From Solirubrobacter ginsenosidimutans (GTDB lineage Bacteria > Actinomycetota > Thermoleophilia > Solirubrobacterales > Solirubrobacteraceae): a stretch of DNA of 64,000 bases. Location: positions 35,025 to 99,024 of the forward strand of contig NZ_JAPDOD010000036.1 in NCBI RefSeq assembly GCF_027587205.1. The letters run 5' to 3'. A program made the position numbers and the translations under genes. The notes under the pieces were generated by a model. That model was given only the letters and a program-made list of their open reading frames with translations. It was not told the DNA's origin and searched no databases. Numbering within the stretch: the stretch's first letter is position 1; each line of letters opens with the position of its first letter. Shown here in pieces: positions 1-64,000 of the stretch.

Positions 1-2051
1 GCCTCCACCGCCGTATCCCACGCGGACTGCGGGTCCGCTCCGGCCCGCGCGGCGGCCAGCGCGTGGAAGGCGATCTGCGCCGCGGGGACGTCGGCACCCG
101 CGTCGCGGCGAACGATCAGGGCGCCGGCCACCGCCTCGTGGATCGCGCCGCGGCGCTGCTCGGGGAGCGCCTCGCGAACGGCGTCGCGAACGATCCCGTG
201 CGCGAAGGAGAAGTGCCCGGCCTGCTCGGCGGAGACGAGCCCCGAGGCGAGCCCGCGGTCGACCGCGGCGGCCACCGTCGCCCGCGGCACGCTCGCCGCC
301 CGCGAGAGGTCGGCGATCGTGAAGCGCCCAGCGACCGCGCCCACCTCCAGCACCGCGCAGGCCTCGTCGCCGAGTCGCTCGACGCGGCGGCGGACGACCT
401 CGCGCACGCGCGCGGGGACGAGCGTCGTGCTGGTGTCGTCGTCGACGGACCCGGAGGAGAGCAGGCGGATCAGCTCCGCGACGTAGAACGGATTGCCGCG
501 CGTGCGGCGGTGGATCGAGTCGGCCGTCGGCTGCGCGACGTCGGCGGGCAGGAGCGCGCGGACGGCCTCGGGCTCCAGCCCGCCCAGCTCCACCCGCGCC
601 ACGCGCGAATCGCCCTCGATCCCTTCCAGCACCTCCGGGAAGGCGACCTCGCCCTCGGTGTACGCGCCGGCGACGAGCACGCGCGCCGCCGTCTCGGCCG
701 CCACCACGTGCGACAGCAGCCGCAGCGACGACGCGTCCGCCCAGTGGAGATCGTCGAGCACGACGACCAGCGGCGCGTCCGTCGCGGCGATCGCCAGCAG
801 ATCGGCGACGGCGTCGTAGAGCTGCAGGCGCTGCTCCTCGCCCCCGGAACCGGTGGCCGCGCCGCCCAGCAGTGGGCCGAGCGCGGGGTCGGTCTCGCCC
901 GCCACGAGGCCGCTCAGCGCGCGCACGACCGGGCGCCAGACGCCGTACGGGCGCCCTTCCGCCTCGCCGCGCCCGCGGACCGCCACGCCACCGCGGTTGC
1001 CGGCCTCGTTGGCGAGTGCGTCGAGCAGCGTCGTCTTGCCGATGCCCGACTCGCCCGCGACGACGACCGTGCGCACCGTCCCGCTCCAGGCCTGGGTCAG
1101 CACCTTGCGCAGGCGCTCGAGCTCGGGACCGCGGCCGACCACGCCGGCGGGCGTGAAGGCCTCCTCGGACGGGCGGGAGATCAGGCGGTCGAGCTCGCGC
1201 GCGACGCCCACGGCGTCGGCGGGCCGGTCCGCGGGATCGGGCGCGATCAGCGCGAGGATCAGCCGGTCCAGCGCCTCCGGGACGCCGGTCACGCGACTCG
1301 ACGGCGGCGGCGGGACGCGCATCCGGAAGATGTCCTTGGAGTCGAACGGCCGCGACCCGCACAGCAGCTCGTACAGGGTCACGCCGAGCGCGAAGAGGTC
1401 CGACAGCGGCGTCGCGGCCTCGCCCAGCGTCTGCTCGGGCGCGGCGTAGCGCGGCGTGCCGGCGGGTGGAGCGGATTCGCCCTCGGCGACGGCGACGCCG
1501 AAGTCCCCCAGCGCGGCCTCCCCCTCGGCGTCGATCCAGACGTTGTCGGGCTTGACGTCGCGATGGACGACGCCGTGGGCGTGCGCGTGGGCGAGCGCGT
1601 TGGCGATCTCGCGCCCGGCGGCGATCACCTCCTGGGGCTCCAGCCGGCGGGCGGGTGCGCGTTCGAGCCGGTCGGCGAGCGACCCGCCCGTCATGTAGCG
1701 GGCGACGAGGCAGGGCGTGCCGTCGTCCTCGAAGACGTCGTGCACGGTGACGATGTGCCGGTGACCGCCGAGGCGGGCGGTGAGCCGGGCCTCGCGGCGC
1801 AGCCGCTCCCACGCCCCAGGCCCGCTGACCCGCGCGAGCGCGACGCCGCGGTCGAGCGTGAGGTCGTGCGCGAGCCACACGTCCTTGGCCGCCCCGCGGC
1901 CGAGCTGGCGCTGCAGGAGATAGCGGCCGGCCACCATCCCCGGGCTCGCCGCGACCGGCGCGGCCGCCTCCGGGGAGGCGATCGTGCATGCCGGGCAAGG
2001 ACCGCCATCCGCATCCAGCGGGCGACCGCAATTCGGGCACGTGGAGCGCAA
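1..2051 (-). CDS. Protein kinase / AAA-ATPase fusion protein, 3' end cut by window edge
   Basis: About 683 codons are visible and the gene continues past the left edge. A short N-terminal zinc-ribbon-like segment (CPNC, then CPAC) precedes a Ser/Thr kinase-like domain with a glycine loop (LGRGAAKDV), catalytic loop HRDVKPDN and DFG, followed by an AAA/NTPase domain with Walker A GESGIGKTTLL and Walker B VVVLDDLHWAD. The layout is that of large actinobacterial PknK-like signalling proteins. At the position of the usual beta-3 lysine I read VALARVSG, so that lysine is missing, while a lysine is kept in the glycine loop. I chose the TTG at 2051 because it lies directly before the first Cys pair and has GAGG about 11 bases upstream. 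The target is unknown. Kinase fold and ATPase domain are secure; catalytic activity is uncertain. Confidence 0.85.
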   Translation of the reverse strand, partial: MRSTCPNCGRPLDADGGPCPACTIASPEAAAPVAASPGMVAGRYLLQRQLGRGAAKDVWLAHDLTLDRGVALARVSGPGAWERLRREARLTARLGGHRHIVTVHDVFEDDGTPCLVARYMTGGSLADRLERAPARRLEPQEVIAAGREIANALAHAHAHGVVHRDVKPDNVWIDAEGEAALGDFGVAVAEGESAPPAGTPRYAAPEQTLGEAATPLSDLFALGVTLYELLCGSRPFDSKDIFRMRVPPPPSSRVTGVPEALDRLILALIAPDPADRPADAVGVARELDRLISRPSEEAFTPAGVVGRGPELERLRKVLTQAWSGTVRTVVVAGESGIGKTTLLDALANEAGNRGGVAVRGRGEAEGRPYGVWRPVVRALSGLVAGETDPALGPLLGGAATGSGGEEQRLQLYDAVADLLAIAATDAPLVVVLDDLHWADASSLRLLSHVVAAETAARVLVAGAYTEGEVAFPEVLEGIEGDSRVARVELGGLEPEAVRALLPADVAQPTADSIHRRTRGNPFYVAELIRLLSSGSVDDDTSTTLVPARVREVVRRRVERLGDEACAVLEVGAVAGRFTIADLSRAASVPRATVAAAVDRGLASGLVSAEQAGHFSFAHGIVRDAVREALPEQRRGAIHEAVAGALIVRRDAGADVPAAQIAFHALAAARAGADPQSAWDTAVE

Positions 2052-2183
2052 CTGGCTCAGAACCTCGAAGTCTACGGACGCCGGTGTCTCACTCGATGGG
2101 GGGAGATGCCTCACACCCGCCGTGGGAAAGGTTCACCCCCCAAGCTCATGGTGGTCCCCTCGACGATCGGGGAGGGTTACGCC

Positions 2184-2564
2184 ATGGCCGCCCCCTCCCT
2201 TCTCTTCCCCGCTTCCGACGTCACGACGATCCAGCGTGACTTCGCCGCCGAGGCGACTCTTGAACGCGTCAGGTCCGCAGCGATGATCGCAAGAGACCGG
2301 ATCGCCGAGCTCGACAACGTCCGGGTCCTCGGCCCGGAGGTCAAGAGCGGCAGCGACAGCGTCCGCCTCGCGATCGACCTGCGCGACACGGGCCGCGACG
2401 CCTGGCAGGTCGCCTGCGCGATGGCCGGCCGCGGGTTCACGCTCGACGCCGCCTCGCACCGCGTGATCGTCGTCCGTCTGACCGAGGACGACATCCGCGA
2501 CGCGACGCACCACCGCCTCGCGTCCGCCCTGCAGCTCGCGCTCTGGGCCTCGCCGGCTAACTGA
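2184..2564 (+). CDS. Fragment-like protein resembling part of Orn/Lys/Arg decarboxylases
   Basis: This 126-residue protein starts at an ATG with an excellent ribosome site (GGAGGG, 7 bases upstream). It resembles the stretch that follows the PLP-binding domain in fold-type I Orn/Lys/Arg decarboxylases: a helix with LERVRSAAMIARDRIAEL, the segment NVRVLGPE, a strand RLAIDLRDTG, then ASHRVIVVRLTEDD. The PLP domain with its lysine is absent, so it cannot be a decarboxylase on its own. Codon use is typical of the neighbourhood and the ribosome site is intact, so it is probably expressed rather than a decayed remnant. Its 3' end overlaps the convergent MarR gene by 8 bases. The family resemblance is from memory of the fold's motifs and is moderate. 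Confidence 0.55.
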   Translation: MAAPSLLFPASDVTTIQRDFAAEATLERVRSAAMIARDRIAELDNVRVLGPEVKSGSDSVRLAIDLRDTGRDAWQVACAMAGRGFTLDAASHRVIVVRLTEDDIRDATHHRLASALQLALWASPAN

Positions 2565-2919
2565 GGGTTTCCGCGAGCACTCGGCGGTGCGTGGGACGCG
2601 CCGCGTCGTAGCGCTCGCGTCCTTCCTCGGTCAGACAGACCGAGATCCCGCGCCGGTCCTCCGGGCACATCGCGCGGGCCACGAGTCCGTCCTTCTCGAG
2701 GCGGGCGACCGTACGCGACAGCGCGCTCTGGCTCAGATGCACGGCGGCGGCCAGCTCCTGCATCCGAGGCTTCTCGCCGCAGTCGCACGCGAGCCGCTCG
2801 AGCACTTCGAACTCGCTCATCCCGAGCCCGTGGTCGGCCAGCGCCTCGTCCAGCGCGCACGCCGTGCGGGCATGGCGCGTCAGGAGCTCACGCCATTGCT
2901 CACCGAGATCGACTGACAC
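2557..2919 (-). CDS. MarR family transcriptional regulator
   Basis: The 120-residue protein has the winged-helix arrangement of MarR regulators: an N-terminal dimer helix, recognition region LSQSALSRTVARLEKDGLV, and the wing with the family motif CPEDRRGISVCLTEEG (compare DxRxxxxxLT). It probably represses the divergent MFS exporter and itself, releasing DNA on binding a small phenolic or drug-like ligand; the ligand cannot be read from sequence. The start is taken as GTG at 2919, giving a normal-length short MarR; longer upstream frames run through the divergent promoter region and are low-quality arginine-rich sequence. Two palindromes lie just upstream (2937-2972). Confidence 0.87.
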   Translation of the reverse strand: MSVDLGEQWRELLTRHARTACALDEALADHGLGMSEFEVLERLACDCGEKPRMQELAAAVHLSQSALSRTVARLEKDGLVARAMCPEDRRGISVCLTEEGRERYDAARPTHRRVLAETLS

Positions 2920-2936
2920 GCTGTCGATTGTACACC

Positions 2937-2972
2937 GTGCATCTATTGCTATTGCATTAGATGCACGTGCAT
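2937..2972. promoter_or_regulatory. Palindromic operator candidates between marR-like gene and MFS exporter
   Basis: GTGCATCTA (2937-2945) is repeated inverted and perfect at 2958-2966 with a 12-base spacer. A second perfect 12-base palindrome, ATGCACGTGCAT, covers 2961-2972 and shares the right arm. The block sits 18 bases upstream of the MarR start and about 15 bases upstream of the exporter start, exactly where a MarR dimer would block both promoters. The site is AT-rich against a very GC-rich background. Confidence 0.65.
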
Positions 2973-2987
2973 GTATTGTCTCTGGGG

Positions 2988-4388
2988 ATGACTTCTTCCT
3001 CCCCGGCTGCTCAGCGGTGGGACGCGCGTCTCTGGACCGCGCTCTTCCTGCTGTGCGGCGTGCTCTTCCTCGACGGGCTCGACGTCTCGATGGTCGGCGT
3101 CGCACTCCCCTCGATCCAGGCCGACCTCGGCCTCACCACCTCCCAGCTGCAGTGGGTCATCTCGGCCTACGTGCTCGGTCTGGGCGGCGTGCTCCTTCTC
3201 GGAGGCCGCGCCGCTGATCTCCTCGGCCGGCGGCGGGTGCTGATCGCGGCGCTGTCGGTCTTCACGCTCGCCTCGCTGATGGGCGGACTCGTCGACAGCG
3301 GCGCCCTGCTGATCGCCGCCCGTTTCCTCAAGGGCGTCGCCGCGGCGTTCACCGTCCCCGCCTCGCTCTCCCTGCTCACCACGACCTTCACCGAAGGCCC
3401 CGCCCGCAACAAGGCGATGGCGATCTTCAACGCGTTCGGCGCCAGCGGGTTCTCCTTCGGGCTCGTGTTCGGCGGCCTGCTGACCGAGGTCGGCTGGCGC
3501 TGGACCTTCCTGCTGCCGGTGCCGGTCGCGGCGCTGCTGCTGTTCCTGATGCCGCGCTACATCGCTCGCGACCGCCCGCACATCGGGCAGAAGCGCCGCT
3601 ACGACCTTCCCGGTGCGTTGCTGCTGACCGCGGGGATGCTGCTGCTGGTGCGCACGATCGTCGAGGCGCCCAATGCGGGCTGGGCCGCTCCCGAGACGAT
3701 CGCCGCGTTCCTGCTCGCCGCGGGCCTGCTCGCAGCTTTCGTCGCCGTCGAGCGCCGCGCGCCGCAGCCGCTCGTGCGGCTCGGCATCCTCCGCTCCGCC
3801 CCGCTCGTGCGGGCGAACCTCGGCGCGATGTGCCTGTTCGGCGCCTACGTCGGCTTCCAGTTCGTGGCGACGTTGTACCTGCAGAAGACGCTCCAGTGGA
3901 GCGCCCTGGAGACCGCGCTGGCGTTCCTGCCCGCCGGCCTGTTCGTCGCCGTCGGCGCGCCGCGGATGGGCACGGTGATCACGCGCTACGGCACGGCCAA
4001 GCCGATCGTGGCCTCCACGGTCGCGTTCGCGGCCGGTTACGCGCTCTTCCTGCGCGTGGACGCGACGCCCTACGTGCTCACGTTCCTGCCGACGATCATG
4101 CTGCTCGGCCTCGGCTTCGCCCTCGGTTACGCGGCGCTCAGCGTCCAGGCCACCGCGGGCGTCTCCGACCATGAGCAGGGCCTGGCCGCCGGCCTGGTCC
4201 AGACCTCGTTCCAGATGGGCGGGGCGATCGTGCTGGCCGCGGTCAGCGCCGTCGTGGGCCAGGGAACGATCAGCGACTACCGGACGGCGATCGCGATCGT
4301 GCTCGGGGTCGCCGTGCTCAGCCTCGTGCTGGCGCTGACCGGCGTCGTGCGGCCGCGCACCGACGAGGTGGTCGCTACGGCCTCTTAG
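2988..4388 (+). CDS. MFS drug-efflux transporter (DHA2/EmrB-QacA type)
   Basis: A 466-residue polytopic membrane protein with the major facilitator A-motif region [14 protein letters not shown] between helices 2 and 3 and helix-1 motif [18 protein letters not shown], typical of 14-helix DHA2 proton-driven drug exporters. It is expected in the cytoplasmic membrane exporting hydrophobic or cationic compounds. An in-frame ATG exists at 2961 but lies inside the palindromic operator, so I chose ATG at 2988, which gives a normal N-terminus ([11 protein letters not shown]). The divergent MarR regulator is the likely controller. The 3' end overlaps hspR, on the opposite strand, by 14 bases. Substrate is not predictable. 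Confidence 0.9.
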
Positions 4389-4824
4389 ACCCGCGACGGT
4401 GGGGGATGAGCGCGGTGCCCGGGGCGGCCTCGAACTTCACGATCTCGGCCTTGACGGACTCGCGCTTCTCCTCCAACCGGGCGATCTCCTCGAGCAGCTG
4501 CTCCGCGCGGCGCTCGAGGACGTCGACCTTGCGCTGCATGCGGTCGAGCTGCTGCTCGAGTTCGAAGACCCGCTCGACGCCGGCGAGGTTCATCCCCCAC
4601 TCCGTCGTCATCTCCTGGATCCGCCGCAGCCGCTCGACGTCGGCCTGCGAGTAGAGGCGCGTGCCCTTGGGGGAGCGTTTGGGCTCGATGAGCCCCCGCG
4701 TCTCGTACATCCGCAGCGTCTGCGGGTGCATCTCGGCCAGCTCGGCCGCGACCGAGATCATGAAGACCCCGCGGTCGTGGTCGACGCGGGCCGTGATGCG
4801 CGTGGTGGTGCGGCGGGCAGCCAT
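4375..4824 (-). CDS. hspR: HspR, MerR-family repressor of the heat-shock operon
   Basis: A 149-residue MerR-type protein: helix-turn-helix [20 protein letters not shown] with the HspR-typical [16 protein letters not shown] core, the wing [16 protein letters not shown], then a long coiled coil (about residues 80-135). In Streptomyces HspR binds HAIR sites and uses DnaK as co-repressor, shutting off its own operon. It is last in a dnaK-grpE-dnaJ-hspR operon, with dnaJ ending 3 bases upstream, which is the classical actinobacterial arrangement. I did not find a clear HAIR sequence near dnaK or upstream of nth. Terminal 14 bases overlap the convergent MFS gene. Confidence 0.93.
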
Positions 4825-4827
4825 CGG

Positions 4828-5952
4828 CTAGGCCTTCCCCGCCGCCCTGAGGATCCGCTCGCGCGGGTTGCCGTTCATGACCTTCGAGAGCTGCTCGACG
4901 GCGTCGCGCTGCTCCTGGGTGAGGTCGGTCGGCATCTCGATCACGAAGCGATAGTGCAGGTCGCCCCGGCCGGAACCGGAGAGGATCGGGGGACCTTCGC
5001 CGCGAAGACGCTGCAGCGTGCCGTGTTTCGTTCCCGGCGCGACGCGCAGCTTCTTGGTGCCGTTGAGCGTCGGGACCTCGACCTCGGCCCCGCCGAGCGC
5101 CTCGGTGACGGTGATCGGCACCTCGACCTCGTAGTTCTCGCCCTTGGGCTTGAACACCGGGGACTCGGTCACGTGGGTGATCACGTACAGATCGCCCGCG
5201 GGGCCGCCGCGCAGACCCGCCTCGCCCTTGCCCGCGAGCTTGATGCGCGAACCCTCGCGCACGCCGGCCGGGATGTTGACCCGGTAGCGCTTCATCTCGC
5301 TCAGCCGGCCCTCGCCGCCGCAGGTCGGGCACGGATCCTCGATCACGGTGCCGGAGCCGTTGCAGCGATGGCACGGGCGCGTGATGGAGAACACGCCCTG
5401 GCCCTGGGCCTCGACGCCGCGGCCGTTGCAGACCGGGCAGACCTTCGGCGACGTGCCCGGGCGGGCGCCGCTGCCGCGACAGGTGCCGCAGGCCGCGTGG
5501 GTGGCGACGGAGACCGGGATCTGCGCGCCCTCATTGGCCTGCTCGAACGACAGCGTGACCGAGGTCTCGAGATCCTTGCCGCGCTCCACCGACGGCTTCG
5601 TGCGGTCACGCCCGCCGCCGCCGGAGTTGAAGATGCCCGACAGGATGTCCGAGAACGAGCCGAAGTCGGTCGCCGTCGCGCCGCCGCCCGCTCCGCCGCC
5701 GGTCGTGCCGGTGCCGAACGGGTTGCCGCCGCCGAAGACCGAGCCGCCACGGTCGTACTTCTTGCGCTTCTCCGGGTCCCCGATCACGTCGTAGGCCTCG
5801 GAGATCGCCTTGAAGCGCTCCTCCGCCCCGGGCTCGGAGTTCGTGTCCGGGTGGTACTTGCGGGCGAGCTTGCGGTACGCCTTCTTGATGTCCTCTTGGG
5901 ACGCCTTCTTGTCGACCCCCAGGGTCTTGTAGTGATCGGGAGCTCTCGCCAT
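4828..5952 (-). CDS. dnaJ: Chaperone DnaJ
   Basis: A full-length type I Hsp40 of 374 residues. The J-domain (about 7-72) contains HPD in RKYHPDTNSE; a Gly/Phe-rich segment follows (FGGGNPFGTG...); the zinc domain shows four CxxCxGxG repeats (CGTCRGSG, CPVCNGRG, CHRCNGSG, CPTCGGEG); the C-terminal peptide-binding region completes it. DnaJ delivers unfolded clients to DnaK and stimulates its ATPase. It lies 2 bases after grpE and 3 bases before hspR in one operon, so expression should follow HspR control. The start ATG at 5952 gives MARAPDHYKTLGV, normal for the family. Confidence 0.97.
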   Translation of the reverse strand: MARAPDHYKTLGVDKKASQEDIKKAYRKLARKYHPDTNSEPGAEERFKAISEAYDVIGDPEKRKKYDRGGSVFGGGNPFGTGTTGGGAGGGATATDFGSFSDILSGIFNSGGGGRDRTKPSVERGKDLETSVTLSFEQANEGAQIPVSVATHAACGTCRGSGARPGTSPKVCPVCNGRGVEAQGQGVFSITRPCHRCNGSGTVIEDPCPTCGGEGRLSEMKRYRVNIPAGVREGSRIKLAGKGEAGLRGGPAGDLYVITHVTESPVFKPKGENYEVEVPITVTEALGGAEVEVPTLNGTKKLRVAPGTKHGTLQRLRGEGPPILSGSGRGDLHYRFVIEMPTDLTQEQRDAVEQLSKVMNGNPRERILRAAGKA

Positions 5953-5954
5953 CG

Positions 5955-6541
5955 CTACCCCGCGACCACGACACGCGCGGGCCGCAGCACCGCGCCATTG
6001 ATCCGGTAGCCGGACTGGTAGACCTCGACCACGGTGCCCGGCTCCACGCCTTCGTGGGGCTGCTGGGCCATCGCCTCGTGCTCGTTGGGGTCGAAGACCT
6101 CGCCCTGCGGCGAGAACGTCTGGATGCCCACGCGGTTCAGCGCCGCCTGCAGCTCGCCGGCGACCATCGCGAAGCCCTTGACGACGTCCTCATGGCCGGC
6201 GGCGGCCTTCAGCGCGAGCTCGAGGTGGTCGATCGCGGGCAGCAGCTCCTTGGCCAGCTTGGCCATGCCACGGTCCACTGCCGCCGCGTTCTCGCGCGCC
6301 ATCCGCTTGCGGTAGTTCTCGAAGTCGGCCTGCGTGCGCTTGGCCAGCTCCAGGTAGTCGTCGGCCTTGTCCTGCGCGATCTTCAGTTCGGAAGCGGCGG
6401 GCGCCTCGGCGTCGCCGAAGGAGACCTCGCCCGTCCCGGCCGCGGCAGGATGCGGCGGCGCCGCCGCGGAGAAGTCGTCCTCCTCCGCGACGGGCTGTGC
6501 CTGAATCGTCTCCTCAGGCTCGGTACGAGTGTCTTCCGTCA

Positions 6542-6542
<1 letters not shown>
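5955..6542 (-). CDS. grpE: GrpE nucleotide exchange factor
   Basis: A 195-residue co-chaperone that releases ADP from DnaK. The N-terminal third is acidic and low complexity, the middle (about residues 65-110) is the long helix with RTQADFENYRKRMARE, a GrpE signature, and the C-terminal beta domain contains GVQPGTVVEV-like sequence (EPGTVVEVYQSGYRINGAVL) and ends RPARVVVAG. The ATG at 6542 shares one base with the dnaK stop (TGATG), so the two are translationally coupled. A GTG codon directly before it is also in frame, but ATG is preferred. Confidence 0.95.
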
Positions 6543-8455
<1,913 letters not shown>

Positions 8456-8477
8456 ATGCTTGCTCCTCTTGAAAATC

Positions 8478-9146
8478 TCAGTCTGCTTGGCGCAGATTGT
8501 AGCCGGTCGGGCAGAGCCGCAGAAGGGCGCACTCCTCACATTTAGGGCGCCTTGAATGACACGTCCGGCGCCCGTGGCGGAGCAGGTTCACGTGGAACTC
8601 GAGCTCCTGCCCGCGCGGGGTGAGGGCGAGCATCGCGTCATGCAGCTCCTCGAACGGGGCGCCTTCGCGGAACAGCCCGAGGCGGGTGCCGACGCGGCTC
8701 ACGTGCGTGTCGACCGGGATGTCGCGCATCCCGTAGGCGAACAGCAGCACACAGGCGGCGGTCTTGCGGCCGACCCCGGGGAGGGCGACGAGCTCCTGTC
8801 TCGCGTCGTTGACGCCGAGGCTCGCCAGGTGCTCGTCGAACGTGTCGATGTCGATGTCGCGCAGGATCTCCTGGATCCGCGCGGACTTGACCTTGGAGAT
8901 CCCGCCGGGCCGGATCGAGCGCTCCACGTCGGCGTTGTCGGCGTCGCGGACGGCGGCCCAATCGCCGAAGTCCCGGCGCAGGGCGAGGAACGCGACGTCG
9001 CGGTTGCGATCGTTGGTGGACTGCGACAGGACGGTCAGGATCAGCTCGTCCAGACCGTGGCCGTGCGGGGGCGCGAACGGGCGCCCGTAGACCTCGCGGA
9101 GGCGGTCGCGGATGCGCCGGACTCGGGCGCGGTTCGGGGCGGACAC
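8478..9146 (-). CDS. nth: Endonuclease III-like DNA glycosylase/AP lyase (HhH-GPD)
   Basis: A 222-residue base-excision repair enzyme. The helix-hairpin-helix [15 protein letters not shown] carries the catalytic Lys, [14 protein letters not shown] carries the catalytic Asp, and the C-terminal cluster C-x6-C-x2-C-x5-C ([17 protein letters not shown]) matches the 4Fe-4S loop of Nth. It removes oxidised pyrimidines and cleaves abasic sites. The GTG start at 9146 has a TAGGCT element ending about 8 bases upstream, suggesting a leaderless transcript. The dnaK operon follows closely. Substrate range inside the Nth family cannot be told from sequence. Confidence 0.9.
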
Positions 9147-9210
9147 CCTCAGCAGCCTATGCGTGACCCGTCCGGTTGACGCGCCCTACCCCGATTAGGG
9201 GAAAAAGCAC

Positions 9211-9355
9211 GTATCAGGGTATGCTTTCTGACGATACGGCAGGGTTATGTACGAATTCCTGCCGGGCGACCTTTAGGTTGCGGGGCCCGCGACGGAAGCG
9301 CGGGTGGTCAGAGTTCCAGCGACGGAATGCACTGGAACGCGGGTCCCCAGACCCG
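9211..9355 (+). ncRNA. Structured RNA leader candidate upstream of CAP-domain gene
   Basis: Six hairpins can be drawn almost end to end: GTATCAG/CTGacgATAC (9211-9237), GGCAGG/CCTGCC (9238-9263), GCGACC-ttta-GGTTGC (9266-9281, one G-U pair), CCCGCG/CGCGGG (9286-9304), GTTCCAG/CTGGAAC (9313-9338) and CGGGT/ACCCG (9340-9355). The fourth and fifth display the same sequence GCGACGGAA (9289-9297 and 9319-9327) at the stem-loop boundary. It ends 50 bases before the CAP-domain start codon. I do not recognise it as a known riboswitch. It could be a cis-regulatory leader or a small RNA; expression is unproven. Confidence 0.5.
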
Positions 9356-9405
9356 TGCAAGTACGCGTGCCTTTGGTCGGGCGCGCGGTTCCCAGGGAGA
9401 GCCCC

Positions 9406-9861
9406 ATGTCCGTCACGTCAGTGCGGCGAGCCGTGCTTGCCGTGTTACTGATCGCCTGTGTGGTCGCGCCTTCGCGTGCGTCCGCGGCGAGCCACGACGC
9501 CACAGAAGCCTCGATCATCCGCGCCCTCAACAACGCGCGGGCCAGCTACGGACTTCCGCGCCTGCGCTCGAGCAGCGGCCTCGCCCGCGCGGCCGGCGCC
9601 CACTCGGCCACGATGCGACGCACCAATCGGATCGGTCACGGCGACGTCGGGCGTCGGGTGCGGCGCTACGTCCGCACGCGCAAGGTCGGCGAGAACATCG
9701 CGTGGATGGACGGCTGCAACGCGACGCGCGTCGTGAACCTGTGGCTGAACTCCGCCCCGCACCGCAAGATCATGCTCTCGCGCTCCTTCCGGCGGATCGG
9801 CGTCGGGCGCAGCGGCTCGCGGCGGTGCTTCGTGACCGCGGATTTCGCCTCCGCGCACTAA
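9406..9861 (+). CDS. Secreted CAP-domain (SCP/PR-1-like) protein
   Basis: The 151-residue product has a cleavable signal peptide (about residues 1-28, ending SRASAA) followed by a minimal CAP fold. Recognisable CAP features are LNNARASYGLPRLR, the metal-site-like histidine in GHGDVG, GENIAW, and VNLWLNSAPHRKIML. Bacterial CAP proteins are exported and often tied to the cell envelope or lipid/ligand binding; the exact role is unknown. ATG at 9406 has a good ribosome site (AGGGAGAG, 4 bases upstream) and is followed directly by the signal peptide; earlier in-frame GTG codons lie in the structured leader. Confidence 0.88.
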   Translation: MSVTSVRRAVLAVLLIACVVAPSRASAASHDATEASIIRALNNARASYGLPRLRSSSGLARAAGAHSATMRRTNRIGHGDVGRRVRRYVRTRKVGENIAWMDGCNATRVVNLWLNSAPHRKIMLSRSFRRIGVGRSGSRRCFVTADFASAH

Positions 9862-9928
9862 AGCGCTCCACCCCTCATCCCGCCCCCTCATGCCCGCCGC
9901 CCAGCCGGGCGCTAGGGTCTGCTCCGCC

Positions 9929-11485
9929 ATGCGGCGCGCGTTCGAGCATCCCCTCGCGCCGGCCTTGGGTTGCGCGCTGGTTTGCGGGATCTACTTGCTG
10001 GCCCAACCGGCGACCGCCGACATGGCCGCGCATTCCTATCGCGCGTGGCTCTTCCAGCACGAGGGGCTGACCGTCTGGAACGCGCAGTGGTACGGCGGGC
10101 ACCACGTGCTCGGGTACTCGCTGCTGTTCGCGCCGCTGGCGGCCGCGATCGGGCCCGCCTACGTGGGTGTCTTGAGCGCCGTCGCCGCGGTCCTGCTCTT
10201 CATCCCGCTCGCGCGAGCGGCGGCGCCGTCGGACTCGGCGGGCGCGGCCGCGATGTGGCTGCTGACCGCCGGCGTGCTCTCCAACGTCCTGATCGGGCGG
10301 ATGCCGTTCCTGCTGGGGATCGCACTCGCCGTCGGCGCCTGGTCGGCCGCGCGGTCCAAGCGCCGCGTGCTCTCGGGCGTGCTGGCGCTCGCGGCGATGC
10401 TGGCCAGTCCCGTCGCGGGCGTGTTCCTGATGCTCGGCGCGCTGGCGAAGCTGATGGCGGACGGACGACCCGCGGTGGCAACCGCCCTGTGGCTCGGGCT
10501 CCCCGCGCTCGCGGGCGGCGTCGGGCTCTATCTGCTCTTCCCCGAAGGCGGCACCGATCGCTTCACCGCGACCGCGTTCTGGCCGATGCTCGTGATCTCC
10601 GGCGCGGGTGTCGCGCTGCTCGCGCCGGGTCGCCGGACCCTGTGGGCCGGCGGGCTGCTGTACCTGATCGTGCTGGTGGGCGCGTTCGTCGTCCCGTCGC
10701 CGTTCGGGCAGAACGCGCTGCGGCTGGGCGTGCTCGCCGGGCCGTCGGTGCTCGCGCTCGCGCACCGCAAGCGCGTGCCGGTGTTCGCGCTGGCGGTCGT
10801 CGGCGTCGGCCTGCTCTACCTCCAGTGGCTGCCCGCGGTCCGCGCCGTCGCCGAGGCGCACGGCGACCCGAGCACCCGCCTCGCCTTCCAGGCCGAGGCG
10901 CGCGACTTCCTCGCGCGCGTGACGAAGCCGGGCGAGCGCGTCGAGGTGCCGATGACGGTCAACCACTGGGAGGCCGCCGACCTGGCCAAGGTCGTCCCGC
11001 TCGCCCGCGGGTGGGAGCGCCAGCTCGACCAGAAGGCCAACCCGATCTTCTACGACGGCAAGCCGATGACCGCGGCGACCTACCACGCGTGGCTGCAGGA
11101 GAACGCCGTGCGCTGGGTCGCGCTGCCCAACGCCCCGCTGGACTACTCCGCCCGCGCCGAGGCCGTGGTGCTCGAACGGGGGGCGAAGTTCCTCAAGCTC
11201 AAGTACGAGTCCCCGCGCTGGCGGATCTGGGAGGTCCGCGGGACCGACCCGCCCGCCTCCAACGGCGCGAAACTGCTGGCGGCGGGCCCGAACTGGTTCA
11301 TGCTCGACGCCTCCAAGACGACCGTCGTGCGCTACCGCTACACCAAGTACTGGTCGACGACCGACGCCTGTCTCTCCCGCGCCGACGACGGCTGGACCGA
11401 GGTCGAGCCCCACAACGACGGCGGCGTGATCCTCGTGCAGGCGAAGTTCGGCCTGGAGCGAGGCAGACAGGCAAAGGGGTGTTGA
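9929..11485 (+). CDS. Polytopic membrane protein, GT-C glycosyltransferase-like
   Basis: A 518-residue protein with about ten hydrophobic helices in the first 310 residues and a C-terminal extracytoplasmic domain (about 320-518). The first large loop reads TADMAAHSYRAWLFQHEGL then NAQWYGGHHVLGYSLLF, resembling the acidic loop of GT-C type lipid-linked-sugar glycosyltransferases and related 6-pyruvoyl-synthase-like membrane proteins. The C-terminal region (VPMTVNHWEAADLAKVVP; FYDGKPMTAATYHAWLQENAVRWVAL) is typical of these families. Substrate is unknown. The inositol-lipid genes downstream make glycosylation of an envelope lipid possible, but that is inference. TAGGGT ends 10 bases before the ATG. 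Confidence 0.6.
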   Translation: MRRAFEHPLAPALGCALVCGIYLLAQPATADMAAHSYRAWLFQHEGLTVWNAQWYGGHHVLGYSLLFAPLAAAIGPAYVGVLSAVAAVLLFIPLARAAAPSDSAGAAAMWLLTAGVLSNVLIGRMPFLLGIALAVGAWSAARSKRRVLSGVLALAAMLASPVAGVFLMLGALAKLMADGRPAVATALWLGLPALAGGVGLYLLFPEGGTDRFTATAFWPMLVISGAGVALLAPGRRTLWAGGLLYLIVLVGAFVVPSPFGQNALRLGVLAGPSVLALAHRKRVPVFALAVVGVGLLYLQWLPAVRAVAEAHGDPSTRLAFQAEARDFLARVTKPGERVEVPMTVNHWEAADLAKVVPLARGWERQLDQKANPIFYDGKPMTAATYHAWLQENAVRWVALPNAPLDYSARAEAVVLERGAKFLKLKYESPRWRIWEVRGTDPPASNGAKLLAAGPNWFMLDASKTTVVRYRYTKYWSTTDACLSRADDGWTEVEPHNDGGVILVQAKFGLERGRQAKGC

Positions 11486-11538
11486 ACACCCGTCACCGCC
11501 CTGTGGCGGATTCTGGCGGGCCCCGCTCGCCCCTGCCG

Positions 11539-11588
11539 GGCGGCGATCGCCGCCACCGGACCACCAGTACGACCGCGGCGATCGCCGC
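11539..11588. repeat. Two GGCGATCGCC-centred palindromes in the intergenic gap
   Basis: Between the GT-C-like gene and the PAP2-like gene lie a perfect 16-base palindrome GGCGGCGATCGCCGCC (11539-11554) and a perfect 14-base palindrome GCGGCGATCGCCGC (11575-11588), both centred on GCGATCGC. They could be binding sites or simple hairpins; no U-tract follows. The rest of the 205-base gap shows only a TAGCCT promoter-like element at 11677-11682. Confidence 0.55.
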
Positions 11589-11690
11589 CGGCAGGAACGA
11601 CCGTGGATCTGGCCAGCGATCCACCACATGGCGATAACGGGTGTTAGCCCCCGTGGAGCGTCCGCCCTTCGCGTATTAGCCTCGGGGGCG

Positions 11691-12461
11691 ATGGTGAAGA
11701 ACCTGTTGCCCCGTGGCGTGCGGGACCTGCTGTGGCAAATCGTGTTGTTCTGCGGTGCGTATTGGCTCTACCGGCTCGTTCGCGGGCAGGTCTTCGACCA
11801 GTCCGCGGAGGCGTTCAACCATGCTCGCGACATCGTGTCGCTCGAGCGGCACCTGCACGTGTTCGCCGAACCGGCGATCCAGAACTGGGCGGTCGGGACC
11901 GGGTTCGTCAATGACGTGGGCAGTTGGATGTACCTCAACACCCACTTCATCGTCACCACGTGCACGCTCGCGTTCATCTACCTGTTCCGCAACGAGCACT
12001 TCTACTTCGTGCGCAACATGTTCATGGTGGCGATGGTGCTGGCGCTGATCGGCTACATCCTGTACCCGACCGCGCCGCCGCGGATGCTGCCCGAGCTCGG
12101 GTTCATCGACTCGGTGTCGGACTTCACCGGCGTCTCGTCGGACTCCGACGTCAACGCCCTCTTCAACCCATACGCCGCGGTTCCCTCGATGCACGTCGGG
12201 TTCGCCTTGATGCTCGGGGTCCCGATGCTGCGGATCGTCAAGCACCGGTGGGCGAAGGTGCTGTGGGCGCTCTACGCGCCGATCGTCGCCGGTGTCGTCA
12301 TCGTGACGGCCAACCACTGGATCTTCGACGCGGTGACGGGCGCGCTGGTCGCGGGGATCAGCGCGTTGGCGGCGCAGACGGTGTTCGCCCGCGTGCGGCC
12401 GGCGGCATGGGCCTGGGATCCCGACCAAGCGGCCCTACCGGCACCGGCGCGCGCCGGATAG
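11691..12461 (+). CDS. PAP2-superfamily membrane protein, AUR1 / inositol phosphotransferase-like
   Basis: A 256-residue protein with about six transmembrane helices. The phosphatidic-acid-phosphatase C2 motif (PSMHVGFAL) and C3 motif (ANHWIFDAVTG) supply the catalytic histidines and aspartate, and the arrangement with an N-terminal SLERHLHVF segment is that of the PAP2_3 branch, which includes yeast AUR1 inositol-phosphorylceramide synthase. It lies 14 bases before a CDP-alcohol phosphatidyltransferase and then ino1, so I infer a role in making or dephosphorylating an inositol phospholipid. The ATG at 11691 has a TAGCCT element 8 bases upstream; upstream in-frame codons add only charged sequence. 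Confidence 0.8.
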   Translation: MVKNLLPRGVRDLLWQIVLFCGAYWLYRLVRGQVFDQSAEAFNHARDIVSLERHLHVFAEPAIQNWAVGTGFVNDVGSWMYLNTHFIVTTCTLAFIYLFRNEHFYFVRNMFMVAMVLALIGYILYPTAPPRMLPELGFIDSVSDFTGVSSDSDVNALFNPYAAVPSMHVGFALMLGVPMLRIVKHRWAKVLWALYAPIVAGVVIVTANHWIFDAVTGALVAGISALAAQTVFARVRPAAWAWDPDQAALPAPARAG

Positions 12462-12475
12462 GCTCATCGGCCACC

Positions 12476-13123
12476 ATGGCGACTCCTCCCGTAGAGAGCT
12501 CCCCGCGCGGCCGCGGGAACGGACCCCGCGACTATCAGACGGAGTTCCGCAACCGGTTGATCCAGTCGCGACTGACGCCGAACGCGATCTCGCTGACCGG
12601 TTTCGCGCTGTGCGTGGTCGCGGCGGTGCTGATCCTGCAGGGCTGGTGGATCGCCGGCGGCATCGCGTTCATCGTCGGCTCGGTATGCGACACGCTCGAC
12701 GGCCGCTACTCGCGGATGTCCGGCAAGGCGTCGCCGTTCGGAGCGTTCCTGGACTCGACGCTGGACCGCGTCGAGGAGGGCATCGTCCTCGCGGCGGTCG
12801 CCTATCAGTTCGCAGACGACCCGGACCTGACGTTCATCGCGTCCAACCAGGTCGCGGTCGCGATGGTGGTCGTCGCGGTCATCGCGTCGATCATGGTCTC
12901 GTACACGCGAGCGCGTGCCGAGGCCCTGGGCGTGGAGTGCAAGGTGGGCATCGCCGACCGTGCGTTTCGTGTCGTCGTACTCTCTGCAGGCCTGGTCTTC
13001 GGGGACCTCAAGGCGATCGAACCGGCCGTGTACGTCCTGGCCGTGATGGCGGTCGTGACGGTCTTTCAGCGCATCTTCCACGTGCGCTCGGAGCTGAATA
13101 AGCCTGTAACTGAAGCCGTCTAA
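12476..13123 (+). CDS. CDP-alcohol phosphatidyltransferase, probable phosphatidylinositol-phosphate synthase
   Basis: A 215-residue integral membrane enzyme. The family signature D-G-x2-A-R-x8-G-x3-D-x3-D appears as [20 protein letters not shown] followed by LDSTLDR (Ala replaced by Ser). Such enzymes join CDP-diacylglycerol to an alcohol; given ino1 starting 49 bases downstream, the acceptor is most likely myo-inositol 1-phosphate, as for mycobacterial PgsA1. It is cotranscribed with the PAP2-like gene and ino1. The alternative, a phosphatidylglycerophosphate synthase, is less favoured by context. Confidence 0.87.
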
Positions 13124-13172
13124 CAGGGTTTACCTGTCAACGGTCACCCCCTTTGCGAAGGAATCGAGTTTC

Positions 13173-14357
13173 TTGAGCACCAACGGCACCAGCCGCTACC
13201 AGAACGAGAAGGTCCGCGTCGCCATCATCGGCGTCGGCAACTGCGCGAACGCCTTCGTGCAGGGCGTCCAGTACTACAAGAACGCTGAAGCCGGCACGCG
13301 CGTGCCCGGCCTCATGCACGTGGACCTCGGCGGCTACCACATCTCGGACATCGAGTTCTCCGCGGCGTTCGACATCGACGCGGACAAGGTCGGCAAGGAC
13401 CTCTCCGAGGCGATCTGGTCCGGCCAGAACAACACGATCAAGTTCGTCAAGGAGGACGTGCCGCACCTGGGCGTCCCCGTCCAGCGCGGCATGACCCACG
13501 ACGGCCTCGGCAAGTACCTGTCCGAGAAGATCACCAAGGCCCCGGGCTCGACGGTCGACATCGTCGAGGTCCTCAAGGAGACGCGCACCGACGTCGTCGT
13601 CTCTTATCTGCCGGTCGGCTCCGAGCAGGCCACGAAGTGGTACGTGGAGCAGATCCTCGAGGCCGGCTGCGGCATGGTCAACTGCATCCCGGTGTTCATC
13701 GCCCGCGAGGAGTACTGGAGCAACCGCTTCAAGAAGGCGGGCCTGCCGATCGTCGGCGACGACATCAAGTCCCAGGTCGGCGCGACGATCGTTCACCGCG
13801 CGCTCGCCCGCCTCTTCGGCGACCGCGGCGTGGAGCTGCAGCACACGTCGCAGCTCAACGTCGGCGGCAACATGGACTTCTACAACATGCTCGAGCGCGA
13901 GCGCCTGGAGTCCAAGAAGATCTCCAAGACCAACGCGGTCACGTCGATCGTCGATCACGACATGCCCGCCAAGGACGTCCACGTCGGCCCGTCGGACTAC
14001 GTGCCGTGGCTCGAGGACCGCAAGTGGGCGCACATCCGCCTCGAGGGCGCGGCCTTCGGCGACGTCCCGCTGACCGCCGAGCTCAAGCTCGAGGTCTGGG
14101 ATTCCCCGAACTCGGCCGGCATCGTCATCGACGCCGCCCGCTGCTGCAAGCTCGCGCTGAACCACGGCGTCGCCGGCCAGCTCGACGGCCCCAGCTCGTA
14201 CCTCATGAAGTCCCCGATGAACCAGCGCCCGGACGATCAGGCCCGCGCTGACACCGAGGCCTTCATCGCCCAGTACGCCCGCGCCGAGAAGGTCTCCCGC
14301 GCCGCACGCGACAAGAAGGCCTCCGAGAAGGCCGACGAAAAGGTCGCGGCCGAGTAA
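13173..14357 (+). CDS. ino1: myo-Inositol-1-phosphate synthase
   Basis: A 394-residue enzyme of the bacterial/archaeal type that converts glucose 6-phosphate to myo-inositol 1-phosphate using NAD. The N-terminal Rossmann motif [16 protein letters not shown], the catalytic-core segments [16 protein letters not shown] and [17 protein letters not shown], and [12 protein letters not shown] are clear. A lysine/glutamate-rich tail follows. The TTG start at 13173 has AAGGA 10 bases upstream and yields [20 protein letters not shown], normal for the family. It is the last gene of the inositol-lipid cluster and is followed by a strong terminator. Confidence 0.96.
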
Positions 14358-14380
14358 GCCGCCCCGCCCTCGCTTTCGTT

Positions 14381-14417
14381 CCCGCGCCGCCTCTCAACGG
14401 GCGGCGCGGGTCGTTTT
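14381..14417 (+). terminator. Rho-independent terminator after ino1
   Basis: A perfect 11-base stem CCCGCGCCGCC (14381-14391) / GGCGGCGCGGG (14400-14410) with an 8-base loop, followed by TCGTTTT. It sits 24 bases past the ino1 stop codon and between convergent genes. Confidence 0.9.
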
Positions 14418-14425
14418 AACGCGGC

Positions 14426-14839
14426 TCAGTTCTCGAGCGGGGTGACGGTCAACGGGCGGGCCGGGGCGGGTGCGCGGCGGGGGGAGAGGGCCAGTGCCGC
14501 GGACGAGGTCGCCAAGACGGCGCCTTCGACCCACAGGGACGCGAGGCCGAGCGGGTCGGTCCAGTTGCCGACGTCGTCGTCGGCGCCCGGCAGGCCCGTG
14601 GTGCGGCTGAGGATGTAGCCGGCGAGCGGGAGGAGCGCGACGACCGCCGCGGCCGCCAGCCAGCGCGGGTCGGGCGCGTACAGGAGCGCGGCGGAGACCA
14701 CGAGCGTCGCGGCCATCAGCAGCACGTAGGCCCAGAACAGCCAGCGGGTCTCGTGGAAGGTGTCGATGCTGTCGAGCAGGTGGATCAGGCCGATCCCCGC
14801 CACACCGACGATCGTGATGGTGTTCGCGCGCTCTGTCAT
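14426..14839 (-). CDS. Four-helix membrane protein of unknown function
   Basis: A 137-residue protein with four predicted membrane helices (for example ITIVGVAGIGLIHLLDSID and AYVLLMAATLVVSAALLYA). No family with a known reaction is recognised. Its ATG overlaps the stop of the upstream cupredoxin gene (ATGA), so the two are coupled and probably act together, perhaps in metal or redox handling in the membrane; that is inference. A similar pairing of small membrane proteins with secreted cupredoxins occurs in actinobacteria. Confidence 0.75.
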   Translation of the reverse strand: MTERANTITIVGVAGIGLIHLLDSIDTFHETRWLFWAYVLLMAATLVVSAALLYAPDPRWLAAAAVVALLPLAGYILSRTTGLPGADDDVGNWTDPLGLASLWVEGAVLATSSAALALSPRRAPAPARPLTVTPLEN

Positions 14840-15288
14840 CGCACGGTCAGCGTGCCCTTCATGCCCGCGGCGGCGTGGCCGGGAACGGGGCAGATGAACG
14901 TGTAGGTGCCGCGCTTGAGGGTCGTGGTGAGCGTCGAGGTCCCGCCCGGCTGCACGACCTTGCCCGATCCGTGACCTTGGATCGCGATGGCGTGCGGCAT
15001 GCCGGACGACGACGGGTTCGTCAGCACGAGCTTGATCTTGCCCGCCTTGGCGCTCAGGCGGCTCTTGTTGAAGCGCAGCGCGCCGCCCGGGTCCGCGCTC
15101 AGCTTCAGCGTCGTGACGTGGGCGGAGGACGAGGTGGCGGCAGCCGCGGTTGCGGTCGCGGCAGGCGCGCTGTAGGCGGCGTTGGAGCCGGTGCTGGTCG
15201 TCGTCGAGCCGGAGGCGCTGGAGCCCCCGCAGGCGGCGACGAAGCCGCTGACACCGATCAGGAGGGCGGCGAGAGGAAGTCTTGTCAT
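14836..15288 (-). CDS. Cupredoxin-domain lipoprotein
   Basis: A 150-residue exported protein. The signal peptide ends in a lipobox (GFVAACGG), so it should be lipid-anchored on the outer face of the membrane. A Ser/Thr/Ala linker (about 22-55) leads into a blue-copper fold with ligands in order His (MPHAIAI), Cys (FICPVPGH), His (PGH) and Met (AAGMKG), all present. Likely an electron carrier or copper-binding protein. It faces the histidine kinase gene across a 26-base perfect palindrome and is coupled to a four-helix membrane protein downstream. Confidence 0.88.
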   Translation of the reverse strand: MTRLPLAALLIGVSGFVAACGGSSASGSTTTSTGSNAAYSAPAATATAAAATSSSAHVTTLKLSADPGGALRFNKSRLSAKAGKIKLVLTNPSSSGMPHAIAIQGHGSGKVVQPGGTSTLTTTLKRGTYTFICPVPGHAAAGMKGTLTVR

Positions 15289-15328
15289 GGCCGACACGGT
15301 CGCTCCAGACGGGTCCACTTTCCCACCC

Positions 15329-15354
15329 GACCTTGGTCGTATACGACCAAGGTC
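15329..15354. promoter_or_regulatory. 26-bp perfect palindrome in divergent promoter region
   Basis: GACCTTGGTCGTA (15329-15341) is followed with no spacer by its exact reverse complement (15342-15354). It lies between the cupredoxin gene (minus, start 15288) and the histidine kinase gene (plus, start 15394), so one bound dimer could control both. The NarL-type response regulator encoded next door is an obvious candidate binder, though this is inference. Confidence 0.75.
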
Positions 15355-15393
15355 CAATGCGGGACCCACCGGGCGCCGCCATCCTCGGTAGCG

Positions 15394-16617
15394 ATGCGCC
15401 GCCTGCTCTCACCCGTCACCCAGTTCGCCCTCAGCGGCCTGCTCGTGGTGCTCGCGGTCGCCGTCGTCGGCGTGCTGGCCGTCCGCCACATCTCCCGCAA
15501 CGAGGCGCTGCGCGACGCCAAGCAGGTCACGGAGCTGGCCGGGAACGCCGTCGTCGCCCCCGCGATCGAGCCGGGCGTGCTGACCGGGAACCAGCAGAGC
15601 CTGGAGAAGCTCGACCGCGTCGTGCGCTTCTACGTGCTCCGCGACCCGGTCGTGCGCGTGAAGCTCTGGGATGAGAGCGGCCGCATCGTCTACTCCGACG
15701 AGCCGCGGCTGATCGGCAAGCGCTTCGCGCTGGAGCCCGACGAGCGCGCGCTGTTCCGCCACCCGGGCGTGCACGCCGACGTGAGCGACCTCACCCGCCC
15801 GGAGAACCGCTTCGAGGCCGGCCGCGGCGCGCTGCGAGAGGTCTACCTCGGGATCCCGGGCCCGCACGGCACCCGCCTGCTGTTCGAGACCTACCTCCGC
15901 GAGGGCGCGATCTCGGCCGAGACCCACCGCGTGTGGCGGGACGTGATCCCGATCGTCCTCGGCGTCCTGCTCGCCCTCTGGCTCGTGCAGGTCCCGCTCG
16001 GCTGGTCGCTGTCGCGGCGCCTCAAGCGCGGCCAGCGCGAGCGCGAGGAGCTGCTCTACCAGGCGGTGACCGCGTCCGAGCACGAGCGCCGCCGCCTCGC
16101 TCGCGACCTGCACGACGGCGTCGTCCAGGACCTCGTCGCGGTCTCGCTCACGCTCGGTGCCGCGCAGGACCACGAGACCGGCGCGCAGGTGCGACAGGCG
16201 ATCCGCCGCCTGCGCACGCTGCTGGTCGAGCTCTACCCCGACGACCTGCACCGCCAGGGCCTCGGCGGCGCGCTCGAGGACCTGCTCGCGCCGCTGCAGA
16301 GCCAGGGGATGCGCACCGAGCTGCACGTCGACGAAGGCCTCGAGCTCGGCCGCGGCACCGAGGCGCTGCTGTACCGCACCGCCCACGAGGCGCTGCGCAA
16401 TGTCGCCGCCCACTCGCACGCGTCGAGCGTTCACGTCAGCGTGACCCGCGGACCCACGCTCGAGGTGACCGACGACGGCGACGGCTTCGACGCGCCCACC
16501 GACACCCGCCCGCACCTCGGCCTGCGGATGCTCGACGACCTCGCGCGCGAGCACGGCGGCACGCTCGAGATCCGCTCGACGCCCGGCCGCGGAACCAGCA
16601 TCCTCCTGAAGCTGTGA
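15394..16617 (+). CDS. NarL-type sensor histidine kinase
   Basis: A 407-residue membrane sensor. Helix 1 (about 8-30) and helix 2 (about 185-205) enclose an extracytoplasmic sensor domain of about 150 residues with no recognisable ligand motif. The cytoplasmic part has the HisKA_3 phospho-acceptor helix ERRRLARDLHDGVVQDLVAV with the phosphorylated His, and a HATPase domain with the N-box EALRNVAAHSHA and G-boxes DDGDGF and GLRMLDD. It phosphorylates the overlapping response regulator. The divergent cupredoxin lipoprotein suggests a redox or metal signal; this is inferred from position only. Confidence 0.93.
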   Translation: MRRLLSPVTQFALSGLLVVLAVAVVGVLAVRHISRNEALRDAKQVTELAGNAVVAPAIEPGVLTGNQQSLEKLDRVVRFYVLRDPVVRVKLWDESGRIVYSDEPRLIGKRFALEPDERALFRHPGVHADVSDLTRPENRFEAGRGALREVYLGIPGPHGTRLLFETYLREGAISAETHRVWRDVIPIVLGVLLALWLVQVPLGWSLSRRLKRGQREREELLYQAVTASEHERRRLARDLHDGVVQDLVAVSLTLGAAQDHETGAQVRQAIRRLRTLLVELYPDDLHRQGLGGALEDLLAPLQSQGMRTELHVDEGLELGRGTEALLYRTAHEALRNVAAHSHASSVHVSVTRGPTLEVTDDGDGFDAPTDTRPHLGLRMLDDLAREHGGTLEIRSTPGRGTSILLKL

Positions 16618-17231
16618 TCCGCGTCCTGCTCATCGACGATCACGCGCTGGTGCGAGCCGGGCTCGCCCGGCTGATCGCCTCGGGGGAGGACATGGAGGTC
16701 GTCGGCGACGCGGGCGACGGCTCGACCGGGGCGACCCTCGCGCGCGACCTCAAGCCCGACGTGGCGCTCGTGGACCTCGCGATGCCGGGCATGGACGGCA
16801 TCGAGACCACCCGCCGCGTCCGCGCCGCCAGCGAGCACACCCAGGTCGTCGTGCTGACCGCGTTCTCGGACCGCGTGCAGGTGCTCGGCGCGCTGGACGC
16901 CGGCGCGCGCGGCTACCTGCTCAAGGACGCCGAGCCGGACGAGCTGCTGCGCGGCATCCGCGCCGCCGCGCGTGGCGAGTCCCCGCTGGACCCGCGCGCC
17001 GCCCACGCCGTCCTCACCCGCGCGACGCCTGAGGCCGGCTCCACGCTCACCGCCCGCGAGCGCGAGGTCCTCAAGCTCGTCGCCGAAGGCCTGCCCAACA
17101 AGCAGATCGCCCGCGCGCTGGGGATCACGGACAAGACCGTGAAGGCGCACATGACGAAGATCTTCGCCGCGATCGGGGTGACCGACCGCACCGCGGCGGC
17201 GCTCTGGGCCCACAGAAACGGCGTCCGGTAG
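16614..17231 (+). CDS. NarL/LuxR-type response regulator
   Basis: A 205-residue regulator. The receiver domain has the acidic pair LIDDH, phospho-acceptor Asp in ALVDLAMPGMDG, Thr in VVLTAFSD and Lys in GYLLKDA. The C-terminal LuxR helix-turn-helix is LTAREREVLKLVAEGLPNKQ followed by IARALGITDKTVKAHM. GTG at 16614 overlaps the kinase stop codon (GTGA), so the pair is translationally coupled. It probably binds inverted repeats; a 26-base palindrome lies upstream of the kinase gene. Confidence 0.95.
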   Translation: MIRVLLIDDHALVRAGLARLIASGEDMEVVGDAGDGSTGATLARDLKPDVALVDLAMPGMDGIETTRRVRAASEHTQVVVLTAFSDRVQVLGALDAGARGYLLKDAEPDELLRGIRAAARGESPLDPRAAHAVLTRATPEAGSTLTAREREVLKLVAEGLPNKQIARALGITDKTVKAHMTKIFAAIGVTDRTAAALWAHRNGVR

Positions 17232-17242
17232 GCTGCGGGTCA

Positions 17243-19150
17243 GTGGCAGAGCGCTTCGCCATCGCCCAGGTCGCGCCGCATCCGTTCGAGGATGCGAACG
17301 AGGTCGGGACGTTCGCGGCCGAGGTCTCGCGGGAACTCGCCGAGCGCGGGCACCGCGTCCTCCTGCTCGCCCCTTCGCGCTCGCCCGAGCTGGTGCGCGA
17401 GTCGCGCAAGCTGATCCGCGCCGCGCGCGAGACGCCTGAGGACTTCTTCGACCCGGACGGCGGGGTGCGGGTGCTCGGCGTCGGCGAGCTGCTGTTCTCC
17501 GGCAGCCGCCGCGGGATCAATCCCGCGCCCCCGGTCGACATCGCGCGCACGATCGAGGACGTGCTGGGCGCAGCGCCGCTGGACTTCGTCCACGTGCACG
17601 AGCCGTGGGCGCCGAGCGCCGGCTCCGTGGCGCTGCGGCACTCGCGCGCGCTCAACGTCGGCTCCTTCCACGCGCCCGCCGAGCGGGTGCTCTCCACGCA
17701 GGTGGCGCGGAAGTTCGTCGAGACCTTCTTCGGCCGCCTCGACGCCCGCACCGCCAGTTACGAGGCGACCGCCGAGCTGCTGAACCGTTACTTCCCGGCG
17801 CGGTACGAGCTCCTGCGCCCCGGCGTCACGAGCGAGACGCGGGTGGAGCGCGAGCCCGGCGCGCCGGTGCGGATCGTCTTCTCCGATCGCGAGGAGCGCG
17901 CCGCGCTGCGGCTCTTCCTGCGCGCTCTGCGCCACCTCCCGGAGGATCTGCCGTGGGAAGCGGTCGTCTACTCCAAGACGGGCGCGATCCCGACCCTGCG
18001 CTCGAGCCTGCGCAACCGGGTCACGGTCGTCGACGACGAAGAGCTCGCCCTCGCCGGCGCCGACGTCGTCGTCACGGCCTCGCTCGGCCAGCAGACCGCG
18101 CCCGGCGTGGTCGTGCGCGCGCTCGGCGCGGGCGCCGTCCCGCTCACCTCGCGCCTGCCGGTCTACGAGGAGATCCTGCGCCACGGCGACGTCGGCCTGC
18201 ACTTCGAGCCCGGCGACGTCGACGTCCTCACCGAGCAGCTCGAGCGCCTGATCCGCGACGAGCCGCTGCGCACGAGCATCGCCGAGCACGGCGCGCAAGC
18301 GCGGGGGGAGCTGGCCTGGTCGCGCGTCGCCGACGAGGTCGAGGCGATCTACGCCCGCCTGGCCGCGCAGCGCCACGACCCGGACCCCAGGCCCGAGGTC
18401 CGGGCACGGCTCGCGAAGCGCAAGCTGATCGAGGTCGACCTGCACATGCACACCGACCACTCCAGCGACTGCGCGACACCGGTCGACGTGTTGCTGGCGA
18501 CCGCCGTGGACGTCGGCCTGGGCGCGATCGCGGTGACCGACCACAACGAGGTCTCCGGCGCGCTGGACGCCCGCGAGAAGGCCGCCCAGTACGGCATCAA
18601 GGTGATCGTCGGCGAGGAGGTCATGACCGCCGACCAGGGCGAGGTTATCGGCCTGTTCATCGAGGAGAAGATCCCGCGCGGGATGACGCTCGCCGAGACG
18701 ATCGCCGAGATCCGCCGCCAGGGCGGGATCGTCTACGTCCCGCATCCCTTCGACCGGATGCACTCGGTGCCGGACTACGAGCACATGCTCGCCGTCGTCT
18801 CAGACATCGACGCGATCGAGGTCTTCAATCCGCGCATCGCCCTGCCGGCCTTCAACGAGGAGGCCGTGCGCTTCGCGGGCAAGTACCGGATCGTCGGCGG
18901 TGCAGGAAGTGATTCACACGTCGCCCAGGGCCTGGGCAGCGTCCGGATCAGCATGCGCGACTTCGACGGGCCCAAGGAGTTCCTCGAATCGCTGCGCGAC
19001 GCCGACATCGCCGCCAAGCCCTCATCCCTGCGCTACGCAAGGGTTCAGGCGCTCAAGTTCCTGCAGACGAAGGCCGCTCCGTCGGCCGCTCGCGCGGCCA
19101 CCCGCCGGCGCAAGGTGGCCAAGGCCGTCGCGGGGCGCGGCGGGCAGTGA
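17243..19150 (+). CDS. Glycosyltransferase (GT4-like) fused to a PHP-domain phosphoesterase
   Basis: A 635-residue two-domain protein. Residues 1 to about 380 form a GT-B glycosyltransferase (N-terminal APHPFEDANEVGTFAAEVSR; C-terminal nucleotide-sugar region ADVVVTASLGQQTAPGVVVR and LPVYEEI). After a short linker, residues about 395-590 are a PHP metal-dependent phosphoesterase: DLHMHTDHSSDC, VTDHNEVSGA, GEEVMT, PHPFDR and GAGSDSHVAQGLG give the metal ligands. A basic tail follows. The GTG start at 17243 has TAGGCT about 10 bases upstream. The substrate is unknown; a transferase coupled to removal of a phosphate from the same product is one reading. Confidence 0.85.
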   Translation: MAERFAIAQVAPHPFEDANEVGTFAAEVSRELAERGHRVLLLAPSRSPELVRESRKLIRAARETPEDFFDPDGGVRVLGVGELLFSGSRRGINPAPPVDIARTIEDVLGAAPLDFVHVHEPWAPSAGSVALRHSRALNVGSFHAPAERVLSTQVARKFVETFFGRLDARTASYEATAELLNRYFPARYELLRPGVTSETRVEREPGAPVRIVFSDREERAALRLFLRALRHLPEDLPWEAVVYSKTGAIPTLRSSLRNRVTVVDDEELALAGADVVVTASLGQQTAPGVVVRALGAGAVPLTSRLPVYEEILRHGDVGLHFEPGDVDVLTEQLERLIRDEPLRTSIAEHGAQARGELAWSRVADEVEAIYARLAAQRHDPDPRPEVRARLAKRKLIEVDLHMHTDHSSDCATPVDVLLATAVDVGLGAIAVTDHNEVSGALDAREKAAQYGIKVIVGEEVMTADQGEVIGLFIEEKIPRGMTLAETIAEIRRQGGIVYVPHPFDRMHSVPDYEHMLAVVSDIDAIEVFNPRIALPAFNEEAVRFAGKYRIVGGAGSDSHVAQGLGSVRISMRDFDGPKEFLESLRDADIAAKPSSLRYARVQALKFLQTKAAPSAARAATRRRKVAKAVAGRGGQ

Positions 19151-19199
19151 GTTGCAGAGTGGAGGGGAACCCGGCCTCGGGGTGAAACCGGTCGGCGCA

Positions 19200-19805
19200 A
19201 TGCCCGCCACCGACGACGAGATCCGCGAGAAGTACCTCGAGCGCGCCATCCGCGAGCTCAACACGTTCACTCGCGAGCTACAGAGCTGTGACCGCTGCCC
19301 CCGTGGCAACCTGATGCCGGTCCTCGGCTCTGGCCACCCGCAAGCCGACGTGATGCTCCTCAAGCACGCGCCCACGCCCGCGGAGGTCGAGGAGGGCGTC
19401 GCGTTCTACGGCCGCGCCGGAACCGCCCTGATGAAGTCGCTCAAGCGGCTCGACATCGACCCCCTGGTCGTCTACGGCACCTTGTGTGTGAAGTGCCCGG
19501 TCGCCGACCCGCTGCTGGCCGCGCCGGAGTGCGTCGCGCGGCTGGTGGAGGAGATCGCGATCGTGCAGCCCAAGATCATCGTGGTCATGGGTATGGAGGC
19601 GCTCGACATCCTCAACGAGCTGCAGCTGCCGCTCGCGCGCGAGGTGTTCGAGTCGCCCGGTGTCGTCCAGCGGCTGACCCCGTCGATCGAGGCGCTCTAC
19701 GTGCCCGACATCGACCGGTCGCTCGACGAGGAATCCGCCAAGCGCGCGTTCTGGAGCGCGTTCCGAGAGCTGGGGGGCTGGTGGGCCGACTTCCCTCCGT
19801 ACTAG
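19200..19805 (+). CDS. Uracil-DNA glycosylase superfamily protein with altered motifs
   Basis: A 201-residue protein of the family 4/5-like UDG fold. Iron-sulphur-type cysteines are seen in CDRCPRGN and in CVKCPVADPLLAAPEC, and the scaffold segments VLGSGHPQADVMLL, FYGRAGTALMKSL and PKIIVVMGMEALDIL fit the superfamily. The usual motif A (GEAPGxxED) reads KHAPTPAEVEE, and the motif-B HPS loop reads RLTPSIEALYVP without the histidine. It may have a changed substrate or be non-catalytic. An in-frame GTG at 19182 is an alternative start with GGAGGGG upstream. The next gene overlaps by 25 bases. Confidence 0.7.
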   Translation: MPATDDEIREKYLERAIRELNTFTRELQSCDRCPRGNLMPVLGSGHPQADVMLLKHAPTPAEVEEGVAFYGRAGTALMKSLKRLDIDPLVVYGTLCVKCPVADPLLAAPECVARLVEEIAIVQPKIIVVMGMEALDILNELQLPLAREVFESPGVVQRLTPSIEALYVPDIDRSLDEESAKRAFWSAFRELGGWWADFPPY

Positions 19806-20404
19806 GCCTCGCCGACCTCGAATCGGTCGAGGTGGGAGAGGGCGTCTACCGGCCGATCGCCCGGGCCCTGGGCGTCTCGGCGTTCGGCGTGAACGCCTAC
19901 ACCGGGCCGCGGGCGGGGGACGAGGTGATCGAGCCCCACGACGAGCAGGGCCACGGGTCCGGCCGGCACGAGGAGCTCTACGTCGTGCTGACCGGCCGGG
20001 CCGAGTTCGAGCTCGACGGCGAGACGATCGACGCGCCGCCCGGCACGCTGGTCTTCGCCCGCCCGGAGCAGCATCGCGCCGCGAAGGCGGCCGAGGACGA
20101 CACGACGGTCCTGGTGATCGGCGGCAAGCCGGGGGCGGCCGGGCCGCCGTCGCCGTTCGAGTACTGGTACCGCGCGACCCCGGCCTACCGCTCCGGCGAC
20201 TACGCGCGTGCCTACGAGATCGCAGCGGAGGGCCTGGAGGCCCACCCGGACAACCCGTCGCTGCAGTACAACCTCGCGTGTTACGCGGCGCTCGCCGGCC
20301 GGCGCGAAGACGCGCTCGCGCATCTCGAGGTCGCCTTCGCGAACAATCCCGAGACGCGCGAGTGGGCGTCCAAGGACGCCGATCTCGAGTCGCTACGTCT
20401 GTAG
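19781..20404 (+). CDS. Cupin-domain protein with C-terminal TPR-like helices
   Basis: A 207-residue soluble protein. The cupin barrel (about 20-115) shows GRHEELYVVLTGRAEFELDG and PPGTLVFARPEQHRAAKA, consistent with the two cupin motifs. The C-terminal part (about 130-207) holds TPR-like helices: YWYRATPAYRSGDYARAYEI, NPSLQYNLACYAALAGRRED, ALAHLEVAF. The role is unknown; small-molecule binding or isomerase activity is possible. The GTG start at 19781 follows a GGGGGG run and overlaps the preceding gene by 25 bases; a later GTG at 19831 would remove the first strand. Confidence 0.75.
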   Translation: MGRLPSVLGLADLESVEVGEGVYRPIARALGVSAFGVNAYTGPRAGDEVIEPHDEQGHGSGRHEELYVVLTGRAEFELDGETIDAPPGTLVFARPEQHRAAKAAEDDTTVLVIGGKPGAAGPPSPFEYWYRATPAYRSGDYARAYEIAAEGLEAHPDNPSLQYNLACYAALAGRREDALAHLEVAFANNPETREWASKDADLESLRL

Positions 20405-21331
20405 GACGATCTTCCCGAGCTTGCCGCCGGCCAGGAAGCGCTCGTAGGCCGCGGGGGCGTCCGCCAACGCGAACGTCTCGGTCACGGGGACGGACAGATC
20501 GCCGGACGCGAACCCCGGCAGGACCATCTTCTCCATCAGCCGCGCGGCGATCGCCTTCTCCTCGATCGGCCGGTTGCGCAGGGTCGAGCCGTGGATGCGC
20601 CCGCGCTTACCCATCAGCTTGACCAGGTTGATCTCGGTCTTGGCCCCCGCGCCGACGCCGATGATGCAGATCCGGCCACCGGTCGCGAGTGCGTCGAGGT
20701 TCTCGGACAGGTTCTGCGCGCCGACGAGCTCGAGGATCACGTCGTACTCGCCCTCGGACGCGAAGCCCTCCGTAGAGATCGCGTGGACGCCGAGGGCCGC
20801 GATCTGGGCCCGGTGCTGCTCGTTGCGCACGGTCGCGGTCACGCGCGCGCCGGTCATCGTGCCGAGCTGGACGGCCGCCATCCCGACCCCGCCCGCGGCG
20901 CCGTGGACGAGCAGCCGCTCGCCGCACATCAGCCCCGCCTGGGTGAAGAGGGCGTCGTGGGCCGTCGTGAACGCCTCGGGCACGCCGCCCGCCGCGGTCC
21001 AGTCGAGCTCCTCCGGGACGGGCATCGCCGTGCGCTCGTGGACGACCGCGAGCTCGGCCTGCCCGCCGCCGGCCACGATCGCCATCACGCGATCGCCCGG
21101 TTCGAAACGCCCGGCTCGCCGCCCGCAGCTCAGGACCTCTCCGGCGATCTCCAGCCCGGGGATGTCCTGCGGGACGCCGGGCGGCGCGGGGTAGCCCCCG
21201 GCGAGCTGCATCATGTCGGCGCCGTTGAGGCCGGCGGCCTTGACGCGGACCAGGAGCTGGCCGTCCTGGGGCTCCGGATCCGGGTGTTCGACGACCTCGA
21301 TCCGGCCATCGCGGATGGTGGCGGCACGCAT
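20393..21331 (-). CDS. Zinc-type alcohol dehydrogenase-like / quinone oxidoreductase (MDR family)
   Basis: A 312-residue medium-chain dehydrogenase/reductase. The N-terminal GroES-like part has VKAAGLNGADMMQLAGGYP, and the Rossmann part LLVHGAAGGVGMAAVQLGTM binds NADPH. The catalytic zinc ligands of true alcohol dehydrogenases are absent, so an NADPH:quinone oxidoreductase-type activity is likely. Its 3' end overlaps the convergent cupin gene by 12 bases. The physiological substrate is not evident. Confidence 0.9.
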   Translation of the reverse strand: MRAATIRDGRIEVVEHPDPEPQDGQLLVRVKAAGLNGADMMQLAGGYPAPPGVPQDIPGLEIAGEVLSCGRRAGRFEPGDRVMAIVAGGGQAELAVVHERTAMPVPEELDWTAAGGVPEAFTTAHDALFTQAGLMCGERLLVHGAAGGVGMAAVQLGTMTGARVTATVRNEQHRAQIAALGVHAISTEGFASEGEYDVILELVGAQNLSENLDALATGGRICIIGVGAGAKTEINLVKLMGKRGRIHGSTLRNRPIEEKAIAARLMEKMVLPGFASGDLSVPVTETFALADAPAAYERFLAGGKLGKIVLQT

Positions 21332-21394
21332 GCTCGCGAGGCTACTCCCCGTTCGTCGTGTACGTATTGCGACTGAATGGGGTAAACCTTTTCC

Positions 21395-22162
21395 GTGGGC
21401 GTATCACTTCCGCACTTCCCCCCGCTCTGGCGCGAAGGTCTCGCCGGCGTGGAGGCCGCGGCGCTGTTCCGCAGCTCGGTGTGGCGGGGCGGCGGGGTGC
21501 CGGACGGCGAAGGGCGCCCCGTGCTGCTGATCCCCGGGTTCATGGCGGGCGACGGCTCGATGTCGACGATGACCCGCTGGCTGCGCGAGAACGGCTACCG
21601 CCCGCACCGGGCCGGGATCCGCGCCAATGTGGGCTGCAGCGAGGAATACCTCGCGCGGCTCGAGGTCCGCCTGGAGGAGCTGGCGGACATCACCGGCCAC
21701 CGCGTGGCGATCATCGGGCAGTCGCGCGGAGGGGTCTTCGCGCGGGTGCTGGGAGCGCGTCGCCCGGACCTGGTGAGCGGGATCGTGACCCTCGGCGCGC
21801 CGACCGTGCGCCAGCTCAGCGCCCACCCGTTCGTGCTCGCCCAAGTACTCGTCGTGGGGGCGCTGGGCACCGGCAAGGTCCCCGGCATGTTCCGCGTGAG
21901 CTGCCTGCGGGGCGCCTGCTGCAAGCGTTTCCGCGCCGATTTGGCAGGCCCGTTCCCGGACGAGGTCGGCTACACCGCGCTGTATTCGAAGACCGACGGC
22001 GTCGTCGACTGGCACGCCTGCCTGGACCCGGCCGCGAACCAGGTCGAGGTGCGCGCGTCGCACCTCGGGATGGGCCTCAACGCGGAGGTCTACGCCGAGG
22101 TCGGCAACGCGCTCGGCTCCTTCGCCGACGACGACGGTGAGTTCTGGGCCGAAGCGGCCTAG
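21395..22162 (+). CDS. Alpha/beta-hydrolase, lipase/esterase-like
   Basis: A 255-residue serine hydrolase. The oxyanion-side motif VLLIPGFMAGD, nucleophile elbow GQSRGG, an acidic site in YSKTDGVVDW and a late His in ASHLGMG make a full catalytic triad. Cys-rich CLRGACCK in the lid region is unusual and may form a disulphide. No signal peptide is visible, so it is probably cytoplasmic, although the family includes exported lipases. GTG at 21395 is preceded by TAAACCT and gives a short N-terminus ahead of LWREGLAGVE. Confidence 0.83.
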   Translation: MGVSLPHFPPLWREGLAGVEAAALFRSSVWRGGGVPDGEGRPVLLIPGFMAGDGSMSTMTRWLRENGYRPHRAGIRANVGCSEEYLARLEVRLEELADITGHRVAIIGQSRGGVFARVLGARRPDLVSGIVTLGAPTVRQLSAHPFVLAQVLVVGALGTGKVPGMFRVSCLRGACCKRFRADLAGPFPDEVGYTALYSKTDGVVDWHACLDPAANQVEVRASHLGMGLNAEVYAEVGNALGSFADDDGEFWAEAA

Positions 22163-22172
22163 ACTCGGTTGT

Positions 22173-22382
22173 ATGCCCCGTCAAGAGCCCGCCCGCAGTC
22201 AGACGGCCGGCGAGCCGCCACCCATGAAGTTGAAAGTGCAGCTGGACGCGAAGGGCGAGTGGCAGGCCGTTGAGCCGCCGCGCGAGATGGTCGAGACCAT
22301 CGAGGCCGCCGAGCGCCCGCCCACGCCGGACGATCCCCGCGCCAGCTCCTGGCGCCAGATCCCGCCGTTCGGCGGCGCCTAG
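22173..22382 (+). CDS. Small hypothetical protein
   Basis: A 69-residue hydrophilic protein beginning MPRQEPARSQ, with a short strand region MKLKVQLDAKGEWQAVEPP and a Pro-rich C-terminus ending RQIPPFGGA. It starts 10 bases after the hydrolase stop codon and is likely cotranscribed. No known domain is recognised. Confidence rests on position, codon use and intact start; function is unknown. Confidence 0.55.
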   Translation: MPRQEPARSQTAGEPPPMKLKVQLDAKGEWQAVEPPREMVETIEAAERPPTPDDPRASSWRQIPPFGGA

Positions 22383-22415
22383 CCCGCCCGCGTCGTCCCG
22401 CGGCGCACGGTTCTC

Positions 22416-23354
22416 CTATCGCGCCACTGACGTGCCGCTGGCCAGCAGCTTCCCGTCGACCGTCACGCGCACGCGCAGCTTGCCGTGCCGCGGCGGGATC
22501 GTCAAAGCCGCCAATCCGGTCACGGCCACCGTTTGCGTGTAGGCCTTCTCGCCACCACCGCTCACTTTGAACTGCGCCGAGCAGGGCAGAGGACAGGTGA
22601 CCCTCGCCACGCTCAGCCGGTGCTCTCGCCGGAGCGCGCGGTCGCGGATCGTGGCGGTGGCGGTCGCGATCGGACCGGCCGGCGCCGAGACCGCGCGTCT
22701 CGCACTCGGTTGCAGGGACTCGACCGCGTAGGGGTACACCCCTTTCGCATACACCGGTATCGAATCCGTAGGGTGGGATTGACCTGAGACGAAGCCAGTG
22801 GTGGCGAACGCGTACCAACCGGTCCAGCGCTCGCTGATGAGGACGGGAGCCGAGCCTTCCCCGAGCACTTGACAGTCGGTCGCCTGCGGCGAGCGACACA
22901 CGGCGAGCGAGCCGCCGCTGAACGGGCCCCACGGCGCGCCCCAGCCGCCTGAGACCTCCGCGAGGACCGCCGAAAGCGTCCCGCCGACGGCGGGCACACC
23001 CGCGACCGCCGGCGGAGCCGTGACCACGTAGGGGCCGAGCCAAGGCGGTGTACGAACGGCCTTCACGACCATGTCGTCCTCGCTCCATCGCGCTTCGTAG
23101 CTGTCGCCGGCCGCGATGGCCGTCAGGTCGACGTAGCCCTCGGGCGTCATCGGCGTCGGCGTCGACTCACAGGCTCCGCCGGCGGGACAACGGACCACCT
23201 CGACTTTGCCGGCCCAGGCCTTCGGGCCAGGGACCGCGTGGAGGTACGGCGTGTCACCGGCTCTCCAGTCGAGATACCGCGTCGACGACTGGCCGTACGC
23301 GGGTGTGACGGAACACCACGCGATCATCGCTGTGGCGGCGCAGACCCATCTCAT
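22416..23354 (-). CDS. Secreted hypothetical protein with Ig-like segments
   Basis: A 312-residue exported protein with a signal peptide (about residues 1-21, ending TPAYGQ). Four Cys in the first half (RCPAGGACES; CRSPQATDCQV) and a Cys pair near the end (VTCPLPCSAQF) suggest disulphides. The middle segment APPAVAGVPAVGGTLSAVLA followed by WGAPWGPFSGGSLAVC resembles the PPxIxGxPxVGxTLxA type of bacterial Ig-like domain. The last 100 residues (REHRLSVARVTCPLPCSAQF, LTIPPRHGKLRVRVTV) resemble Ig-like repeats seen in actinobacterial surface proteins. The role is unknown. ATG at 23354 precedes the signal peptide directly. Confidence 0.75.
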   Translation of the reverse strand: MRWVCAATAMIAWCSVTPAYGQSSTRYLDWRAGDTPYLHAVPGPKAWAGKVEVVRCPAGGACESTPTPMTPEGYVDLTAIAAGDSYEARWSEDDMVVKAVRTPPWLGPYVVTAPPAVAGVPAVGGTLSAVLAEVSGGWGAPWGPFSGGSLAVCRSPQATDCQVLGEGSAPVLISERWTGWYAFATTGFVSGQSHPTDSIPVYAKGVYPYAVESLQPSARRAVSAPAGPIATATATIRDRALRREHRLSVARVTCPLPCSAQFKVSGGGEKAYTQTVAVTGLAALTIPPRHGKLRVRVTVDGKLLASGTSVAR

Positions 23355-23370
23355 GAGGCGAACGTAGCTC

Positions 23371-23391
23371 GCGTCCGACGCAATCGGACGC
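23371..23391 (-). terminator. Terminator-like hairpin after the rRNA methyltransferase gene
   Basis: GCGTCCGA (23371-23378) and TCGGACGC (23384-23391) form an 8-base stem with a 5-base loop, 10 bases past the stop codon of the upstream gene on this strand. No U-tract follows, so it is a weak terminator prediction. Confidence 0.4.
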
Positions 23392-23401
23392 GACCGAACG
23401 G

Positions 23402-24787
23402 TTAAGCTTCGCGGTCCGGGTTCTGCACGCCGTCGGGACCCGCCTCGAAGAGCGCGACGCACTCGATGTGCGGGGTCTGCGGGAACATGTCGACGGGGCG
23501 CACCTTGATCAGCTTGTAGCCCGCCTCGACCAGCTGGGCCGCGTTGGGCGCCAGCGTCGTCGGGTTGCAGGAGACGTAGACGATCCGCGCCGGCGCGGCG
23601 TCGACGATCCGGCGCACGATCTTCTGGGAGAGGCCGGCGCGCGGCGGGTCGATGACCGCGAGGTCCGGCTTGCCCTCCTTCTCGACGAGCTCGCGCAGGG
23701 CCAGCCGCGCGTCACCCGCGTAGAAGGACGCGTTGACGATCTCGTTGATGCGGGCGTTCTCGAGGGCGTCGGCGACGGCGGGCTCGATGATCTCCAAGCC
23801 GATCACCTTGCGGGCGCGGGCGGCCATGTTCAGGCCGATCGTGCCGATGCCGCAGTAGAGGTCGAAGACGCGCTCGCTGCCGCGCAGGCCGGCGAACTCG
23901 ATGGCGATGCCGTAGAGCCGCTCGGCCATCTCGGTGTTGGTCTGGAAGAACGCCTCGGGCGAGATCAGGAAGTCGAGGTCGTTGAGCTGCTCGGTCAGCT
24001 GGGGAGCGCCGGAGAGCAGCATCGACTCGCCGCCGTAGGTGCTCTCGCCGAGGTCGGAGGTCTGGGTCCACCAGAGGCCGTCGGCGTCGACGGCGTCGAT
24101 GAAGCCGTCGACGTCGAACTTGCCGGGCGAGGTGATCAGGCGCACCTGGGTCTGACCCGTGCGCCGGCCCTCGCGGATGACGACGTTGCGCAGGAAGCCG
24201 CGGTGGTCCTTGCGATCCCACGCCGTCAGGCGCTCGATCTTGCAGAACTGCAGGACCTGCTCGCGCAGCTCGTTGGACTTCTCGCTGGCGAGCTTGCAAT
24301 CGACCATCGGCACGATCTCGTTCCAGCGGCCGGGCGCGTGGAAGCCGCACACCAGCTCGCCCTGCTCGTCGGTGCCGAACGAGTACTCGAGCTTGTTGCG
24401 GTAGCGCCACTGCTCGACGGCGGGCACGATCGGCTCGATCTCGATGTCGTCGAGCTTGCCAATGCGCTTCAGAGCGTCGGCGACCTGCTCCGTCTTGACC
24501 TCGAGCTGGCGCTCGTAGGAGAGCACCTGCCACGGCGCGCCGGGGTGGTCGGCGAACTCGGGGACGCGCTCGGGCGAGGGCTCGAGGATCTCGATCGCCC
24601 GCGCCTCGGCGTAGGCCTTCTTGGCCTTGCCGACCTCGGCACGGACCTTGTCGCCAGGGATGCCGCCGGCCACGAACACGACGTATCCCTCGCGCCGGGC
24701 GACGCCGTTGCCGCCGTGGGCCAGGGAATCGATCGTGAGTTCCAGCACGTCGCCGCGCGACGGCCGGGTGAAAGTTGCCGAAGACAT
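23402..24787 (-). CDS. TrmA/RumA-family RNA (uracil-5-)-methyltransferase
   Basis: A 461-residue SAM-dependent enzyme. The N-terminal TRAM domain (about 10-70, LELTIDSLAHGGNGVARREG) binds RNA. The catalytic part has SAM motif VFDLYCGIGTIGLNMA, the segment DLAVIDPPRAGLS, and the nucleophile in VYVSCNPTTLAPN. It is expected to methylate uracil C5 in 23S rRNA (RlmD/RlmCD-like) or tRNA. I do not see the N-terminal Cys cluster of E. coli RlmD. ATG at 24787 lies 21 bases from the divergent map start. Confidence 0.92.
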   Translation of the reverse strand: MSSATFTRPSRGDVLELTIDSLAHGGNGVARREGYVVFVAGGIPGDKVRAEVGKAKKAYAEARAIEILEPSPERVPEFADHPGAPWQVLSYERQLEVKTEQVADALKRIGKLDDIEIEPIVPAVEQWRYRNKLEYSFGTDEQGELVCGFHAPGRWNEIVPMVDCKLASEKSNELREQVLQFCKIERLTAWDRKDHRGFLRNVVIREGRRTGQTQVRLITSPGKFDVDGFIDAVDADGLWWTQTSDLGESTYGGESMLLSGAPQLTEQLNDLDFLISPEAFFQTNTEMAERLYGIAIEFAGLRGSERVFDLYCGIGTIGLNMAARARKVIGLEIIEPAVADALENARINEIVNASFYAGDARLALRELVEKEGKPDLAVIDPPRAGLSQKIVRRIVDAAPARIVYVSCNPTTLAPNAAQLVEAGYKLIKVRPVDMFPQTPHIECVALFEAGPDGVQNPDREA

Positions 24788-24808
24788 GAGATGTGTGAGG
24801 ATGACAGG

Positions 24809-25543
24809 GTGTCCATCGATGACCCTGATGAGCTGGCCGCCTTGCGGGCCGCGGGCCGCGTCGTCGCCGAGACGATCCGCGAGATGGCCCGGCGCGTACG
24901 CCCGGGCGTGACCACGGCCGAGCTCGACGAGGTCGCGGCGCAGGTGTTCGCCCGCCACGGCGCCCGCTCGGGCCCGATGCTCGACTACGACTTCCCCGGC
25001 ACGACCTGCATCTCGCTCGACGACGAGTGCGTGCACGGCATCCCGGGCAAGCGCCGCCTGCGCGAAGGGCAGCTCGTCAAGCTCGACGTCACCGCCGAGC
25101 TCGACGGCTTCTACGCCGACGCCTGCCGCACCGTGCAGGTCGGGAAGGTCAAGCCGCGCGAGCAGCGGCTCTCCGCCGCCGCGCAGTCCGCGCTGCGGCT
25201 CGGCCTGGAGGCGGCGCGCGCCGGCAACAACGTGGGTGCGATCGGCGCGGCCGTGCAGGCCGAGGTCGAGCGCCGCGGCTTCAACGTCTGCGCCGAGCTC
25301 ACCGGCCACGGCATCGGCCGCCGGATCCACGAGGAGCCCGACGTCCCGAACATCGCCTGGGACGGCCCGGAGCTGACGAACGGGCTCGTGATCACGGTCG
25401 AGCCGATCATCGCCGCGGGCGCGGGCGAGGTCTACGTGGACGACGACGGGTGGACGATCCGCACCGAGGACGGCTCGCCCTCAGCGCACTTCGAACACAC
25501 GATCGTCATCACCGACGCCGCCCCGATCCTCCTCACGGCCTAG
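24809..25543 (+). CDS. map: Methionine aminopeptidase, type I
   Basis: A 244-residue metalloprotease that removes N-terminal methionine. Substrate-binding His in CVHGIPG, metal ligands Asp in KLDVTAELDGFYADACRTV (two), His in GHGIGRRIHEEP, Glu in VEPII and Glu in HFEHTIVITD are all present. The GTG start at 24809 has GAGGA upstream. Its last 63 bases overlap the end of the convergent regulator gene, an unusually long overlap. A shared divergent promoter with the rRNA methyltransferase gene is likely. Confidence 0.95.
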   Translation: MSIDDPDELAALRAAGRVVAETIREMARRVRPGVTTAELDEVAAQVFARHGARSGPMLDYDFPGTTCISLDDECVHGIPGKRRLREGQLVKLDVTAELDGFYADACRTVQVGKVKPREQRLSAAAQSALRLGLEAARAGNNVGAIGAAVQAEVERRGFNVCAELTGHGIGRRIHEEPDVPNIAWDGPELTNGLVITVEPIIAAGAGEVYVDDDGWTIRTEDGSPSAHFEHTIVITDAAPILLTA

Positions 25544-26326
25544 CTGGGCGAGCAGTCCGAGCGCGGTCTCCGACGGGCTGCCGGGCGCCGCGGTGTAGGT
25601 CACGAGCGTCTGGTCGGCGTCGGGCAGCTTGAGCGACTCGTAGTCGAGCTCGAGCGGCCCGACCTGCGGGTGCTCGAAGGTCTTGACGCCGAACGATTTG
25701 GACTTCACGTCGTGCCGCGCCCACAGGCGGCGGAACGGCTCGCTGTGCAGGGAGAGCTCCCCGATCAGCTCGACGAGCTGGGCGTCGTCAGGGTCCTCCC
25801 CGGCCGTCAGCCGCAGGTAGGCGACGCCCTCGGCGGCGACTTGCTCCCAGTCGGGATAGAGCGCGCGGGCGCCGTCGTCGAAGAACATGTACCGCAGCAT
25901 GTTGCGCTCACGCATGCCGCCGAGCAGCGCGGCCGCCGGGGCGTTGTAGGCCAGCACGTCCATACGGCGCCCGAGCACGAACGCTGGGAACTCGATCCGC
26001 TCGACCAGCCGCTGGACCCCGGGACGCACCCGCTCGCTGGGACGGCGGCGAGCGCGGCGACGCGGCCGGACGAGCGTGAACAGATGCGATCGCTCGTCGT
26101 CGGTGAGCTGGAGCGCGCATGCGATGGCGTCGAGGACCGAGTCCGACGGCTGGATGTCGCGGCCCTGCTCGAGCCGGACGTAGTAGTCGACGCTGACGCC
26201 CGCGAGCTGGGCGAGCTCTTCTCTTCTGAGGCCTGGGACGCGGCGCCGGCCGTAGTCGGGAAGCCCGACGTCCTGCGGCTGCAGACGGGCGCGCCGGGTG
26301 CGGAGGAAGTCACCGAGCTCGGCCAT
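25481..26326 (-). CDS. XRE-family regulator with MmyB-like ligand-binding domain
   Basis: A 281-residue regulator. The N-terminal helix-turn-helix (GLRREELAQLAGVSVDYYVR, then LEQGRDIQPS) is followed by an MmyB-like sensing domain (RMDVLAYNAPAAALLGGM; RYMFFDDGARALYPDWEQVA; HEPxxVGPLELDYESL-like segment FEHPQVGPLELDYESLKLPD). In this family the regulator often controls an adjacent dehydrogenase/reductase gene; here an SDR and an aldo/keto reductase lie divergently 102 bases away. Start taken at ATG 26326 (MAELGDFLRTRR); an ATG six codons upstream is possible. Confidence 0.92.
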   Translation of the reverse strand: MAELGDFLRTRRARLQPQDVGLPDYGRRRVPGLRREELAQLAGVSVDYYVRLEQGRDIQPSDSVLDAIACALQLTDDERSHLFTLVRPRRRARRRPSERVRPGVQRLVERIEFPAFVLGRRMDVLAYNAPAAALLGGMRERNMLRYMFFDDGARALYPDWEQVAAEGVAYLRLTAGEDPDDAQLVELIGELSLHSEPFRRLWARHDVKSKSFGVKTFEHPQVGPLELDYESLKLPDADQTLVTYTAAPGSPSETALGLLAQLGREEDRGGVGDDDRVFEVR

Positions 26327-26428
26327 ATGACCAGTGTGCCGCACGAGTTTCGCGGGCGGGTGGGTCTGTGCGTCCTAGGCTCCGGCGACGCCTGGCAAGG
26401 GGCGGGTCGCCGGCGCAGTCTGCGTGGC

Positions 26429-27142
26429 ATGAACTTGCAAGATCGCCGCGCCGTCGTCACCGGCGCCTCCTCAGGAATCGGCGCCGCCACCGCCCGCGCT
26501 CTCGCCGCCGCCGGCGCCCACGTCACCCTGATCGCCCGCCGCGCCGACCGCATCGAGGCACTCGCGGACGAGCTCGGCGGCACCGCCGTCGCGGCCGACG
26601 TCGGCGACCGCGCCGCGCTGGAAGCCGCGGCGAGCGACGCCGACCTCGTCGTCGCCAACGCGGGCGTGATGCTCCCCTCCCCCGCCGAGGAGTCCGCGGC
26701 GGACGACCTCGACCGGATGCTCAACGCGAACCTGATCGGGCTCGTGAACACCACCCGCGCGTTCGCGCCGTCGCTGCTGGCCGCCGCGGAGCGCGGCGGG
26801 CCGGCGGATCTCGTCGTCGTGTCCTCGATCGCGGCGCACATCGCCTTCCCGAACTACGCGGGCTATGCGGCGACGAAGGCGGGTGCGACCCAGTTCGCCG
26901 CGGGCGTGCGCGCCGAGTGGGCGGGCCGCGGCGTGCGCGTGACGATCGTCGAGCCGGGAGGCACGCAGTCGGAGCTGGCCGACCACGTGCGTCCCGGGCT
27001 GCAGGAGGAGCTCAACGCCATGTTCGCCGAGATCGAGCTGCTCACTTCCGAGGACGTGGCGAACGTGATCACGTTCATCACGTCCCAGCCCACCCACGTC
27101 AACCTCTCCCGCGTCGAGCTGGTGCCCACGATGCAGGCCTAA
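26429..27142 (+). CDS. Short-chain dehydrogenase/reductase (SDR)
   Basis: A 237-residue classical SDR: cofactor motif TGASSGIGAATARAL, NAG in VVANAGVM, catalytic Ser in VVVSSIAAH and Tyr-Lys in YAGYAATKAG. It probably reduces a carbonyl or oxidises an alcohol with NADP(H) (the RR after the second strand, IARRADR, favours NADP). It lies 9 bases before an aldo/keto reductase gene and faces an XRE regulator, suggesting a small regulated redox operon. ATG 26429 directly precedes NLQDRRAVVTG. Confidence 0.93.
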   Translation: MNLQDRRAVVTGASSGIGAATARALAAAGAHVTLIARRADRIEALADELGGTAVAADVGDRAALEAAASDADLVVANAGVMLPSPAEESAADDLDRMLNANLIGLVNTTRAFAPSLLAAAERGGPADLVVVSSIAAHIAFPNYAGYAATKAGATQFAAGVRAEWAGRGVRVTIVEPGGTQSELADHVRPGLQEELNAMFAEIELLTSEDVANVITFITSQPTHVNLSRVELVPTMQA

Positions 27143-27151
27143 GGTGACCGT

Positions 27152-28090
27152 ATGAAGATCGCTGGACGGGACACCGGGCGCATCGGGCTCGGCTGCATGG
27201 GAATGACCTGGGCGTACTCGGCCGCCGACCGCGACGACACCGAGTCGATCGCGACCATCCACCGCGCGCTGGACCTCGGTGTGACCCTGCTCGACACGGC
27301 CGACATGTACGGCCCGTACACCAACGAGGAGCTCGTCGGCCGCGCGCTGGCCGGCCGGCGCGACGAGGCCGTCCTCGCCACCAAGTGCGGGCTCGTCGTC
27401 GAGGACGCGGGCGAGTACGTCCTGGCGCGCAACGGCCGCCCGGAGCACGTGCTCGCCGCGATCGACGCCTCCCTGCGCCGCCTGCAGACCGACTTCGTCG
27501 ACCTCTACCAGCTCCACCGCGTCGACCCCGAGGTGCCGCTGGAGGAGACCTGGGGCGCGATGGCGTCGCTGGTCGAGGCGGGCAAGGTGGGTGCGATCGG
27601 CCTGTCCGAGGTGGGTGTCGAGGAACTCGAGCGCGCGCAGGCGATCCACCCGGTCGCCTCCGTCCAGTCCGAGGGCTCCTTGTGGACGCGCGACGCGTTC
27701 GCCGAAGTCGTCCCGTGGTGCGCCGCCCACGGCGCCGCCTTCCTCCCGTTCGCGCCGCTCGGCCGCGGCTTCCTCACCGGCAAGCTCGAGCCGCAGAAGT
27801 TCCCGTCGGGCGACTTCCGCAAGAACAACCCGCGCTTCCAGCCCGAGGCGATGGACGCCAACGCGGCGCTCGTCGAGACGGTCAAGACCGTCGCTGCCAG
27901 GCACGACGCGACGCCGGCGCAGGTGGCTCTGGCGTGGCTGCTCGCGCAGGGCGAGCACATCGCCCCGATCCCGGGCACGAAGCGCCGCTCCCGGCTCGAG
28001 GAGAACGCGGCGGCGGCGGTGCTCGTGTTGAGCGCCGCTGACTTGGCGGAGCTGGACGCGCTGCCTGACCCGGTCGGCGCGCGCTACTGA
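27152..28090 (+). CDS. Aldo/keto reductase
   Basis: A 312-residue (beta/alpha)8 oxidoreductase. The catalytic tetrad is intact: Asp in LLDTADMYGPY, the Tyr in the same motif, Lys in LATKCGL and His in YQLHRVD. The C-terminal NADPH-binding segment IPGTKRRSRLEENAAA is typical. Cotranscribed with the SDR upstream. Its 3' end overlaps the convergent DUF559 gene by 7 bases, and a hairpin-forming repeat begins 4 bases after its stop. Confidence 0.93.
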   Translation: MKIAGRDTGRIGLGCMGMTWAYSAADRDDTESIATIHRALDLGVTLLDTADMYGPYTNEELVGRALAGRRDEAVLATKCGLVVEDAGEYVLARNGRPEHVLAAIDASLRRLQTDFVDLYQLHRVDPEVPLEETWGAMASLVEAGKVGAIGLSEVGVEELERAQAIHPVASVQSEGSLWTRDAFAEVVPWCAAHGAAFLPFAPLGRGFLTGKLEPQKFPSGDFRKNNPRFQPEAMDANAALVETVKTVAARHDATPAQVALAWLLAQGEHIAPIPGTKRRSRLEENAAAAVLVLSAADLAELDALPDPVGARY

Positions 28091-28950
28091 GCCGCGACCG
28101 TCGAGTTTCCCGCGCTGTACTCGAGAAACTCGACGGTCGACGCATCGAGGGCGGCGCGCACGCGCCGCTCGAGCACCCCGGGGCGAAGTGTCGCCTCATC
28201 CCACGTCGTCCGCAGAACCGTGTTGCCCTCGCGCTCGAGGGCACGCTGGCGGTTCGCGTCGTCGGCCCGTGCCAGCGGCTGGTCGTGGAACCGGACGCTG
28301 TCGGCCTCGAGGATCACCCGGTGCGCCGGCCACCGGAAATCGGGCACGAACCGTGTCCCCCGCCGGTTGACGTCGGGCTTCGGCAGATCGGCGAGCACGG
28401 CCAGGACGACGTCCTCCAGCTCGCTGCGGGTCGGCGCGGCGCTCGCGAGGACCCGGCGCAGCTTGCGCGCGCCTCGATGACCAGACGTGACGAGGTCGCG
28501 AAGCTCGAGCTGCCGCTGGTTGAGCGCTTCATTGATCGCCCGCCGGAGCCGCCGCTCGGGCAGCGTCGCGGAGATGTCGATGGCGGTCCGCGCCGCCGGA
28601 GTCACGGGGATCCCGTTGATGACGACGCGTTCGACGGTCTGCGACCGGTGCGTCCGGATGCCGGGGTGGTAGCGGGGCGTGGGTGTCGTGACCTCCGGCT
28701 GACGCCCGTCCCACTCGACCCACCCGCGGAGCGCCGCGGCCGAGTAGTGCGAGAGCACCGCTCCCGGCCCGCAGGCGATCACCGCCGCGACGAACACGCC
28801 CTCCATCGAGAGCTGCGGGATGACGGCGTAGATCCCGCGGAAGTACGGGAACAGCCGCCCACTCTGCACGCGCCACGTGACCTGACCGTCCGACATCCCG
28901 CACTCATGCAACTGGGCGAGGCTCACCACACTGAACTGGCGAGCGGCCAC
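28084..28950 (-). CDS. DUF559 / AbiEi-like protein (wHTH plus PD-(D/E)XK-like domain)
   Basis: A 288-residue protein. Residues about 8-50 form an AbiEi-type winged helix (LAQLHECGMSDGQVTWRVQS, FRGIYAV). A middle segment LSHYSAAALRGWVEWDGR and GIPVTPAARTAIDIS is shared with the second copy at 53958-54848. The C-terminus is DUF559, Vsr-like: FVPDFRWPAHRVILEADSVR then DANRQRALEREGNTVLRTTW, keeping the Asp...Glu-x-Asp pattern of restriction-type nucleases. No AbiEii toxin gene is adjacent. GTG at 28950 abuts a 37-base hairpin repeat; a near-identical repeat forms the end of its own coding region (residues about 270-285). Nuclease or mobile-element role is inference. Confidence 0.82.
   Translation of the reverse strand: MAARQFSVVSLAQLHECGMSDGQVTWRVQSGRLFPYFRGIYAVIPQLSMEGVFVAAVIACGPGAVLSHYSAAALRGWVEWDGRQPEVTTPTPRYHPGIRTHRSQTVERVVINGIPVTPAARTAIDISATLPERRLRRAINEALNQRQLELRDLVTSGHRGARKLRRVLASAAPTRSELEDVVLAVLADLPKPDVNRRGTRFVPDFRWPAHRVILEADSVRFHDQPLARADDANRQRALEREGNTVLRTTWDEATLRPGVLERRVRAALDASTVEFLEYSAGNSTVAAQ
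28095..28139 (-). repeat. Hairpin repeat, copy 1 (inside DUF559 gene 3' end)
   Basis: Perfect 15-base inverted repeat, CGACCGTCGAGTTTC (28095-28109) and GAAACTCGACGGTCG (28125-28139), with a 15-base loop. The inner 37 bases match copy 2 (28956-28992) with one difference, in the same orientation. It is translated as the C-terminus of the DUF559 protein and could also terminate transcription of the aldo/keto reductase gene. Confidence 0.85.
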
Positions 28951-28955
28951 CCGAG

Positions 28956-28992
28956 CGTCGAGTTTCTCGCGCTGTACTCGAGAAACTCGACG
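28956..28992 (-). repeat. Hairpin repeat, copy 2 (directly upstream of DUF559 start)
   Basis: Perfect 14-base inverted repeat, CGTCGAGTTTCTCG (28956-28969) and CGAGAAACTCGACG (28979-28992), with a 9-base loop. It begins 5 bases upstream of the DUF559 start codon and ends 10 bases from the stop of the next gene. It is a direct repeat of copy 1, about 860 bases away. Confidence 0.85.
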
Positions 28993-29002
28993 TTCGCGAC
29001 GC

Positions 29003-29401
29003 TCAGGCCAACTTGGCGTCCAGCGCCGCCAAGACCGTCTTGCGGTTCGCGTTTCGCCGTTCGTAGTCCCGCACCCGCCGCAGCTCGCCCACCGGCAGCT
29101 CTCCCAGACGCGAGACGATCTGCGCCGCGGTCAGCTCGTCGTACTCGTCGATCGGGAAGACGTCGGCGGCGCCGGTCACCCGTCGGACCTCACGCATGAC
29201 CCGGTCGGTGGGGGCGGAGATCGCGCGGCGGACGATCTCGGCGAGGAGGTCGGTGGCGTCGTCGCGGGTCATGCGGCCGCGGCGGACGGCGTCGTCGAGC
29301 GTGTCCTGGAGCCGTTCGCGGGTGATCACCATCACGTCGAGCGGGTTCAGGACGCTGCGGGACGACTCATCCTCGGGCGGCGTCTTCTTGGCCTGCGGCA
29401 T
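29003..29401 (-). CDS. Hypothetical protein, phasin-like helical
   Basis: A 132-residue mostly helical protein. The segment VITRERLQDTLDDAVRRGRM then TRDDATDLLAEIVRRA is like actinobacterial phasin-like proteins, and the C-terminal half FPIDEYDELTAAQIVSRLGE followed by LPVGELRRVRDYERRNANRK is a conserved module seen in several actinobacterial proteins of unknown function. ATG at 29401 has GGTAGGTG upstream; a GTG four codons earlier (29413) is possible. It starts just after argF and may be cotranscribed with it. Function is unknown. Confidence 0.7.
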   Translation of the reverse strand: MPQAKKTPPEDESSRSVLNPLDVMVITRERLQDTLDDAVRRGRMTRDDATDLLAEIVRRAISAPTDRVMREVRRVTGAADVFPIDEYDELTAAQIVSRLGELPVGELRRVRDYERRNANRKTVLAALDAKLA

Positions 29402-29413
29402 GGCCGCGGACAC

Positions 29414-30316
29414 CTACCCGTCCTGCCCGTCGGCCGAAACGAGAAGCTCGAGGAGCGCTTTCTGTGCATGGCGCCGGTTTTCGGCCTGATCCCAGATGCG
29501 CTGGCGGGAGCCGTACAGCACGGACTCCGTGATCTCCTCGCCCGGGTGGGCCGGAAGGCAGTGCAGGGCGAAGACGTCCCCGCCCGCGGCGTCGAGCAGC
29601 GCGTCGTCGATCACATATGGGGCGAGCGCCACGCGGCGCGTGGCGGCGGAGTCCTCGGAGTCGCTCATCGAGACCCACACGTCGGTGTAGACGGCGTCGG
29701 CGCCGGCGACCGCCTCGTAGGGATCCTCGAACAGGATCGCGGGTGTCTCCCCGACGGGCAGCTGGTAGCCGGACGGCGCCGCCACGCGCACCTCCACACC
29801 CGCCAACGCACCCACGACCGCCAGCGAGCGGGCGACGTTGTTGCCGTCGCCGACGTAGGTCACGACGCGGCCGTCCAGCGAGCCGAGCGCCTCCTGCATG
29901 GTCTGCAAATCGGCGAGCGCCTGGCATGGATGGTGCAGCGGGGAAAGCATGTTCACAACGGGAACAGTGGCATGTTCGGCAAAGCCATTGATCTCGTCTT
30001 CGTCGCCGGTGCGCAACCCGATCACCGACGAATGGCGCGAGAGGATGTAGGCGGTGTCGCGGATCGACTCGCCGCGGGTCAGCTGCATCTCGTCGGGGCG
30101 CAGGACCATCGGATGCCCGCCGAGCTCGAAGACGCCCGACTCGAAGGACGTGCGCGTGCGGGTGGACGGCTTGTTGAACACGAGCGCCATCGTGCGGCCC
30201 TCGAGCGCCCGCGAGGAGAGCGGTGCCTGCTTGAGCGCGACGGCGCGACGAAGCAGCGCCGCGAGCCGGTCCGCGTCGAGTTCAGCGCCAGTGATGAAAT
30301 GTTGAGGTGCGGGCAT
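29414..30316 (-). CDS. argF: Ornithine carbamoyltransferase
   Basis: A 300-residue enzyme that forms citrulline from ornithine and carbamoyl phosphate in arginine synthesis. The carbamoyl-phosphate loop STRTRTSFE, the HHPCQALADLQT motif and the ornithine-side HCLPAHPGEEI are all intact. The start ATG at 30316 gives MPAPQHFITGAELDADRL, close to the family's usual N-terminus, so it cannot be moved far inwards. It therefore overlaps head to head, by 10 bases, with the start of the divergent EEP-family gene. No other arg gene is in the window. Confidence 0.95.
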   Translation of the reverse strand: MPAPQHFITGAELDADRLAALLRRAVALKQAPLSSRALEGRTMALVFNKPSTRTRTSFESGVFELGGHPMVLRPDEMQLTRGESIRDTAYILSRHSSVIGLRTGDEDEINGFAEHATVPVVNMLSPLHHPCQALADLQTMQEALGSLDGRVVTYVGDGNNVARSLAVVGALAGVEVRVAAPSGYQLPVGETPAILFEDPYEAVAGADAVYTDVWVSMSDSEDSAATRRVALAPYVIDDALLDAAGGDVFALHCLPAHPGEEITESVLYGSRQRIWDQAENRRHAQKALLELLVSADGQDG

Positions 30317-30936
30317 TGACCTGGAACCTCTACCACGGACGGAGCCCGAACCCCTCCGGGAGTTCCCTCCTCCACGAGTTCGCGCAGACGCTGGCGGGGT
30401 GGGAGTGGGACGTCGCGCTGCTGCAAGAAGTGCCGCCGTGGTGGCCGCCCCACCTCGCCGCGGCGGCCACAGCCGACCACCGCGAGGTCAACACCAGCCG
30501 CAATTTCGGCCTCGCGCTGCGTAAAGCGGTCTCCACACGAAACCCCGACATCCTCAAGTCCAACGGCGGCGGAGCGAACGCGATCCTCGTGCGCACGCAC
30601 AAGATCGAAGCGCACCGCACCCAGTGCCTGACCTGGTGGCCGGAGCGTCGCTACGCGCACGCGGTGAGACTCGAACCCGGCTGGGTCGTGAACCTCCACG
30701 CGTCGACGCACAAGGACCAGTGGGCACGGCGGGACGTCGACCGGGCGCTCGAGGCCTTCCCGGACGCGTTCCTCTTCGGCGGTGATCTGAACCTCAAGGG
30801 CAAACCCGACCTACCGGGCCTGAACTGGCTCGGCGGCAACCACGTCGACCACCTCTATGGCCACGGCGCCGCCACCTACGAGGTGCTCGACCGCGGTCGG
30901 CTCTCGGACCACCCGCCGGTGCGGGTCACCCTCTGA
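30307..30936 (+). CDS. Endonuclease/exonuclease/phosphatase (EEP) family protein
   Basis: A 209-residue metal-dependent phosphoesterase. The family motifs are TWNLYHGRSP (Asn), LLQEVPPW (Glu), VNLHAS, FGGDLNLKG (Asp-x-Asn) and SDHPPVRV (Asp-His). It could be a DNA repair nuclease, an RNA nuclease or a lipid phosphatase. It is short for the fold. The first motif starts at residue 5, so the GTG at 30307 (or TTG at 30316) is the true start; the former overlaps the argF start codon region. The 3' end overlaps the SnoaL-like gene by 11 bases. Confidence 0.87.
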   Translation: MRALTWNLYHGRSPNPSGSSLLHEFAQTLAGWEWDVALLQEVPPWWPPHLAAAATADHREVNTSRNFGLALRKAVSTRNPDILKSNGGGANAILVRTHKIEAHRTQCLTWWPERRYAHAVRLEPGWVVNLHASTHKDQWARRDVDRALEAFPDAFLFGGDLNLKGKPDLPGLNWLGGNHVDHLYGHGAATYEVLDRGRLSDHPPVRVTL

Positions 30937-31393
30937 TCCCGAACCCCCGCAGCATCAGCATCGCCCGCTCCCCGGCCGTTCCCGGCTTGGGCAGCACGCC
31001 GAGCGTCATCGCGGCCGCGTAGACGTCGAAGAACGCCCGCACGCGCTTCAACAACCCGTCCTCGAGCTCCGCGTAGACCACCGCGTGGACCTCGATCGGG
31101 CGGTCGGTGGGCGAGATGCGCCCGAGCGGACCGCTGTGTGTGCCCAGCAGCCGGCACGGCGCGCACGCGAAGGTCCCGTCGCTCATCCGCGCGCCGGTGG
31201 TGTTGACCCGCGCGTCGGGTACCGCCTCCCACAGCCGCTTGGCGTGAGCGGCCAGATCGCGCGTCCCGACGAGCGGCTCGGGGGTCAGCGGGTCCTCGTA
31301 GTGGACGCCGCTCACGCACACGGCCTCGAACGCGCGCGGGTCGCGCCCCGACCACGCACGCTCCCAGGCATCGAAGAGCTCGTCCACCTCCAT
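30926..31393 (-). CDS. SnoaL-like / NTF2-fold protein
   Basis: A 155-residue protein of the NTF2-like cone fold: MEVDELFDAWERAWSGRDPR, then VHYEDPLTPEPLVGTRDLAA and WEAVPDARV match the SnoaL ester-cyclase-like subgroup. Members include polyketide cyclases, isomerases and many of unknown role. The Cys pair in FACAPCRLLG is unusual. ATG at 31393 is preferred because upstream codons translate the terminator hairpin at 31412-31445. Function is unassigned. Confidence 0.78.
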   Translation of the reverse strand: MEVDELFDAWERAWSGRDPRAFEAVCVSGVHYEDPLTPEPLVGTRDLAAHAKRLWEAVPDARVNTTGARMSDGTFACAPCRLLGTHSGPLGRISPTDRPIEVHAVVYAELEDGLLKRVRAFFDVYAAAMTLGVLPKPGTAGERAMLMLRGFGIRG

Positions 31394-31411
31394 CGGCCAA
31401 ATGATGGCTGA

Positions 31412-31445
31412 CCCCGGCCCGACCGGCGAACCGGTCGGGCCGGGG
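31412..31445 (-). terminator. Strong hairpin terminator after the ThuA/sugar dehydrogenase gene
   Basis: A perfect 15-base stem, CCCCGGCCCGACCGG (31412-31426) and CCGGTCGGGCCGGGG (31431-31445), with tetraloop CGAA. It lies 12 bases past the stop codon of the large minus-strand gene and before the SnoaL-like gene. No U-run follows, as is common in very GC-rich actinobacteria. Confidence 0.75.
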
Positions 31446-31457
31446 ACGATCATTCGC

Positions 31458-34400
31458 TTACGGCGTCGTGGTCGAGAGCGTGAACACGAGCGTCTTGCCG
31501 TACGTGCCGCTGCGCAGCCCGTCGGTCTCGGCGATCGACTGCTTGAAGTCGATCGCGACGGCCGCCTTGCCCACCGGCGCCGTCCAGCTGGTCAGCGGCG
31601 TCGAGGCCGTGACCGGCGCGAACGCCGCCGAGCCCGTCTTGACCTGCAGCGCCTGCGCCAGCGAGAAGCTGCCGTTGACCAGGTGCCCGGTCGCGTTGGC
31701 CGACGGATCGCCGACCGTCAGCACCGCCTCGGCGGCGGTCGAGGTGACCATCGCCGTGGTGGACGCCGTGTAGTCCTTCGTCAGCGCCGGCATGAACGTC
31801 GCGAACGAGACGGGACCGCCGAGCGTCAGGCTCAGCGTGCCCGGGACCTCGCCCGTGACCGGGGCGTCACCGCTGACGGCCACGCCGGTGACCGTGACGG
31901 TCACGGTCTTCGACGCCGTCAGCTCACCGTCGGAGACGGTCACCTTGGCCACGTAGGTGCCGGCCACGGTGTAGCGGTAGGTCGGGTTCTGCTGGATCGA
32001 GTCGGTCGTGCCGTCGCCGTTGAGGTCCCACGCGTACGTCAGCGCGGCACCCTCCGGGTCGGTGGCCGTGACGCCGAACTGCACCGGCAGCGGTGCGTTG
32101 CCGCCGGAAGGCGTCGCGGTCGCGGACGAGATGACCGGCGCCGAGTTCTGCGCGCCGGCCTTGAGCTCGAAGCGATCGAACGAGATCGGCTGGCCGTTGC
32201 CGTGGTAGCCGGCGAGGCCGATCTTCGGGGTGGCCAGCGTGGCGAGCGACCGGGTGAGGGTCATGTCCGTCCACGCCGTGCCGTCGAGCGAGTAGGCCGC
32301 CTTCAGCGACGTCCCGTCACTCGTCATCCGCAGCCAGATGCCGTTGGCCTCGACGCTCGCGGGCAGCGAGGCCGAGCGGTAGCCGGTCGGCGTGCTCGCC
32401 ACGCCGTTGATGTCCTGCCCGAACTCCACGACCCAGCCGCTGCCCTCGGAATCCATCAGGACGGCCTTGGCGAAGTTCTTGTCGTCCTTGAACAGGATCA
32501 GCCCGCCCTGCTCGTAGGAGCCGCCCTGCGGGATCTTCACCTTCGTGATCGCCTGCCAGGGGCCGCTCGCCGGAGCGTTCTGCAGCAGCACGTTCTTGGC
32601 GGTCGACGTGCCGTTGTACTGGTCTCCGTCGATCGCGTCGATCTGCAGCTGGCCGCCCGTCACGCGCACCTCGCCCGCGACCGGACGCAGGATCGTCGAC
32701 CAGCGGCAGTCGTTGAGCGCGTTGCCGTCGAACTCGTCGTCGGAGCCCGAGAGGTTGAACCACTCGAAGCTCGCCGGCGTGCCGGCCGTGCCGTTGTAGG
32801 CGGAGATGCCGATCAGCGGGCTGGTCATGCGATCGAGCGCCTTCGGCGTCCCGACCGTCGTGAACGTCACGCCGTCCAGCGAGTACGCCGCCGACACCGT
32901 GGTGCCGTTGGACGTCATCCGCAGGTACACCGTGTTGGGCGCGCTCGTCGCGAAGATCGCCGAACGCTCGACCGTGGGCTCAGAGCCTGCCCGCAGGCCG
33001 ACCAGCTCGATGTTGCGGCCCTCGGCGGTGCGGATGTACGCCGCCTTGAGGAACTCGGTGTCGCTCTGGCGGAGGATGACCGCCGCCTGCTCGCCGTTGG
33101 CGACCTGCGCCAGCGTCACCTTCGTCGTCGCGGTCCACGGGCCCTTGGGCACGGGGCGCGAGATGATGTTCTTGGCCGTCGTGGCGCCGGTCCACATGTC
33201 ACCGGCGACGGCGTTGATCTTCAGGAACCCGTTCTCGACCTTGTAGTTGGCCGCGTCCTCGCGGACGATCGTCGGCCAGACCGTGCGGTCAAGCGTCGTG
33301 CCGGTGAACAGGTCCGTGCCGGGGCACGTGCCGAGCACCTCGACCGTGAACGTGCGGGTCGCGCTGCGCCCGTCCGCGTCCTTGACCGTCAGCGTGGCGG
33401 TGTAGAGGCCGCGCTGCGTGTAGGTGTAGGAGGCGTCCTTGGTCGTCGCGGCAGGCACGCCCGCGACGCCGAAGTCCCACGAGTAGGAGACCGCGGTGCC
33501 CTCGGGATCGGTGGCGTTCGCCGTGAAGTCGACCTTCAGCGGCGAGGCGCCGGACAGCGGCGTGGCGCTCGCGGCCGAGATGACCGGTGTCGCGTTGCCG
33601 TTGGCGCCCGGACCGTTGAACGTGAACTCGTCGAGGTCCATGTTGGACTGCGGGAACACGGCGTAGAGGTCGTGCGTCCCGCCCGGGTCGGTGACCGCGG
33701 CGGGGTCCTGGGTCTTGTAGATCTCCCAGTCGCCGGAGGAGACCACCGGGATCGAGGCGACCAGCGGACCGGTCGGCGAGTCCACGCGCAGCTCGAAGCG
33801 GCTGTTCGCCACGCCCGTCGTGCGCGCGGTGACGCTGGTGATGCCCGTCAGGTTGATGTCCTTGAACTTCAGCCAGTCGCCCGGATCGGTGTAGCCCATC
33901 CGGCCGCCGCCCGCGGCCGCCGTGGCACGCGTCTCCTGCATGCCGGAGTTCTCGTCGAACATCTCGGCCTGCTGCGTGCTCCACTCGAGGATGACCTGGT
34001 TCGTGCCGGTGAGCTCGAGACCCGTGGTCTTGTCGGTGTAGCTGGCGCCGAGGATGTACCAGGTGTGCTGGGTCTTGTCCTCCCACGCCTGCGGGATCGT
34101 GAACTGGCCGCTGCAGCCGGTCATCGACTGATCGCCGTGCGAGTGGTCGTTGTGACCGAGCGCGGTGTTCAGCAGGACCTTGGAGCAGTCGATCGTCCCG
34201 TCCTCGGGGTCGGTGACGGTGATCGTGTACTTGATCGTGTCGCCGTAGTTGTAGATCGCGCCGTTGGCCGGCAGGTTGATCTTGACCGTCGGCATCGTGT
34301 TGCCGGAGACGATGTTCACCGACGAGTGCGCCTCCTTGCCGGAGGGATCCTTGACCGTCAGCGCGGCGATGTACCGGCCCGCGGCGAAGGTGTGCGCCGG

Positions 34401-36767
34401 GTTGGGAGCGGTCGAGTCGACCGTGCCGTCGTTGTCGAAGTCCCACGCGTAGGTGAGGTCGCCGCCGTCGGGGTCGATCGAGCCCGCGGAGGAGAACTGC
34501 ACCGCCAGCGGGGCGGGGCCGGACGTCTTGTCGGCCTTGGCGACGGCGACCGGGCTGCGCTGCCCCGAGACGTAGTCGATCCGGTAGACGGCCGAGTTCT
34601 CGTCGCCCTGGAAGAAGCCGCCGGAGCCGTAGTCGAGGACGTACAGCGAGCCGTCAGGGCCGAACTCCAGGTCGATCAGCTGCTTGAAGCCGAAGTTGCC
34701 GAAGTAGGTCTCGATGGCGGGGAAGCTGCCGTCGGCGCCGCCGGTGAACGTCTTGATCCACGCGCGGCCGAACTCGTAGGCGAAGTTCTTGCCGTCGAAG
34801 TAGGCGGGGAACTTCGTCGTCGACGGGTTGCTGGCGTCGAAGTGGTACGTCGGGCCGCCCATCGGCGACTCCGAGCCCGAGCCGAACGCCGGGATGCTGC
34901 CGCCGTCGTAGGCGATCCACGCCGGGACCGCCGGCGGGAGGTCAGTGAGGCCCGTGTTGTTGGGCGAGGTGTTCTTCGGCGCGTTGCAGTCGAACTTCGC
35001 GCCGCCCGTGTTGGTGGCGAAGTCCCACTGGTTGTAGGCGTCGTTCTTGCCCGTGCAGTAAGGCCAGCCGTAGTTGCCGGGCTGCTTGATCAGGTTGAAC
35101 TCGACCTGGCCACCCGGGCCGCGGTTCGCCTGCGCGGCGCCGGCGTCGGGGCCGTACTCGCCGAGATAGACATAGCCCGTGGCGCGGTCGACCGCGAAGC
35201 GGAACGGGTTGCGGAAGCCCATGGCGTAGATCTCGGGCTTGGTGCCCATCGTGCCGGGCGTGAACAGGTTGCCGGCCGGGATCGTGTAGGTGCCGTCAGG
35301 CCCGACCTTGATCCGCAGCAGCTTGCCGCGCAGGTCGTTGGTGTTGGCCGCCGTGCGCTGCGCGTCGAAGACCGGGTTGCGGCCGGCGCGCGTGTCGATC
35401 GGCGCGAAGCCGTCGGAGGAGAACGGGTTGGAGTCGTCGCCCGTGACCATGTACAGGTTGCCCTGGGCGTCGAAGTCGATGTCGCCGCCGACGTGGCAGC
35501 ACATGCCGCGGTCGGTCGGGACCTGCAGGATCGTCTGCTCGCTCGCGAGGTCGAGCTTGCCGTCGGCGCCGAGCTTGAAGCGCGACAGGTTGTTGTGGCC
35601 CTTGTACGGCGCGAAGGCCGCGGCGTCGCCGGTCTCCGGCGCGTCCGTGAGCGGCGTCGACAGGCGCGGCGCGTAGTACAGGTAGACCCACTGGTTGGTC
35701 GCGAAGTCGGGGTCGACCGCGACGCCCTGCAGGCCGTCCTCGTCATGCGAGTAGACGTTCAGCTGGGCCGCCAGCGAGGTGGTCGAGTTCGGCGTCGTCA
35801 GCCAGACGCGACCGTCGCGCGAGGTGTGCAGGACGCGGCGGTCCGGCAGCACGGCCAGCGAGATCGGCTCGCCGGTCTTGTCGACGCCCTTGGCCAGCGT
35901 CGCCAGCTCGAAGTCGTTGCTCGTGGGCGGGGAGGTGCGCATCGGGCCGCAGTCGGCGTCCGTGGCGCCCGCCGCGGTCTTCAGGCCGCCGAGCAGGCTC
36001 TTGAGGAAGTCAGGCTCCGAGTAGGAGGCCTGGGTGTGGCCCAGCGCCGTGTACCAGACGCGGCCGCCGTCGAAGTTCGAGCACCAGACGACCGGGTGGT
36101 CGTCAGCGTCGGCGGAGTCGTCGACCTCGTCGTACGTGGACTCGTCGACCGTGGCGAGGACGTGGACGCCGCTCGTGCGCGGCGAGTAGTCCGGGATGCC
36201 CGCCTGGTTGCCGCCGACCACCGGGTCGTTCGGCTTCTGGAAGTTGTACCACTCGTCCGCGCGCGTCCAGGAGGCCGGAATCCCCGTAGTGGAGGGCTCG
36301 TCGGCGTCCTCGATCTTGACCGTCGCGGTCGGCGTGCCGTTCGGGTGGTTGCGGAAGTAGGCGCCGAGCATCTGGCCGTACCACGGCCACGTGTACTCGG
36401 TGTCGGAAGCGGCGTGAACGCCCGCGTAGCCGCCGCCGGCCTTCATGTAGCGCTCGAACGCGGCCTGCTGCGTGTCGTTGAGGACGTCGCCCGTCGTGGA
36501 CAGGAAGACGACGACGTCGTACTGCGCGAGGTTCGCGTCGGTGAATTTCGTCGAGTCCTCGGTCGCGTCGACCGTGAAGCCGTTCTGCGTCCCAAGCGTC
36601 TGGATCGCGGCGATCCCCTGCGGGATCGAGTCGTGACGGAACTGGACCGTCTTCGAGAACACGAGCACCTTCTCGAGCGGCCCGGCCGCCCGTGCGGTGC
36701 CCACACCAAAGACGCACGTGAGCAGCGCAACGAGCAGGCCAAGGCCCGCTCCCCTCCTGGAACGCAT
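31458..36767 (-). CDS. Giant secreted ThuA / PQQ-type sugar dehydrogenase / PKD / CBM6 protein
   Basis: A 1769-residue exported protein. A signal peptide ends TARAAG. Approximate domains: ThuA-like (30-260; GGYAGVHAASDTEYTWPWYG); six-bladed glucose/sorbosone-dehydrogenase propeller (290-715; RGMCCHVGGDIDFDAQGNLY, EIYAMGFRNPFRFAVD); PKD (730-815; SIDPDGGDLTYAWDFDNDG); CBM6-like (965-1085; GRMGYTDPGDWLKFKDINL); PKD (1090-1170); two concanavalin-like domains (1175-1345, 1350-1530); PKD (1540-1625); and a C-terminal beta domain. It probably binds and oxidises or cleaves extracellular polysaccharide or sugar derivatives. ATG 36767 follows GAGGGGGAG. It diverges from the seven-gene surface-protein cluster but lacks their tail module. 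Confidence 0.9.
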   Translation of the reverse strand: MRSRRGAGLGLLVALLTCVFGVGTARAAGPLEKVLVFSKTVQFRHDSIPQGIAAIQTLGTQNGFTVDATEDSTKFTDANLAQYDVVVFLSTTGDVLNDTQQAAFERYMKAGGGYAGVHAASDTEYTWPWYGQMLGAYFRNHPNGTPTATVKIEDADEPSTTGIPASWTRADEWYNFQKPNDPVVGGNQAGIPDYSPRTSGVHVLATVDESTYDEVDDSADADDHPVVWCSNFDGGRVWYTALGHTQASYSEPDFLKSLLGGLKTAAGATDADCGPMRTSPPTSNDFELATLAKGVDKTGEPISLAVLPDRRVLHTSRDGRVWLTTPNSTTSLAAQLNVYSHDEDGLQGVAVDPDFATNQWVYLYYAPRLSTPLTDAPETGDAAAFAPYKGHNNLSRFKLGADGKLDLASEQTILQVPTDRGMCCHVGGDIDFDAQGNLYMVTGDDSNPFSSDGFAPIDTRAGRNPVFDAQRTAANTNDLRGKLLRIKVGPDGTYTIPAGNLFTPGTMGTKPEIYAMGFRNPFRFAVDRATGYVYLGEYGPDAGAAQANRGPGGQVEFNLIKQPGNYGWPYCTGKNDAYNQWDFATNTGGAKFDCNAPKNTSPNNTGLTDLPPAVPAWIAYDGGSIPAFGSGSESPMGGPTYHFDASNPSTTKFPAYFDGKNFAYEFGRAWIKTFTGGADGSFPAIETYFGNFGFKQLIDLEFGPDGSLYVLDYGSGGFFQGDENSAVYRIDYVSGQRSPVAVAKADKTSGPAPLAVQFSSAGSIDPDGGDLTYAWDFDNDGTVDSTAPNPAHTFAAGRYIAALTVKDPSGKEAHSSVNIVSGNTMPTVKINLPANGAIYNYGDTIKYTITVTDPEDGTIDCSKVLLNTALGHNDHSHGDQSMTGCSGQFTIPQAWEDKTQHTWYILGASYTDKTTGLELTGTNQVILEWSTQQAEMFDENSGMQETRATAAAGGGRMGYTDPGDWLKFKDINLTGITSVTARTTGVANSRFELRVDSPTGPLVASIPVVSSGDWEIYKTQDPAAVTDPGGTHDLYAVFPQSNMDLDEFTFNGPGANGNATPVISAASATPLSGASPLKVDFTANATDPEGTAVSYSWDFGVAGVPAATTKDASYTYTQRGLYTATLTVKDADGRSATRTFTVEVLGTCPGTDLFTGTTLDRTVWPTIVREDAANYKVENGFLKINAVAGDMWTGATTAKNIISRPVPKGPWTATTKVTLAQVANGEQAAVILRQSDTEFLKAAYIRTAEGRNIELVGLRAGSEPTVERSAIFATSAPNTVYLRMTSNGTTVSAAYSLDGVTFTTVGTPKALDRMTSPLIGISAYNGTAGTPASFEWFNLSGSDDEFDGNALNDCRWSTILRPVAGEVRVTGGQLQIDAIDGDQYNGTSTAKNVLLQNAPASGPWQAITKVKIPQGGSYEQGGLILFKDDKNFAKAVLMDSEGSGWVVEFGQDINGVASTPTGYRSASLPASVEANGIWLRMTSDGTSLKAAYSLDGTAWTDMTLTRSLATLATPKIGLAGYHGNGQPISFDRFELKAGAQNSAPVISSATATPSGGNAPLPVQFGVTATDPEGAALTYAWDLNGDGTTDSIQQNPTYRYTVAGTYVAKVTVSDGELTASKTVTVTVTGVAVSGDAPVTGEVPGTLSLTLGGPVSFATFMPALTKDYTASTTAMVTSTAAEAVLTVGDPSANATGHLVNGSFSLAQALQVKTGSAAFAPVTASTPLTSWTAPVGKAAVAIDFKQSIAETDGLRSGTYGKTLVFTLSTTTP

Positions 36768-36926
36768 GGAACTCCCCCTCTCATTCAACTTTCAAGCGGC
36801 GCGGGAAGCTATCAGCCTTTTGTCATCTGTCACGCAAATCTTGATCGACCATCCGTCGAATGACACGAGTAACCGGTTCTTGGAGTGCCGGGTTCTGGAT
36901 CTCGGGCAAAAAATCGGCCGTCCCAT

Positions 36927-36932
36927 TAGGGT
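36927..36932 (+). promoter_or_regulatory. -10-like element (TAGGGT) for the first surface-protein gene
   Basis: TAGGGT ends 11 bases before the ATG at 36944, in the same position as the better promoters of three later paralogues. No convincing -35 box is seen 17-19 bases upstream. The remaining divergent gap (36768-36926) shows no other feature I can name. Confidence 0.4.
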
Positions 36933-36943
36933 CGAGAGCACCT

Positions 36944-38608
36944 ATGCGCTCCCGTGTCATCGTCGCCGCACTCGCTCTCAGCCTCCTCACGGCCTCGCCC
37001 GCGGCGGCCGAGACCTACTTCGTCACCGGCACCGGCGACACGGGCGATCCAGTGGGTTGCGTGACCCCGGCGAGTTGCCCGACCCTGCGCGACGCCGTGC
37101 TCGAGGCCGGGCGCGACCCGAATGAGGACGCCATCTCGCTCCCCCCCGGGACCATCACGCTCACCGCCGGGCAGTTCCAGCTGACCTCGAATGTCGGCAT
37201 CGTCGGCGCGGGTGCTCGCGCGACGACGATTCAGGGTGCGAGCCCGGCCCGGGTATTCGACGTCGAGGGACCGGTCACCGTGAGCTTCTCGAACATGACG
37301 ATCGCCGGCGGAGCCCCGGTCTCCGGCGACGGCGGGAACATCCTCGTCGGTCAGGGCTCGCACGTCGGGCTCGTGTTCGCCCGCGTCACGGGCGGCACCG
37401 CCATCAGCGGCGGCGGCATCGCGAACTCCGGCACGCTGACGATCGCCAACAGCCTGATCGACCACAACACCGCGAGCACCGGCGGAGGCATCTACAACAA
37501 CGGCTCGCAGGGTGCGGCCGAGCTGGTCGTGGCCGACTCCACCGTCTTCTCCAACACGGTCAACGAGCAGGGCGGCGGAATCCTGTCCAGCGGCACCGGC
37601 AGCAACTCCGTCTCGATCCTGGCGTCGACGGTGGCGGGCAACACGCAGGGCGGGCTGTTGCTGCAAGGCGGGAGCTCGTCGGTCAACGCGTCGATCATCG
37701 CCAACAATCCGCAAGGCAACTGCTCCGGGACGATCGGCAGCGGGAGCCAGAACGTCGAGAACGCGGACAGTTGCGGCTTCGACCACGGCACCAACCGCGT
37801 CGGCATCGGCACGGGTCTGTCGGCGGCTCTCGTCAACGCGGGCGGCGGGACGGACGTGCTGACGATCCCCGCCGCGAGCCCGGCGGTCGACTACGTGACG
37901 CCGTGCCTCGTGACGATCGACCAGCGCGGCTACAACCGGGTTCCCAACGGGGAGTCCGCCTGCGACGCGGGCGCGTACGAGCTGTCGGGGGTCCCGCCAC
38001 AGGCTCCGCCGGAGCCGACCCCGACGCCCGAACCGCCGGTCCCCACCCCGGAGCCTCCGGTCGCGACTCCGATCGCCACGCCGGTGGCCACCCCCGTGAC
38101 GAACAAGTCCGTTGCCGCGGACGTGACCGGTGACGTGAAGATCAAGGACCCGAAGACGAAGAAGTTCATCCCGCTCAAGGACGGCGTGGTGCCCAACGGC
38201 TCGGAGATCGACGCGCGCGACGGCGAGATCACAATCACGACCACGACGCCGGGCGAGAAGGCCACGTTCTACGACGGCATCTTCAAGATCCAGCAGACGA
38301 AGAAGCTCACGACACTCACGCTGACGGAGGAGCTCACAGGCTGCAAGCAGGCCAAGGGCAAGGCGAGCGCGGCGGCGAAGAAGCCCAAGACCCGCAAGCT
38401 CTGGGGCGACGGCAAGGGCAAATTCCGCACCAAGGGCCAATACAGCGCCGCCACCGTCCGTGGCACCAAGTGGCTCGTCCAGGACGCGTGCACCACGACG
38501 ACCACCAGGGTCAGCACGGGCACCGTCCAGGTCGAGGACTTCGTCACGCACAAGCGGGTCCTGGTGACCAAGCGCAAGCCGTACGTCGCCCGGGCGAAGA
38601 AGAAGTAG
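36944..38608 (+). CDS. Surface-protein cluster gene 1: CSLREA beta-helix protein with FecR-like tail
   Basis: A 554-residue secreted protein. Signal peptide 1-22 (ASPAAA). Residues 23-60 carry a CSLREA-like motif (CPTLRDAVLEAG). A right-handed beta-helix (about 60-340) with Gly-rich turns (SGGGIANSGTLTIANSLIDH) ends in a choice-of-anchor Q motif (ACDAGAYEL). A Pro/Thr linker (about 350-385) leads to the cluster's common tail (386-554): FecR-like strands (GSEIDARDGEITI), Cys (TGCKQAK), RKLWGDGKGKFR, RGTKWLV, Cys (QDAC), and basic end RAKKK. It likely sits on or near the cell wall as an adhesin or matrix protein; this is inference. Start chosen at the signal peptide ATG. Confidence 0.85.
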   Translation: MRSRVIVAALALSLLTASPAAAETYFVTGTGDTGDPVGCVTPASCPTLRDAVLEAGRDPNEDAISLPPGTITLTAGQFQLTSNVGIVGAGARATTIQGASPARVFDVEGPVTVSFSNMTIAGGAPVSGDGGNILVGQGSHVGLVFARVTGGTAISGGGIANSGTLTIANSLIDHNTASTGGGIYNNGSQGAAELVVADSTVFSNTVNEQGGGILSSGTGSNSVSILASTVAGNTQGGLLLQGGSSSVNASIIANNPQGNCSGTIGSGSQNVENADSCGFDHGTNRVGIGTGLSAALVNAGGGTDVLTIPAASPAVDYVTPCLVTIDQRGYNRVPNGESACDAGAYELSGVPPQAPPEPTPTPEPPVPTPEPPVATPIATPVATPVTNKSVAADVTGDVKIKDPKTKKFIPLKDGVVPNGSEIDARDGEITITTTTPGEKATFYDGIFKIQQTKKLTTLTLTEELTGCKQAKGKASAAAKKPKTRKLWGDGKGKFRTKGQYSAATVRGTKWLVQDACTTTTTRVSTGTVQVEDFVTHKRVLVTKRKPYVARAKKK

Positions 38609-38649
38609 CCGCCGCAACTTCCAACGCGCCCGTGGTTTTTCACAGCGCC

Positions 38650-40377
38650 TTGACCGCCAAGCTCGCTCTCGCGACGGTCGTCCTCGCGCTGTTTCCGGCC
38701 GCGGCGAGCGCGGACACGTTCACGGTCACCGGGCCCGCCGACACCATCGGCGCCTCCGGCTGCACCGCGGCGCTGTGCACGCTCCGGAGCGCCATCAGCG
38801 CCGCCGCGGACAATGGGAACACGACCGATGACGTGATCGTGCTTCCTGCCGGGCAATACGCGGTCAGCACGCAGCTCGGGCAGTTGGCCATTCCCACCGG
38901 CGCGACGCGGATCACGATCCAAGGCGCAGGCGCGAATTCGACGACGATCCAACCTCCGGCGTCGATCCGCACGCTCACGATCAACAGCAACGCGAGCGTC
39001 ACGATCACCGGCGTCACCTTGCGCGGCGGGTCGGGGGCCAGCGGCCAGGGCGGGAACCTGCTGCTGTCGAGCCAGGCTTCGGCGACGCTCGACCGCGTGC
39101 GGATCACCGGTGGCAACGCGGCCCAAGGTGGCGGGGTCGCCGCGCTCGGCGCGACCGCGCTGACGATCCAGTCCAGCCTGATCGACGCCAACATCGCGAC
39201 CGGAACCGCGCTCACCGCGGCGGGCGGCGGCGTCTACGTCCAGGGCCAGACCTTCACGACGGCACTGACCGTCCAGGACTCGACGATCGTGTCCAACTCG
39301 GCGCGCAACGGCGGCGGGATCGCGATCGAGAACAACTCGGGCAAGCCGCCGGTGCTGCGCGGCGTGACCCTGACGCGCAACAACGCCCGCGCCGGCACCC
39401 CGAGCGGTGGGGCGGGCGGGATCTCGTCCGCCGCCACCAACGCCACCTTCCAAGGCTCGATCGTCGGCGGCAACACGTCCACCTTCAACTTCGGCCCCGG
39501 CCCGCAGGACCTGCTGTCCAACTGCTCGCTCGCCACCCCCGCCACGGATGCCGGCGGCAACGTCACGCCCGACACCGCCGACGCTTGCGGCCTCGGCGGC
39601 TCCCACGCCGATCCACACCTGGCGGCCGCGCTGGACTCCTCCGAGCCGCCCGCGCTGGCGCTCCCCGCGAACAGCCCGGCGGTGGACATCGCCGACTGCG
39701 CCGGGCGAACCGTCGATCAGCGCGGCGTTGCTCGCCCGCAGCTCAATGCGTGCGATGCCGGCGCCTACGAGTATCAGCCGCCGCCGGTGGAGCCGACACC
39801 GACGCCGACGCCCACAGAGACCCCGGCGCCGAGCCCGACCGCGACACCCACGCCCACGCCACCACCCGTGCGCAACGAGAGCGTCGGGGCCACGCCGGTG
39901 CGTGGCACGGTGCTGGTCAAGCTCCCGCGCACGTCGAAGTTCGTCCCGCTCGATGCGTCGGTGATCGGCAACGGGTCAGAGGTCGACACCCGCAAGGGCC
40001 GCGTGGAGATCACGACCTCGACCGGCGAGAAGGCCGTGTTCTACGAGGGCACCTTCAAGGTCTCCCAGTCCGGCGGTCTGACCACGTTGACCCTGACCGA
40101 GAAGCTCGCGCCGTGCCCGAAGGCGAAGTCGTCCGCGCGGGCGGCGGCGAAGAAGCCCAAGACGCGCAAGCTCTGGGGTGACGGCAAGGGCAAGTTCCGC
40201 ACCAAGGGCCAATACAGCGCCGCCACGGTCCGCGGGACCAAGTGGCTCGTGCAGGACGGATGCCGCTACACCAGGACGACGGTCGCCAGCGGCGTCGTGA
40301 GCGTCCGCGACGACGTGACCAAGCGCACGATCATCCGGCGCAAGGGCACGTCGTACACCGCCCGCCCACGCCGCTGA
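38650..40377 (+). CDS. Surface-protein cluster gene 2: CSLREA beta-helix protein with FecR-like tail
   Basis: A 575-residue secreted protein and the closest paralogue of gene 6 (46230-48941) in its N-terminal half. TTG at 38650 gives a 21-residue signal peptide (MTAKLALATVV...AAASA), matching the 22-23 residues of the other members; a GTG at 38632 is the alternative. CSLREA-like CTLRSAISAAADNG; beta-helix to about residue 365 (NGGGIAIENNSGKPPVLRGV); choice-of-anchor Q end (NACDAGAYEYQ). Pro/Thr linker 376-408; common tail 409-575 with APCPKAK, RKLWGDGKGKFR, RGTKWLVQDGC and end RPRR. It starts 41 bases after gene 1 with no visible promoter, so the two may be cotranscribed. Confidence 0.83.
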   Translation: MTAKLALATVVLALFPAAASADTFTVTGPADTIGASGCTAALCTLRSAISAAADNGNTTDDVIVLPAGQYAVSTQLGQLAIPTGATRITIQGAGANSTTIQPPASIRTLTINSNASVTITGVTLRGGSGASGQGGNLLLSSQASATLDRVRITGGNAAQGGGVAALGATALTIQSSLIDANIATGTALTAAGGGVYVQGQTFTTALTVQDSTIVSNSARNGGGIAIENNSGKPPVLRGVTLTRNNARAGTPSGGAGGISSAATNATFQGSIVGGNTSTFNFGPGPQDLLSNCSLATPATDAGGNVTPDTADACGLGGSHADPHLAAALDSSEPPALALPANSPAVDIADCAGRTVDQRGVARPQLNACDAGAYEYQPPPVEPTPTPTPTETPAPSPTATPTPTPPPVRNESVGATPVRGTVLVKLPRTSKFVPLDASVIGNGSEVDTRKGRVEITTSTGEKAVFYEGTFKVSQSGGLTTLTLTEKLAPCPKAKSSARAAAKKPKTRKLWGDGKGKFRTKGQYSAATVRGTKWLVQDGCRYTRTTVASGVVSVRDDVTKRTIIRRKGTSYTARPRR

Positions 40378-40393
40378 CCCAGACTTCCGTCGG

Positions 40394-40423
40394 TTGCAAA
40401 CCACCACCAACCCGAACTAATGT
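40394..40423 (+). promoter_or_regulatory. Promoter of surface-protein gene 3
   Basis: TTGCAA (40394-40399), 18-base spacer, TAATGT (40418-40423), then 11 bases to the ATG at 40435. Transcription would begin only a few bases before the start codon. Confidence 0.6.
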
Positions 40424-40434
40424 CGTCGCGCCGG

Positions 40435-42150
40435 ATGCGCCTTTCCGCTGTACCGCTCGCTCTCGTACTCGTGCTGCTCGCCGCCTGGCCGGCTTCCGCC
40501 GCGAACTTCACCGTCAATCGGACCGATGACGTGGCGGGCGCGGCTGGTTGTCCGCAGATCTGCACGCTCCGCAACGCGGTAAACGGCTCGCAGGACGCGT
40601 CGAACACGATCACGGTGCCGGCCGGCACCTACACGCTGACCAGCTCGATCACGATCCCGAAGACGATCACGATCACGGGCGCCGGCGCGTCGTCGACGAC
40701 GATCACCGGCAACAACACGTTCCGGATCTTCACGGTCAGCTCGGAACATGTCCTGCAGCTGACGGGCGTGACGGTGACCGGCGGCAACGCGACGACGGAC
40801 ACGGCGAATCCGTACGGCGGCGGCATCCTCGTCTCCGGCAGTGCGCGCCTGATCCTCACGGGGTCGCGGATCACCGGCAACTCCGCCCCGAGCGGTGGCG
40901 GCGGGATCGCGCTGCGAGGCGGGTTGATCGCCGGGGCCGTCTCCAGCGTCATCGACAACAACAGCACGACCGGCTCCGGTGGCGGCATCCTCGCGCAGCC
41001 GCTGCAGGCGGGCGGCAACGCCGGAACGCTCGCGCTCGTCGACTCCACGGTCGCCTTCAACTCCGCGGCGAGCGGCGGCGGCATCGCGTCGCGCGACAAC
41101 GCGAGCGCGGTCTCGCTCGAGCGCGTCACGGTCGCCGACAACCGCTCCACCACCGCCCCCGGCGGCGGGCTCTACATCACGCCGGCCCAGGCCAACTTCA
41201 CCGTCAAGTCCTCGATCGTCGCGCGCAACAGCGCGACCGCGCCGCGCACGGGCGTCACCGCGCCGTCGGACTGCGCCCCCTTCGCGCCGGCGAACTCCGG
41301 CCAGAACGTCGAGTCCGGCAGCGACTGCGGATTCACCAACGGCAGCCAGAACGCCGACGCCGGGCTCGCGCCGCAACTCGTCACGATCAACGGGACCTAC
41401 GTGCTGCCGCTGCTCGCGGGGAGCCCGGCGATCGATCGCGCGGTCGACTGCGGCGCCGGCACGCAAGATCAGACCGGCACCGCGCGACCGGTGGGTGCCG
41501 CGTGTGATTCCGGGGCGTTCGAGTACATCCCGCCGCCCCCGGAGCCGACACCCACGGCCGCTCCCGCCCCGCAGCCGACCGTCGCACCCACGCCGGCGCC
41601 GACGGCCACCCCCACGCCCACCCCGGTCTACGGGAAGACGGTCGTCGGCGGCAGCCTCAGCGGGACGATCCTCGTGCGCGACCCAGGGAGCAAGACGTTC
41701 AAGCTGCTGCCCGCGGTGCAGGCCATCAAGGTCGGCTCGACCGTCGACGCGCGCAAGGGCGTCGTGACGCTCACGTCCGTGCCCAAGGCCGGCGGCAAGC
41801 CCGAGACCGCGAAGTTCTACGCCGGGATGTTCAAGGTCACGCAGTCGGGCGGGATCACGACGCTCACGCTCAACGAGCCACTGGCACCGTGCGCGCCGGC
41901 CAGATCGGCCCGCGCGGCGGCGAAGAAGCCCAAGACGCGCAAGCTCTGGGGTGACGGGAAAGGCAAGTTCCGGACGAAAGGCCAATACAGCGCCGCGACC
42001 GTTCGCGGTACCAAGTGGCTCGTGCAGGACGGATGCCGCTACACCAGGACGACGGTCGCAACCGGCGTGGTGGGCGTCCGCGACGACGTGACAAAGCGCA
42101 CGGTTATCCTGCGCAAGGGCAAGAGCTACACCGCGAGACCGAGGCGATAA
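40435..42150 (+). CDS. Surface-protein cluster gene 3: CSLREA beta-helix protein with FecR-like tail
   Basis: A 571-residue secreted protein. I chose ATG 40435 rather than an in-frame ATG at 40420 because the latter lies in the -10 element and 40435 gives a 22-residue signal peptide (MRLSAVPLALV...WPASA). CSLREA-like CTLRNAVNGS; beta-helix (about 55-345) with SGGGIASRDNASAVSLERVT; choice-of-anchor Q end (AACDSGAFEY). Pro/Thr/Ala linker 366-398; common tail 399-571: GSTVDARKGVVTL, Cys in APCAPAR, RKLWGDGKGKFR, RGTKWLVQDGC, end RPRR. The tail DNA shares a 47-base identical stretch with gene 2. Gene 4 starts 3 bases after its stop, so both form one unit. Confidence 0.86.
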   Translation: MRLSAVPLALVLVLLAAWPASAANFTVNRTDDVAGAAGCPQICTLRNAVNGSQDASNTITVPAGTYTLTSSITIPKTITITGAGASSTTITGNNTFRIFTVSSEHVLQLTGVTVTGGNATTDTANPYGGGILVSGSARLILTGSRITGNSAPSGGGGIALRGGLIAGAVSSVIDNNSTTGSGGGILAQPLQAGGNAGTLALVDSTVAFNSAASGGGIASRDNASAVSLERVTVADNRSTTAPGGGLYITPAQANFTVKSSIVARNSATAPRTGVTAPSDCAPFAPANSGQNVESGSDCGFTNGSQNADAGLAPQLVTINGTYVLPLLAGSPAIDRAVDCGAGTQDQTGTARPVGAACDSGAFEYIPPPPEPTPTAAPAPQPTVAPTPAPTATPTPTPVYGKTVVGGSLSGTILVRDPGSKTFKLLPAVQAIKVGSTVDARKGVVTLTSVPKAGGKPETAKFYAGMFKVTQSGGITTLTLNEPLAPCAPARSARAAAKKPKTRKLWGDGKGKFRTKGQYSAATVRGTKWLVQDGCRYTRTTVATGVVGVRDDVTKRTVILRKGKSYTARPRR

Positions 42151-42153
42151 ACG

Positions 42154-44394
42154 ATGCGCTGGAACGGATTCCTGGCGACCACGATCGCCGCGCTGCTGGT
42201 TGCCGCGGCACCCGCGGCGGCCGACACCTTCACCGTGACTGGGACGGGCGACGACACCGGGTCGTGCGCGTCGGGCCAGTGCACGACGATCCGCGCGGCG
42301 CTCACCGCGGCCGCGCAGGCCGCCGGGGCCGACGAGGTCGACCTGGCGGCCGGCACGTATCAGCTCACGCAGGGCCCGCTGCTGCTCACTTCCGACATCA
42401 CGCTGCGCGGCGACAGCGCACGCACCACGACCCTCTACGCGGCGCCGGTGTCGCGCGTGATCCAGATCAACGGCGGGTCCGCCTCGATCAGCAACCTGAC
42501 GGTCGCCGGCGGCGTCGCGACCGACGCCGCGGGCTACTTCGGCGGGAACATCGTCGCCGCCAGCGCCACCGTGACGCTCGATCACATCCGCAGCACCGGC
42601 GGTCGCGCCTACAGCGGCGGCGGTATCGCCAACCGCAACGGCACGATGACCATCTCGAACAGCCTGATCGACCACAACTCCGCCCCGGACGGCGGCGGTG
42701 ACAGCGGCGGCATCCTCAACTTCGGCGGCGACGGCCTCGCCGCGGCGAACCTGACGATCACGAACTCGACGGTCGCCTTCAACTCCGCGCGGGTGGGCGG
42801 CGGCATCATGCAGTGGGGCGGCGATCAGGACTCCGTGACGCTCCAGCGCGTGACGCTCGCGCGCAACACCGCCACCGCCGGCGCCCCGGGCGGGTTGAAC
42901 ATCAGCCAGGGCAGCGCACACGTGAGCGGCTCGATCGTGGCGTCCAACCAAGGACCGATCGGCGAGTCCAACTGCGCGGGCACGGGCGTGGTCAGCGACG
43001 GGTTCAACGTCGACTCGGGAGTTGACTGCAACTTCGCGCAGCAGACGGACCGCAGCGATCAGAGCCCCGGCCTCGACACCGACCTGCGCAACTACGGCGG
43101 CGAGACGGACGTGTTGCCGTTCGACACGCCGAGCCCGGCCGAGAACATCGGCGGGACGTGCTCGCCGCTCGACCAGACAGGCTTCGCCCGGTCCGCTCCG
43201 TGTGACGCGGGCGCTTGGGAGTACCGCGTCAACCAGAAGATCACCATCAGCGACCCGCCCAGCGGGCCGACGAGCAGCCAGACCGCGACGTTCTCCTTCG
43301 ACTCGGACGCCGGGCCGGACTACGCCTGCCGCCTGATCCGGCCCAGCGACCCGAAGCCGGCGTTCTCCGGCTGCGACTCGGGGATCACCTACAGCAACCT
43401 GGCGGAGGGCGCGTACCGCTTCGAGGTGCGCCCGGCGGGCGCGACCGACCTCAGCCAGGGCGACTTCGCGACGTTCACGGTCGACCTGACGGCGCCGGAG
43501 ACGACGATCGACTCGCCCGGGCCGACCGAGACGATCGGCACCGACCCGACGTTCTCCTTCAGCTCCAGCGAGCCGAACGCGCGCTTCGAGTGCAGCTTCG
43601 ACCAGGGGCCGGTCGAGTTCACCGCCTGCGAATCGCCGCGGACGTACAACGACCTCCCGCTCGATCAGACCTACACGTTCCGCGTGCGCGCGCTCGACGC
43701 CGCGAACAATGCCGACGCCACGCCGGCCACGCGGACGTTCACCGTCGGGGCCGCCGTTCCGACGCCGACGCCGACCCCGACCCCCACGGCCGTTGCGACG
43801 ACCTCGCCCACTCCGGAGCCGACCGCGACGGCGATCCCGACCGCGACCGCCACGCCGACCGCGACTCCGACACCGCCGCCGGTGGCGAACACGAGCGTCG
43901 AGGTCGAGCCGGAGAGCGGGACCGTCCTGGTCAAGCCGAAGGGCGCCAAGACCTTCGTGCCGCTGCGCGCGGGCGTCTTGCTCAACGGGGCGGAGATCGA
44001 TACCCGCCACGGGGTCGTCGTCATCACCACGTCGACGGGCGAGAAGGCGACCTTCTACGCCGGCCTGTTCCTCGTCAGCCAGGCGGGTGGCATCACGACG
44101 CTGACGCTGAGCGAGAAGCTCACCGGCTGTCCGAAGGCCAAGAAGTCCTCGGCCAGCGCCGCCGCCAAGAAGCCGAAGACCCGCAAGCTGTGGGGCGACG
44201 GCAAGGGCAAGTTCCGCACCAAGGGCCAGTACAGCGCCGCGACCGTCCGCGGGACGAAGTGGCTCGTGACGGACACCTGCACCAGCACCATCACGCGGGT
44301 CGCGGAGGGGGTCGTGGACGTCCGCGACGAGGTCAAGAAGAAGACCTTCGTGCTGCGCAAGGGCAAGTCCCACACGGCGCGGGCCAAGAAATAG
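42154..44394 (+). CDS. Surface-protein cluster gene 4: beta-helix, Ig-like modules, FecR-like tail
   Basis: A 746-residue secreted protein. Signal peptide 1-23 (APAAA); CSLREA-like region is weaker (CTTIRAALTAA). Beta-helix to about 345 (SGGGIANRNGTMTISNSLID), choice-of-anchor Q end (APCDAGAWEYR). Two Ig-like modules (about 360-540), with the pattern FxCSFD...FTACESP..Y..L....YTFRVRALD...N.D.TPA. Pro/Thr linker 543-577; common tail 578-746: GAEIDTRHGVVVI, TGCPKAK, RKLWGDGKGKFR, RGTKWLVTDTC, end RAKK. It appears coupled to gene 3 (3-base gap). Function inferred as surface attachment or matrix. Confidence 0.86.
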   Translation: MRWNGFLATTIAALLVAAAPAAADTFTVTGTGDDTGSCASGQCTTIRAALTAAAQAAGADEVDLAAGTYQLTQGPLLLTSDITLRGDSARTTTLYAAPVSRVIQINGGSASISNLTVAGGVATDAAGYFGGNIVAASATVTLDHIRSTGGRAYSGGGIANRNGTMTISNSLIDHNSAPDGGGDSGGILNFGGDGLAAANLTITNSTVAFNSARVGGGIMQWGGDQDSVTLQRVTLARNTATAGAPGGLNISQGSAHVSGSIVASNQGPIGESNCAGTGVVSDGFNVDSGVDCNFAQQTDRSDQSPGLDTDLRNYGGETDVLPFDTPSPAENIGGTCSPLDQTGFARSAPCDAGAWEYRVNQKITISDPPSGPTSSQTATFSFDSDAGPDYACRLIRPSDPKPAFSGCDSGITYSNLAEGAYRFEVRPAGATDLSQGDFATFTVDLTAPETTIDSPGPTETIGTDPTFSFSSSEPNARFECSFDQGPVEFTACESPRTYNDLPLDQTYTFRVRALDAANNADATPATRTFTVGAAVPTPTPTPTPTAVATTSPTPEPTATAIPTATATPTATPTPPPVANTSVEVEPESGTVLVKPKGAKTFVPLRAGVLLNGAEIDTRHGVVVITTSTGEKATFYAGLFLVSQAGGITTLTLSEKLTGCPKAKKSSASAAAKKPKTRKLWGDGKGKFRTKGQYSAATVRGTKWLVTDTCTSTITRVAEGVVDVRDEVKKKTFVLRKGKSHTARAKK

Positions 44395-44473
44395 CCGTGA
44401 AAGTGGACGATCGTTGGCGTAGCCACGCGACGGTGCTCGGTTAACCTCGACCAGAGGCCCGAGGAAGGAACGG

Positions 44474-46159
44474 ATGCGCTGGAAGTGGATGACGATCGGG
44501 ATCGCGGCCGCCTGTCTGGCGTTCGCTCCCGCGGCGCACGCCCAGGCCGATCCCGTGGTCTTCACCGCCGGCCCGAGCGGGCCGACGAACAACCGCTCCC
44601 CGAGCTTCGGGTTCACGGCCGCGTTCCCCACGGACTGCCGCGTGGAACCGAACCCCGCGAACGTCTCGTGCACCTCGCCATACCAGCTCACTGACCTGCC
44701 CGACGGCGACTACCGGCTCGTCGTCTCGCCGTCCGACACCCACGACCCCGCGCTCAGCGCCACGCGGTCGTTCACCGTCGACACGGTCCCGCCGGCGCCG
44801 CCGGCGATCACGTCACCGGCCGACAACGCCGTGGTCGGCGCATCCGTCGTGCTCGACGGGACGCTCGCCGCGGACGCCACGTCCGTGCGCGTCTCCGACA
44901 ACGACGTCGACAAGGGAGCCGCGACGCTAGGCGCCGACGGGACGTGGCAGCTGAAGCTCGACGGCCTCGCCGACGGGACGCACGTCCTCACGGCCACGGC
45001 ATTCGACGCGGCGGGCAACGTCTCGGCGCCGGCGACGCGCACGGTGCGCGTCGATACGATCGCCCCCGCGGTCACGATCACTTCCGCGCCGCCGAGCCTG
45101 ACCAACGCGACGCCGGTGACGATCGCCTTCACGGCGTCCGAGGCCGCGACGTTCACCTGCTCGGTCGCGCATTCGACAGACGTTCCGGCACCGCAGGACT
45201 GCTCGTCGCCCTTCGTCGTCCCCACCCCGGACGACGGCGAGTACCGCGTCGAGATCACGGCCAAGGACGCCGCCGGCCTGTCGAGCGAGCCGGTCCCGGT
45301 CACCGTCGTCGTCGACCGCTCCGCGCCGGCCGCGGTCGCCCCGGCCCGTTCGGAGACGACGTTCACCTTCGCTCCCGCGGAGAGCGGCAGCTCCTTCCAG
45401 TGCCGGCTCGAGGGGCCGTCGGGCGACAGCGGCTTCCGCGCCTGCACGTCGCCGAAGGCCTATCCCGATCTGCCACCCGGCAGCTACCGCTTCACGCTGC
45501 GAACGTTCGACGAGGCCGGCAACCACTCCGACGCTGCGCCGACCGCCTTCACGGTCGCCGCTCCGCCCGTCGTCGCGATCCCGGAAGCGGCGCCCACTCC
45601 CGCCCCGGAACCGGTCGCGATCGCCCCGCCGACCCCGACGCCGCAGGCCGGCGAGAGCGTCGTCGTGCGCGCGTCGAGCGGGACGATCCTCGTGCGCAAG
45701 CCGGGAACGACCGAGTTCGTGGCGATCTCGCGGTCGTCGGCGGTCCCGCTCGGCTCGGAGATCGATGCCCGTAAGGGCAAGGCCGTCCTCACCGTCGAGC
45801 CCGCCGACGGCAAGGCCTTCGAACGCGCGACGTTCTACGCCGGGCTCTTCGTGGTGCAGCAGGTCAGTGGCTACCTCGAGCTCACGCTCAGCGAGACGCT
45901 CGCGCCCTGCAAGAGGACGAAGGCGCCCGCGGCGAACCCCAAGTCCCGCAAGCTCTGGGGCGACGGCAAGGGCAAGTTCCGCATCAAGGGCAGGTCCGGA
46001 ACGGCGACGACCGGTGGTGGCAAGTGGCTGGTCGAGGACTCCTGCGACGGGACGTTCACGCGAGCCTCGCAGGGCGTCGTATCGGTCCGCGACAGCGCGC
46101 GGCGCAAGACGGTGCTGCTCCGCGCGGGCCGCAGCTACCTCGCCAAGCCGAAGAAGTAA
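44474..46159 (+). CDS. Surface-protein cluster gene 5: Ig-like protein without beta-helix, FecR-like tail
   Basis: A 561-residue secreted protein, the odd member: signal peptide 1-24 (APAAHA) is followed directly by four Ig-like modules (about 25-375), one of the Ig type that reads LADGTHVLTATAFDAAGNVS. There is no CSLREA motif or beta-helix. A short Pro/Ala linker (376-391) leads to the common tail (392-561), the most diverged of the seven: GSEIDARKGKAVL, Cys in APCKRTK, RKLWGDGKGKFR kept, but the following segment reads RIKGRSGTATTGGGKWLVED with Cys in EDSCDGT. The basic end is KPKK. It has its own ribosome site (GAGGAAGGAAC). Confidence 0.85.
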   Translation: MRWKWMTIGIAAACLAFAPAAHAQADPVVFTAGPSGPTNNRSPSFGFTAAFPTDCRVEPNPANVSCTSPYQLTDLPDGDYRLVVSPSDTHDPALSATRSFTVDTVPPAPPAITSPADNAVVGASVVLDGTLAADATSVRVSDNDVDKGAATLGADGTWQLKLDGLADGTHVLTATAFDAAGNVSAPATRTVRVDTIAPAVTITSAPPSLTNATPVTIAFTASEAATFTCSVAHSTDVPAPQDCSSPFVVPTPDDGEYRVEITAKDAAGLSSEPVPVTVVVDRSAPAAVAPARSETTFTFAPAESGSSFQCRLEGPSGDSGFRACTSPKAYPDLPPGSYRFTLRTFDEAGNHSDAAPTAFTVAAPPVVAIPEAAPTPAPEPVAIAPPTPTPQAGESVVVRASSGTILVRKPGTTEFVAISRSSAVPLGSEIDARKGKAVLTVEPADGKAFERATFYAGLFVVQQVSGYLELTLSETLAPCKRTKAPAANPKSRKLWGDGKGKFRIKGRSGTATTGGGKWLVEDSCDGTFTRASQGVVSVRDSARRKTVLLRAGRSYLAKPKK

Positions 46160-46190
46160 GCCGTGCCCGAATGATCGGACCGTTCGGCTC

Positions 46191-46220
46191 TTGCCCAACG
46201 GTCAATGGCCCGGTTAGGGT
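46191..46220 (+). promoter_or_regulatory. Promoter of surface-protein gene 6
   Basis: TTGCCC (46191-46196), 18-base spacer, TAGGGT (46215-46220), then 9 bases to the ATG at 46230, consistent with a leaderless transcript. Confidence 0.6.
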
Positions 46221-46229
46221 CGCTCGCAG

Positions 46230-48941
46230 ATGAGCGTGCGCACCGTAGCTCTATTGGGGCTCGCCATGCTCGTGACCGCGGCACCGGCCCAGGCCGCGAC
46301 GTTCACGGTGACGACGACGGCGGACACGCCGGGCGCCGCGGGATGCACCGCCACGCTCTGCACGGTCCGTACGGCGATCGCCGCGGCGGCGGCCAACGGC
46401 AACACCGCCGACGACGTGATCGTCCTCGCCGCCGGCAGCACCTACGCGGTCACCGCCGCGTCCGGCGCGCTGACCGTGCCGAACGGCGCGACGCGGATCA
46501 CGATCCAGGGCGCGGGCGCGAACTCGACCGCGATCCAGTCGCCCGGGACGATCCGCGCGCTCGTCATCGGCAGCTCGGCCGGCGTCACCGTCACGGGGGT
46601 CACCCTGCGCGGCGGCACGATCACCTCCGGGCAAGGCGGCAACGTGCTGGTCTCCAGCCAGGCGACCGCGACCTTCAACCGCGTCCGGGTGACCGGCGGC
46701 AGCGCGCCGCAGGGCGGCGGGATCGGCGTGCTCGGCGCGGGTTCGCTGACGATCCAGTCGAGCCTGATCGACGCCAACACCGCGACCGGCACCGCGCTCA
46801 CCGCGGCGGGCGGCGGCATCTACGTCCAGGGCCAGACGACCGCGACGCCCATCACGATCCAGGACTCGACGATCGCGTCGAACTCGGCGCGCAACGGCGG
46901 CGGGATCGCGATCGAGAACAACACCGGGCAGGCGCCGGTGCTGCGCGGTGTGACGCTGGCCCGCAACAACGCCCGCGCCGGCACGCCGAGCGGCGGGGCG
47001 GGCGGGATCTCGTCGGCGGCCACCAACGCCCGCTTCCAGGGCTCGATCGTGGCCGGCAACACGTCGACGTTCAACTTCGGCCCTGGCCCGCAGGACTTGC
47101 CTTCCAACTGCGCGCTCGCCTCCGCGGCCACGGATGACGGCGGCAACGTGACGCCCGACAGCGCCGACCAGTGCGGCCTCGGCGGCGTCCACACCGACCC
47201 GCAGCTCGCCGCGGCGCTGGACACTTCCCAGCCACCCGCGCTCACCATCCCGTCGAACAGCTCCGCGGTGGACGTCGCCGCGTGCACGCCACGCACCGTC
47301 GACCAGCGCGGCGTCACCCGCCCGCAGGGCACGGCGTGCGACGCCGGCGCCTACGAGGTCGACCAGGCGCCGACGGTGACGATCACCTCCGGCCCGACCG
47401 GGACGGTGGCGTCGGCGACCGCGTCGTTCGGGTTCTCGACGACCGAGCCGGGCGTGTCGCTGCAGTGCCGGATGACCGGTCCGGGGCAGTCCGGGGCGTT
47501 CGCCGCCTGCACGAGCCCGACGGCGCAGAGCTACAGCGGGCTCGGGAGTGGCGCCTACACGTTCTCGGTCCGCGCGCTGGACGGAACCTTCACGAACCCG
47601 CCGATCGCGTCCCGTTCGTTCACCGTCGACGTGACCGCGCCGGACACGACGCTCATACCGATCGCCTCGCCGACCAACGACACGACGCCGACCTTCAGCT
47701 TCTCCTCCGAGGCGGGAGCGACGTTCCAGTGTCGCGTCGACACCGCGGCGTTCGCGACCTGCACCTCGCCGCGGACGGTGCCGGCGCTCTCCCAGGGCAC
47801 GCACACGTTCCAGGTGCGCGCGGTCGACGCGCTCGGCAACGCCGACGCCTCCCCGGCGAGCCAGACCTTCGTCGTCGACACGACCGCGCCGAACACGACG
47901 ATCACCGGCAACCCTCCCGCGACGACCGGCGACAACACCCCCACCTTCACGTTCACCGCGACCGAGACCGGCGCGTTCGAGTGCGCCGTGGACGACGACG
48001 CGCTCACCGTGTGCACCTCGCCGTTCACGACCGCACCGCTCGAGCGCGGCCTGCACACCTTCACCGTCCGCGCCGTCGACACGGCCGGCAACGCCGACGC
48101 CTCCCCGGCGACCGTCTCCTTCTTCATGGACGCGACCCCACCCGAGACGACGCTCGCCGGGGACGGCCCGTTCGAGTTCACCTCGCCCGTGACCGGAGCG
48201 ACGTTCGAATGCTCGCTCGACGACGCGGCCTTCGCGCCGTGTGCGTCTCCGGTCGCGTTCGACGGCCTGGCGGTGGGCGAGCACACGTTCACGGTCCGCG
48301 CCGTCGACGCCTTCGGCAACGTCGACGCGACGCCCGAGCGGCGGACGTTCACGGTGCTCCCGCCGGTCGTGCTGCCGGCGGCGACCGCGACCCCCAGCCC
48401 GACGGCCACTCCCGCGCCGAGCCCGGTCGCCGGGAAGAGCGTCGGCGCCAAGCCGGTGGGCGGCACGGTGCTCGTCAAGCTCAAGGGCGCCAAGACGTTC
48501 GAGCCGCTCAGCCCTTCCGTGATCGCCAACGGCGCCGAGGTCGACGCGCGCAAGGGGATCGTCGAGATCACGCGCTCCGACGGCGGCGTCGCCAAGTTCT
48601 ACGACGGCATCTTCAAGCTCTCGCAGTCCGGCGGCATCACCACGCTCACGCTGTCGGAGAAGCTCACGGGCTGCCCGAAGGCCAAGCAGTCCTCGCCGGC
48701 GCGGGCCGCGGCCGCGAAGCCGAAGACCCGCAAGCTCTGGGGCGACGGCAAGGGCAAGTTCCGCACCAAGGGCCAGTACAGCGCCGCCACCGTCCGCGGC
48801 ACCAAGTGGCTCGTCCAGGACACGTGCACCACCACGCTCACGCGCGTGGTGCGCGGCGTGGTCGCCGTCGAGGACTTCGCCAAGCGCAAGACGATCCTCC
48901 TCAAACAGGGCAAGCGCTACACCGCCAGGCCTAAGCGGTGA
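46230..48941 (+). CDS. Surface-protein cluster gene 6: CSLREA beta-helix, four Ig-like modules, FecR-like tail
   Basis: A 903-residue secreted protein. Signal peptide 1-22 (APAQA); CSLREA-like CTVRTAIAAAAANG; beta-helix to about 365, very similar to gene 2 (shared NNARAGTPSGGAGGISSAAT and NTSTFNFGPGPQDL); choice-of-anchor Q end (TACDAGAYEV). Four Ig-like modules (about 378-710) with the pattern FxCxVD..xFxxCTSP....L..G.HTFxVRAVD..GN.DASPA. Linker 712-733; common tail 734-903: GAEVDARKGIVEI, TGCPKAK, RKLWGDGKGKFR, RGTKWLVQDTC, end RPKR. It looks like gene 2 with Ig modules inserted. Confidence 0.87.
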   Translation: MSVRTVALLGLAMLVTAAPAQAATFTVTTTADTPGAAGCTATLCTVRTAIAAAAANGNTADDVIVLAAGSTYAVTAASGALTVPNGATRITIQGAGANSTAIQSPGTIRALVIGSSAGVTVTGVTLRGGTITSGQGGNVLVSSQATATFNRVRVTGGSAPQGGGIGVLGAGSLTIQSSLIDANTATGTALTAAGGGIYVQGQTTATPITIQDSTIASNSARNGGGIAIENNTGQAPVLRGVTLARNNARAGTPSGGAGGISSAATNARFQGSIVAGNTSTFNFGPGPQDLPSNCALASAATDDGGNVTPDSADQCGLGGVHTDPQLAAALDTSQPPALTIPSNSSAVDVAACTPRTVDQRGVTRPQGTACDAGAYEVDQAPTVTITSGPTGTVASATASFGFSTTEPGVSLQCRMTGPGQSGAFAACTSPTAQSYSGLGSGAYTFSVRALDGTFTNPPIASRSFTVDVTAPDTTLIPIASPTNDTTPTFSFSSEAGATFQCRVDTAAFATCTSPRTVPALSQGTHTFQVRAVDALGNADASPASQTFVVDTTAPNTTITGNPPATTGDNTPTFTFTATETGAFECAVDDDALTVCTSPFTTAPLERGLHTFTVRAVDTAGNADASPATVSFFMDATPPETTLAGDGPFEFTSPVTGATFECSLDDAAFAPCASPVAFDGLAVGEHTFTVRAVDAFGNVDATPERRTFTVLPPVVLPAATATPSPTATPAPSPVAGKSVGAKPVGGTVLVKLKGAKTFEPLSPSVIANGAEVDARKGIVEITRSDGGVAKFYDGIFKLSQSGGITTLTLSEKLTGCPKAKQSSPARAAAAKPKTRKLWGDGKGKFRTKGQYSAATVRGTKWLVQDTCTTTLTRVVRGVVAVEDFAKRKTILLKQGKRYTARPKR

Positions 48942-48956
48942 CTGACCGTTTGGGCC

Positions 48957-48986
48957 TTGCTTGATGCTCCAAGTTCGGGTTAGTGT
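48957..48986 (+). promoter_or_regulatory. Promoter of surface-protein gene 7
   Basis: TTGCTT (48957-48962), 18-base spacer, TAGTGT (48981-48986), then 8 bases to the ATG at 48995. Confidence 0.6.
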
Positions 48987-48994
48987 CGCTTGAG

Positions 48995-51900
48995 ATGCGC
49001 TTGGGCGCCGCTTTCATCGCCGTGCTCGCAGCGCTGGCGCTCGCGTCCCCGGCTCGAGCCGACGTTTTCACGGTCACCAACGGCAGCAGCGATACGCCGA
49101 CCGGTTGTGCGGGCACGACCTGCCCGAGCCTGCGCGCAGCGATCGCCGCGGCGGAGATCACACGGCCCGCCGACACGATCAACGTCCCCGCCGGCACGAT
49201 CAACATCAACAACGATCTCGCCGTCGGGTCGGACATGACGATCGTCGGCACCAGCGCCCGCACGAACATCATCGACGGGGGCGCGAAGTACCGCGGGCTG
49301 CGGGTCGCGGCCGGGGCGACCGTCTCCCTCAGCCACTTCACGATCCGCAACGGCGCCGCGGGGCAGGCCGGCTCCAACGACGGCGGCGGCGTGCTCAATC
49401 AGGGCAGCCTGGTGCTGGACTCCGTGCACATCACGGGCAGCCAGGCGGCGCGCGGCGGCGGCGTGGCGAACCTGCAGAACGGGATCACCCAGATCGCCCA
49501 CAGCCTGATCGACGGCAACACCGCGACCACGACGGGCGGCGGCCTGGTCAACGTCGGCAACACCGAGACGCAGCCGATCACCGGCATCGCGCTCACCGAC
49601 TCGACGGTCTTCAACAACACCGCCGCGGCCGGGGGCACCGGCGGCATCGCCGCGGTCAACCTCGGCGGCATCCTCTCGGTGGTCCGCTCGACGGTGGCCG
49701 ACAACGTCGGCGGGACCGGCGCGGCCGCCGGCGGCATCTCGAGCACCGCGGCAGGCCGGACGTCGATCGCGGGGAGCATCCTCGCGCGCAACAAGATCGG
49801 CACCGCGACGGTCAACTGCAACGCGGTCAAGCCCACCGACGCCGGCGCCAACGTCGAGGACAACGACACCTGCGGCTTCAACTTCACGGGCAATCCGCAG
49901 CTCGACACGAAGCTCGCGAGCGCGGGCGGCGACGTCGACGTCCTCCCGATCAGCGGGGCCAGCCCCGCGGTCGATCGCCTGGCGGTGGGCAGCAACTGCG
50001 CCGCGGGCACGCTCGATCAGCGCGGTCTGTACCGCCCGCAGGGCACGGCGTGCGACTCCGGCGCGTATGAGCTCGACGTGCCCGCCACCTACACCATCAC
50101 GAGCGGGCCGAACGGGACGACGATCACCACCGACAGCGTCCAGTTCGACTTCAGCTCGACCGATCCGAGCGCCGACCCGGTCTGCCAGCTCACCGGACCC
50201 GGCCAGTCCGCGGGCTTCGTCACGTGTTACAAGTCCAACGCGGCGCTCTACACCGGCCTGGGCAACGGGTCCTACACGTTCTCGGTGCGCGATTCGGCGT
50301 TCCCGAGCGGTCCTGTGGCGTCCCGGTTGTTCACCGTCGCGGCACTCGACACGACGATCACCGGCGGGCCGAACGGGCCGACCAACGACACCACGCCGAC
50401 GTTCACCTTCACCGGGGCGGGCGGCGCGGTGAGCTTCCAATGCCGGGTCGACGGCGCGCAGTTCGCGGCCTGCAGCACGCCGTTCACCACCGTCCCGCTC
50501 GCCCAGGGCTCGCACACCTTCGAGGTCCGCGCGCAGTCGGCCGCGGGTGGCGTGGACAACACGCCGGCGTCGCGCTCGTTCACGGTCGACACGACGCCAC
50601 CCGACACGAACATCACCGGCGGACCGACGGGGACGGTCGCCTCGACCTCGGCCACGTTCACCTACACGGCGACCGAGGCGGGCTCGACCTTCCAGTGCGC
50701 CCTCGACGGCGCCGCGTTCGCCGCCTGCCCCGCCGGCTACACCGGCCTCGCACAAGGCGCGCACACCTTCCAGGTCCGCGCGACGGACGGCGTCGGCAAT
50801 GTCGACGCCTCGCCCGCCACGCAATCGTGGACGGTCGACACCGTCGCGCCCAACACGACGATCAACAGCGGGCCGAGCGGGAACGTGTCCTCAACCTCGG
50901 CGACGTTCACCTTCAGCTCGACCGAGGCGGGCTCGACCTTCCAATGCGCCCTCGACGGCGCCGCCTTCGCCGCCTGCCCCGCCGGCTACACCGGCCTCGC
51001 ACAAGGCGCGCACACCTTCCAGGTCCGCGCGACGGACGCCGTCGGCAATGTCGATGCCTCGCCCGCCACGCAATCGTGGACGGTCGACACCGTCGCGCCC
51101 AACACCACGATCAACAGCGGCCCGACGGGCGCGGTCGCCTCGACCTCGGCGACGTTCACCTTCAGCTCGACCGAGGCGGGCTCGACCTTCCAGTGCGCCC
51201 TCGACGGCGCAGCGTTCGCCGCCTGCCCCGCCGGATACACCGGCCTCGCACAAGGCGCGCACACCTTCCAGGTCCGCGCGACGGACGCCGTCGGCAATGT
51301 CGATGCCTCGCCCGCCACGCAATCGTGGACGGTCGACACCGTCGCGCCCAACACCACGATCAACAGCGGCCCGACGGGCGCGGTCGCCTCGACCTCGGCG
51401 ACGTTCACCTTCAGCTCGACCGAGGCGGGCTCGACCTTCCAGTGCGCCCTCGACGGCGCAGCGTTCGCCGCCTGCCCCGCCGGATACACCGGCCTCGCAC
51501 AAGGCGCGCACACCTTCCAGGTCCGCGCCATCGACGCGGCCGGGAACACCGACGCGTCCCCGGCCACGCAATCGTGGACGGTCGACACCGTCGCGCCCAA
51601 CACCGACATCACCGGCGGGCCGACCGGCAGCGTGTCCTCCACGAGCGCGACCTTCACCTACACCTCCACCGAGGCGGGCTCGACCTTCCAGTGCTCGCTC
51701 GACAGCGCCGCTTTCGCCGCGTGCCCCGCCGGATACACCGGCCTAGCCCAGGGCTCGCACACCTTCGCCGTCCGCGCGACCGACGGCGTCGGCAACATCG
51801 ACGCCTCACCCGCCACGCGTACCTGGACCGTCGACACCGTCGCGCCTAACACCGACATCACCGGCGGCCCGACCGGCACGGTCGCCTCCACCTCCGCCGC

Positions 51901-53956
51901 CTTCACCTACACCTCCACCGAAGCGGGCTCGACCTTCCAGTGCTCGCTCGACAGCGCCGCGTTTGCCGCGTGCCCCGCGAGCTACACCGGGCTCGCGCAG
52001 GGCGCCCATACGTTCCAGGTCAGAGCGGTCGATGCCGCCGGCAACACGGACGCCACCCCCGCCTCGCGCGGCTGGACCGTCGATACCGCGGCCCCTGACA
52101 CGACGATCACTGTCGGTGCCGACAACCTCGGCAACGACCCGACACCGTCGTTCTCCTTCACCTCGAGCGAGGCCGGCTCGACGTTCCAATGCCGGATCGA
52201 TGGCGCGCAGTTCGCGAGTTGCACGTCGCCGTTCACCTCCGCGCCGCTCAGCGACGGCAGTCACACGTTCAACGTCCGCGCCACCGACGCGGTCGGGAAC
52301 ACGGATGCCACTCCGGCCGCGCAGACGTTCGTGATCGACACCACGACGCCGAACACCGACGTGACCAGCAGTCCCGGCGCGGCGACCAACGACACCACGC
52401 CGAGCTTCTCGTTCACGGGCACCGGAGGAGCAGCGTCCTTCCAATGCCGCGTCGATGGGACCGCCTACGCCGCGTGTACCTCGCCGTTCACTGCGGGACC
52501 GCTCACTGCCGGCCAACACACGGTGGACATCCGCGCGCTCAACGCGGCGGGCACGCCCGATCCCTCGCCTGCCTCGGTCGTGTTCGTCGTCGACCTGACG
52601 GCGCCCAACACGTCCCTGACGCCGATTGCGACTCCGACGAACGATGCCACGCCGAGCTTCATGTTCAGCGCCAACGAGGCCGGCGCGACGTTCGAGTGCC
52701 GCGTCGACGGGGGAGCGTTCACGAGTTGCGACTCGCCCTTCACGACGGCAACGCTCGGCGCGGGTACGCACACGTTCGACGTGCGCGCCACCGATCCGGC
52801 CGGCAACGTCGATCCCACCCCCGCGTCGCAGACCTTCACCCTCGATACCGGCGCCCCCAGCACCACGATCAGCGCCGGCCCGTCCGGCGCGACGAACGAC
52901 GCCACGCCGACGTTCACGTTCGTCTCCGACGAGCCGGGCTCCACGTTTGAGTGCCAGATCGACGCCGCGGCGTTCGTGGACTGCACCTCGCCGTTCACCT
53001 CGCCGCAGCTCACCGACGGCGTGCACACCTTCGAGGTCCGCGCGACCGATGTGGCCGGCAACCTCGACGCGACGCCGGCCAGCCGCGCCTTCACGGTCGA
53101 CACCACACCCCCGGCCGCGCCCGCCGTCGTCTCCGGACCGGATGGCCCGACCACCGACAGTTCGCCGGCGTTCAGCTTCTCGGCCGCCGACGCGGTCTCG
53201 ACGGCGTGCAAGCTCGACGGGCCCGGCCCGGTGACGGGCGAGTTCGGCGCGTGCACCTCGCCGAAGACGTTCGGTGCGCTCGCACCCGGCGACTACGTCT
53301 TCTCCGTCCGTTCGGTCGACGCCGCCGGCAACGCCCAGACGACGCAGCGCGCGTTCACGGTCACGGTGCCGCAGCAAGCCACGCCGGCCCCCACGCCCAC
53401 GCCGTCGGTGACGCCCACCGGGACCCCGACCCCGACGCCGGTCGCGAACCAGAGCGTCGACATCACACCCGTCTCGGGCACCGTCTTGATCAAGCTCCCG
53501 GGCTCGAAGGTGTTCGTGAAACTCAGTCCCTCGCTGATCAAGAACGGCGCCGAGGTCGATGCCCGCAAGGGCGTGGTCGAGATCACCCGCTCCGACGGCG
53601 GCGTCGCCAAGTTCTACGACGGCATCTTCAAGCTCAGCCACTCCGGCGGATTCACCGTGCTCACGTTGACGGAGAAGCTCACCGGCTGCCCGAAGCCCAA
53701 GAAGTCCTCGGCGAGCGCCGCGGCCAAGAAGCCGAAGACGCGCAAGCTGTGGGGCGACGGCAAGGGGAAGTTCCGCACCAAGGGCCAGTACTCCGCTGCC
53801 ACCGTCCGCGGCACCAAGTGGCTCGTCACCGACACCTGCACCACCACCGTGACCAAGGTCGCGACGGGGGTGGTCGAGGTTCAGGACTTCGCCAAGAAGA
53901 AGAAGGTCCTGATCAAGAAGGGCAAGAGCTACACCGCACGTCCGAAGAAGAAGTAG
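48995..53956 (+). CDS. Surface-protein cluster gene 7: beta-helix, about 13 Ig-like repeats, FecR-like tail
   Basis: A 1653-residue secreted protein, the largest of the cluster. Signal peptide 1-22 (ASPARA); CSLREA-like CPSLRAAIAAAE; beta-helix to about 350; choice-of-anchor Q end (TACDSGAYEL). About 13 Ig-like modules span 361-1460. Six consecutive ones (83 residues each, pattern STEAGSTFQCALDGAAFAAC then PAGYTGLAQGAHTFQVRA) repeat at exactly 249 bases. Pro/Thr linker 1461-1484; common tail 1485-1653: GAEVDARKGVVEI, TGCPKPK, RKLWGDGKGKFR, RGTKWLVTDTC, end RPKKK. The rod-like repeats suggest a stalk displaying the beta-helix. ATG 48995 fits the promoter spacing of its paralogues. One base separates it from the convergent DUF559 gene. 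Confidence 0.88.
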   Translation: MRLGAAFIAVLAALALASPARADVFTVTNGSSDTPTGCAGTTCPSLRAAIAAAEITRPADTINVPAGTININNDLAVGSDMTIVGTSARTNIIDGGAKYRGLRVAAGATVSLSHFTIRNGAAGQAGSNDGGGVLNQGSLVLDSVHITGSQAARGGGVANLQNGITQIAHSLIDGNTATTTGGGLVNVGNTETQPITGIALTDSTVFNNTAAAGGTGGIAAVNLGGILSVVRSTVADNVGGTGAAAGGISSTAAGRTSIAGSILARNKIGTATVNCNAVKPTDAGANVEDNDTCGFNFTGNPQLDTKLASAGGDVDVLPISGASPAVDRLAVGSNCAAGTLDQRGLYRPQGTACDSGAYELDVPATYTITSGPNGTTITTDSVQFDFSSTDPSADPVCQLTGPGQSAGFVTCYKSNAALYTGLGNGSYTFSVRDSAFPSGPVASRLFTVAALDTTITGGPNGPTNDTTPTFTFTGAGGAVSFQCRVDGAQFAACSTPFTTVPLAQGSHTFEVRAQSAAGGVDNTPASRSFTVDTTPPDTNITGGPTGTVASTSATFTYTATEAGSTFQCALDGAAFAACPAGYTGLAQGAHTFQVRATDGVGNVDASPATQSWTVDTVAPNTTINSGPSGNVSSTSATFTFSSTEAGSTFQCALDGAAFAACPAGYTGLAQGAHTFQVRATDAVGNVDASPATQSWTVDTVAPNTTINSGPTGAVASTSATFTFSSTEAGSTFQCALDGAAFAACPAGYTGLAQGAHTFQVRATDAVGNVDASPATQSWTVDTVAPNTTINSGPTGAVASTSATFTFSSTEAGSTFQCALDGAAFAACPAGYTGLAQGAHTFQVRAIDAAGNTDASPATQSWTVDTVAPNTDITGGPTGSVSSTSATFTYTSTEAGSTFQCSLDSAAFAACPAGYTGLAQGSHTFAVRATDGVGNIDASPATRTWTVDTVAPNTDITGGPTGTVASTSAAFTYTSTEAGSTFQCSLDSAAFAACPASYTGLAQGAHTFQVRAVDAAGNTDATPASRGWTVDTAAPDTTITVGADNLGNDPTPSFSFTSSEAGSTFQCRIDGAQFASCTSPFTSAPLSDGSHTFNVRATDAVGNTDATPAAQTFVIDTTTPNTDVTSSPGAATNDTTPSFSFTGTGGAASFQCRVDGTAYAACTSPFTAGPLTAGQHTVDIRALNAAGTPDPSPASVVFVVDLTAPNTSLTPIATPTNDATPSFMFSANEAGATFECRVDGGAFTSCDSPFTTATLGAGTHTFDVRATDPAGNVDPTPASQTFTLDTGAPSTTISAGPSGATNDATPTFTFVSDEPGSTFECQIDAAAFVDCTSPFTSPQLTDGVHTFEVRATDVAGNLDATPASRAFTVDTTPPAAPAVVSGPDGPTTDSSPAFSFSAADAVSTACKLDGPGPVTGEFGACTSPKTFGALAPGDYVFSVRSVDAAGNAQTTQRAFTVTVPQQATPAPTPTPSVTPTGTPTPTPVANQSVDITPVSGTVLIKLPGSKVFVKLSPSLIKNGAEVDARKGVVEITRSDGGVAKFYDGIFKLSHSGGFTVLTLTEKLTGCPKPKKSSASAAAKKPKTRKLWGDGKGKFRTKGQYSAATVRGTKWLVTDTCTTTVTKVATGVVEVQDFAKKKKVLIKKGKSYTARPKKK
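50603..52096 (+). repeat. Six 249-bp tandem repeats inside surface-protein gene 7
   Basis: Units begin at 50603, 50852, 51101, 51350, 51599 and 51848, each exactly 249 bases (83 codons, one Ig-like module). Units 2-4 are nearly identical: about 293 bases from 50987 match 51236-51528 without a difference that I can see. Flanking modules at the protein level are related but diverged in DNA and of slightly different length. Confidence 0.9.
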
Positions 53957-53957
53957 C

Positions 53958-54848
53958 TCAAGCATCTCCGACCCCCGCAGCACGGAGCCGCGCCAGGATG
54001 AGCGGTGGCTTGCGCATGTCCACGCTCGTCACCCGCAACACCCGCTCGCCGGCGGCCTCGAGCTCGGCCTGGCGGGCGGCGTCGTCTCGGCGGGCGAGCG
54101 GATCGTCATGCCATTCGACGCTGTCGACCTCGACGATCAACCGCAGATGTGGCCAATAGAGATCGGGGATCACCGTCCTCGTCGGCAGCCGGTATGGCGC
54201 GTTGACGAGCGGTGCTTCGAGGCCTGCCCGGACGATGAAATCGTGGACGCGATCCTCGAGCGGGCTGCTCGTCGGCACAACGCCCAGATCGAGGATCCGG
54301 GCCGGCAGCTGCTCGAGCTCGGCGCGGGTGAACTTCGCCTGCCGCAACGCGCGCTTCACGATCGCCTCGTCCTCGAAATCCGCGAGATCGATCACGGTAC
54401 GCAGCTTCGGCGTCACCGGAATCCCCTTCACGAGGACACGCTCGATCGATGTGCTGCGGTGCGCCTTGATCCGCGGATGCGAGTGCGCCGATGGCGCCGT
54501 GATCTCAAACGGCCGCCCGTCCCATCTCACGAGCTCGCGCAGAGCCGCCGCCGAGTAGTGCGAGAGCACAGCGTCGGGACCGCATGCCTTGACCGCTGCG
54601 AGGAACTGGCCCTCGACCGTCAGATTGCGGTGGCCGACCGCGTACACGCCTCGGTAGAGCCGATGCAGATTGCCCCGGCGAACGCGCACGCCGACCGCGA
54701 CCTTGTTGAGCCCGCACGCGCGCAACTCGTCGAGCGACAGCACGCCCCACTGCCCGGCCGCCCGCTTCGCCACGGCAAGATCGGCGACCGTGATGGCTTG
54801 GTAAGCGTGTGGCTTACTTTCTGAGCGCGGACCCCTCGGTGGCGGCAT
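53958..54848 (-). CDS. DUF559 / AbiEi-like protein, second copy
   Basis: A 296-residue paralogue of the protein at 28084-28950. The AbiEi-type winged helix (LSLDELRACGLNKVAVGVRV, LYRGVYAVG), the middle segments LSHYSAAALRELVRWDGR and GIPVTPKLRTVIDLA, and the Vsr-like C-terminus (VIPDLYWPHLRLIVEVDSVE, DDAARQAELEAAGERVLRVT) are all present with the Asp...Glu-x-Asp pattern. Unlike the first copy it is not flanked by the 37-base hairpin repeat. No toxin gene is next to it. ATG 54848 is the furthest start; a start nearer the winged helix is possible. Confidence 0.82.
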   Translation of the reverse strand: MPPPRGPRSESKPHAYQAITVADLAVAKRAAGQWGVLSLDELRACGLNKVAVGVRVRRGNLHRLYRGVYAVGHRNLTVEGQFLAAVKACGPDAVLSHYSAAALRELVRWDGRPFEITAPSAHSHPRIKAHRSTSIERVLVKGIPVTPKLRTVIDLADFEDEAIVKRALRQAKFTRAELEQLPARILDLGVVPTSSPLEDRVHDFIVRAGLEAPLVNAPYRLPTRTVIPDLYWPHLRLIVEVDSVEWHDDPLARRDDAARQAELEAAGERVLRVTSVDMRKPPLILARLRAAGVGDA

Positions 54849-54919
54849 GCCGGGGAGATTCGCGCCGCCGCATGCAACCGATCTACACGCGTTTGTGAAT
54901 TAACTGCACCAAGAGTGCA

Positions 54920-55912
<993 letters not shown>

Positions 55913-55916
<4 letters not shown>

Positions 55917-57019
55917 GCGAGTACTCCTTCGAAGCGGCGCGGATCGGCGGCGACGGCGTACGTGGGCAGGCTCTCTCCGGCCAGCGCGTCGACGACGAGC
56001 TCCGCGGTGATCGGCGTCAACAGGATCCCGTTGCGGTAATGGCCCGTGGCCCACACCAGGCCCTCGAGCGCCCCGCGGCCGATCGCCGGCAGGTTGTCGG
56101 GCGTCGCGGGACGCAGGCCCGCGATGATCTCCTCGATCTCGAGCTCGAGAATCCCGGGGACGATCTCGCTCATGTCGCGCAGCAGCTCATAGACGCCGCC
56201 CACGGTCGGCGTCGTGTCCCAACCGCGTTCCTCCATCGTCGCGCCGAGCACGTAGCGACCGTCGACGCGTGGCACCAGGTAGACCCCGTGGCCGCGGATC
56301 GTCCGCGACACGAGACCGGGTCCGTTCGGGTCGCGCAAGCGCAGGACCTGGCCCTTGACCGGGCGGACGGGAACGCGAGCATGCTCCGGGATGTCGAGGC
56401 ACGCGACGTCGACGCCGGCGGCGATGACGACCTGATCGGCGACGATCGTCCCGTCCTCGAGCGTCACGCCGGTGACCCGGTCGCCCTGCCTGGTGAGACC
56501 GGTGACGCGGCCGGTCCGCTGCTCCCCGGTGAACGCACGGCGCAGCGCGGCGACGAGCTTGCGGGGGTCGATCGCGTTGTCGGAAATGACGTTCAGCGCG
56601 AGCCGGATCGTCGGCGCCAGCGCGGGCTCGCACGACCGGGCCTGCGACGGCCGCAGACGGTCCACCAGGAGCCCGAGCTCGCGCTGCAAGGCCAGGAGCC
56701 GGTCGAGCTCCTCGGCCTCGTCGCGGTCGCGCGCAACGACCAGCGTGCTGATCGAGCTGTAGCCAGGGTCGTCCAGCTCCGCGCAGAACGCGCCGTAGCG
56801 CATGGAGCTCTGCAGGCCGAGCTGCAGCAACTCGCGCTCGCCGAAGTCGGCCTCGGAGACTGGCGCCAGCATTCCGGCAGCAACGTTCCACGCGCCGGGC
56901 TCGCCCGAGTCGATCACGACGACCCGCGCGCCGCGCTGCGACGCGCGCCATGCGCAGGCGAGGCCGATCGCGCCACCACCAACGACGGCAACGTCGAAGC
57001 TCTCGGACTGGACTGGCAC
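55913..57019 (-). CDS. thiO: Glycine oxidase ThiO
   Basis: A 368-residue FAD-dependent amine oxidase. The N-terminal dinucleotide motif VAVVGGGAIGLACAWRASQR, the C-terminal GLRPATPDNLPAIG and ATGHYRNGILLTPITAEL match ThiO. It supplies dehydroglycine for thiazole formation, replacing ThiH in aerobes. First gene of the thiO-thiS-thiG operon; the TPP riboswitch lies 9-97 bases upstream. Confidence 0.95.
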
Positions 57020-57027
57020 TGCGGTTA

Positions 57028-57116
57028 CGGCCTCCCTACGCCGGCACGACCCGGATCAGGTTCGACGGTCGGCGCCCCGCTGGCGCCCTCTCAGCCCGAT
57101 TGCGGGCTCCCGTGTT
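57028..57116 (-). promoter_or_regulatory. TPP riboswitch (THI element) controlling thiO-thiS-thiG
   Basis: On the minus strand the conserved THI-box parts appear in order: GGAGCCC and GGGCTGAGAGGG (pyrimidine-sensing arm), then CGAACCTGATCCGGGTC, GTGCCGGCG and GTAGGGAGG (pyrophosphate-sensing arm and closing stem). The last purine-rich stretch lies just upstream of the thiO ATG, so the switch probably controls translation initiation by hiding the ribosome site when TPP is bound. Confidence 0.95.
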
Positions 57117-57142
57117 CTGCGCTTCATGGTATCCCCTGGTGG

Positions 57143-57769
57143 GTGACGCCACGAGAGCGCCTCGCCACGGCTCGCCTGTACCTCGTCTGCCCCGCCCGCC
57201 CACGGGAGTGGATCGCCGCCGCCGTGCGCGGAGGCGTCGACCTCATCCAGCTGCGCGACAAGTCGCTCGACGACGAGGAACTGGTGCGCGCGGCGACGGC
57301 GTTCGTCGGCCACGACGCGCTCTTCATCCTCAACGATCGGCCGGACCTGGTGCAGGCGTGCGGCGCTGACGGCATCCACGTGGGGCAGGACGACGACCCG
57401 CCGGCCATCGCGCGGGCGGCGGTCGGCCCGGACCGCATCGTCGGGCGCTCGACCCACGCGCCGGACCAGGCCGCGGCCGCCGAGGCGGACATCGACGTCG
57501 ACTACCTCGCGGTCGGCCCGGTCCACGCGACGCCGACCAAGCCGGGCCGCGCGGCGGTCGGTCTGGCGTACGTCGAGCACGCGGCGGAAACGGTGCAGAA
57601 GCCCTGGTTCGCGATCGGCGGGTTGGACGCGGGCAACGTGCACGAGGTCGTCGAGCGCGGGGCGAGCCGGATCGTCGTGGTCCGCGCGATCACCGACGCC
57701 GAGGACCCCGAGGCCGCGGCGCGCGAGTTGCGCGCGGCGCTGGAAGGACGCGTCGGTGTCGAGCGCTGA
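57143..57769 (+). CDS. thiE: Thiamin-phosphate synthase ThiE
   Basis: A 208-residue (beta/alpha)8 enzyme that couples thiazole phosphate and HMP pyrophosphate. Motifs [49 protein letters not shown] and AIGGLDAGN are all present. GTG 57143 gives [16 protein letters not shown]. It is transcribed away from thiO, so the TPP riboswitch on the other strand does not lie in its mRNA; its own control is not visible. It overlaps the next gene by 14 bases. Confidence 0.93.
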
Positions 57770-58409
57770 CCCGCGCGGAGAGGCGCCGGCGGACGAGGCC
57801 CGACCCGTCGGGGCGGCGGACGGCGAGCCGCGCCCGGACGACACTGCCGACGGGACGGCGAGACGAGACGCGGCCGGCGCAGCGCGCCCGGACGACACCG
57901 ACGACGTGCCGGCGACGCGAGACGCGGCCGGCGCGGCGCCGGGCCGCGCCGGCGCAACCCCCACCGGCGCGACGGCCGATCGCGACGCGATGGCGCGCGG
58001 GTACGCGCGGTCGCGCGCCAAGACCGAGGCGATCCAGGCGCAGCTGCAGCCGCTCGGCCCGGATGAGCGCCCGCTCGGCCTCAAGCTCGCGACCGCGCTC
58101 GCGCTGTTCATCGCGGCGATCAATCTGATCGCCGCCGCGCTGGGCGCCGGGGGCGAGTCGCCCGCCACCGGCTTCGCGTTCGCGATCCTGATGGTGGCCG
58201 TCGCCGCCGGCCTGTGGACGCGCCGGTACCTCGTGATCCTGCTCTTCCAGGCGCTGCTCGCGCTCTCGATCATCGTGTCCACGCTCTCGCTCGCGTTTGC
58301 CGGCAACCTGCTCGCCGTGCTGCTCGCGCTCGCTGTGATCGGCGCCTGTTCGCCCGTGTTCTGGCTGCTCGTCCGGGTGATGGCGCGGCTGCAGGTGCCA
58401 CGCGAGTGA
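57756..58409 (+). CDS. Membrane protein with disordered N-terminus
   Basis: A 217-residue protein: about 85 residues of Asp/Arg/Ala/Pro-rich low-complexity sequence, a short basic helix ([20 protein letters not shown]), then four membrane helices ([20 protein letters not shown] and three more). No known family. GTG 57756 lies inside the end of thiE and its stop overlaps the next start (GTGA), so thiE, this gene and the TSUP transporter form an operon. Its role is unknown. Confidence 0.72.
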
Positions 58410-59143
58410 CGTTCTGGCAGGCGATCGCCGTGACCGCGGCGGGGTTCGCGGCCGGCGGCGTGAACGCGATCGTCGGGAGCGGCTCGCTGATCACCTTCCC
58501 GGTGCTGCTGGCGGTCGGCTATCCGAGCGTCGTCGCCAACGTCTCCAACACCGTCGGGCTGGTGCCGGGAGGCATCAGCGGAGTGATCGGCTACCGGCGC
58601 GAGCTCAAAGGCCAGCGGCGAAGAGCGATCACGCTCGCGTGCGGCACCAGCGTCGGCGCGCTGATCGGCGGCATCCTGCTGCTCGAACTGCCGGACGCCG
58701 TGTTCGACGCCGTCGTCCCGATCCTGATCCTGCTCGCGGTCGTGCTGATGGCGATCAAGCGCACGCCGTCCACCCACGCCGACGTCGATCACACCGCCGC
58801 GGGCACCGCCGCGGCGTTCAGCACCGGCATCTACGGCGGGTACTTCGGCGCCGCGCAGGGAATCATCCTGATGTCGCTGCTGCGGTTCTGCTTCCCGGAC
58901 GACCTGCAGCGCCTCAACGCACTCAAGAACGTCCTCGCGGGGGTGGCGAACGGGGTCGCGGCGATCCTCTTCATCGCCGTCGCCGACGTGGCGTGGGAGG
59001 CGGCGGGGCTGATCGCCGTCGGCTCCGTCGTCGGCGCGCAGGTCGGCGCGCGTTACGGCCGGCACATCCCCTCCGAGGTCTTGAGATGGATCGTTGTTAT
59101 CGGTGGTGCCGTCGTCGCGGTGATCCTGCTAGTTACGCGCTAA
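58406..59143 (+). CDS. TSUP family transporter (TauE/SafE)
   Basis: A 245-residue membrane protein with about eight helices in two repeats. The repeat signature GGVNAIVGSGSLITFPVLLA in the first half and TGIYGGYFGAAQGIILMSLL in the second define the sulfite-exporter TauE/SafE family, which moves small sulphur-containing or organic anions. Its position downstream of thiE suggests, weakly, a link with sulphur use in thiamin synthesis. GTG 58406 overlaps the preceding stop codon. Confidence 0.92.
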   Translation: MTFWQAIAVTAAGFAAGGVNAIVGSGSLITFPVLLAVGYPSVVANVSNTVGLVPGGISGVIGYRRELKGQRRRAITLACGTSVGALIGGILLLELPDAVFDAVVPILILLAVVLMAIKRTPSTHADVDHTAAGTAAAFSTGIYGGYFGAAQGIILMSLLRFCFPDDLQRLNALKNVLAGVANGVAAILFIAVADVAWEAAGLIAVGSVVGAQVGARYGRHIPSEVLRWIVVIGGAVVAVILLVTR

Positions 59144-59155
59144 CGTCACCGCCTT

Positions 59156-60523
59156 ATGCCCGAGCAATTTGACTGCATCGTTATCGGCTCCGGGCCGGGT
59201 GGTTACGTCGCGGCGATCCGCGCCGCCCAGCTCGGGATGAACACCGCCGTCGTCGAGAAGGACACTGTCGGCGGGCGCTGCTTGAACTACGCGTGTATTC
59301 CCGCGAAGGCCGTCCTGCGCGTGGCGGACATCCTGGCCGAGGTCGACGACGCCGACGAGTTCGGCATCGAGATCCCCTCGCGCACGGTCGACTTCTCCAA
59401 GGTCTCCGCGCGCCGTGAGAAGGTCGTCAAGACCCTCACCGGCGGCGTCAGCGGCCTGTTCAAGAAGAACAAGATCTCCTACATCGAGGGCGTCGGCTCA
59501 TTGGTCGATGGCGGCGTGAAGGTGGGCGACGAGACCTACACCGCGTCGAAGGCGATCATCCTCGCCACCGGGTCCGTGGCCAAGTCCGTCCCCGGCACGA
59601 GCTTCGGTGGCCGCGTGATCGGCACCGAGGAGGCATGGGCGCTGCCCGAGCTGCCCAAGACGCTCGCCGTGCTCGGTGCCGGCGCCTCCGGCTCCGAGAT
59701 CGCCTCCGCCTACGGCCGCCTCGGCGTCGACGTCCAGCTCTTCGAAGCGCTCGACCGCGTGCTCCCCACCGAGGACGCCGACATCTCCAAGATCGCCGGC
59801 CGCGGTCTCTCCAAGCAGAACATCAAGGTCCACACGAACACGCTCGTCAAGGACGTCCAGTCCCACGACGACAAGGTCACGTTCTCCTACGGCGACGCGA
59901 CCGGCGAGGCGGAGTGGCTGGTCATCGCCACCGGCCGCGGGCCCGACGTCGAGGCGCTCGGCCTCGAGGCGGCGGGCGTGAAGCTCGGCGAGCGCGGCCT
60001 GATCGAGGTCGACGGCAACCTGCGCACCAGCGCCGACAAGATCTACGCGATCGGCGACCTCGTCCCCGGCCCCGCGCTCGCGCACAAGGCGTCCGACGAG
60101 GGCGTCATCGCCGTCGAGCACGCCGCCGGCCTCGAGACGCACCCGATCGAGTACATCGACATTCCGCGCGCGACGTTCTGCACGCCCAACGTCGCCTCCT
60201 TCGGGCTGACCGAGGAGCAGGCGCGCGAGCAGGGCATGGACGTCGTCGTCGGCAAGGTCCAGTACGGCGCGGTGGGCGCCGGCACGGTCTACGGCGACCG
60301 CGGCGGCCTGATCAAGATCATCGGCGACAAGCGCTACGGCGAACTGGTCGGCGGGCACATCGTCGGCGCCAAGGCGACGGAGCTCATCCAGGAGCTCGTC
60401 AACGCCAAGGCGCTCGAGGGCGGCTACGCCGAGGTCGCACGGATCGTCCACGGCCACCCGACGCTGTCGGAGGGTGTCATGGAGGCTGCCCGTGCCGCCG
60501 ACGGCTGGCTCATCCACGGCTGA
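59156..60523 (+). CDS. lpdA: Dihydrolipoyl dehydrogenase
   Basis: A 455-residue FAD disulphide oxidoreductase, the E3 component of 2-oxoacid dehydrogenase or glycine cleavage complexes. FAD motif VIGSGPGGYVAAIRAAQLG, redox-active pair in GGRCLNYACIPAKA (C-x4-C), NAD motif VLGAGASGSEIASAYGRLG and the C-terminal HGHPTLSEGVMEA with catalytic His-Glu are all present. TAACGT ends 9 bases before the ATG, suggesting its own promoter with a very short leader. No E1/E2 genes are in the window. Confidence 0.95.
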   Translation: MPEQFDCIVIGSGPGGYVAAIRAAQLGMNTAVVEKDTVGGRCLNYACIPAKAVLRVADILAEVDDADEFGIEIPSRTVDFSKVSARREKVVKTLTGGVSGLFKKNKISYIEGVGSLVDGGVKVGDETYTASKAIILATGSVAKSVPGTSFGGRVIGTEEAWALPELPKTLAVLGAGASGSEIASAYGRLGVDVQLFEALDRVLPTEDADISKIAGRGLSKQNIKVHTNTLVKDVQSHDDKVTFSYGDATGEAEWLVIATGRGPDVEALGLEAAGVKLGERGLIEVDGNLRTSADKIYAIGDLVPGPALAHKASDEGVIAVEHAAGLETHPIEYIDIPRATFCTPNVASFGLTEEQAREQGMDVVVGKVQYGAVGAGTVYGDRGGLIKIIGDKRYGELVGGHIVGAKATELIQELVNAKALEGGYAEVARIVHGHPTLSEGVMEAARAADGWLIHG

Positions 60524-61067
60524 GCAACAGCCGGAGCAGCCCCGCTTCTACTACGACTTCGCGTCACCCGAGTCCTACCTGGTCGCCGAGCGCGCGCTGC
60601 ACGCGCTCGGCGAGGTGCCGGAGTGGATCCCGGTGGGCGTGGGGTCGTTCGGGTTTCGCTGCGCCGAGGAGGTCGCCTCCTACCGGGAGGACGTCGAGCG
60701 CCGCGCCGCGGAGCTCGGCCTGATGCAGATGCGCTGGCCGGAGCCGTTCCCCGCCGAGGACCAGAGCTGGGCGCTGCTCGCCGCGACGTACGCGAAGTGG
60801 ATCGGCCGCGGCGTCGCCTTCTCGCTCGCCGCGCTGCGGCAGGCGTTCGCCGCCGGCCGCGATCTCGCACTGCCCGACAACGTCCTGATCGCGGCCGCCG
60901 CGTGCGAGATGCACCCCACCGCGGTGATCAAGGGCGTCGAGCTGGGCAGCACCAAGCGCGCGCTCGCCGAGGCCAACGCCCGCGCCACGGCCGACGGCGT
61001 GACTGAGTTGCCCGCCATCTGGATCGGCGGCGAGGTCCTGTCCGGCGAGCGGGCGATCCCGGTCTAG
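60492..61067 (+). CDS. DsbA-like / 2-hydroxychromene-2-carboxylate isomerase-type thioredoxin-fold protein
   Basis: A 191-residue protein. FYYDFASPESYLVAERAL corresponds to the start of the DSBA-like fold, with Ser-Pro instead of a CxxC pair, as in HCCA isomerases (kappa-class GST-like). The helical insert and the end GVTELPAIWIGGEVLSGERA with a cis-Pro-like LPAIW fit the family. It probably acts on a glutathione- or mycothiol-type adduct; that is inference. GTG 60492 overlaps lpdA by 32 bases; the upstream GTG at 60474 is an alternative. Confidence 0.78.
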   Translation: MPPTAGSSTAEQQPEQPRFYYDFASPESYLVAERALHALGEVPEWIPVGVGSFGFRCAEEVASYREDVERRAAELGLMQMRWPEPFPAEDQSWALLAATYAKWIGRGVAFSLAALRQAFAAGRDLALPDNVLIAAAACEMHPTAVIKGVELGSTKRALAEANARATADGVTELPAIWIGGEVLSGERAIPV

Positions 61068-61075
61068 GCGCGGCG

Positions 61076-61306
61076 ATGCGAGGCAACCGCGCCTACGAGC
61101 TGATCGTGCACCGTCAGGGCCGGTTCTTCCGCCCCAGCGACGCGATCGAGCAGGTCGAAGTGATCGAGATCGACACCGGCGAGGTCGTCCTGTTCTGGGA
61201 CACCCGCCCGCGCGACACGGGCAAGCTCGCCCGCGCCCTGCGCGCCGACCTGGCGCAGCTGGAGGCGGACGAGTTCCTTGCCAAGTGGCGCCGCTATCAG
61301 GCCTGA
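61076..61306 (+). CDS. Small hypothetical protein
   Basis: A 76-residue soluble protein, MRGNRAYELIVHRQGRFFRP at the start and a helical end LRADLAQLEADEFLAKWRRY. It lies 8 bases after the thioredoxin-fold gene and overlaps the convergent alcohol dehydrogenase gene by 10 bases. No known family is recognised. Codon use and spacing support it as a real gene. Confidence 0.62.
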   Translation: MRGNRAYELIVHRQGRFFRPSDAIEQVEVIEIDTGEVVLFWDTRPRDTGKLARALRADLAQLEADEFLAKWRRYQA

Positions 61307-62343
61307 ATCACGACCTTCAGCGCGTCGTGCTCGCCGGCGGCGCCGAAGACGTTGTAGGCCTCCTCGATGTCGCCCAGCGAGAAGCGGTGGGTGCCGAGCT
61401 TCTCGGCCTCGATGCGGCCGTCGCGGGCGAGCTTGAGCAGCGTCGGGATCGTGTTGCCGCTGACCAGGCCGGTGGTGATCGTGATGTTCTTGATCCACAG
61501 CTCCTCGAGGTGCAGGGTCGTCGGCGCCCCGTGGACGCCGATGTTGGCGACGGTGCCGCCCGCCCGCACGATGCGGGTGCAGAGGTCGAACGTCGCCGGC
61601 ACGCCGACGGCTTCCATCGCCACGTCGACACCCGCCCCGCCGGTGATCTCCATGATCTCGGCCTCGGCGTTCTCCCCGCCCACCACGGTGTGGGTCGCGC
61701 CGAAGGAGGCGGCGGCGTGACGCAGGCGTGACTCGGCCATGTCGACCGCGATGATCCGCCCCGCGCCGGCGATCGCCGCGGTCATCATCGCCGCCAGGCC
61801 GACCGGGCCGGCGCCGACGACGGCGATCGTGTCGCCGGGCCCGACCCGGCCGTTCTGGACGCCGATCTCGTAGCCCGTGGGCAGGATGTCGGCGAGGAAC
61901 AGGACCTGCTCGTCTGAGACACCTTCCGGGACGAGATGCACGGACGTCTCGGCGAACGGGACGCGCGCGTACTCGGCCTGAACGCCGTCGATCAGGTGAC
62001 CGAAGATCCACCCGATCCCGCCCACGGCCTCGCAGTGCGCCGCCATCCCGGCCTTGCACGGCCCGCAGCGCCCGCACGAGGTGATCGCGGGCACGAGCAC
62101 GCGGTCGTCCTTCTTCAGCGACGTGACGGCGGCGCCCGTCTCGACCACGGTGCCGACGGCCTCATGCCCGAGGATGCGGCCCTCCGTCACCGCGGGCACG
62201 TCGCCCTTGAGGATGTGGAGGTCGGTGCCGCAGATCGTCGTCGTGTCGACCTTGACGATCACGTCGGTCGGGTCCGTGATGCCCGGATCGTCCACGTTGT
62301 CCCAGGACCGCTGCCCCGGGCCGCCGAATACGAGTGCCTTCAT
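61297..62343 (-). CDS. Zinc-dependent alcohol dehydrogenase
   Basis: A 348-residue medium-chain dehydrogenase with both zinc sites: catalytic Cys in TTICGTDLH and His-Glu in LGHEAVG; structural zinc cysteines in SCGRCGPCKAGMAAHC. The Rossmann motif is VVGAGPVGLAAMM, and the acidic residue in AVDMAESR favours NAD. The start ATG has GGAGGAG 6 bases upstream. A 7-base inverted repeat (GGTGTGG 62361-62367, CCACACC 62378-62384) and a TAACGG element lie upstream. The alcohol substrate is unknown. Confidence 0.94.
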   Translation of the reverse strand: MKALVFGGPGQRSWDNVDDPGITDPTDVIVKVDTTTICGTDLHILKGDVPAVTEGRILGHEAVGTVVETGAAVTSLKKDDRVLVPAITSCGRCGPCKAGMAAHCEAVGGIGWIFGHLIDGVQAEYARVPFAETSVHLVPEGVSDEQVLFLADILPTGYEIGVQNGRVGPGDTIAVVGAGPVGLAAMMTAAIAGAGRIIAVDMAESRLRHAAASFGATHTVVGGENAEAEIMEITGGAGVDVAMEAVGVPATFDLCTRIVRAGGTVANIGVHGAPTTLHLEELWIKNITITTGLVSGNTIPTLLKLARDGRIEAEKLGTHRFSLGDIEEAYNVFGAAGEHDALKVVIQA

Positions 62344-62406
62344 GGGTTCTCCTCCCGTCGGGTGTGGCGCCGTTACACCACACCACCCGAGCGTTACCGC
62401 GCCGCT

Positions 62407-62901
62407 TCAGAGCTCCTTGCGGAAGACGATCGACCGCGGCGCGTAGCCCGCGCCCAGCGTCCAGAACGGGATCGAGAGCGCGCTGCGGTGGTAGGTCGAA
62501 GCCTCCGCGACCGTCGCTCCGTGCTCACGTCCCCACGCTTCGGCCGCCTCGACTAGCGCGAGGCCGGCACCGCTGCGCCGGTGCTGCGCGGAGGTCGCGA
62601 GGTAGGCGATCTCCACCCGTGTCCGCGTCACGTCGCGCGGGTAGGCGTACTCGGCTCCCTCCTGCGGCGTGATCAGGCGGGCGTAGAGCGTGGCCACGAT
62701 CTCGTCGCCGACCGCCGCGACGAGGTCAAGGGTCGTGTCGTCCGCCTCGGCGAGATCGCGCTCGACGAGCTCGGCGTAGCCCGTGAGGTCGGGGGTCTGG
62801 AACAGCGCGGGCTCGAGCTCCGCGTAGTAGGCGCTCGCATCCGCGTGGATGCGCACGAGCGCCTCGGCGTCCTCCGGCGTGGCGCGGCGAATATCGATCA
62901 C
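62407..62901 (-). CDS. GNAT family N-acetyltransferase
   Basis: A 164-residue acetyl-CoA-dependent transferase. IRRATPEDAEALVRIH starts the fold, and the acetyl-CoA loop is HRRSGAGLALVEAAEAWGRE (motif A, R/Q-x-x-G-x-G/A). The end FWTLGAGYAPRSIVFRKEL is typical. Start taken at GTG 62901 because the fold begins three residues later; the ribosome site is weak. It follows the secreted/anchored protein gene by 13 bases. Substrate unknown. Confidence 0.88.
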   Translation of the reverse strand: MIDIRRATPEDAEALVRIHADASAYYAELEPALFQTPDLTGYAELVERDLAEADDTTLDLVAAVGDEIVATLYARLITPQEGAEYAYPRDVTRTRVEIAYLATSAQHRRSGAGLALVEAAEAWGREHGATVAEASTYHRSALSIPFWTLGAGYAPRSIVFRKEL

Positions 62902-62914
62902 GAACCGTAGGTTG

Positions 62915-64000
62915 TCAGCCGTCCCCGCCGGTGCACGGGCCGGGGTCGCAGCCCATTTTCGGTGGTTTGCGCGGATGGGCCGCGGTCGGCACCGCCGTGG
63001 CGGTCGCGACCGCGGTGGGAACGGGGGTGGGGTCGCTGTGCGGGACCGGTGTGGGCGTCGGTGGCGGGACGACCGGCGCGTGGCGGAGCGTGGGGATCGG
63101 CCGCGGGCCCGGGACGCGGATGGCGTCGCGATAGACGCTGCCGCGAACGGTGCGGCGCAGGGCGTCCTCGGCCCCGCGGGCGCGCCTGGTGGCGTTCGCG
63201 TAGGGCCCGGGTGTGCGCGCCGCGGCGAGGCCGCGGTAGGCGGCGGCGATGCGCTCCAACTGGTCGGCGAGACCGGCTCGCAGCGGCTCATCGGCCGGGC
63301 CCGTGCTGATCCGGGCGAGCTTCGAGCGGGCGGATCGATAGTCGCCGCCGACGAGACGGAAGGCCTTGGGCGTGCCCGTGGCGAGCGAGCGGGACGGCAG
63401 TTTGAGCGCGCGGTTGGCGGCGGCCGCGAACGCGGGGTTCGCGCCGAGCGGGAAGGCCGTGGCGCCTGGCACGGTGAGCGATTGGGCGATCCGCTCGCAG
63501 CCGGGCGCGGGGGACAGACACGCGACGGTCGCCACGCCCGCCGAGGTGGGCGCGGCGTAGACGGTGAGCTTGCGGCCGTTCCAGCGCAGCCCTTCATAGC
63601 GGTAGGCGGGGAAGGCGCCGAGCCGCGCCTCGGACGGCTTGCCCGCGTGGAGCCGGGGCGAGACGAGCTTCGGGTTGTGCGTGTCGCGCGGTGCCATCCC
63701 CGCCAGCACGACGCCGGCCGACTCCTTGCCGGCGGGCGCGGCCGCACGCTCGTGCGGAAGGCCGGGCACGTCGACCGGCAACGAGAGCACGCTCCAGCCG
63801 GGCGGCAGCGTGACGCCGACCTTGCCGGCGACGAGCGGCGTCGACCGCGCGACGACGGCGTGCGAGACGGGAGCGGGCGGCGGCGGGTCCTCCCCGCGGG
63901 TCGCGAGGGCGATGCCCGCGCCGGCGCTGACGACGAGCACGCCGGACGCCGCGAGGAGGCGTCCGCGGCGCCGCCGGGAAGGGGCGGCGACGCGGCCGTC
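62915..64000 (-). CDS. Membrane-anchored protein, 5' end cut by window edge
   Basis: At least 361 codons; the frame stays open to the right edge, so the N-terminus is missing. A basic stretch (PSRRRRGRLLAASG) precedes one membrane helix (LVVSAGAGIALA), followed by an extracytoplasmic domain (GKVGVTLPPGWSVLSLP), a helical region (GLADQLERIAAAYRGLAAAR) and a Pro/Thr-rich end (PTPTPVPHSDPTPVPTA). Four Cys are spaced in pairs (CLSPAPGC; CDPGPC). The layout resembles a sensor kinase whose kinase domain lies outside the window, but that cannot be tested here. The ATG/GTG near 63940 is inside the helix and not a likely start. Confidence 0.65.
   Translation of the reverse strand, partial: DGRVAAPSRRRRGRLLAASGVLVVSAGAGIALATRGEDPPPPAPVSHAVVARSTPLVAGKVGVTLPPGWSVLSLPVDVPGLPHERAAAPAGKESAGVVLAGMAPRDTHNPKLVSPRLHAGKPSEARLGAFPAYRYEGLRWNGRKLTVYAAPTSAGVATVACLSPAPGCERIAQSLTVPGATAFPLGANPAFAAAANRALKLPSRSLATGTPKAFRLVGGDYRSARSKLARISTGPADEPLRAGLADQLERIAAAYRGLAAARTPGPYANATRRARGAEDALRRTVRGSVYRDAIRVPGPRPIPTLRHAPVVPPPTPTPVPHSDPTPVPTAVATATAVPTAAHPRKPPKMGCDPGPCTGGDG

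Follow-up and report, generated by a model that had tools for sequence, protein, structure and literature searches.

An array of seven secreted proteins with a common C-terminus

The window, a stretch of 64,000 nucleotides from Solirubrobacter ginsenosidimutans with a GC content of 70.9%, contains seven co-directional plus-strand ORFs arranged head to tail (36944-53956; Table 1), separated, in gene order, by intergenic gaps of 41, 42, 3, 79, 70 and 41 bases; for gene 2 the analyst chose a start near 38650, which is uncertain. All seven proteins begin, by eye, with an N-terminus like a signal peptide and end in a related region of 169-174 residues, here called the tail, which follows a Pro/Thr/Ala-rich linker in every case. 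The heads preceding the linker differ: genes 1-3 encode choice_anch_Q heads, with a Pfam beta-helix over the cut-off in genes 2 and 3 and choice_anch_Q as the sole basis for a beta-helix-type head in gene 1; gene 4 combines choice_anch_Q with an Ig-like signal that is weak (Y_Y_Y at E 0.0067, short of the cut-off); gene 5 has only Ig-like domains; and genes 6 and 7 have beta-helix/choice_anch_Q regions plus Ig-like repeats. The ORFs, their signal-like starts and the Pfam and NCBIfam assignments of the heads agree with the initial annotation, which had described seven tandem secreted proteins with varied heads, a Pro/Thr linker and a common C-terminus. Judging by their sequences the array genes are duplicates, the heads of genes 2 and 6 being 75% identical. 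A profile scan of the window ORFs in six frames recovered only the seven tails and no eighth tail protein, and a promoter and terminator scan gave no signal above shuffled sequences.

Table 1. Coordinates of the array genes and of their tails in the window
Feature	Coordinates	Strand	Description
Gene 1	36944..38608	+	Signal peptide, choice_anch_Q (beta-helix) head, linker, tail
Tail 1	38096..38605	+	FecR-type domain
Gene 2	38650..40377	+	Signal peptide, beta-helix/choice_anch_Q head, linker, tail; start uncertain
Tail 2	39868..40374	+	Modelled with AlphaFold (second model)
Gene 3	40420..42150	+	Signal peptide, beta-helix/choice_anch_Q head, linker, tail
Tail 3	41626..42147	+
Gene 4	42154..44394	+	Signal peptide, choice_anch_Q head, weak Ig-like signal, linker, tail
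Tail 4	43885..44391	+	First protein-search query (1058 matches)
Gene 5	44474..46159	+	Signal peptide, Ig-like head, linker, tail
Tail 5	45650..46156	+	Divergent (GGGKWLV)
Gene 6	46230..48941	+	Signal peptide, beta-helix/choice_anch_Q, Ig-like repeats, linker, tail
Tail 6	48432..48938	+
Gene 7	48983..53956	+	Signal peptide, choice_anch_Q, about 12 Ig-like repeats, linker, tail
Tail 7	53444..53953	+

Arrays of 7, 6, 5, 4 and 5 tail genes are present in five other genomes, namely S. soli, S. phytolaccae, Ca. S. pratensis, S. sp. CPCC 204708 and one more. All five are flanked by a match to the ORF at 54920-55822 (by reading ThiG, thiazole synthase), and four by a match to the ORF at 30307-30936, the left flank of the S. 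soli array lying outside the comparison. Between gene 7 and its counterpart in S. soli, identity is 81% over the tail and 67% over the head. Two minus-strand ORFs sit between the array and flank genes that otherwise remain conserved across related genomes: one of 1776 residues adjoining the array (31458-36788, by eye of the ThuA/sugar-dehydrogenase type with PKD domains), and another (53958-54848) that has a paralogue in the window at 28084-28950 and whose matches include ORFs adjoining the arrays in L089 (66-69%) and L092 (31%). ORFs similar in type to the latter recur at 5 of the 73 tail loci described below.

A divergent FecR-type fold and a constrained core

The tail scores above no family cut-off in Pfam or NCBIfam. 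The Pfam family matched by most tails is FecR (PF04773), in every case below the 24-bit cut-off (9/34 tails, best E 0.013, and 3/11 tails, best E 0.0066); tail 2 matches it at 15.7 bits (E 0.021) and an unrelated GXGXG family at E 0.017. The NCBIfam model matched by most tails is Lsa33 (NF047849), likewise below the cut-off (26/34 tails, best E 1.3e-5, and 8/11, best E 1.2e-4). When six related genomes were searched with PF04773, 28 matches were obtained at E up to 1, 22 of them inside tail copies and all of these at model positions 43-97 (coordinates compared by hand). One of the six matches outside tails is a clear FecR protein of Svornostia abyssi (L094:2198-3484, plus strand, E 5.7e-15), which looks exported and is not of the tail type; hhalign aligned it with the tail profile over 59 columns, the FecR-type RGT motif falling on the RGT of the tail (E 3.2e-4, probability 39%), and it appears to be a useful bridge between canonical FecR domains and tails.

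AlphaFold models of tails, including tail 2, are confident and all-beta. They superimpose on the juxta-membrane subdomain of PupR (6ovk) and on BDI_1681 (4m0n and 4m0h) over 106-110 residues with an rmsd of 2.0-2.5 Å; sequence searches of solved structures returned no credible tail match. On these models the tail is a divergent FecR-fold domain, the fold being well supported, and it is not predicted to be unstructured. The initial annotation needs revision in this respect, having treated the tail as an undescribed module of two separate halves, of which only the first was FecR-like: both halves form one domain, and the part with RGTKWLV is where the FecR model matches. The tail differs from FecR domains in scoring below the Pfam cut-off and in possessing an invariant cysteine pair and a LWGxGxGxFxT block.

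Tails 1 and 3-7 are 50-70% identical to tail 2. Their alignment bears out the motifs first noted by inspection, with the basic segment RKLWGDGKGKFR, KWLV and both cysteines present in all seven, RGTKWLV in six and GGGKWLV in gene 5; in the numbering of tail 2 the cysteines are Cys83 and Cys132. The most conserved patch of the tail is LWGxGxGxFxT...ATVRGTxW. Among tails of at least 140 residues (n = 236) the first cysteine is present in 235 and the second in all 236; in the 34-tail set 32 tails have both, two have neither and none has only one, so the cysteines are kept or lost together, the pattern expected if the pair is bonded. The two tails without cysteines are L050:6001-6552 and L070:1226-1687.

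Comparing the seven tails with one another gives a pS of 0.39-0.47 throughout (uncorrected and partly saturated). Their pN falls from 0.33-0.38 in the N-terminal half and at the C-terminal end to 0.04-0.08 in the core, which spans residues 97-132 of tail 2; the lower core value is that without gene 5. The resulting pN/pS, a rough ratio because of this lack of correction and partial saturation, is 0.10-0.20 in the core versus 0.74-0.84 in the rest of the tail. Low pN at similar pS shows selection on the core and no recent copying; recent gene conversion as the source of the identical core is not supported, since pS is alike in core and flanks (0.39-0.40 versus 0.43-0.47). Some homogenisation has occurred, the best match lying within the same genome for 10/34 tails versus 3/33 heads and for all five tails of S. 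pratensis.

Architecture and distribution of the tail family

A protein search with tail 4 gave 1058 matches, the best 120 of which were listed, and a distant tail member as query gave 107. By precomputed Pfam labels the heads of these proteins include beta-helix, Big_13, FG-GAP, FN3/phosphoesterase, DUF11, RTX, PKD, RCC1 and NHL types. Both the persistence of the tail outside this strain and the proposal of a swappable head on a fixed tail hold up, the profile matching far beyond the window and unrelated heads carrying the tail in the window and among relatives. Of the 226 listed proteins, 213 have no more than 15 residues beyond the tail; in the other 13 the tail is not C-terminal and is followed by LysM in three and by RTX repeats in one. 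The tail is thus not always the last or the only holding element, given the LysM behind it in three relatives. Two profile matches occur in 15/226 proteins (twelve tandem-like, P0026 like two fused genes, and two like one tail in pieces). Twelve DUF11-type proteins (P0093 and P0121-P0131) have two tandem C-terminal tails. A linker (at least 40% Pro plus Thr in 40 residues) precedes 105/120 close versus 26/106 distant tails and so belongs to the close branch.

Across six genomes choice_anch_Q is found at 47 places, 27 of them in tail-bearing frames (by coordinates); the other 20 C-termini, by reading, have no tail and are LamG-like, otherwise beta-rich or without any such end. That heads of the same kind also occur without the tail, and that the array genes appear to be duplicates, would suit a tail serving as a ligand-free folding or stability cap inherited through gene duplication. 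Such a cap is nevertheless the most improbable of the roles weighed here: the tail is carried by unrelated heads, the linker sets it apart from the heads in the window, and its core is much more constrained than the rest.

Stand-alone tails were sought and rejected: from 7998 candidates scored, 1436 profile matches were obtained, and among the best 120 of these two pass a crude signal test, only P0334 looking like a signal peptide, and the 20 N-termini that were read mostly begin within a head, linker or tail. A mobile origin was likewise rejected, tail 4 having no match in phage records; gene 4 matches two plasmid records, one from Miltoncostaea over the tail and the other over the head, and viral contigs yielded one locus with a match of 22 residues only.

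Solirubrobacter belongs to the Thermoleophilia (Actinomycetota), and each of four Solirubrobacter genomes has 11-17 tail-profile matches, some of them partial. A contig search found 73 tail loci, of which 60 are titled Solirubrobacter, other Solirubrobacterales or Thermoleophilia, eight by phylum only, and five as metagenome-assembled genomes (MAGs) of other groups (Gemmatimonadales, Frankiaceae, Acidimicrobiia, Bifidobacterium breve and Isosphaeraceae). Misbinning is suspected for these five because the "B. breve" contig has a GC content of 74%; this contig (L065, one tail gene) is probably a misbinned Thermoleophilia contig, and the GC fractions of the four others are 0.64-0.72. At E 1e-6 a tail match is present in at least 37/199 genomes in the class of S. 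soli and in at least 4/396 genomes of a phylum sample, all four also being in the class sample; these counts are lower bounds, most listed genomes having had only 17 or 8 candidates scored.

Possible roles of the tail

A hydrophobic stretch near the N-terminus is present in 208/226 proteins. Within the last 60 residues none of the 226 has LPXTG or LAXTG (simple pattern) or a transmembrane-like stretch (hydropathy); a transmembrane-like stretch occurs after residue 60 in 14/226, and a lipobox-like motif is present in 10/226 and absent in 216/226, all of these counts coming from patterns and hydropathy and not from a trained predictor. Net charge is at least +10 in 121/122 close and 79/114 distant tails, falling below this in 35/114 distant tails (lowest -4), and a basic FecR-fold tail ends an acidic exported protein. 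An anchoring role of the tail is plausible because no other anchor is seen in most of the proteins, the tail is placed C-terminally, and its charge contrasts with the rest.

The tail may be a stock C-terminal FecR-fold module of Thermoleophilia that docks exported proteins non-covalently on the cell envelope, a proposal to which we give about even chances. The signal peptide would export the protein; a flexible linker would carry its projecting acidic head (beta-helix, Ig-like, FG-GAP, PKD or others); the FecR domain, rich in cations, all-beta and probably clamped by one disulfide, would dock non-covalently on an acidic component or polymer of the envelope; and the docking would keep the head with the cell. 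The modular architecture, the FecR fold in confident models, the conserved and co-lost cysteines, the constrained core, the charge contrast, the class-limited spread and the syntenic array support this proposal; the docking, its target, the bond between the cysteines and the retention of the protein on the cell are what we infer. Counted against it are the distant tails of low charge, the rarity of the linker among distant tails, the tails that are not C-terminal, the FecR matches below the cut-off, the GXGXG family matching tail 2 as well as FecR does, the 14/226 proteins with a transmembrane-like stretch, and the sortase genes, which are found in 6/6 related genomes and indicate that another anchoring route exists.

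A smaller but appreciable likelihood attaches to release of the proteins, in which case the tail, a cationic domain of FecR type, would be an adhesion module for exopolysaccharide outside the cell, extracellular DNA, or a mineral or plant surface. The charge data are equally compatible with this, most of the proteins have no membrane or covalent anchor, and the model that 26/34 tails match below the cut-off, Lsa33, is that of a surface adhesin; the LysM that follows the tail in three relatives speaks instead for the cell wall. Nothing in the analysis separates adhesion to outside surfaces from docking on the cell's own envelope.

FecR is best known from regulators of iron signalling, of which it forms the envelope part (PMC7186176). 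Among solved structures the folds nearest to the tail belong to regulators, namely PupR together with PupB, its partner, and one putative anti-sigma factor. The tail might accordingly dock on one specific protein in the manner of FecR iron signalling, as a sensor or scaffold, with the conserved patch LWGxGxGxFxT...ATVRGTxW as a candidate binding site. This is unlikely, though a little less so than the folding cap: the tail proteins have no membrane or cytoplasmic part, the TonB plug family (PF07715) is found in 0/6 related genomes versus 3/14 controls, and the 11-17 tail matches per genome would hardly be needed for one regulator. Of 44 neighbour clusters that recur in at least 4 of the 73 loci, 25 were inspected; no dedicated partner gene stood out among them, and the largest were, by eye, antisense shadow ORFs or orthologous flanks. 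Unlike FecR regulators, the tail ends an exported protein and has no STN subdomain, and no Pfam family for a cytoplasmic anti-sigma part or transmembrane helix precedes the FecR domain in the seven proteins, whose starts resemble signal peptides and whose heads are of extracellular type.

There is precedent for FecR domains that act in the envelope but not in iron signalling. Lsa33 of Leptospira, a lipoprotein with a FecR domain as its described part (PMC3444417), resembles the tail proteins in being exported, in its FecR domain and in being called a surface adhesin, whereas the tail ends long proteins, most of them without a lipobox-like motif. A Burkholderia biofilm operon encodes a LysM+FecR protein (COG4254) as a single gene beside a histidine kinase, an arrangement that shares with the tail the use of a FecR domain in the envelope and, with three tail proteins, LysM; swappable heads are not described in the text available (PMC5192318).

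A literature search that covered few subscription papers found no description of the tail module and nothing linking the FecR domain with Thermoleophilia; queries for FecR domain-containing protein, surface and anchor returned only iron in Bacteroidetes, and those for Solirubrobacter surface protein and C-terminal domain only ice-binding proteins. The FecR-fold branch found here recurs often as a C-terminal module of exported proteins and is a clear family for Pfam and NCBIfam to register. If the tail holds proteins on the cell, it would explain surface display without LPXTG in a little-studied soil lineage and would constitute a display tag with no need for sortase.

C-terminal sorting domains such as LPXTG, PEP-CTERM and the CTDs of type IX secretion follow varied heads, including choice_anch_Q. 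The tail is unlike these in its length (169 residues), its FecR fold and, across the 226 proteins, the absence of LPXTG/LAXTG and of a terminal transmembrane stretch. No retention family is among the NCBIfam matches of the tails. PDB 5ix9 ("Cell surface anchoring domain"), which we take to be the retention domain of an RTX ice adhesin, resembles only the N-terminal half of both tail models, with weak scores; FecR domains and the retention domains of adhesins may thus have a deep connection.
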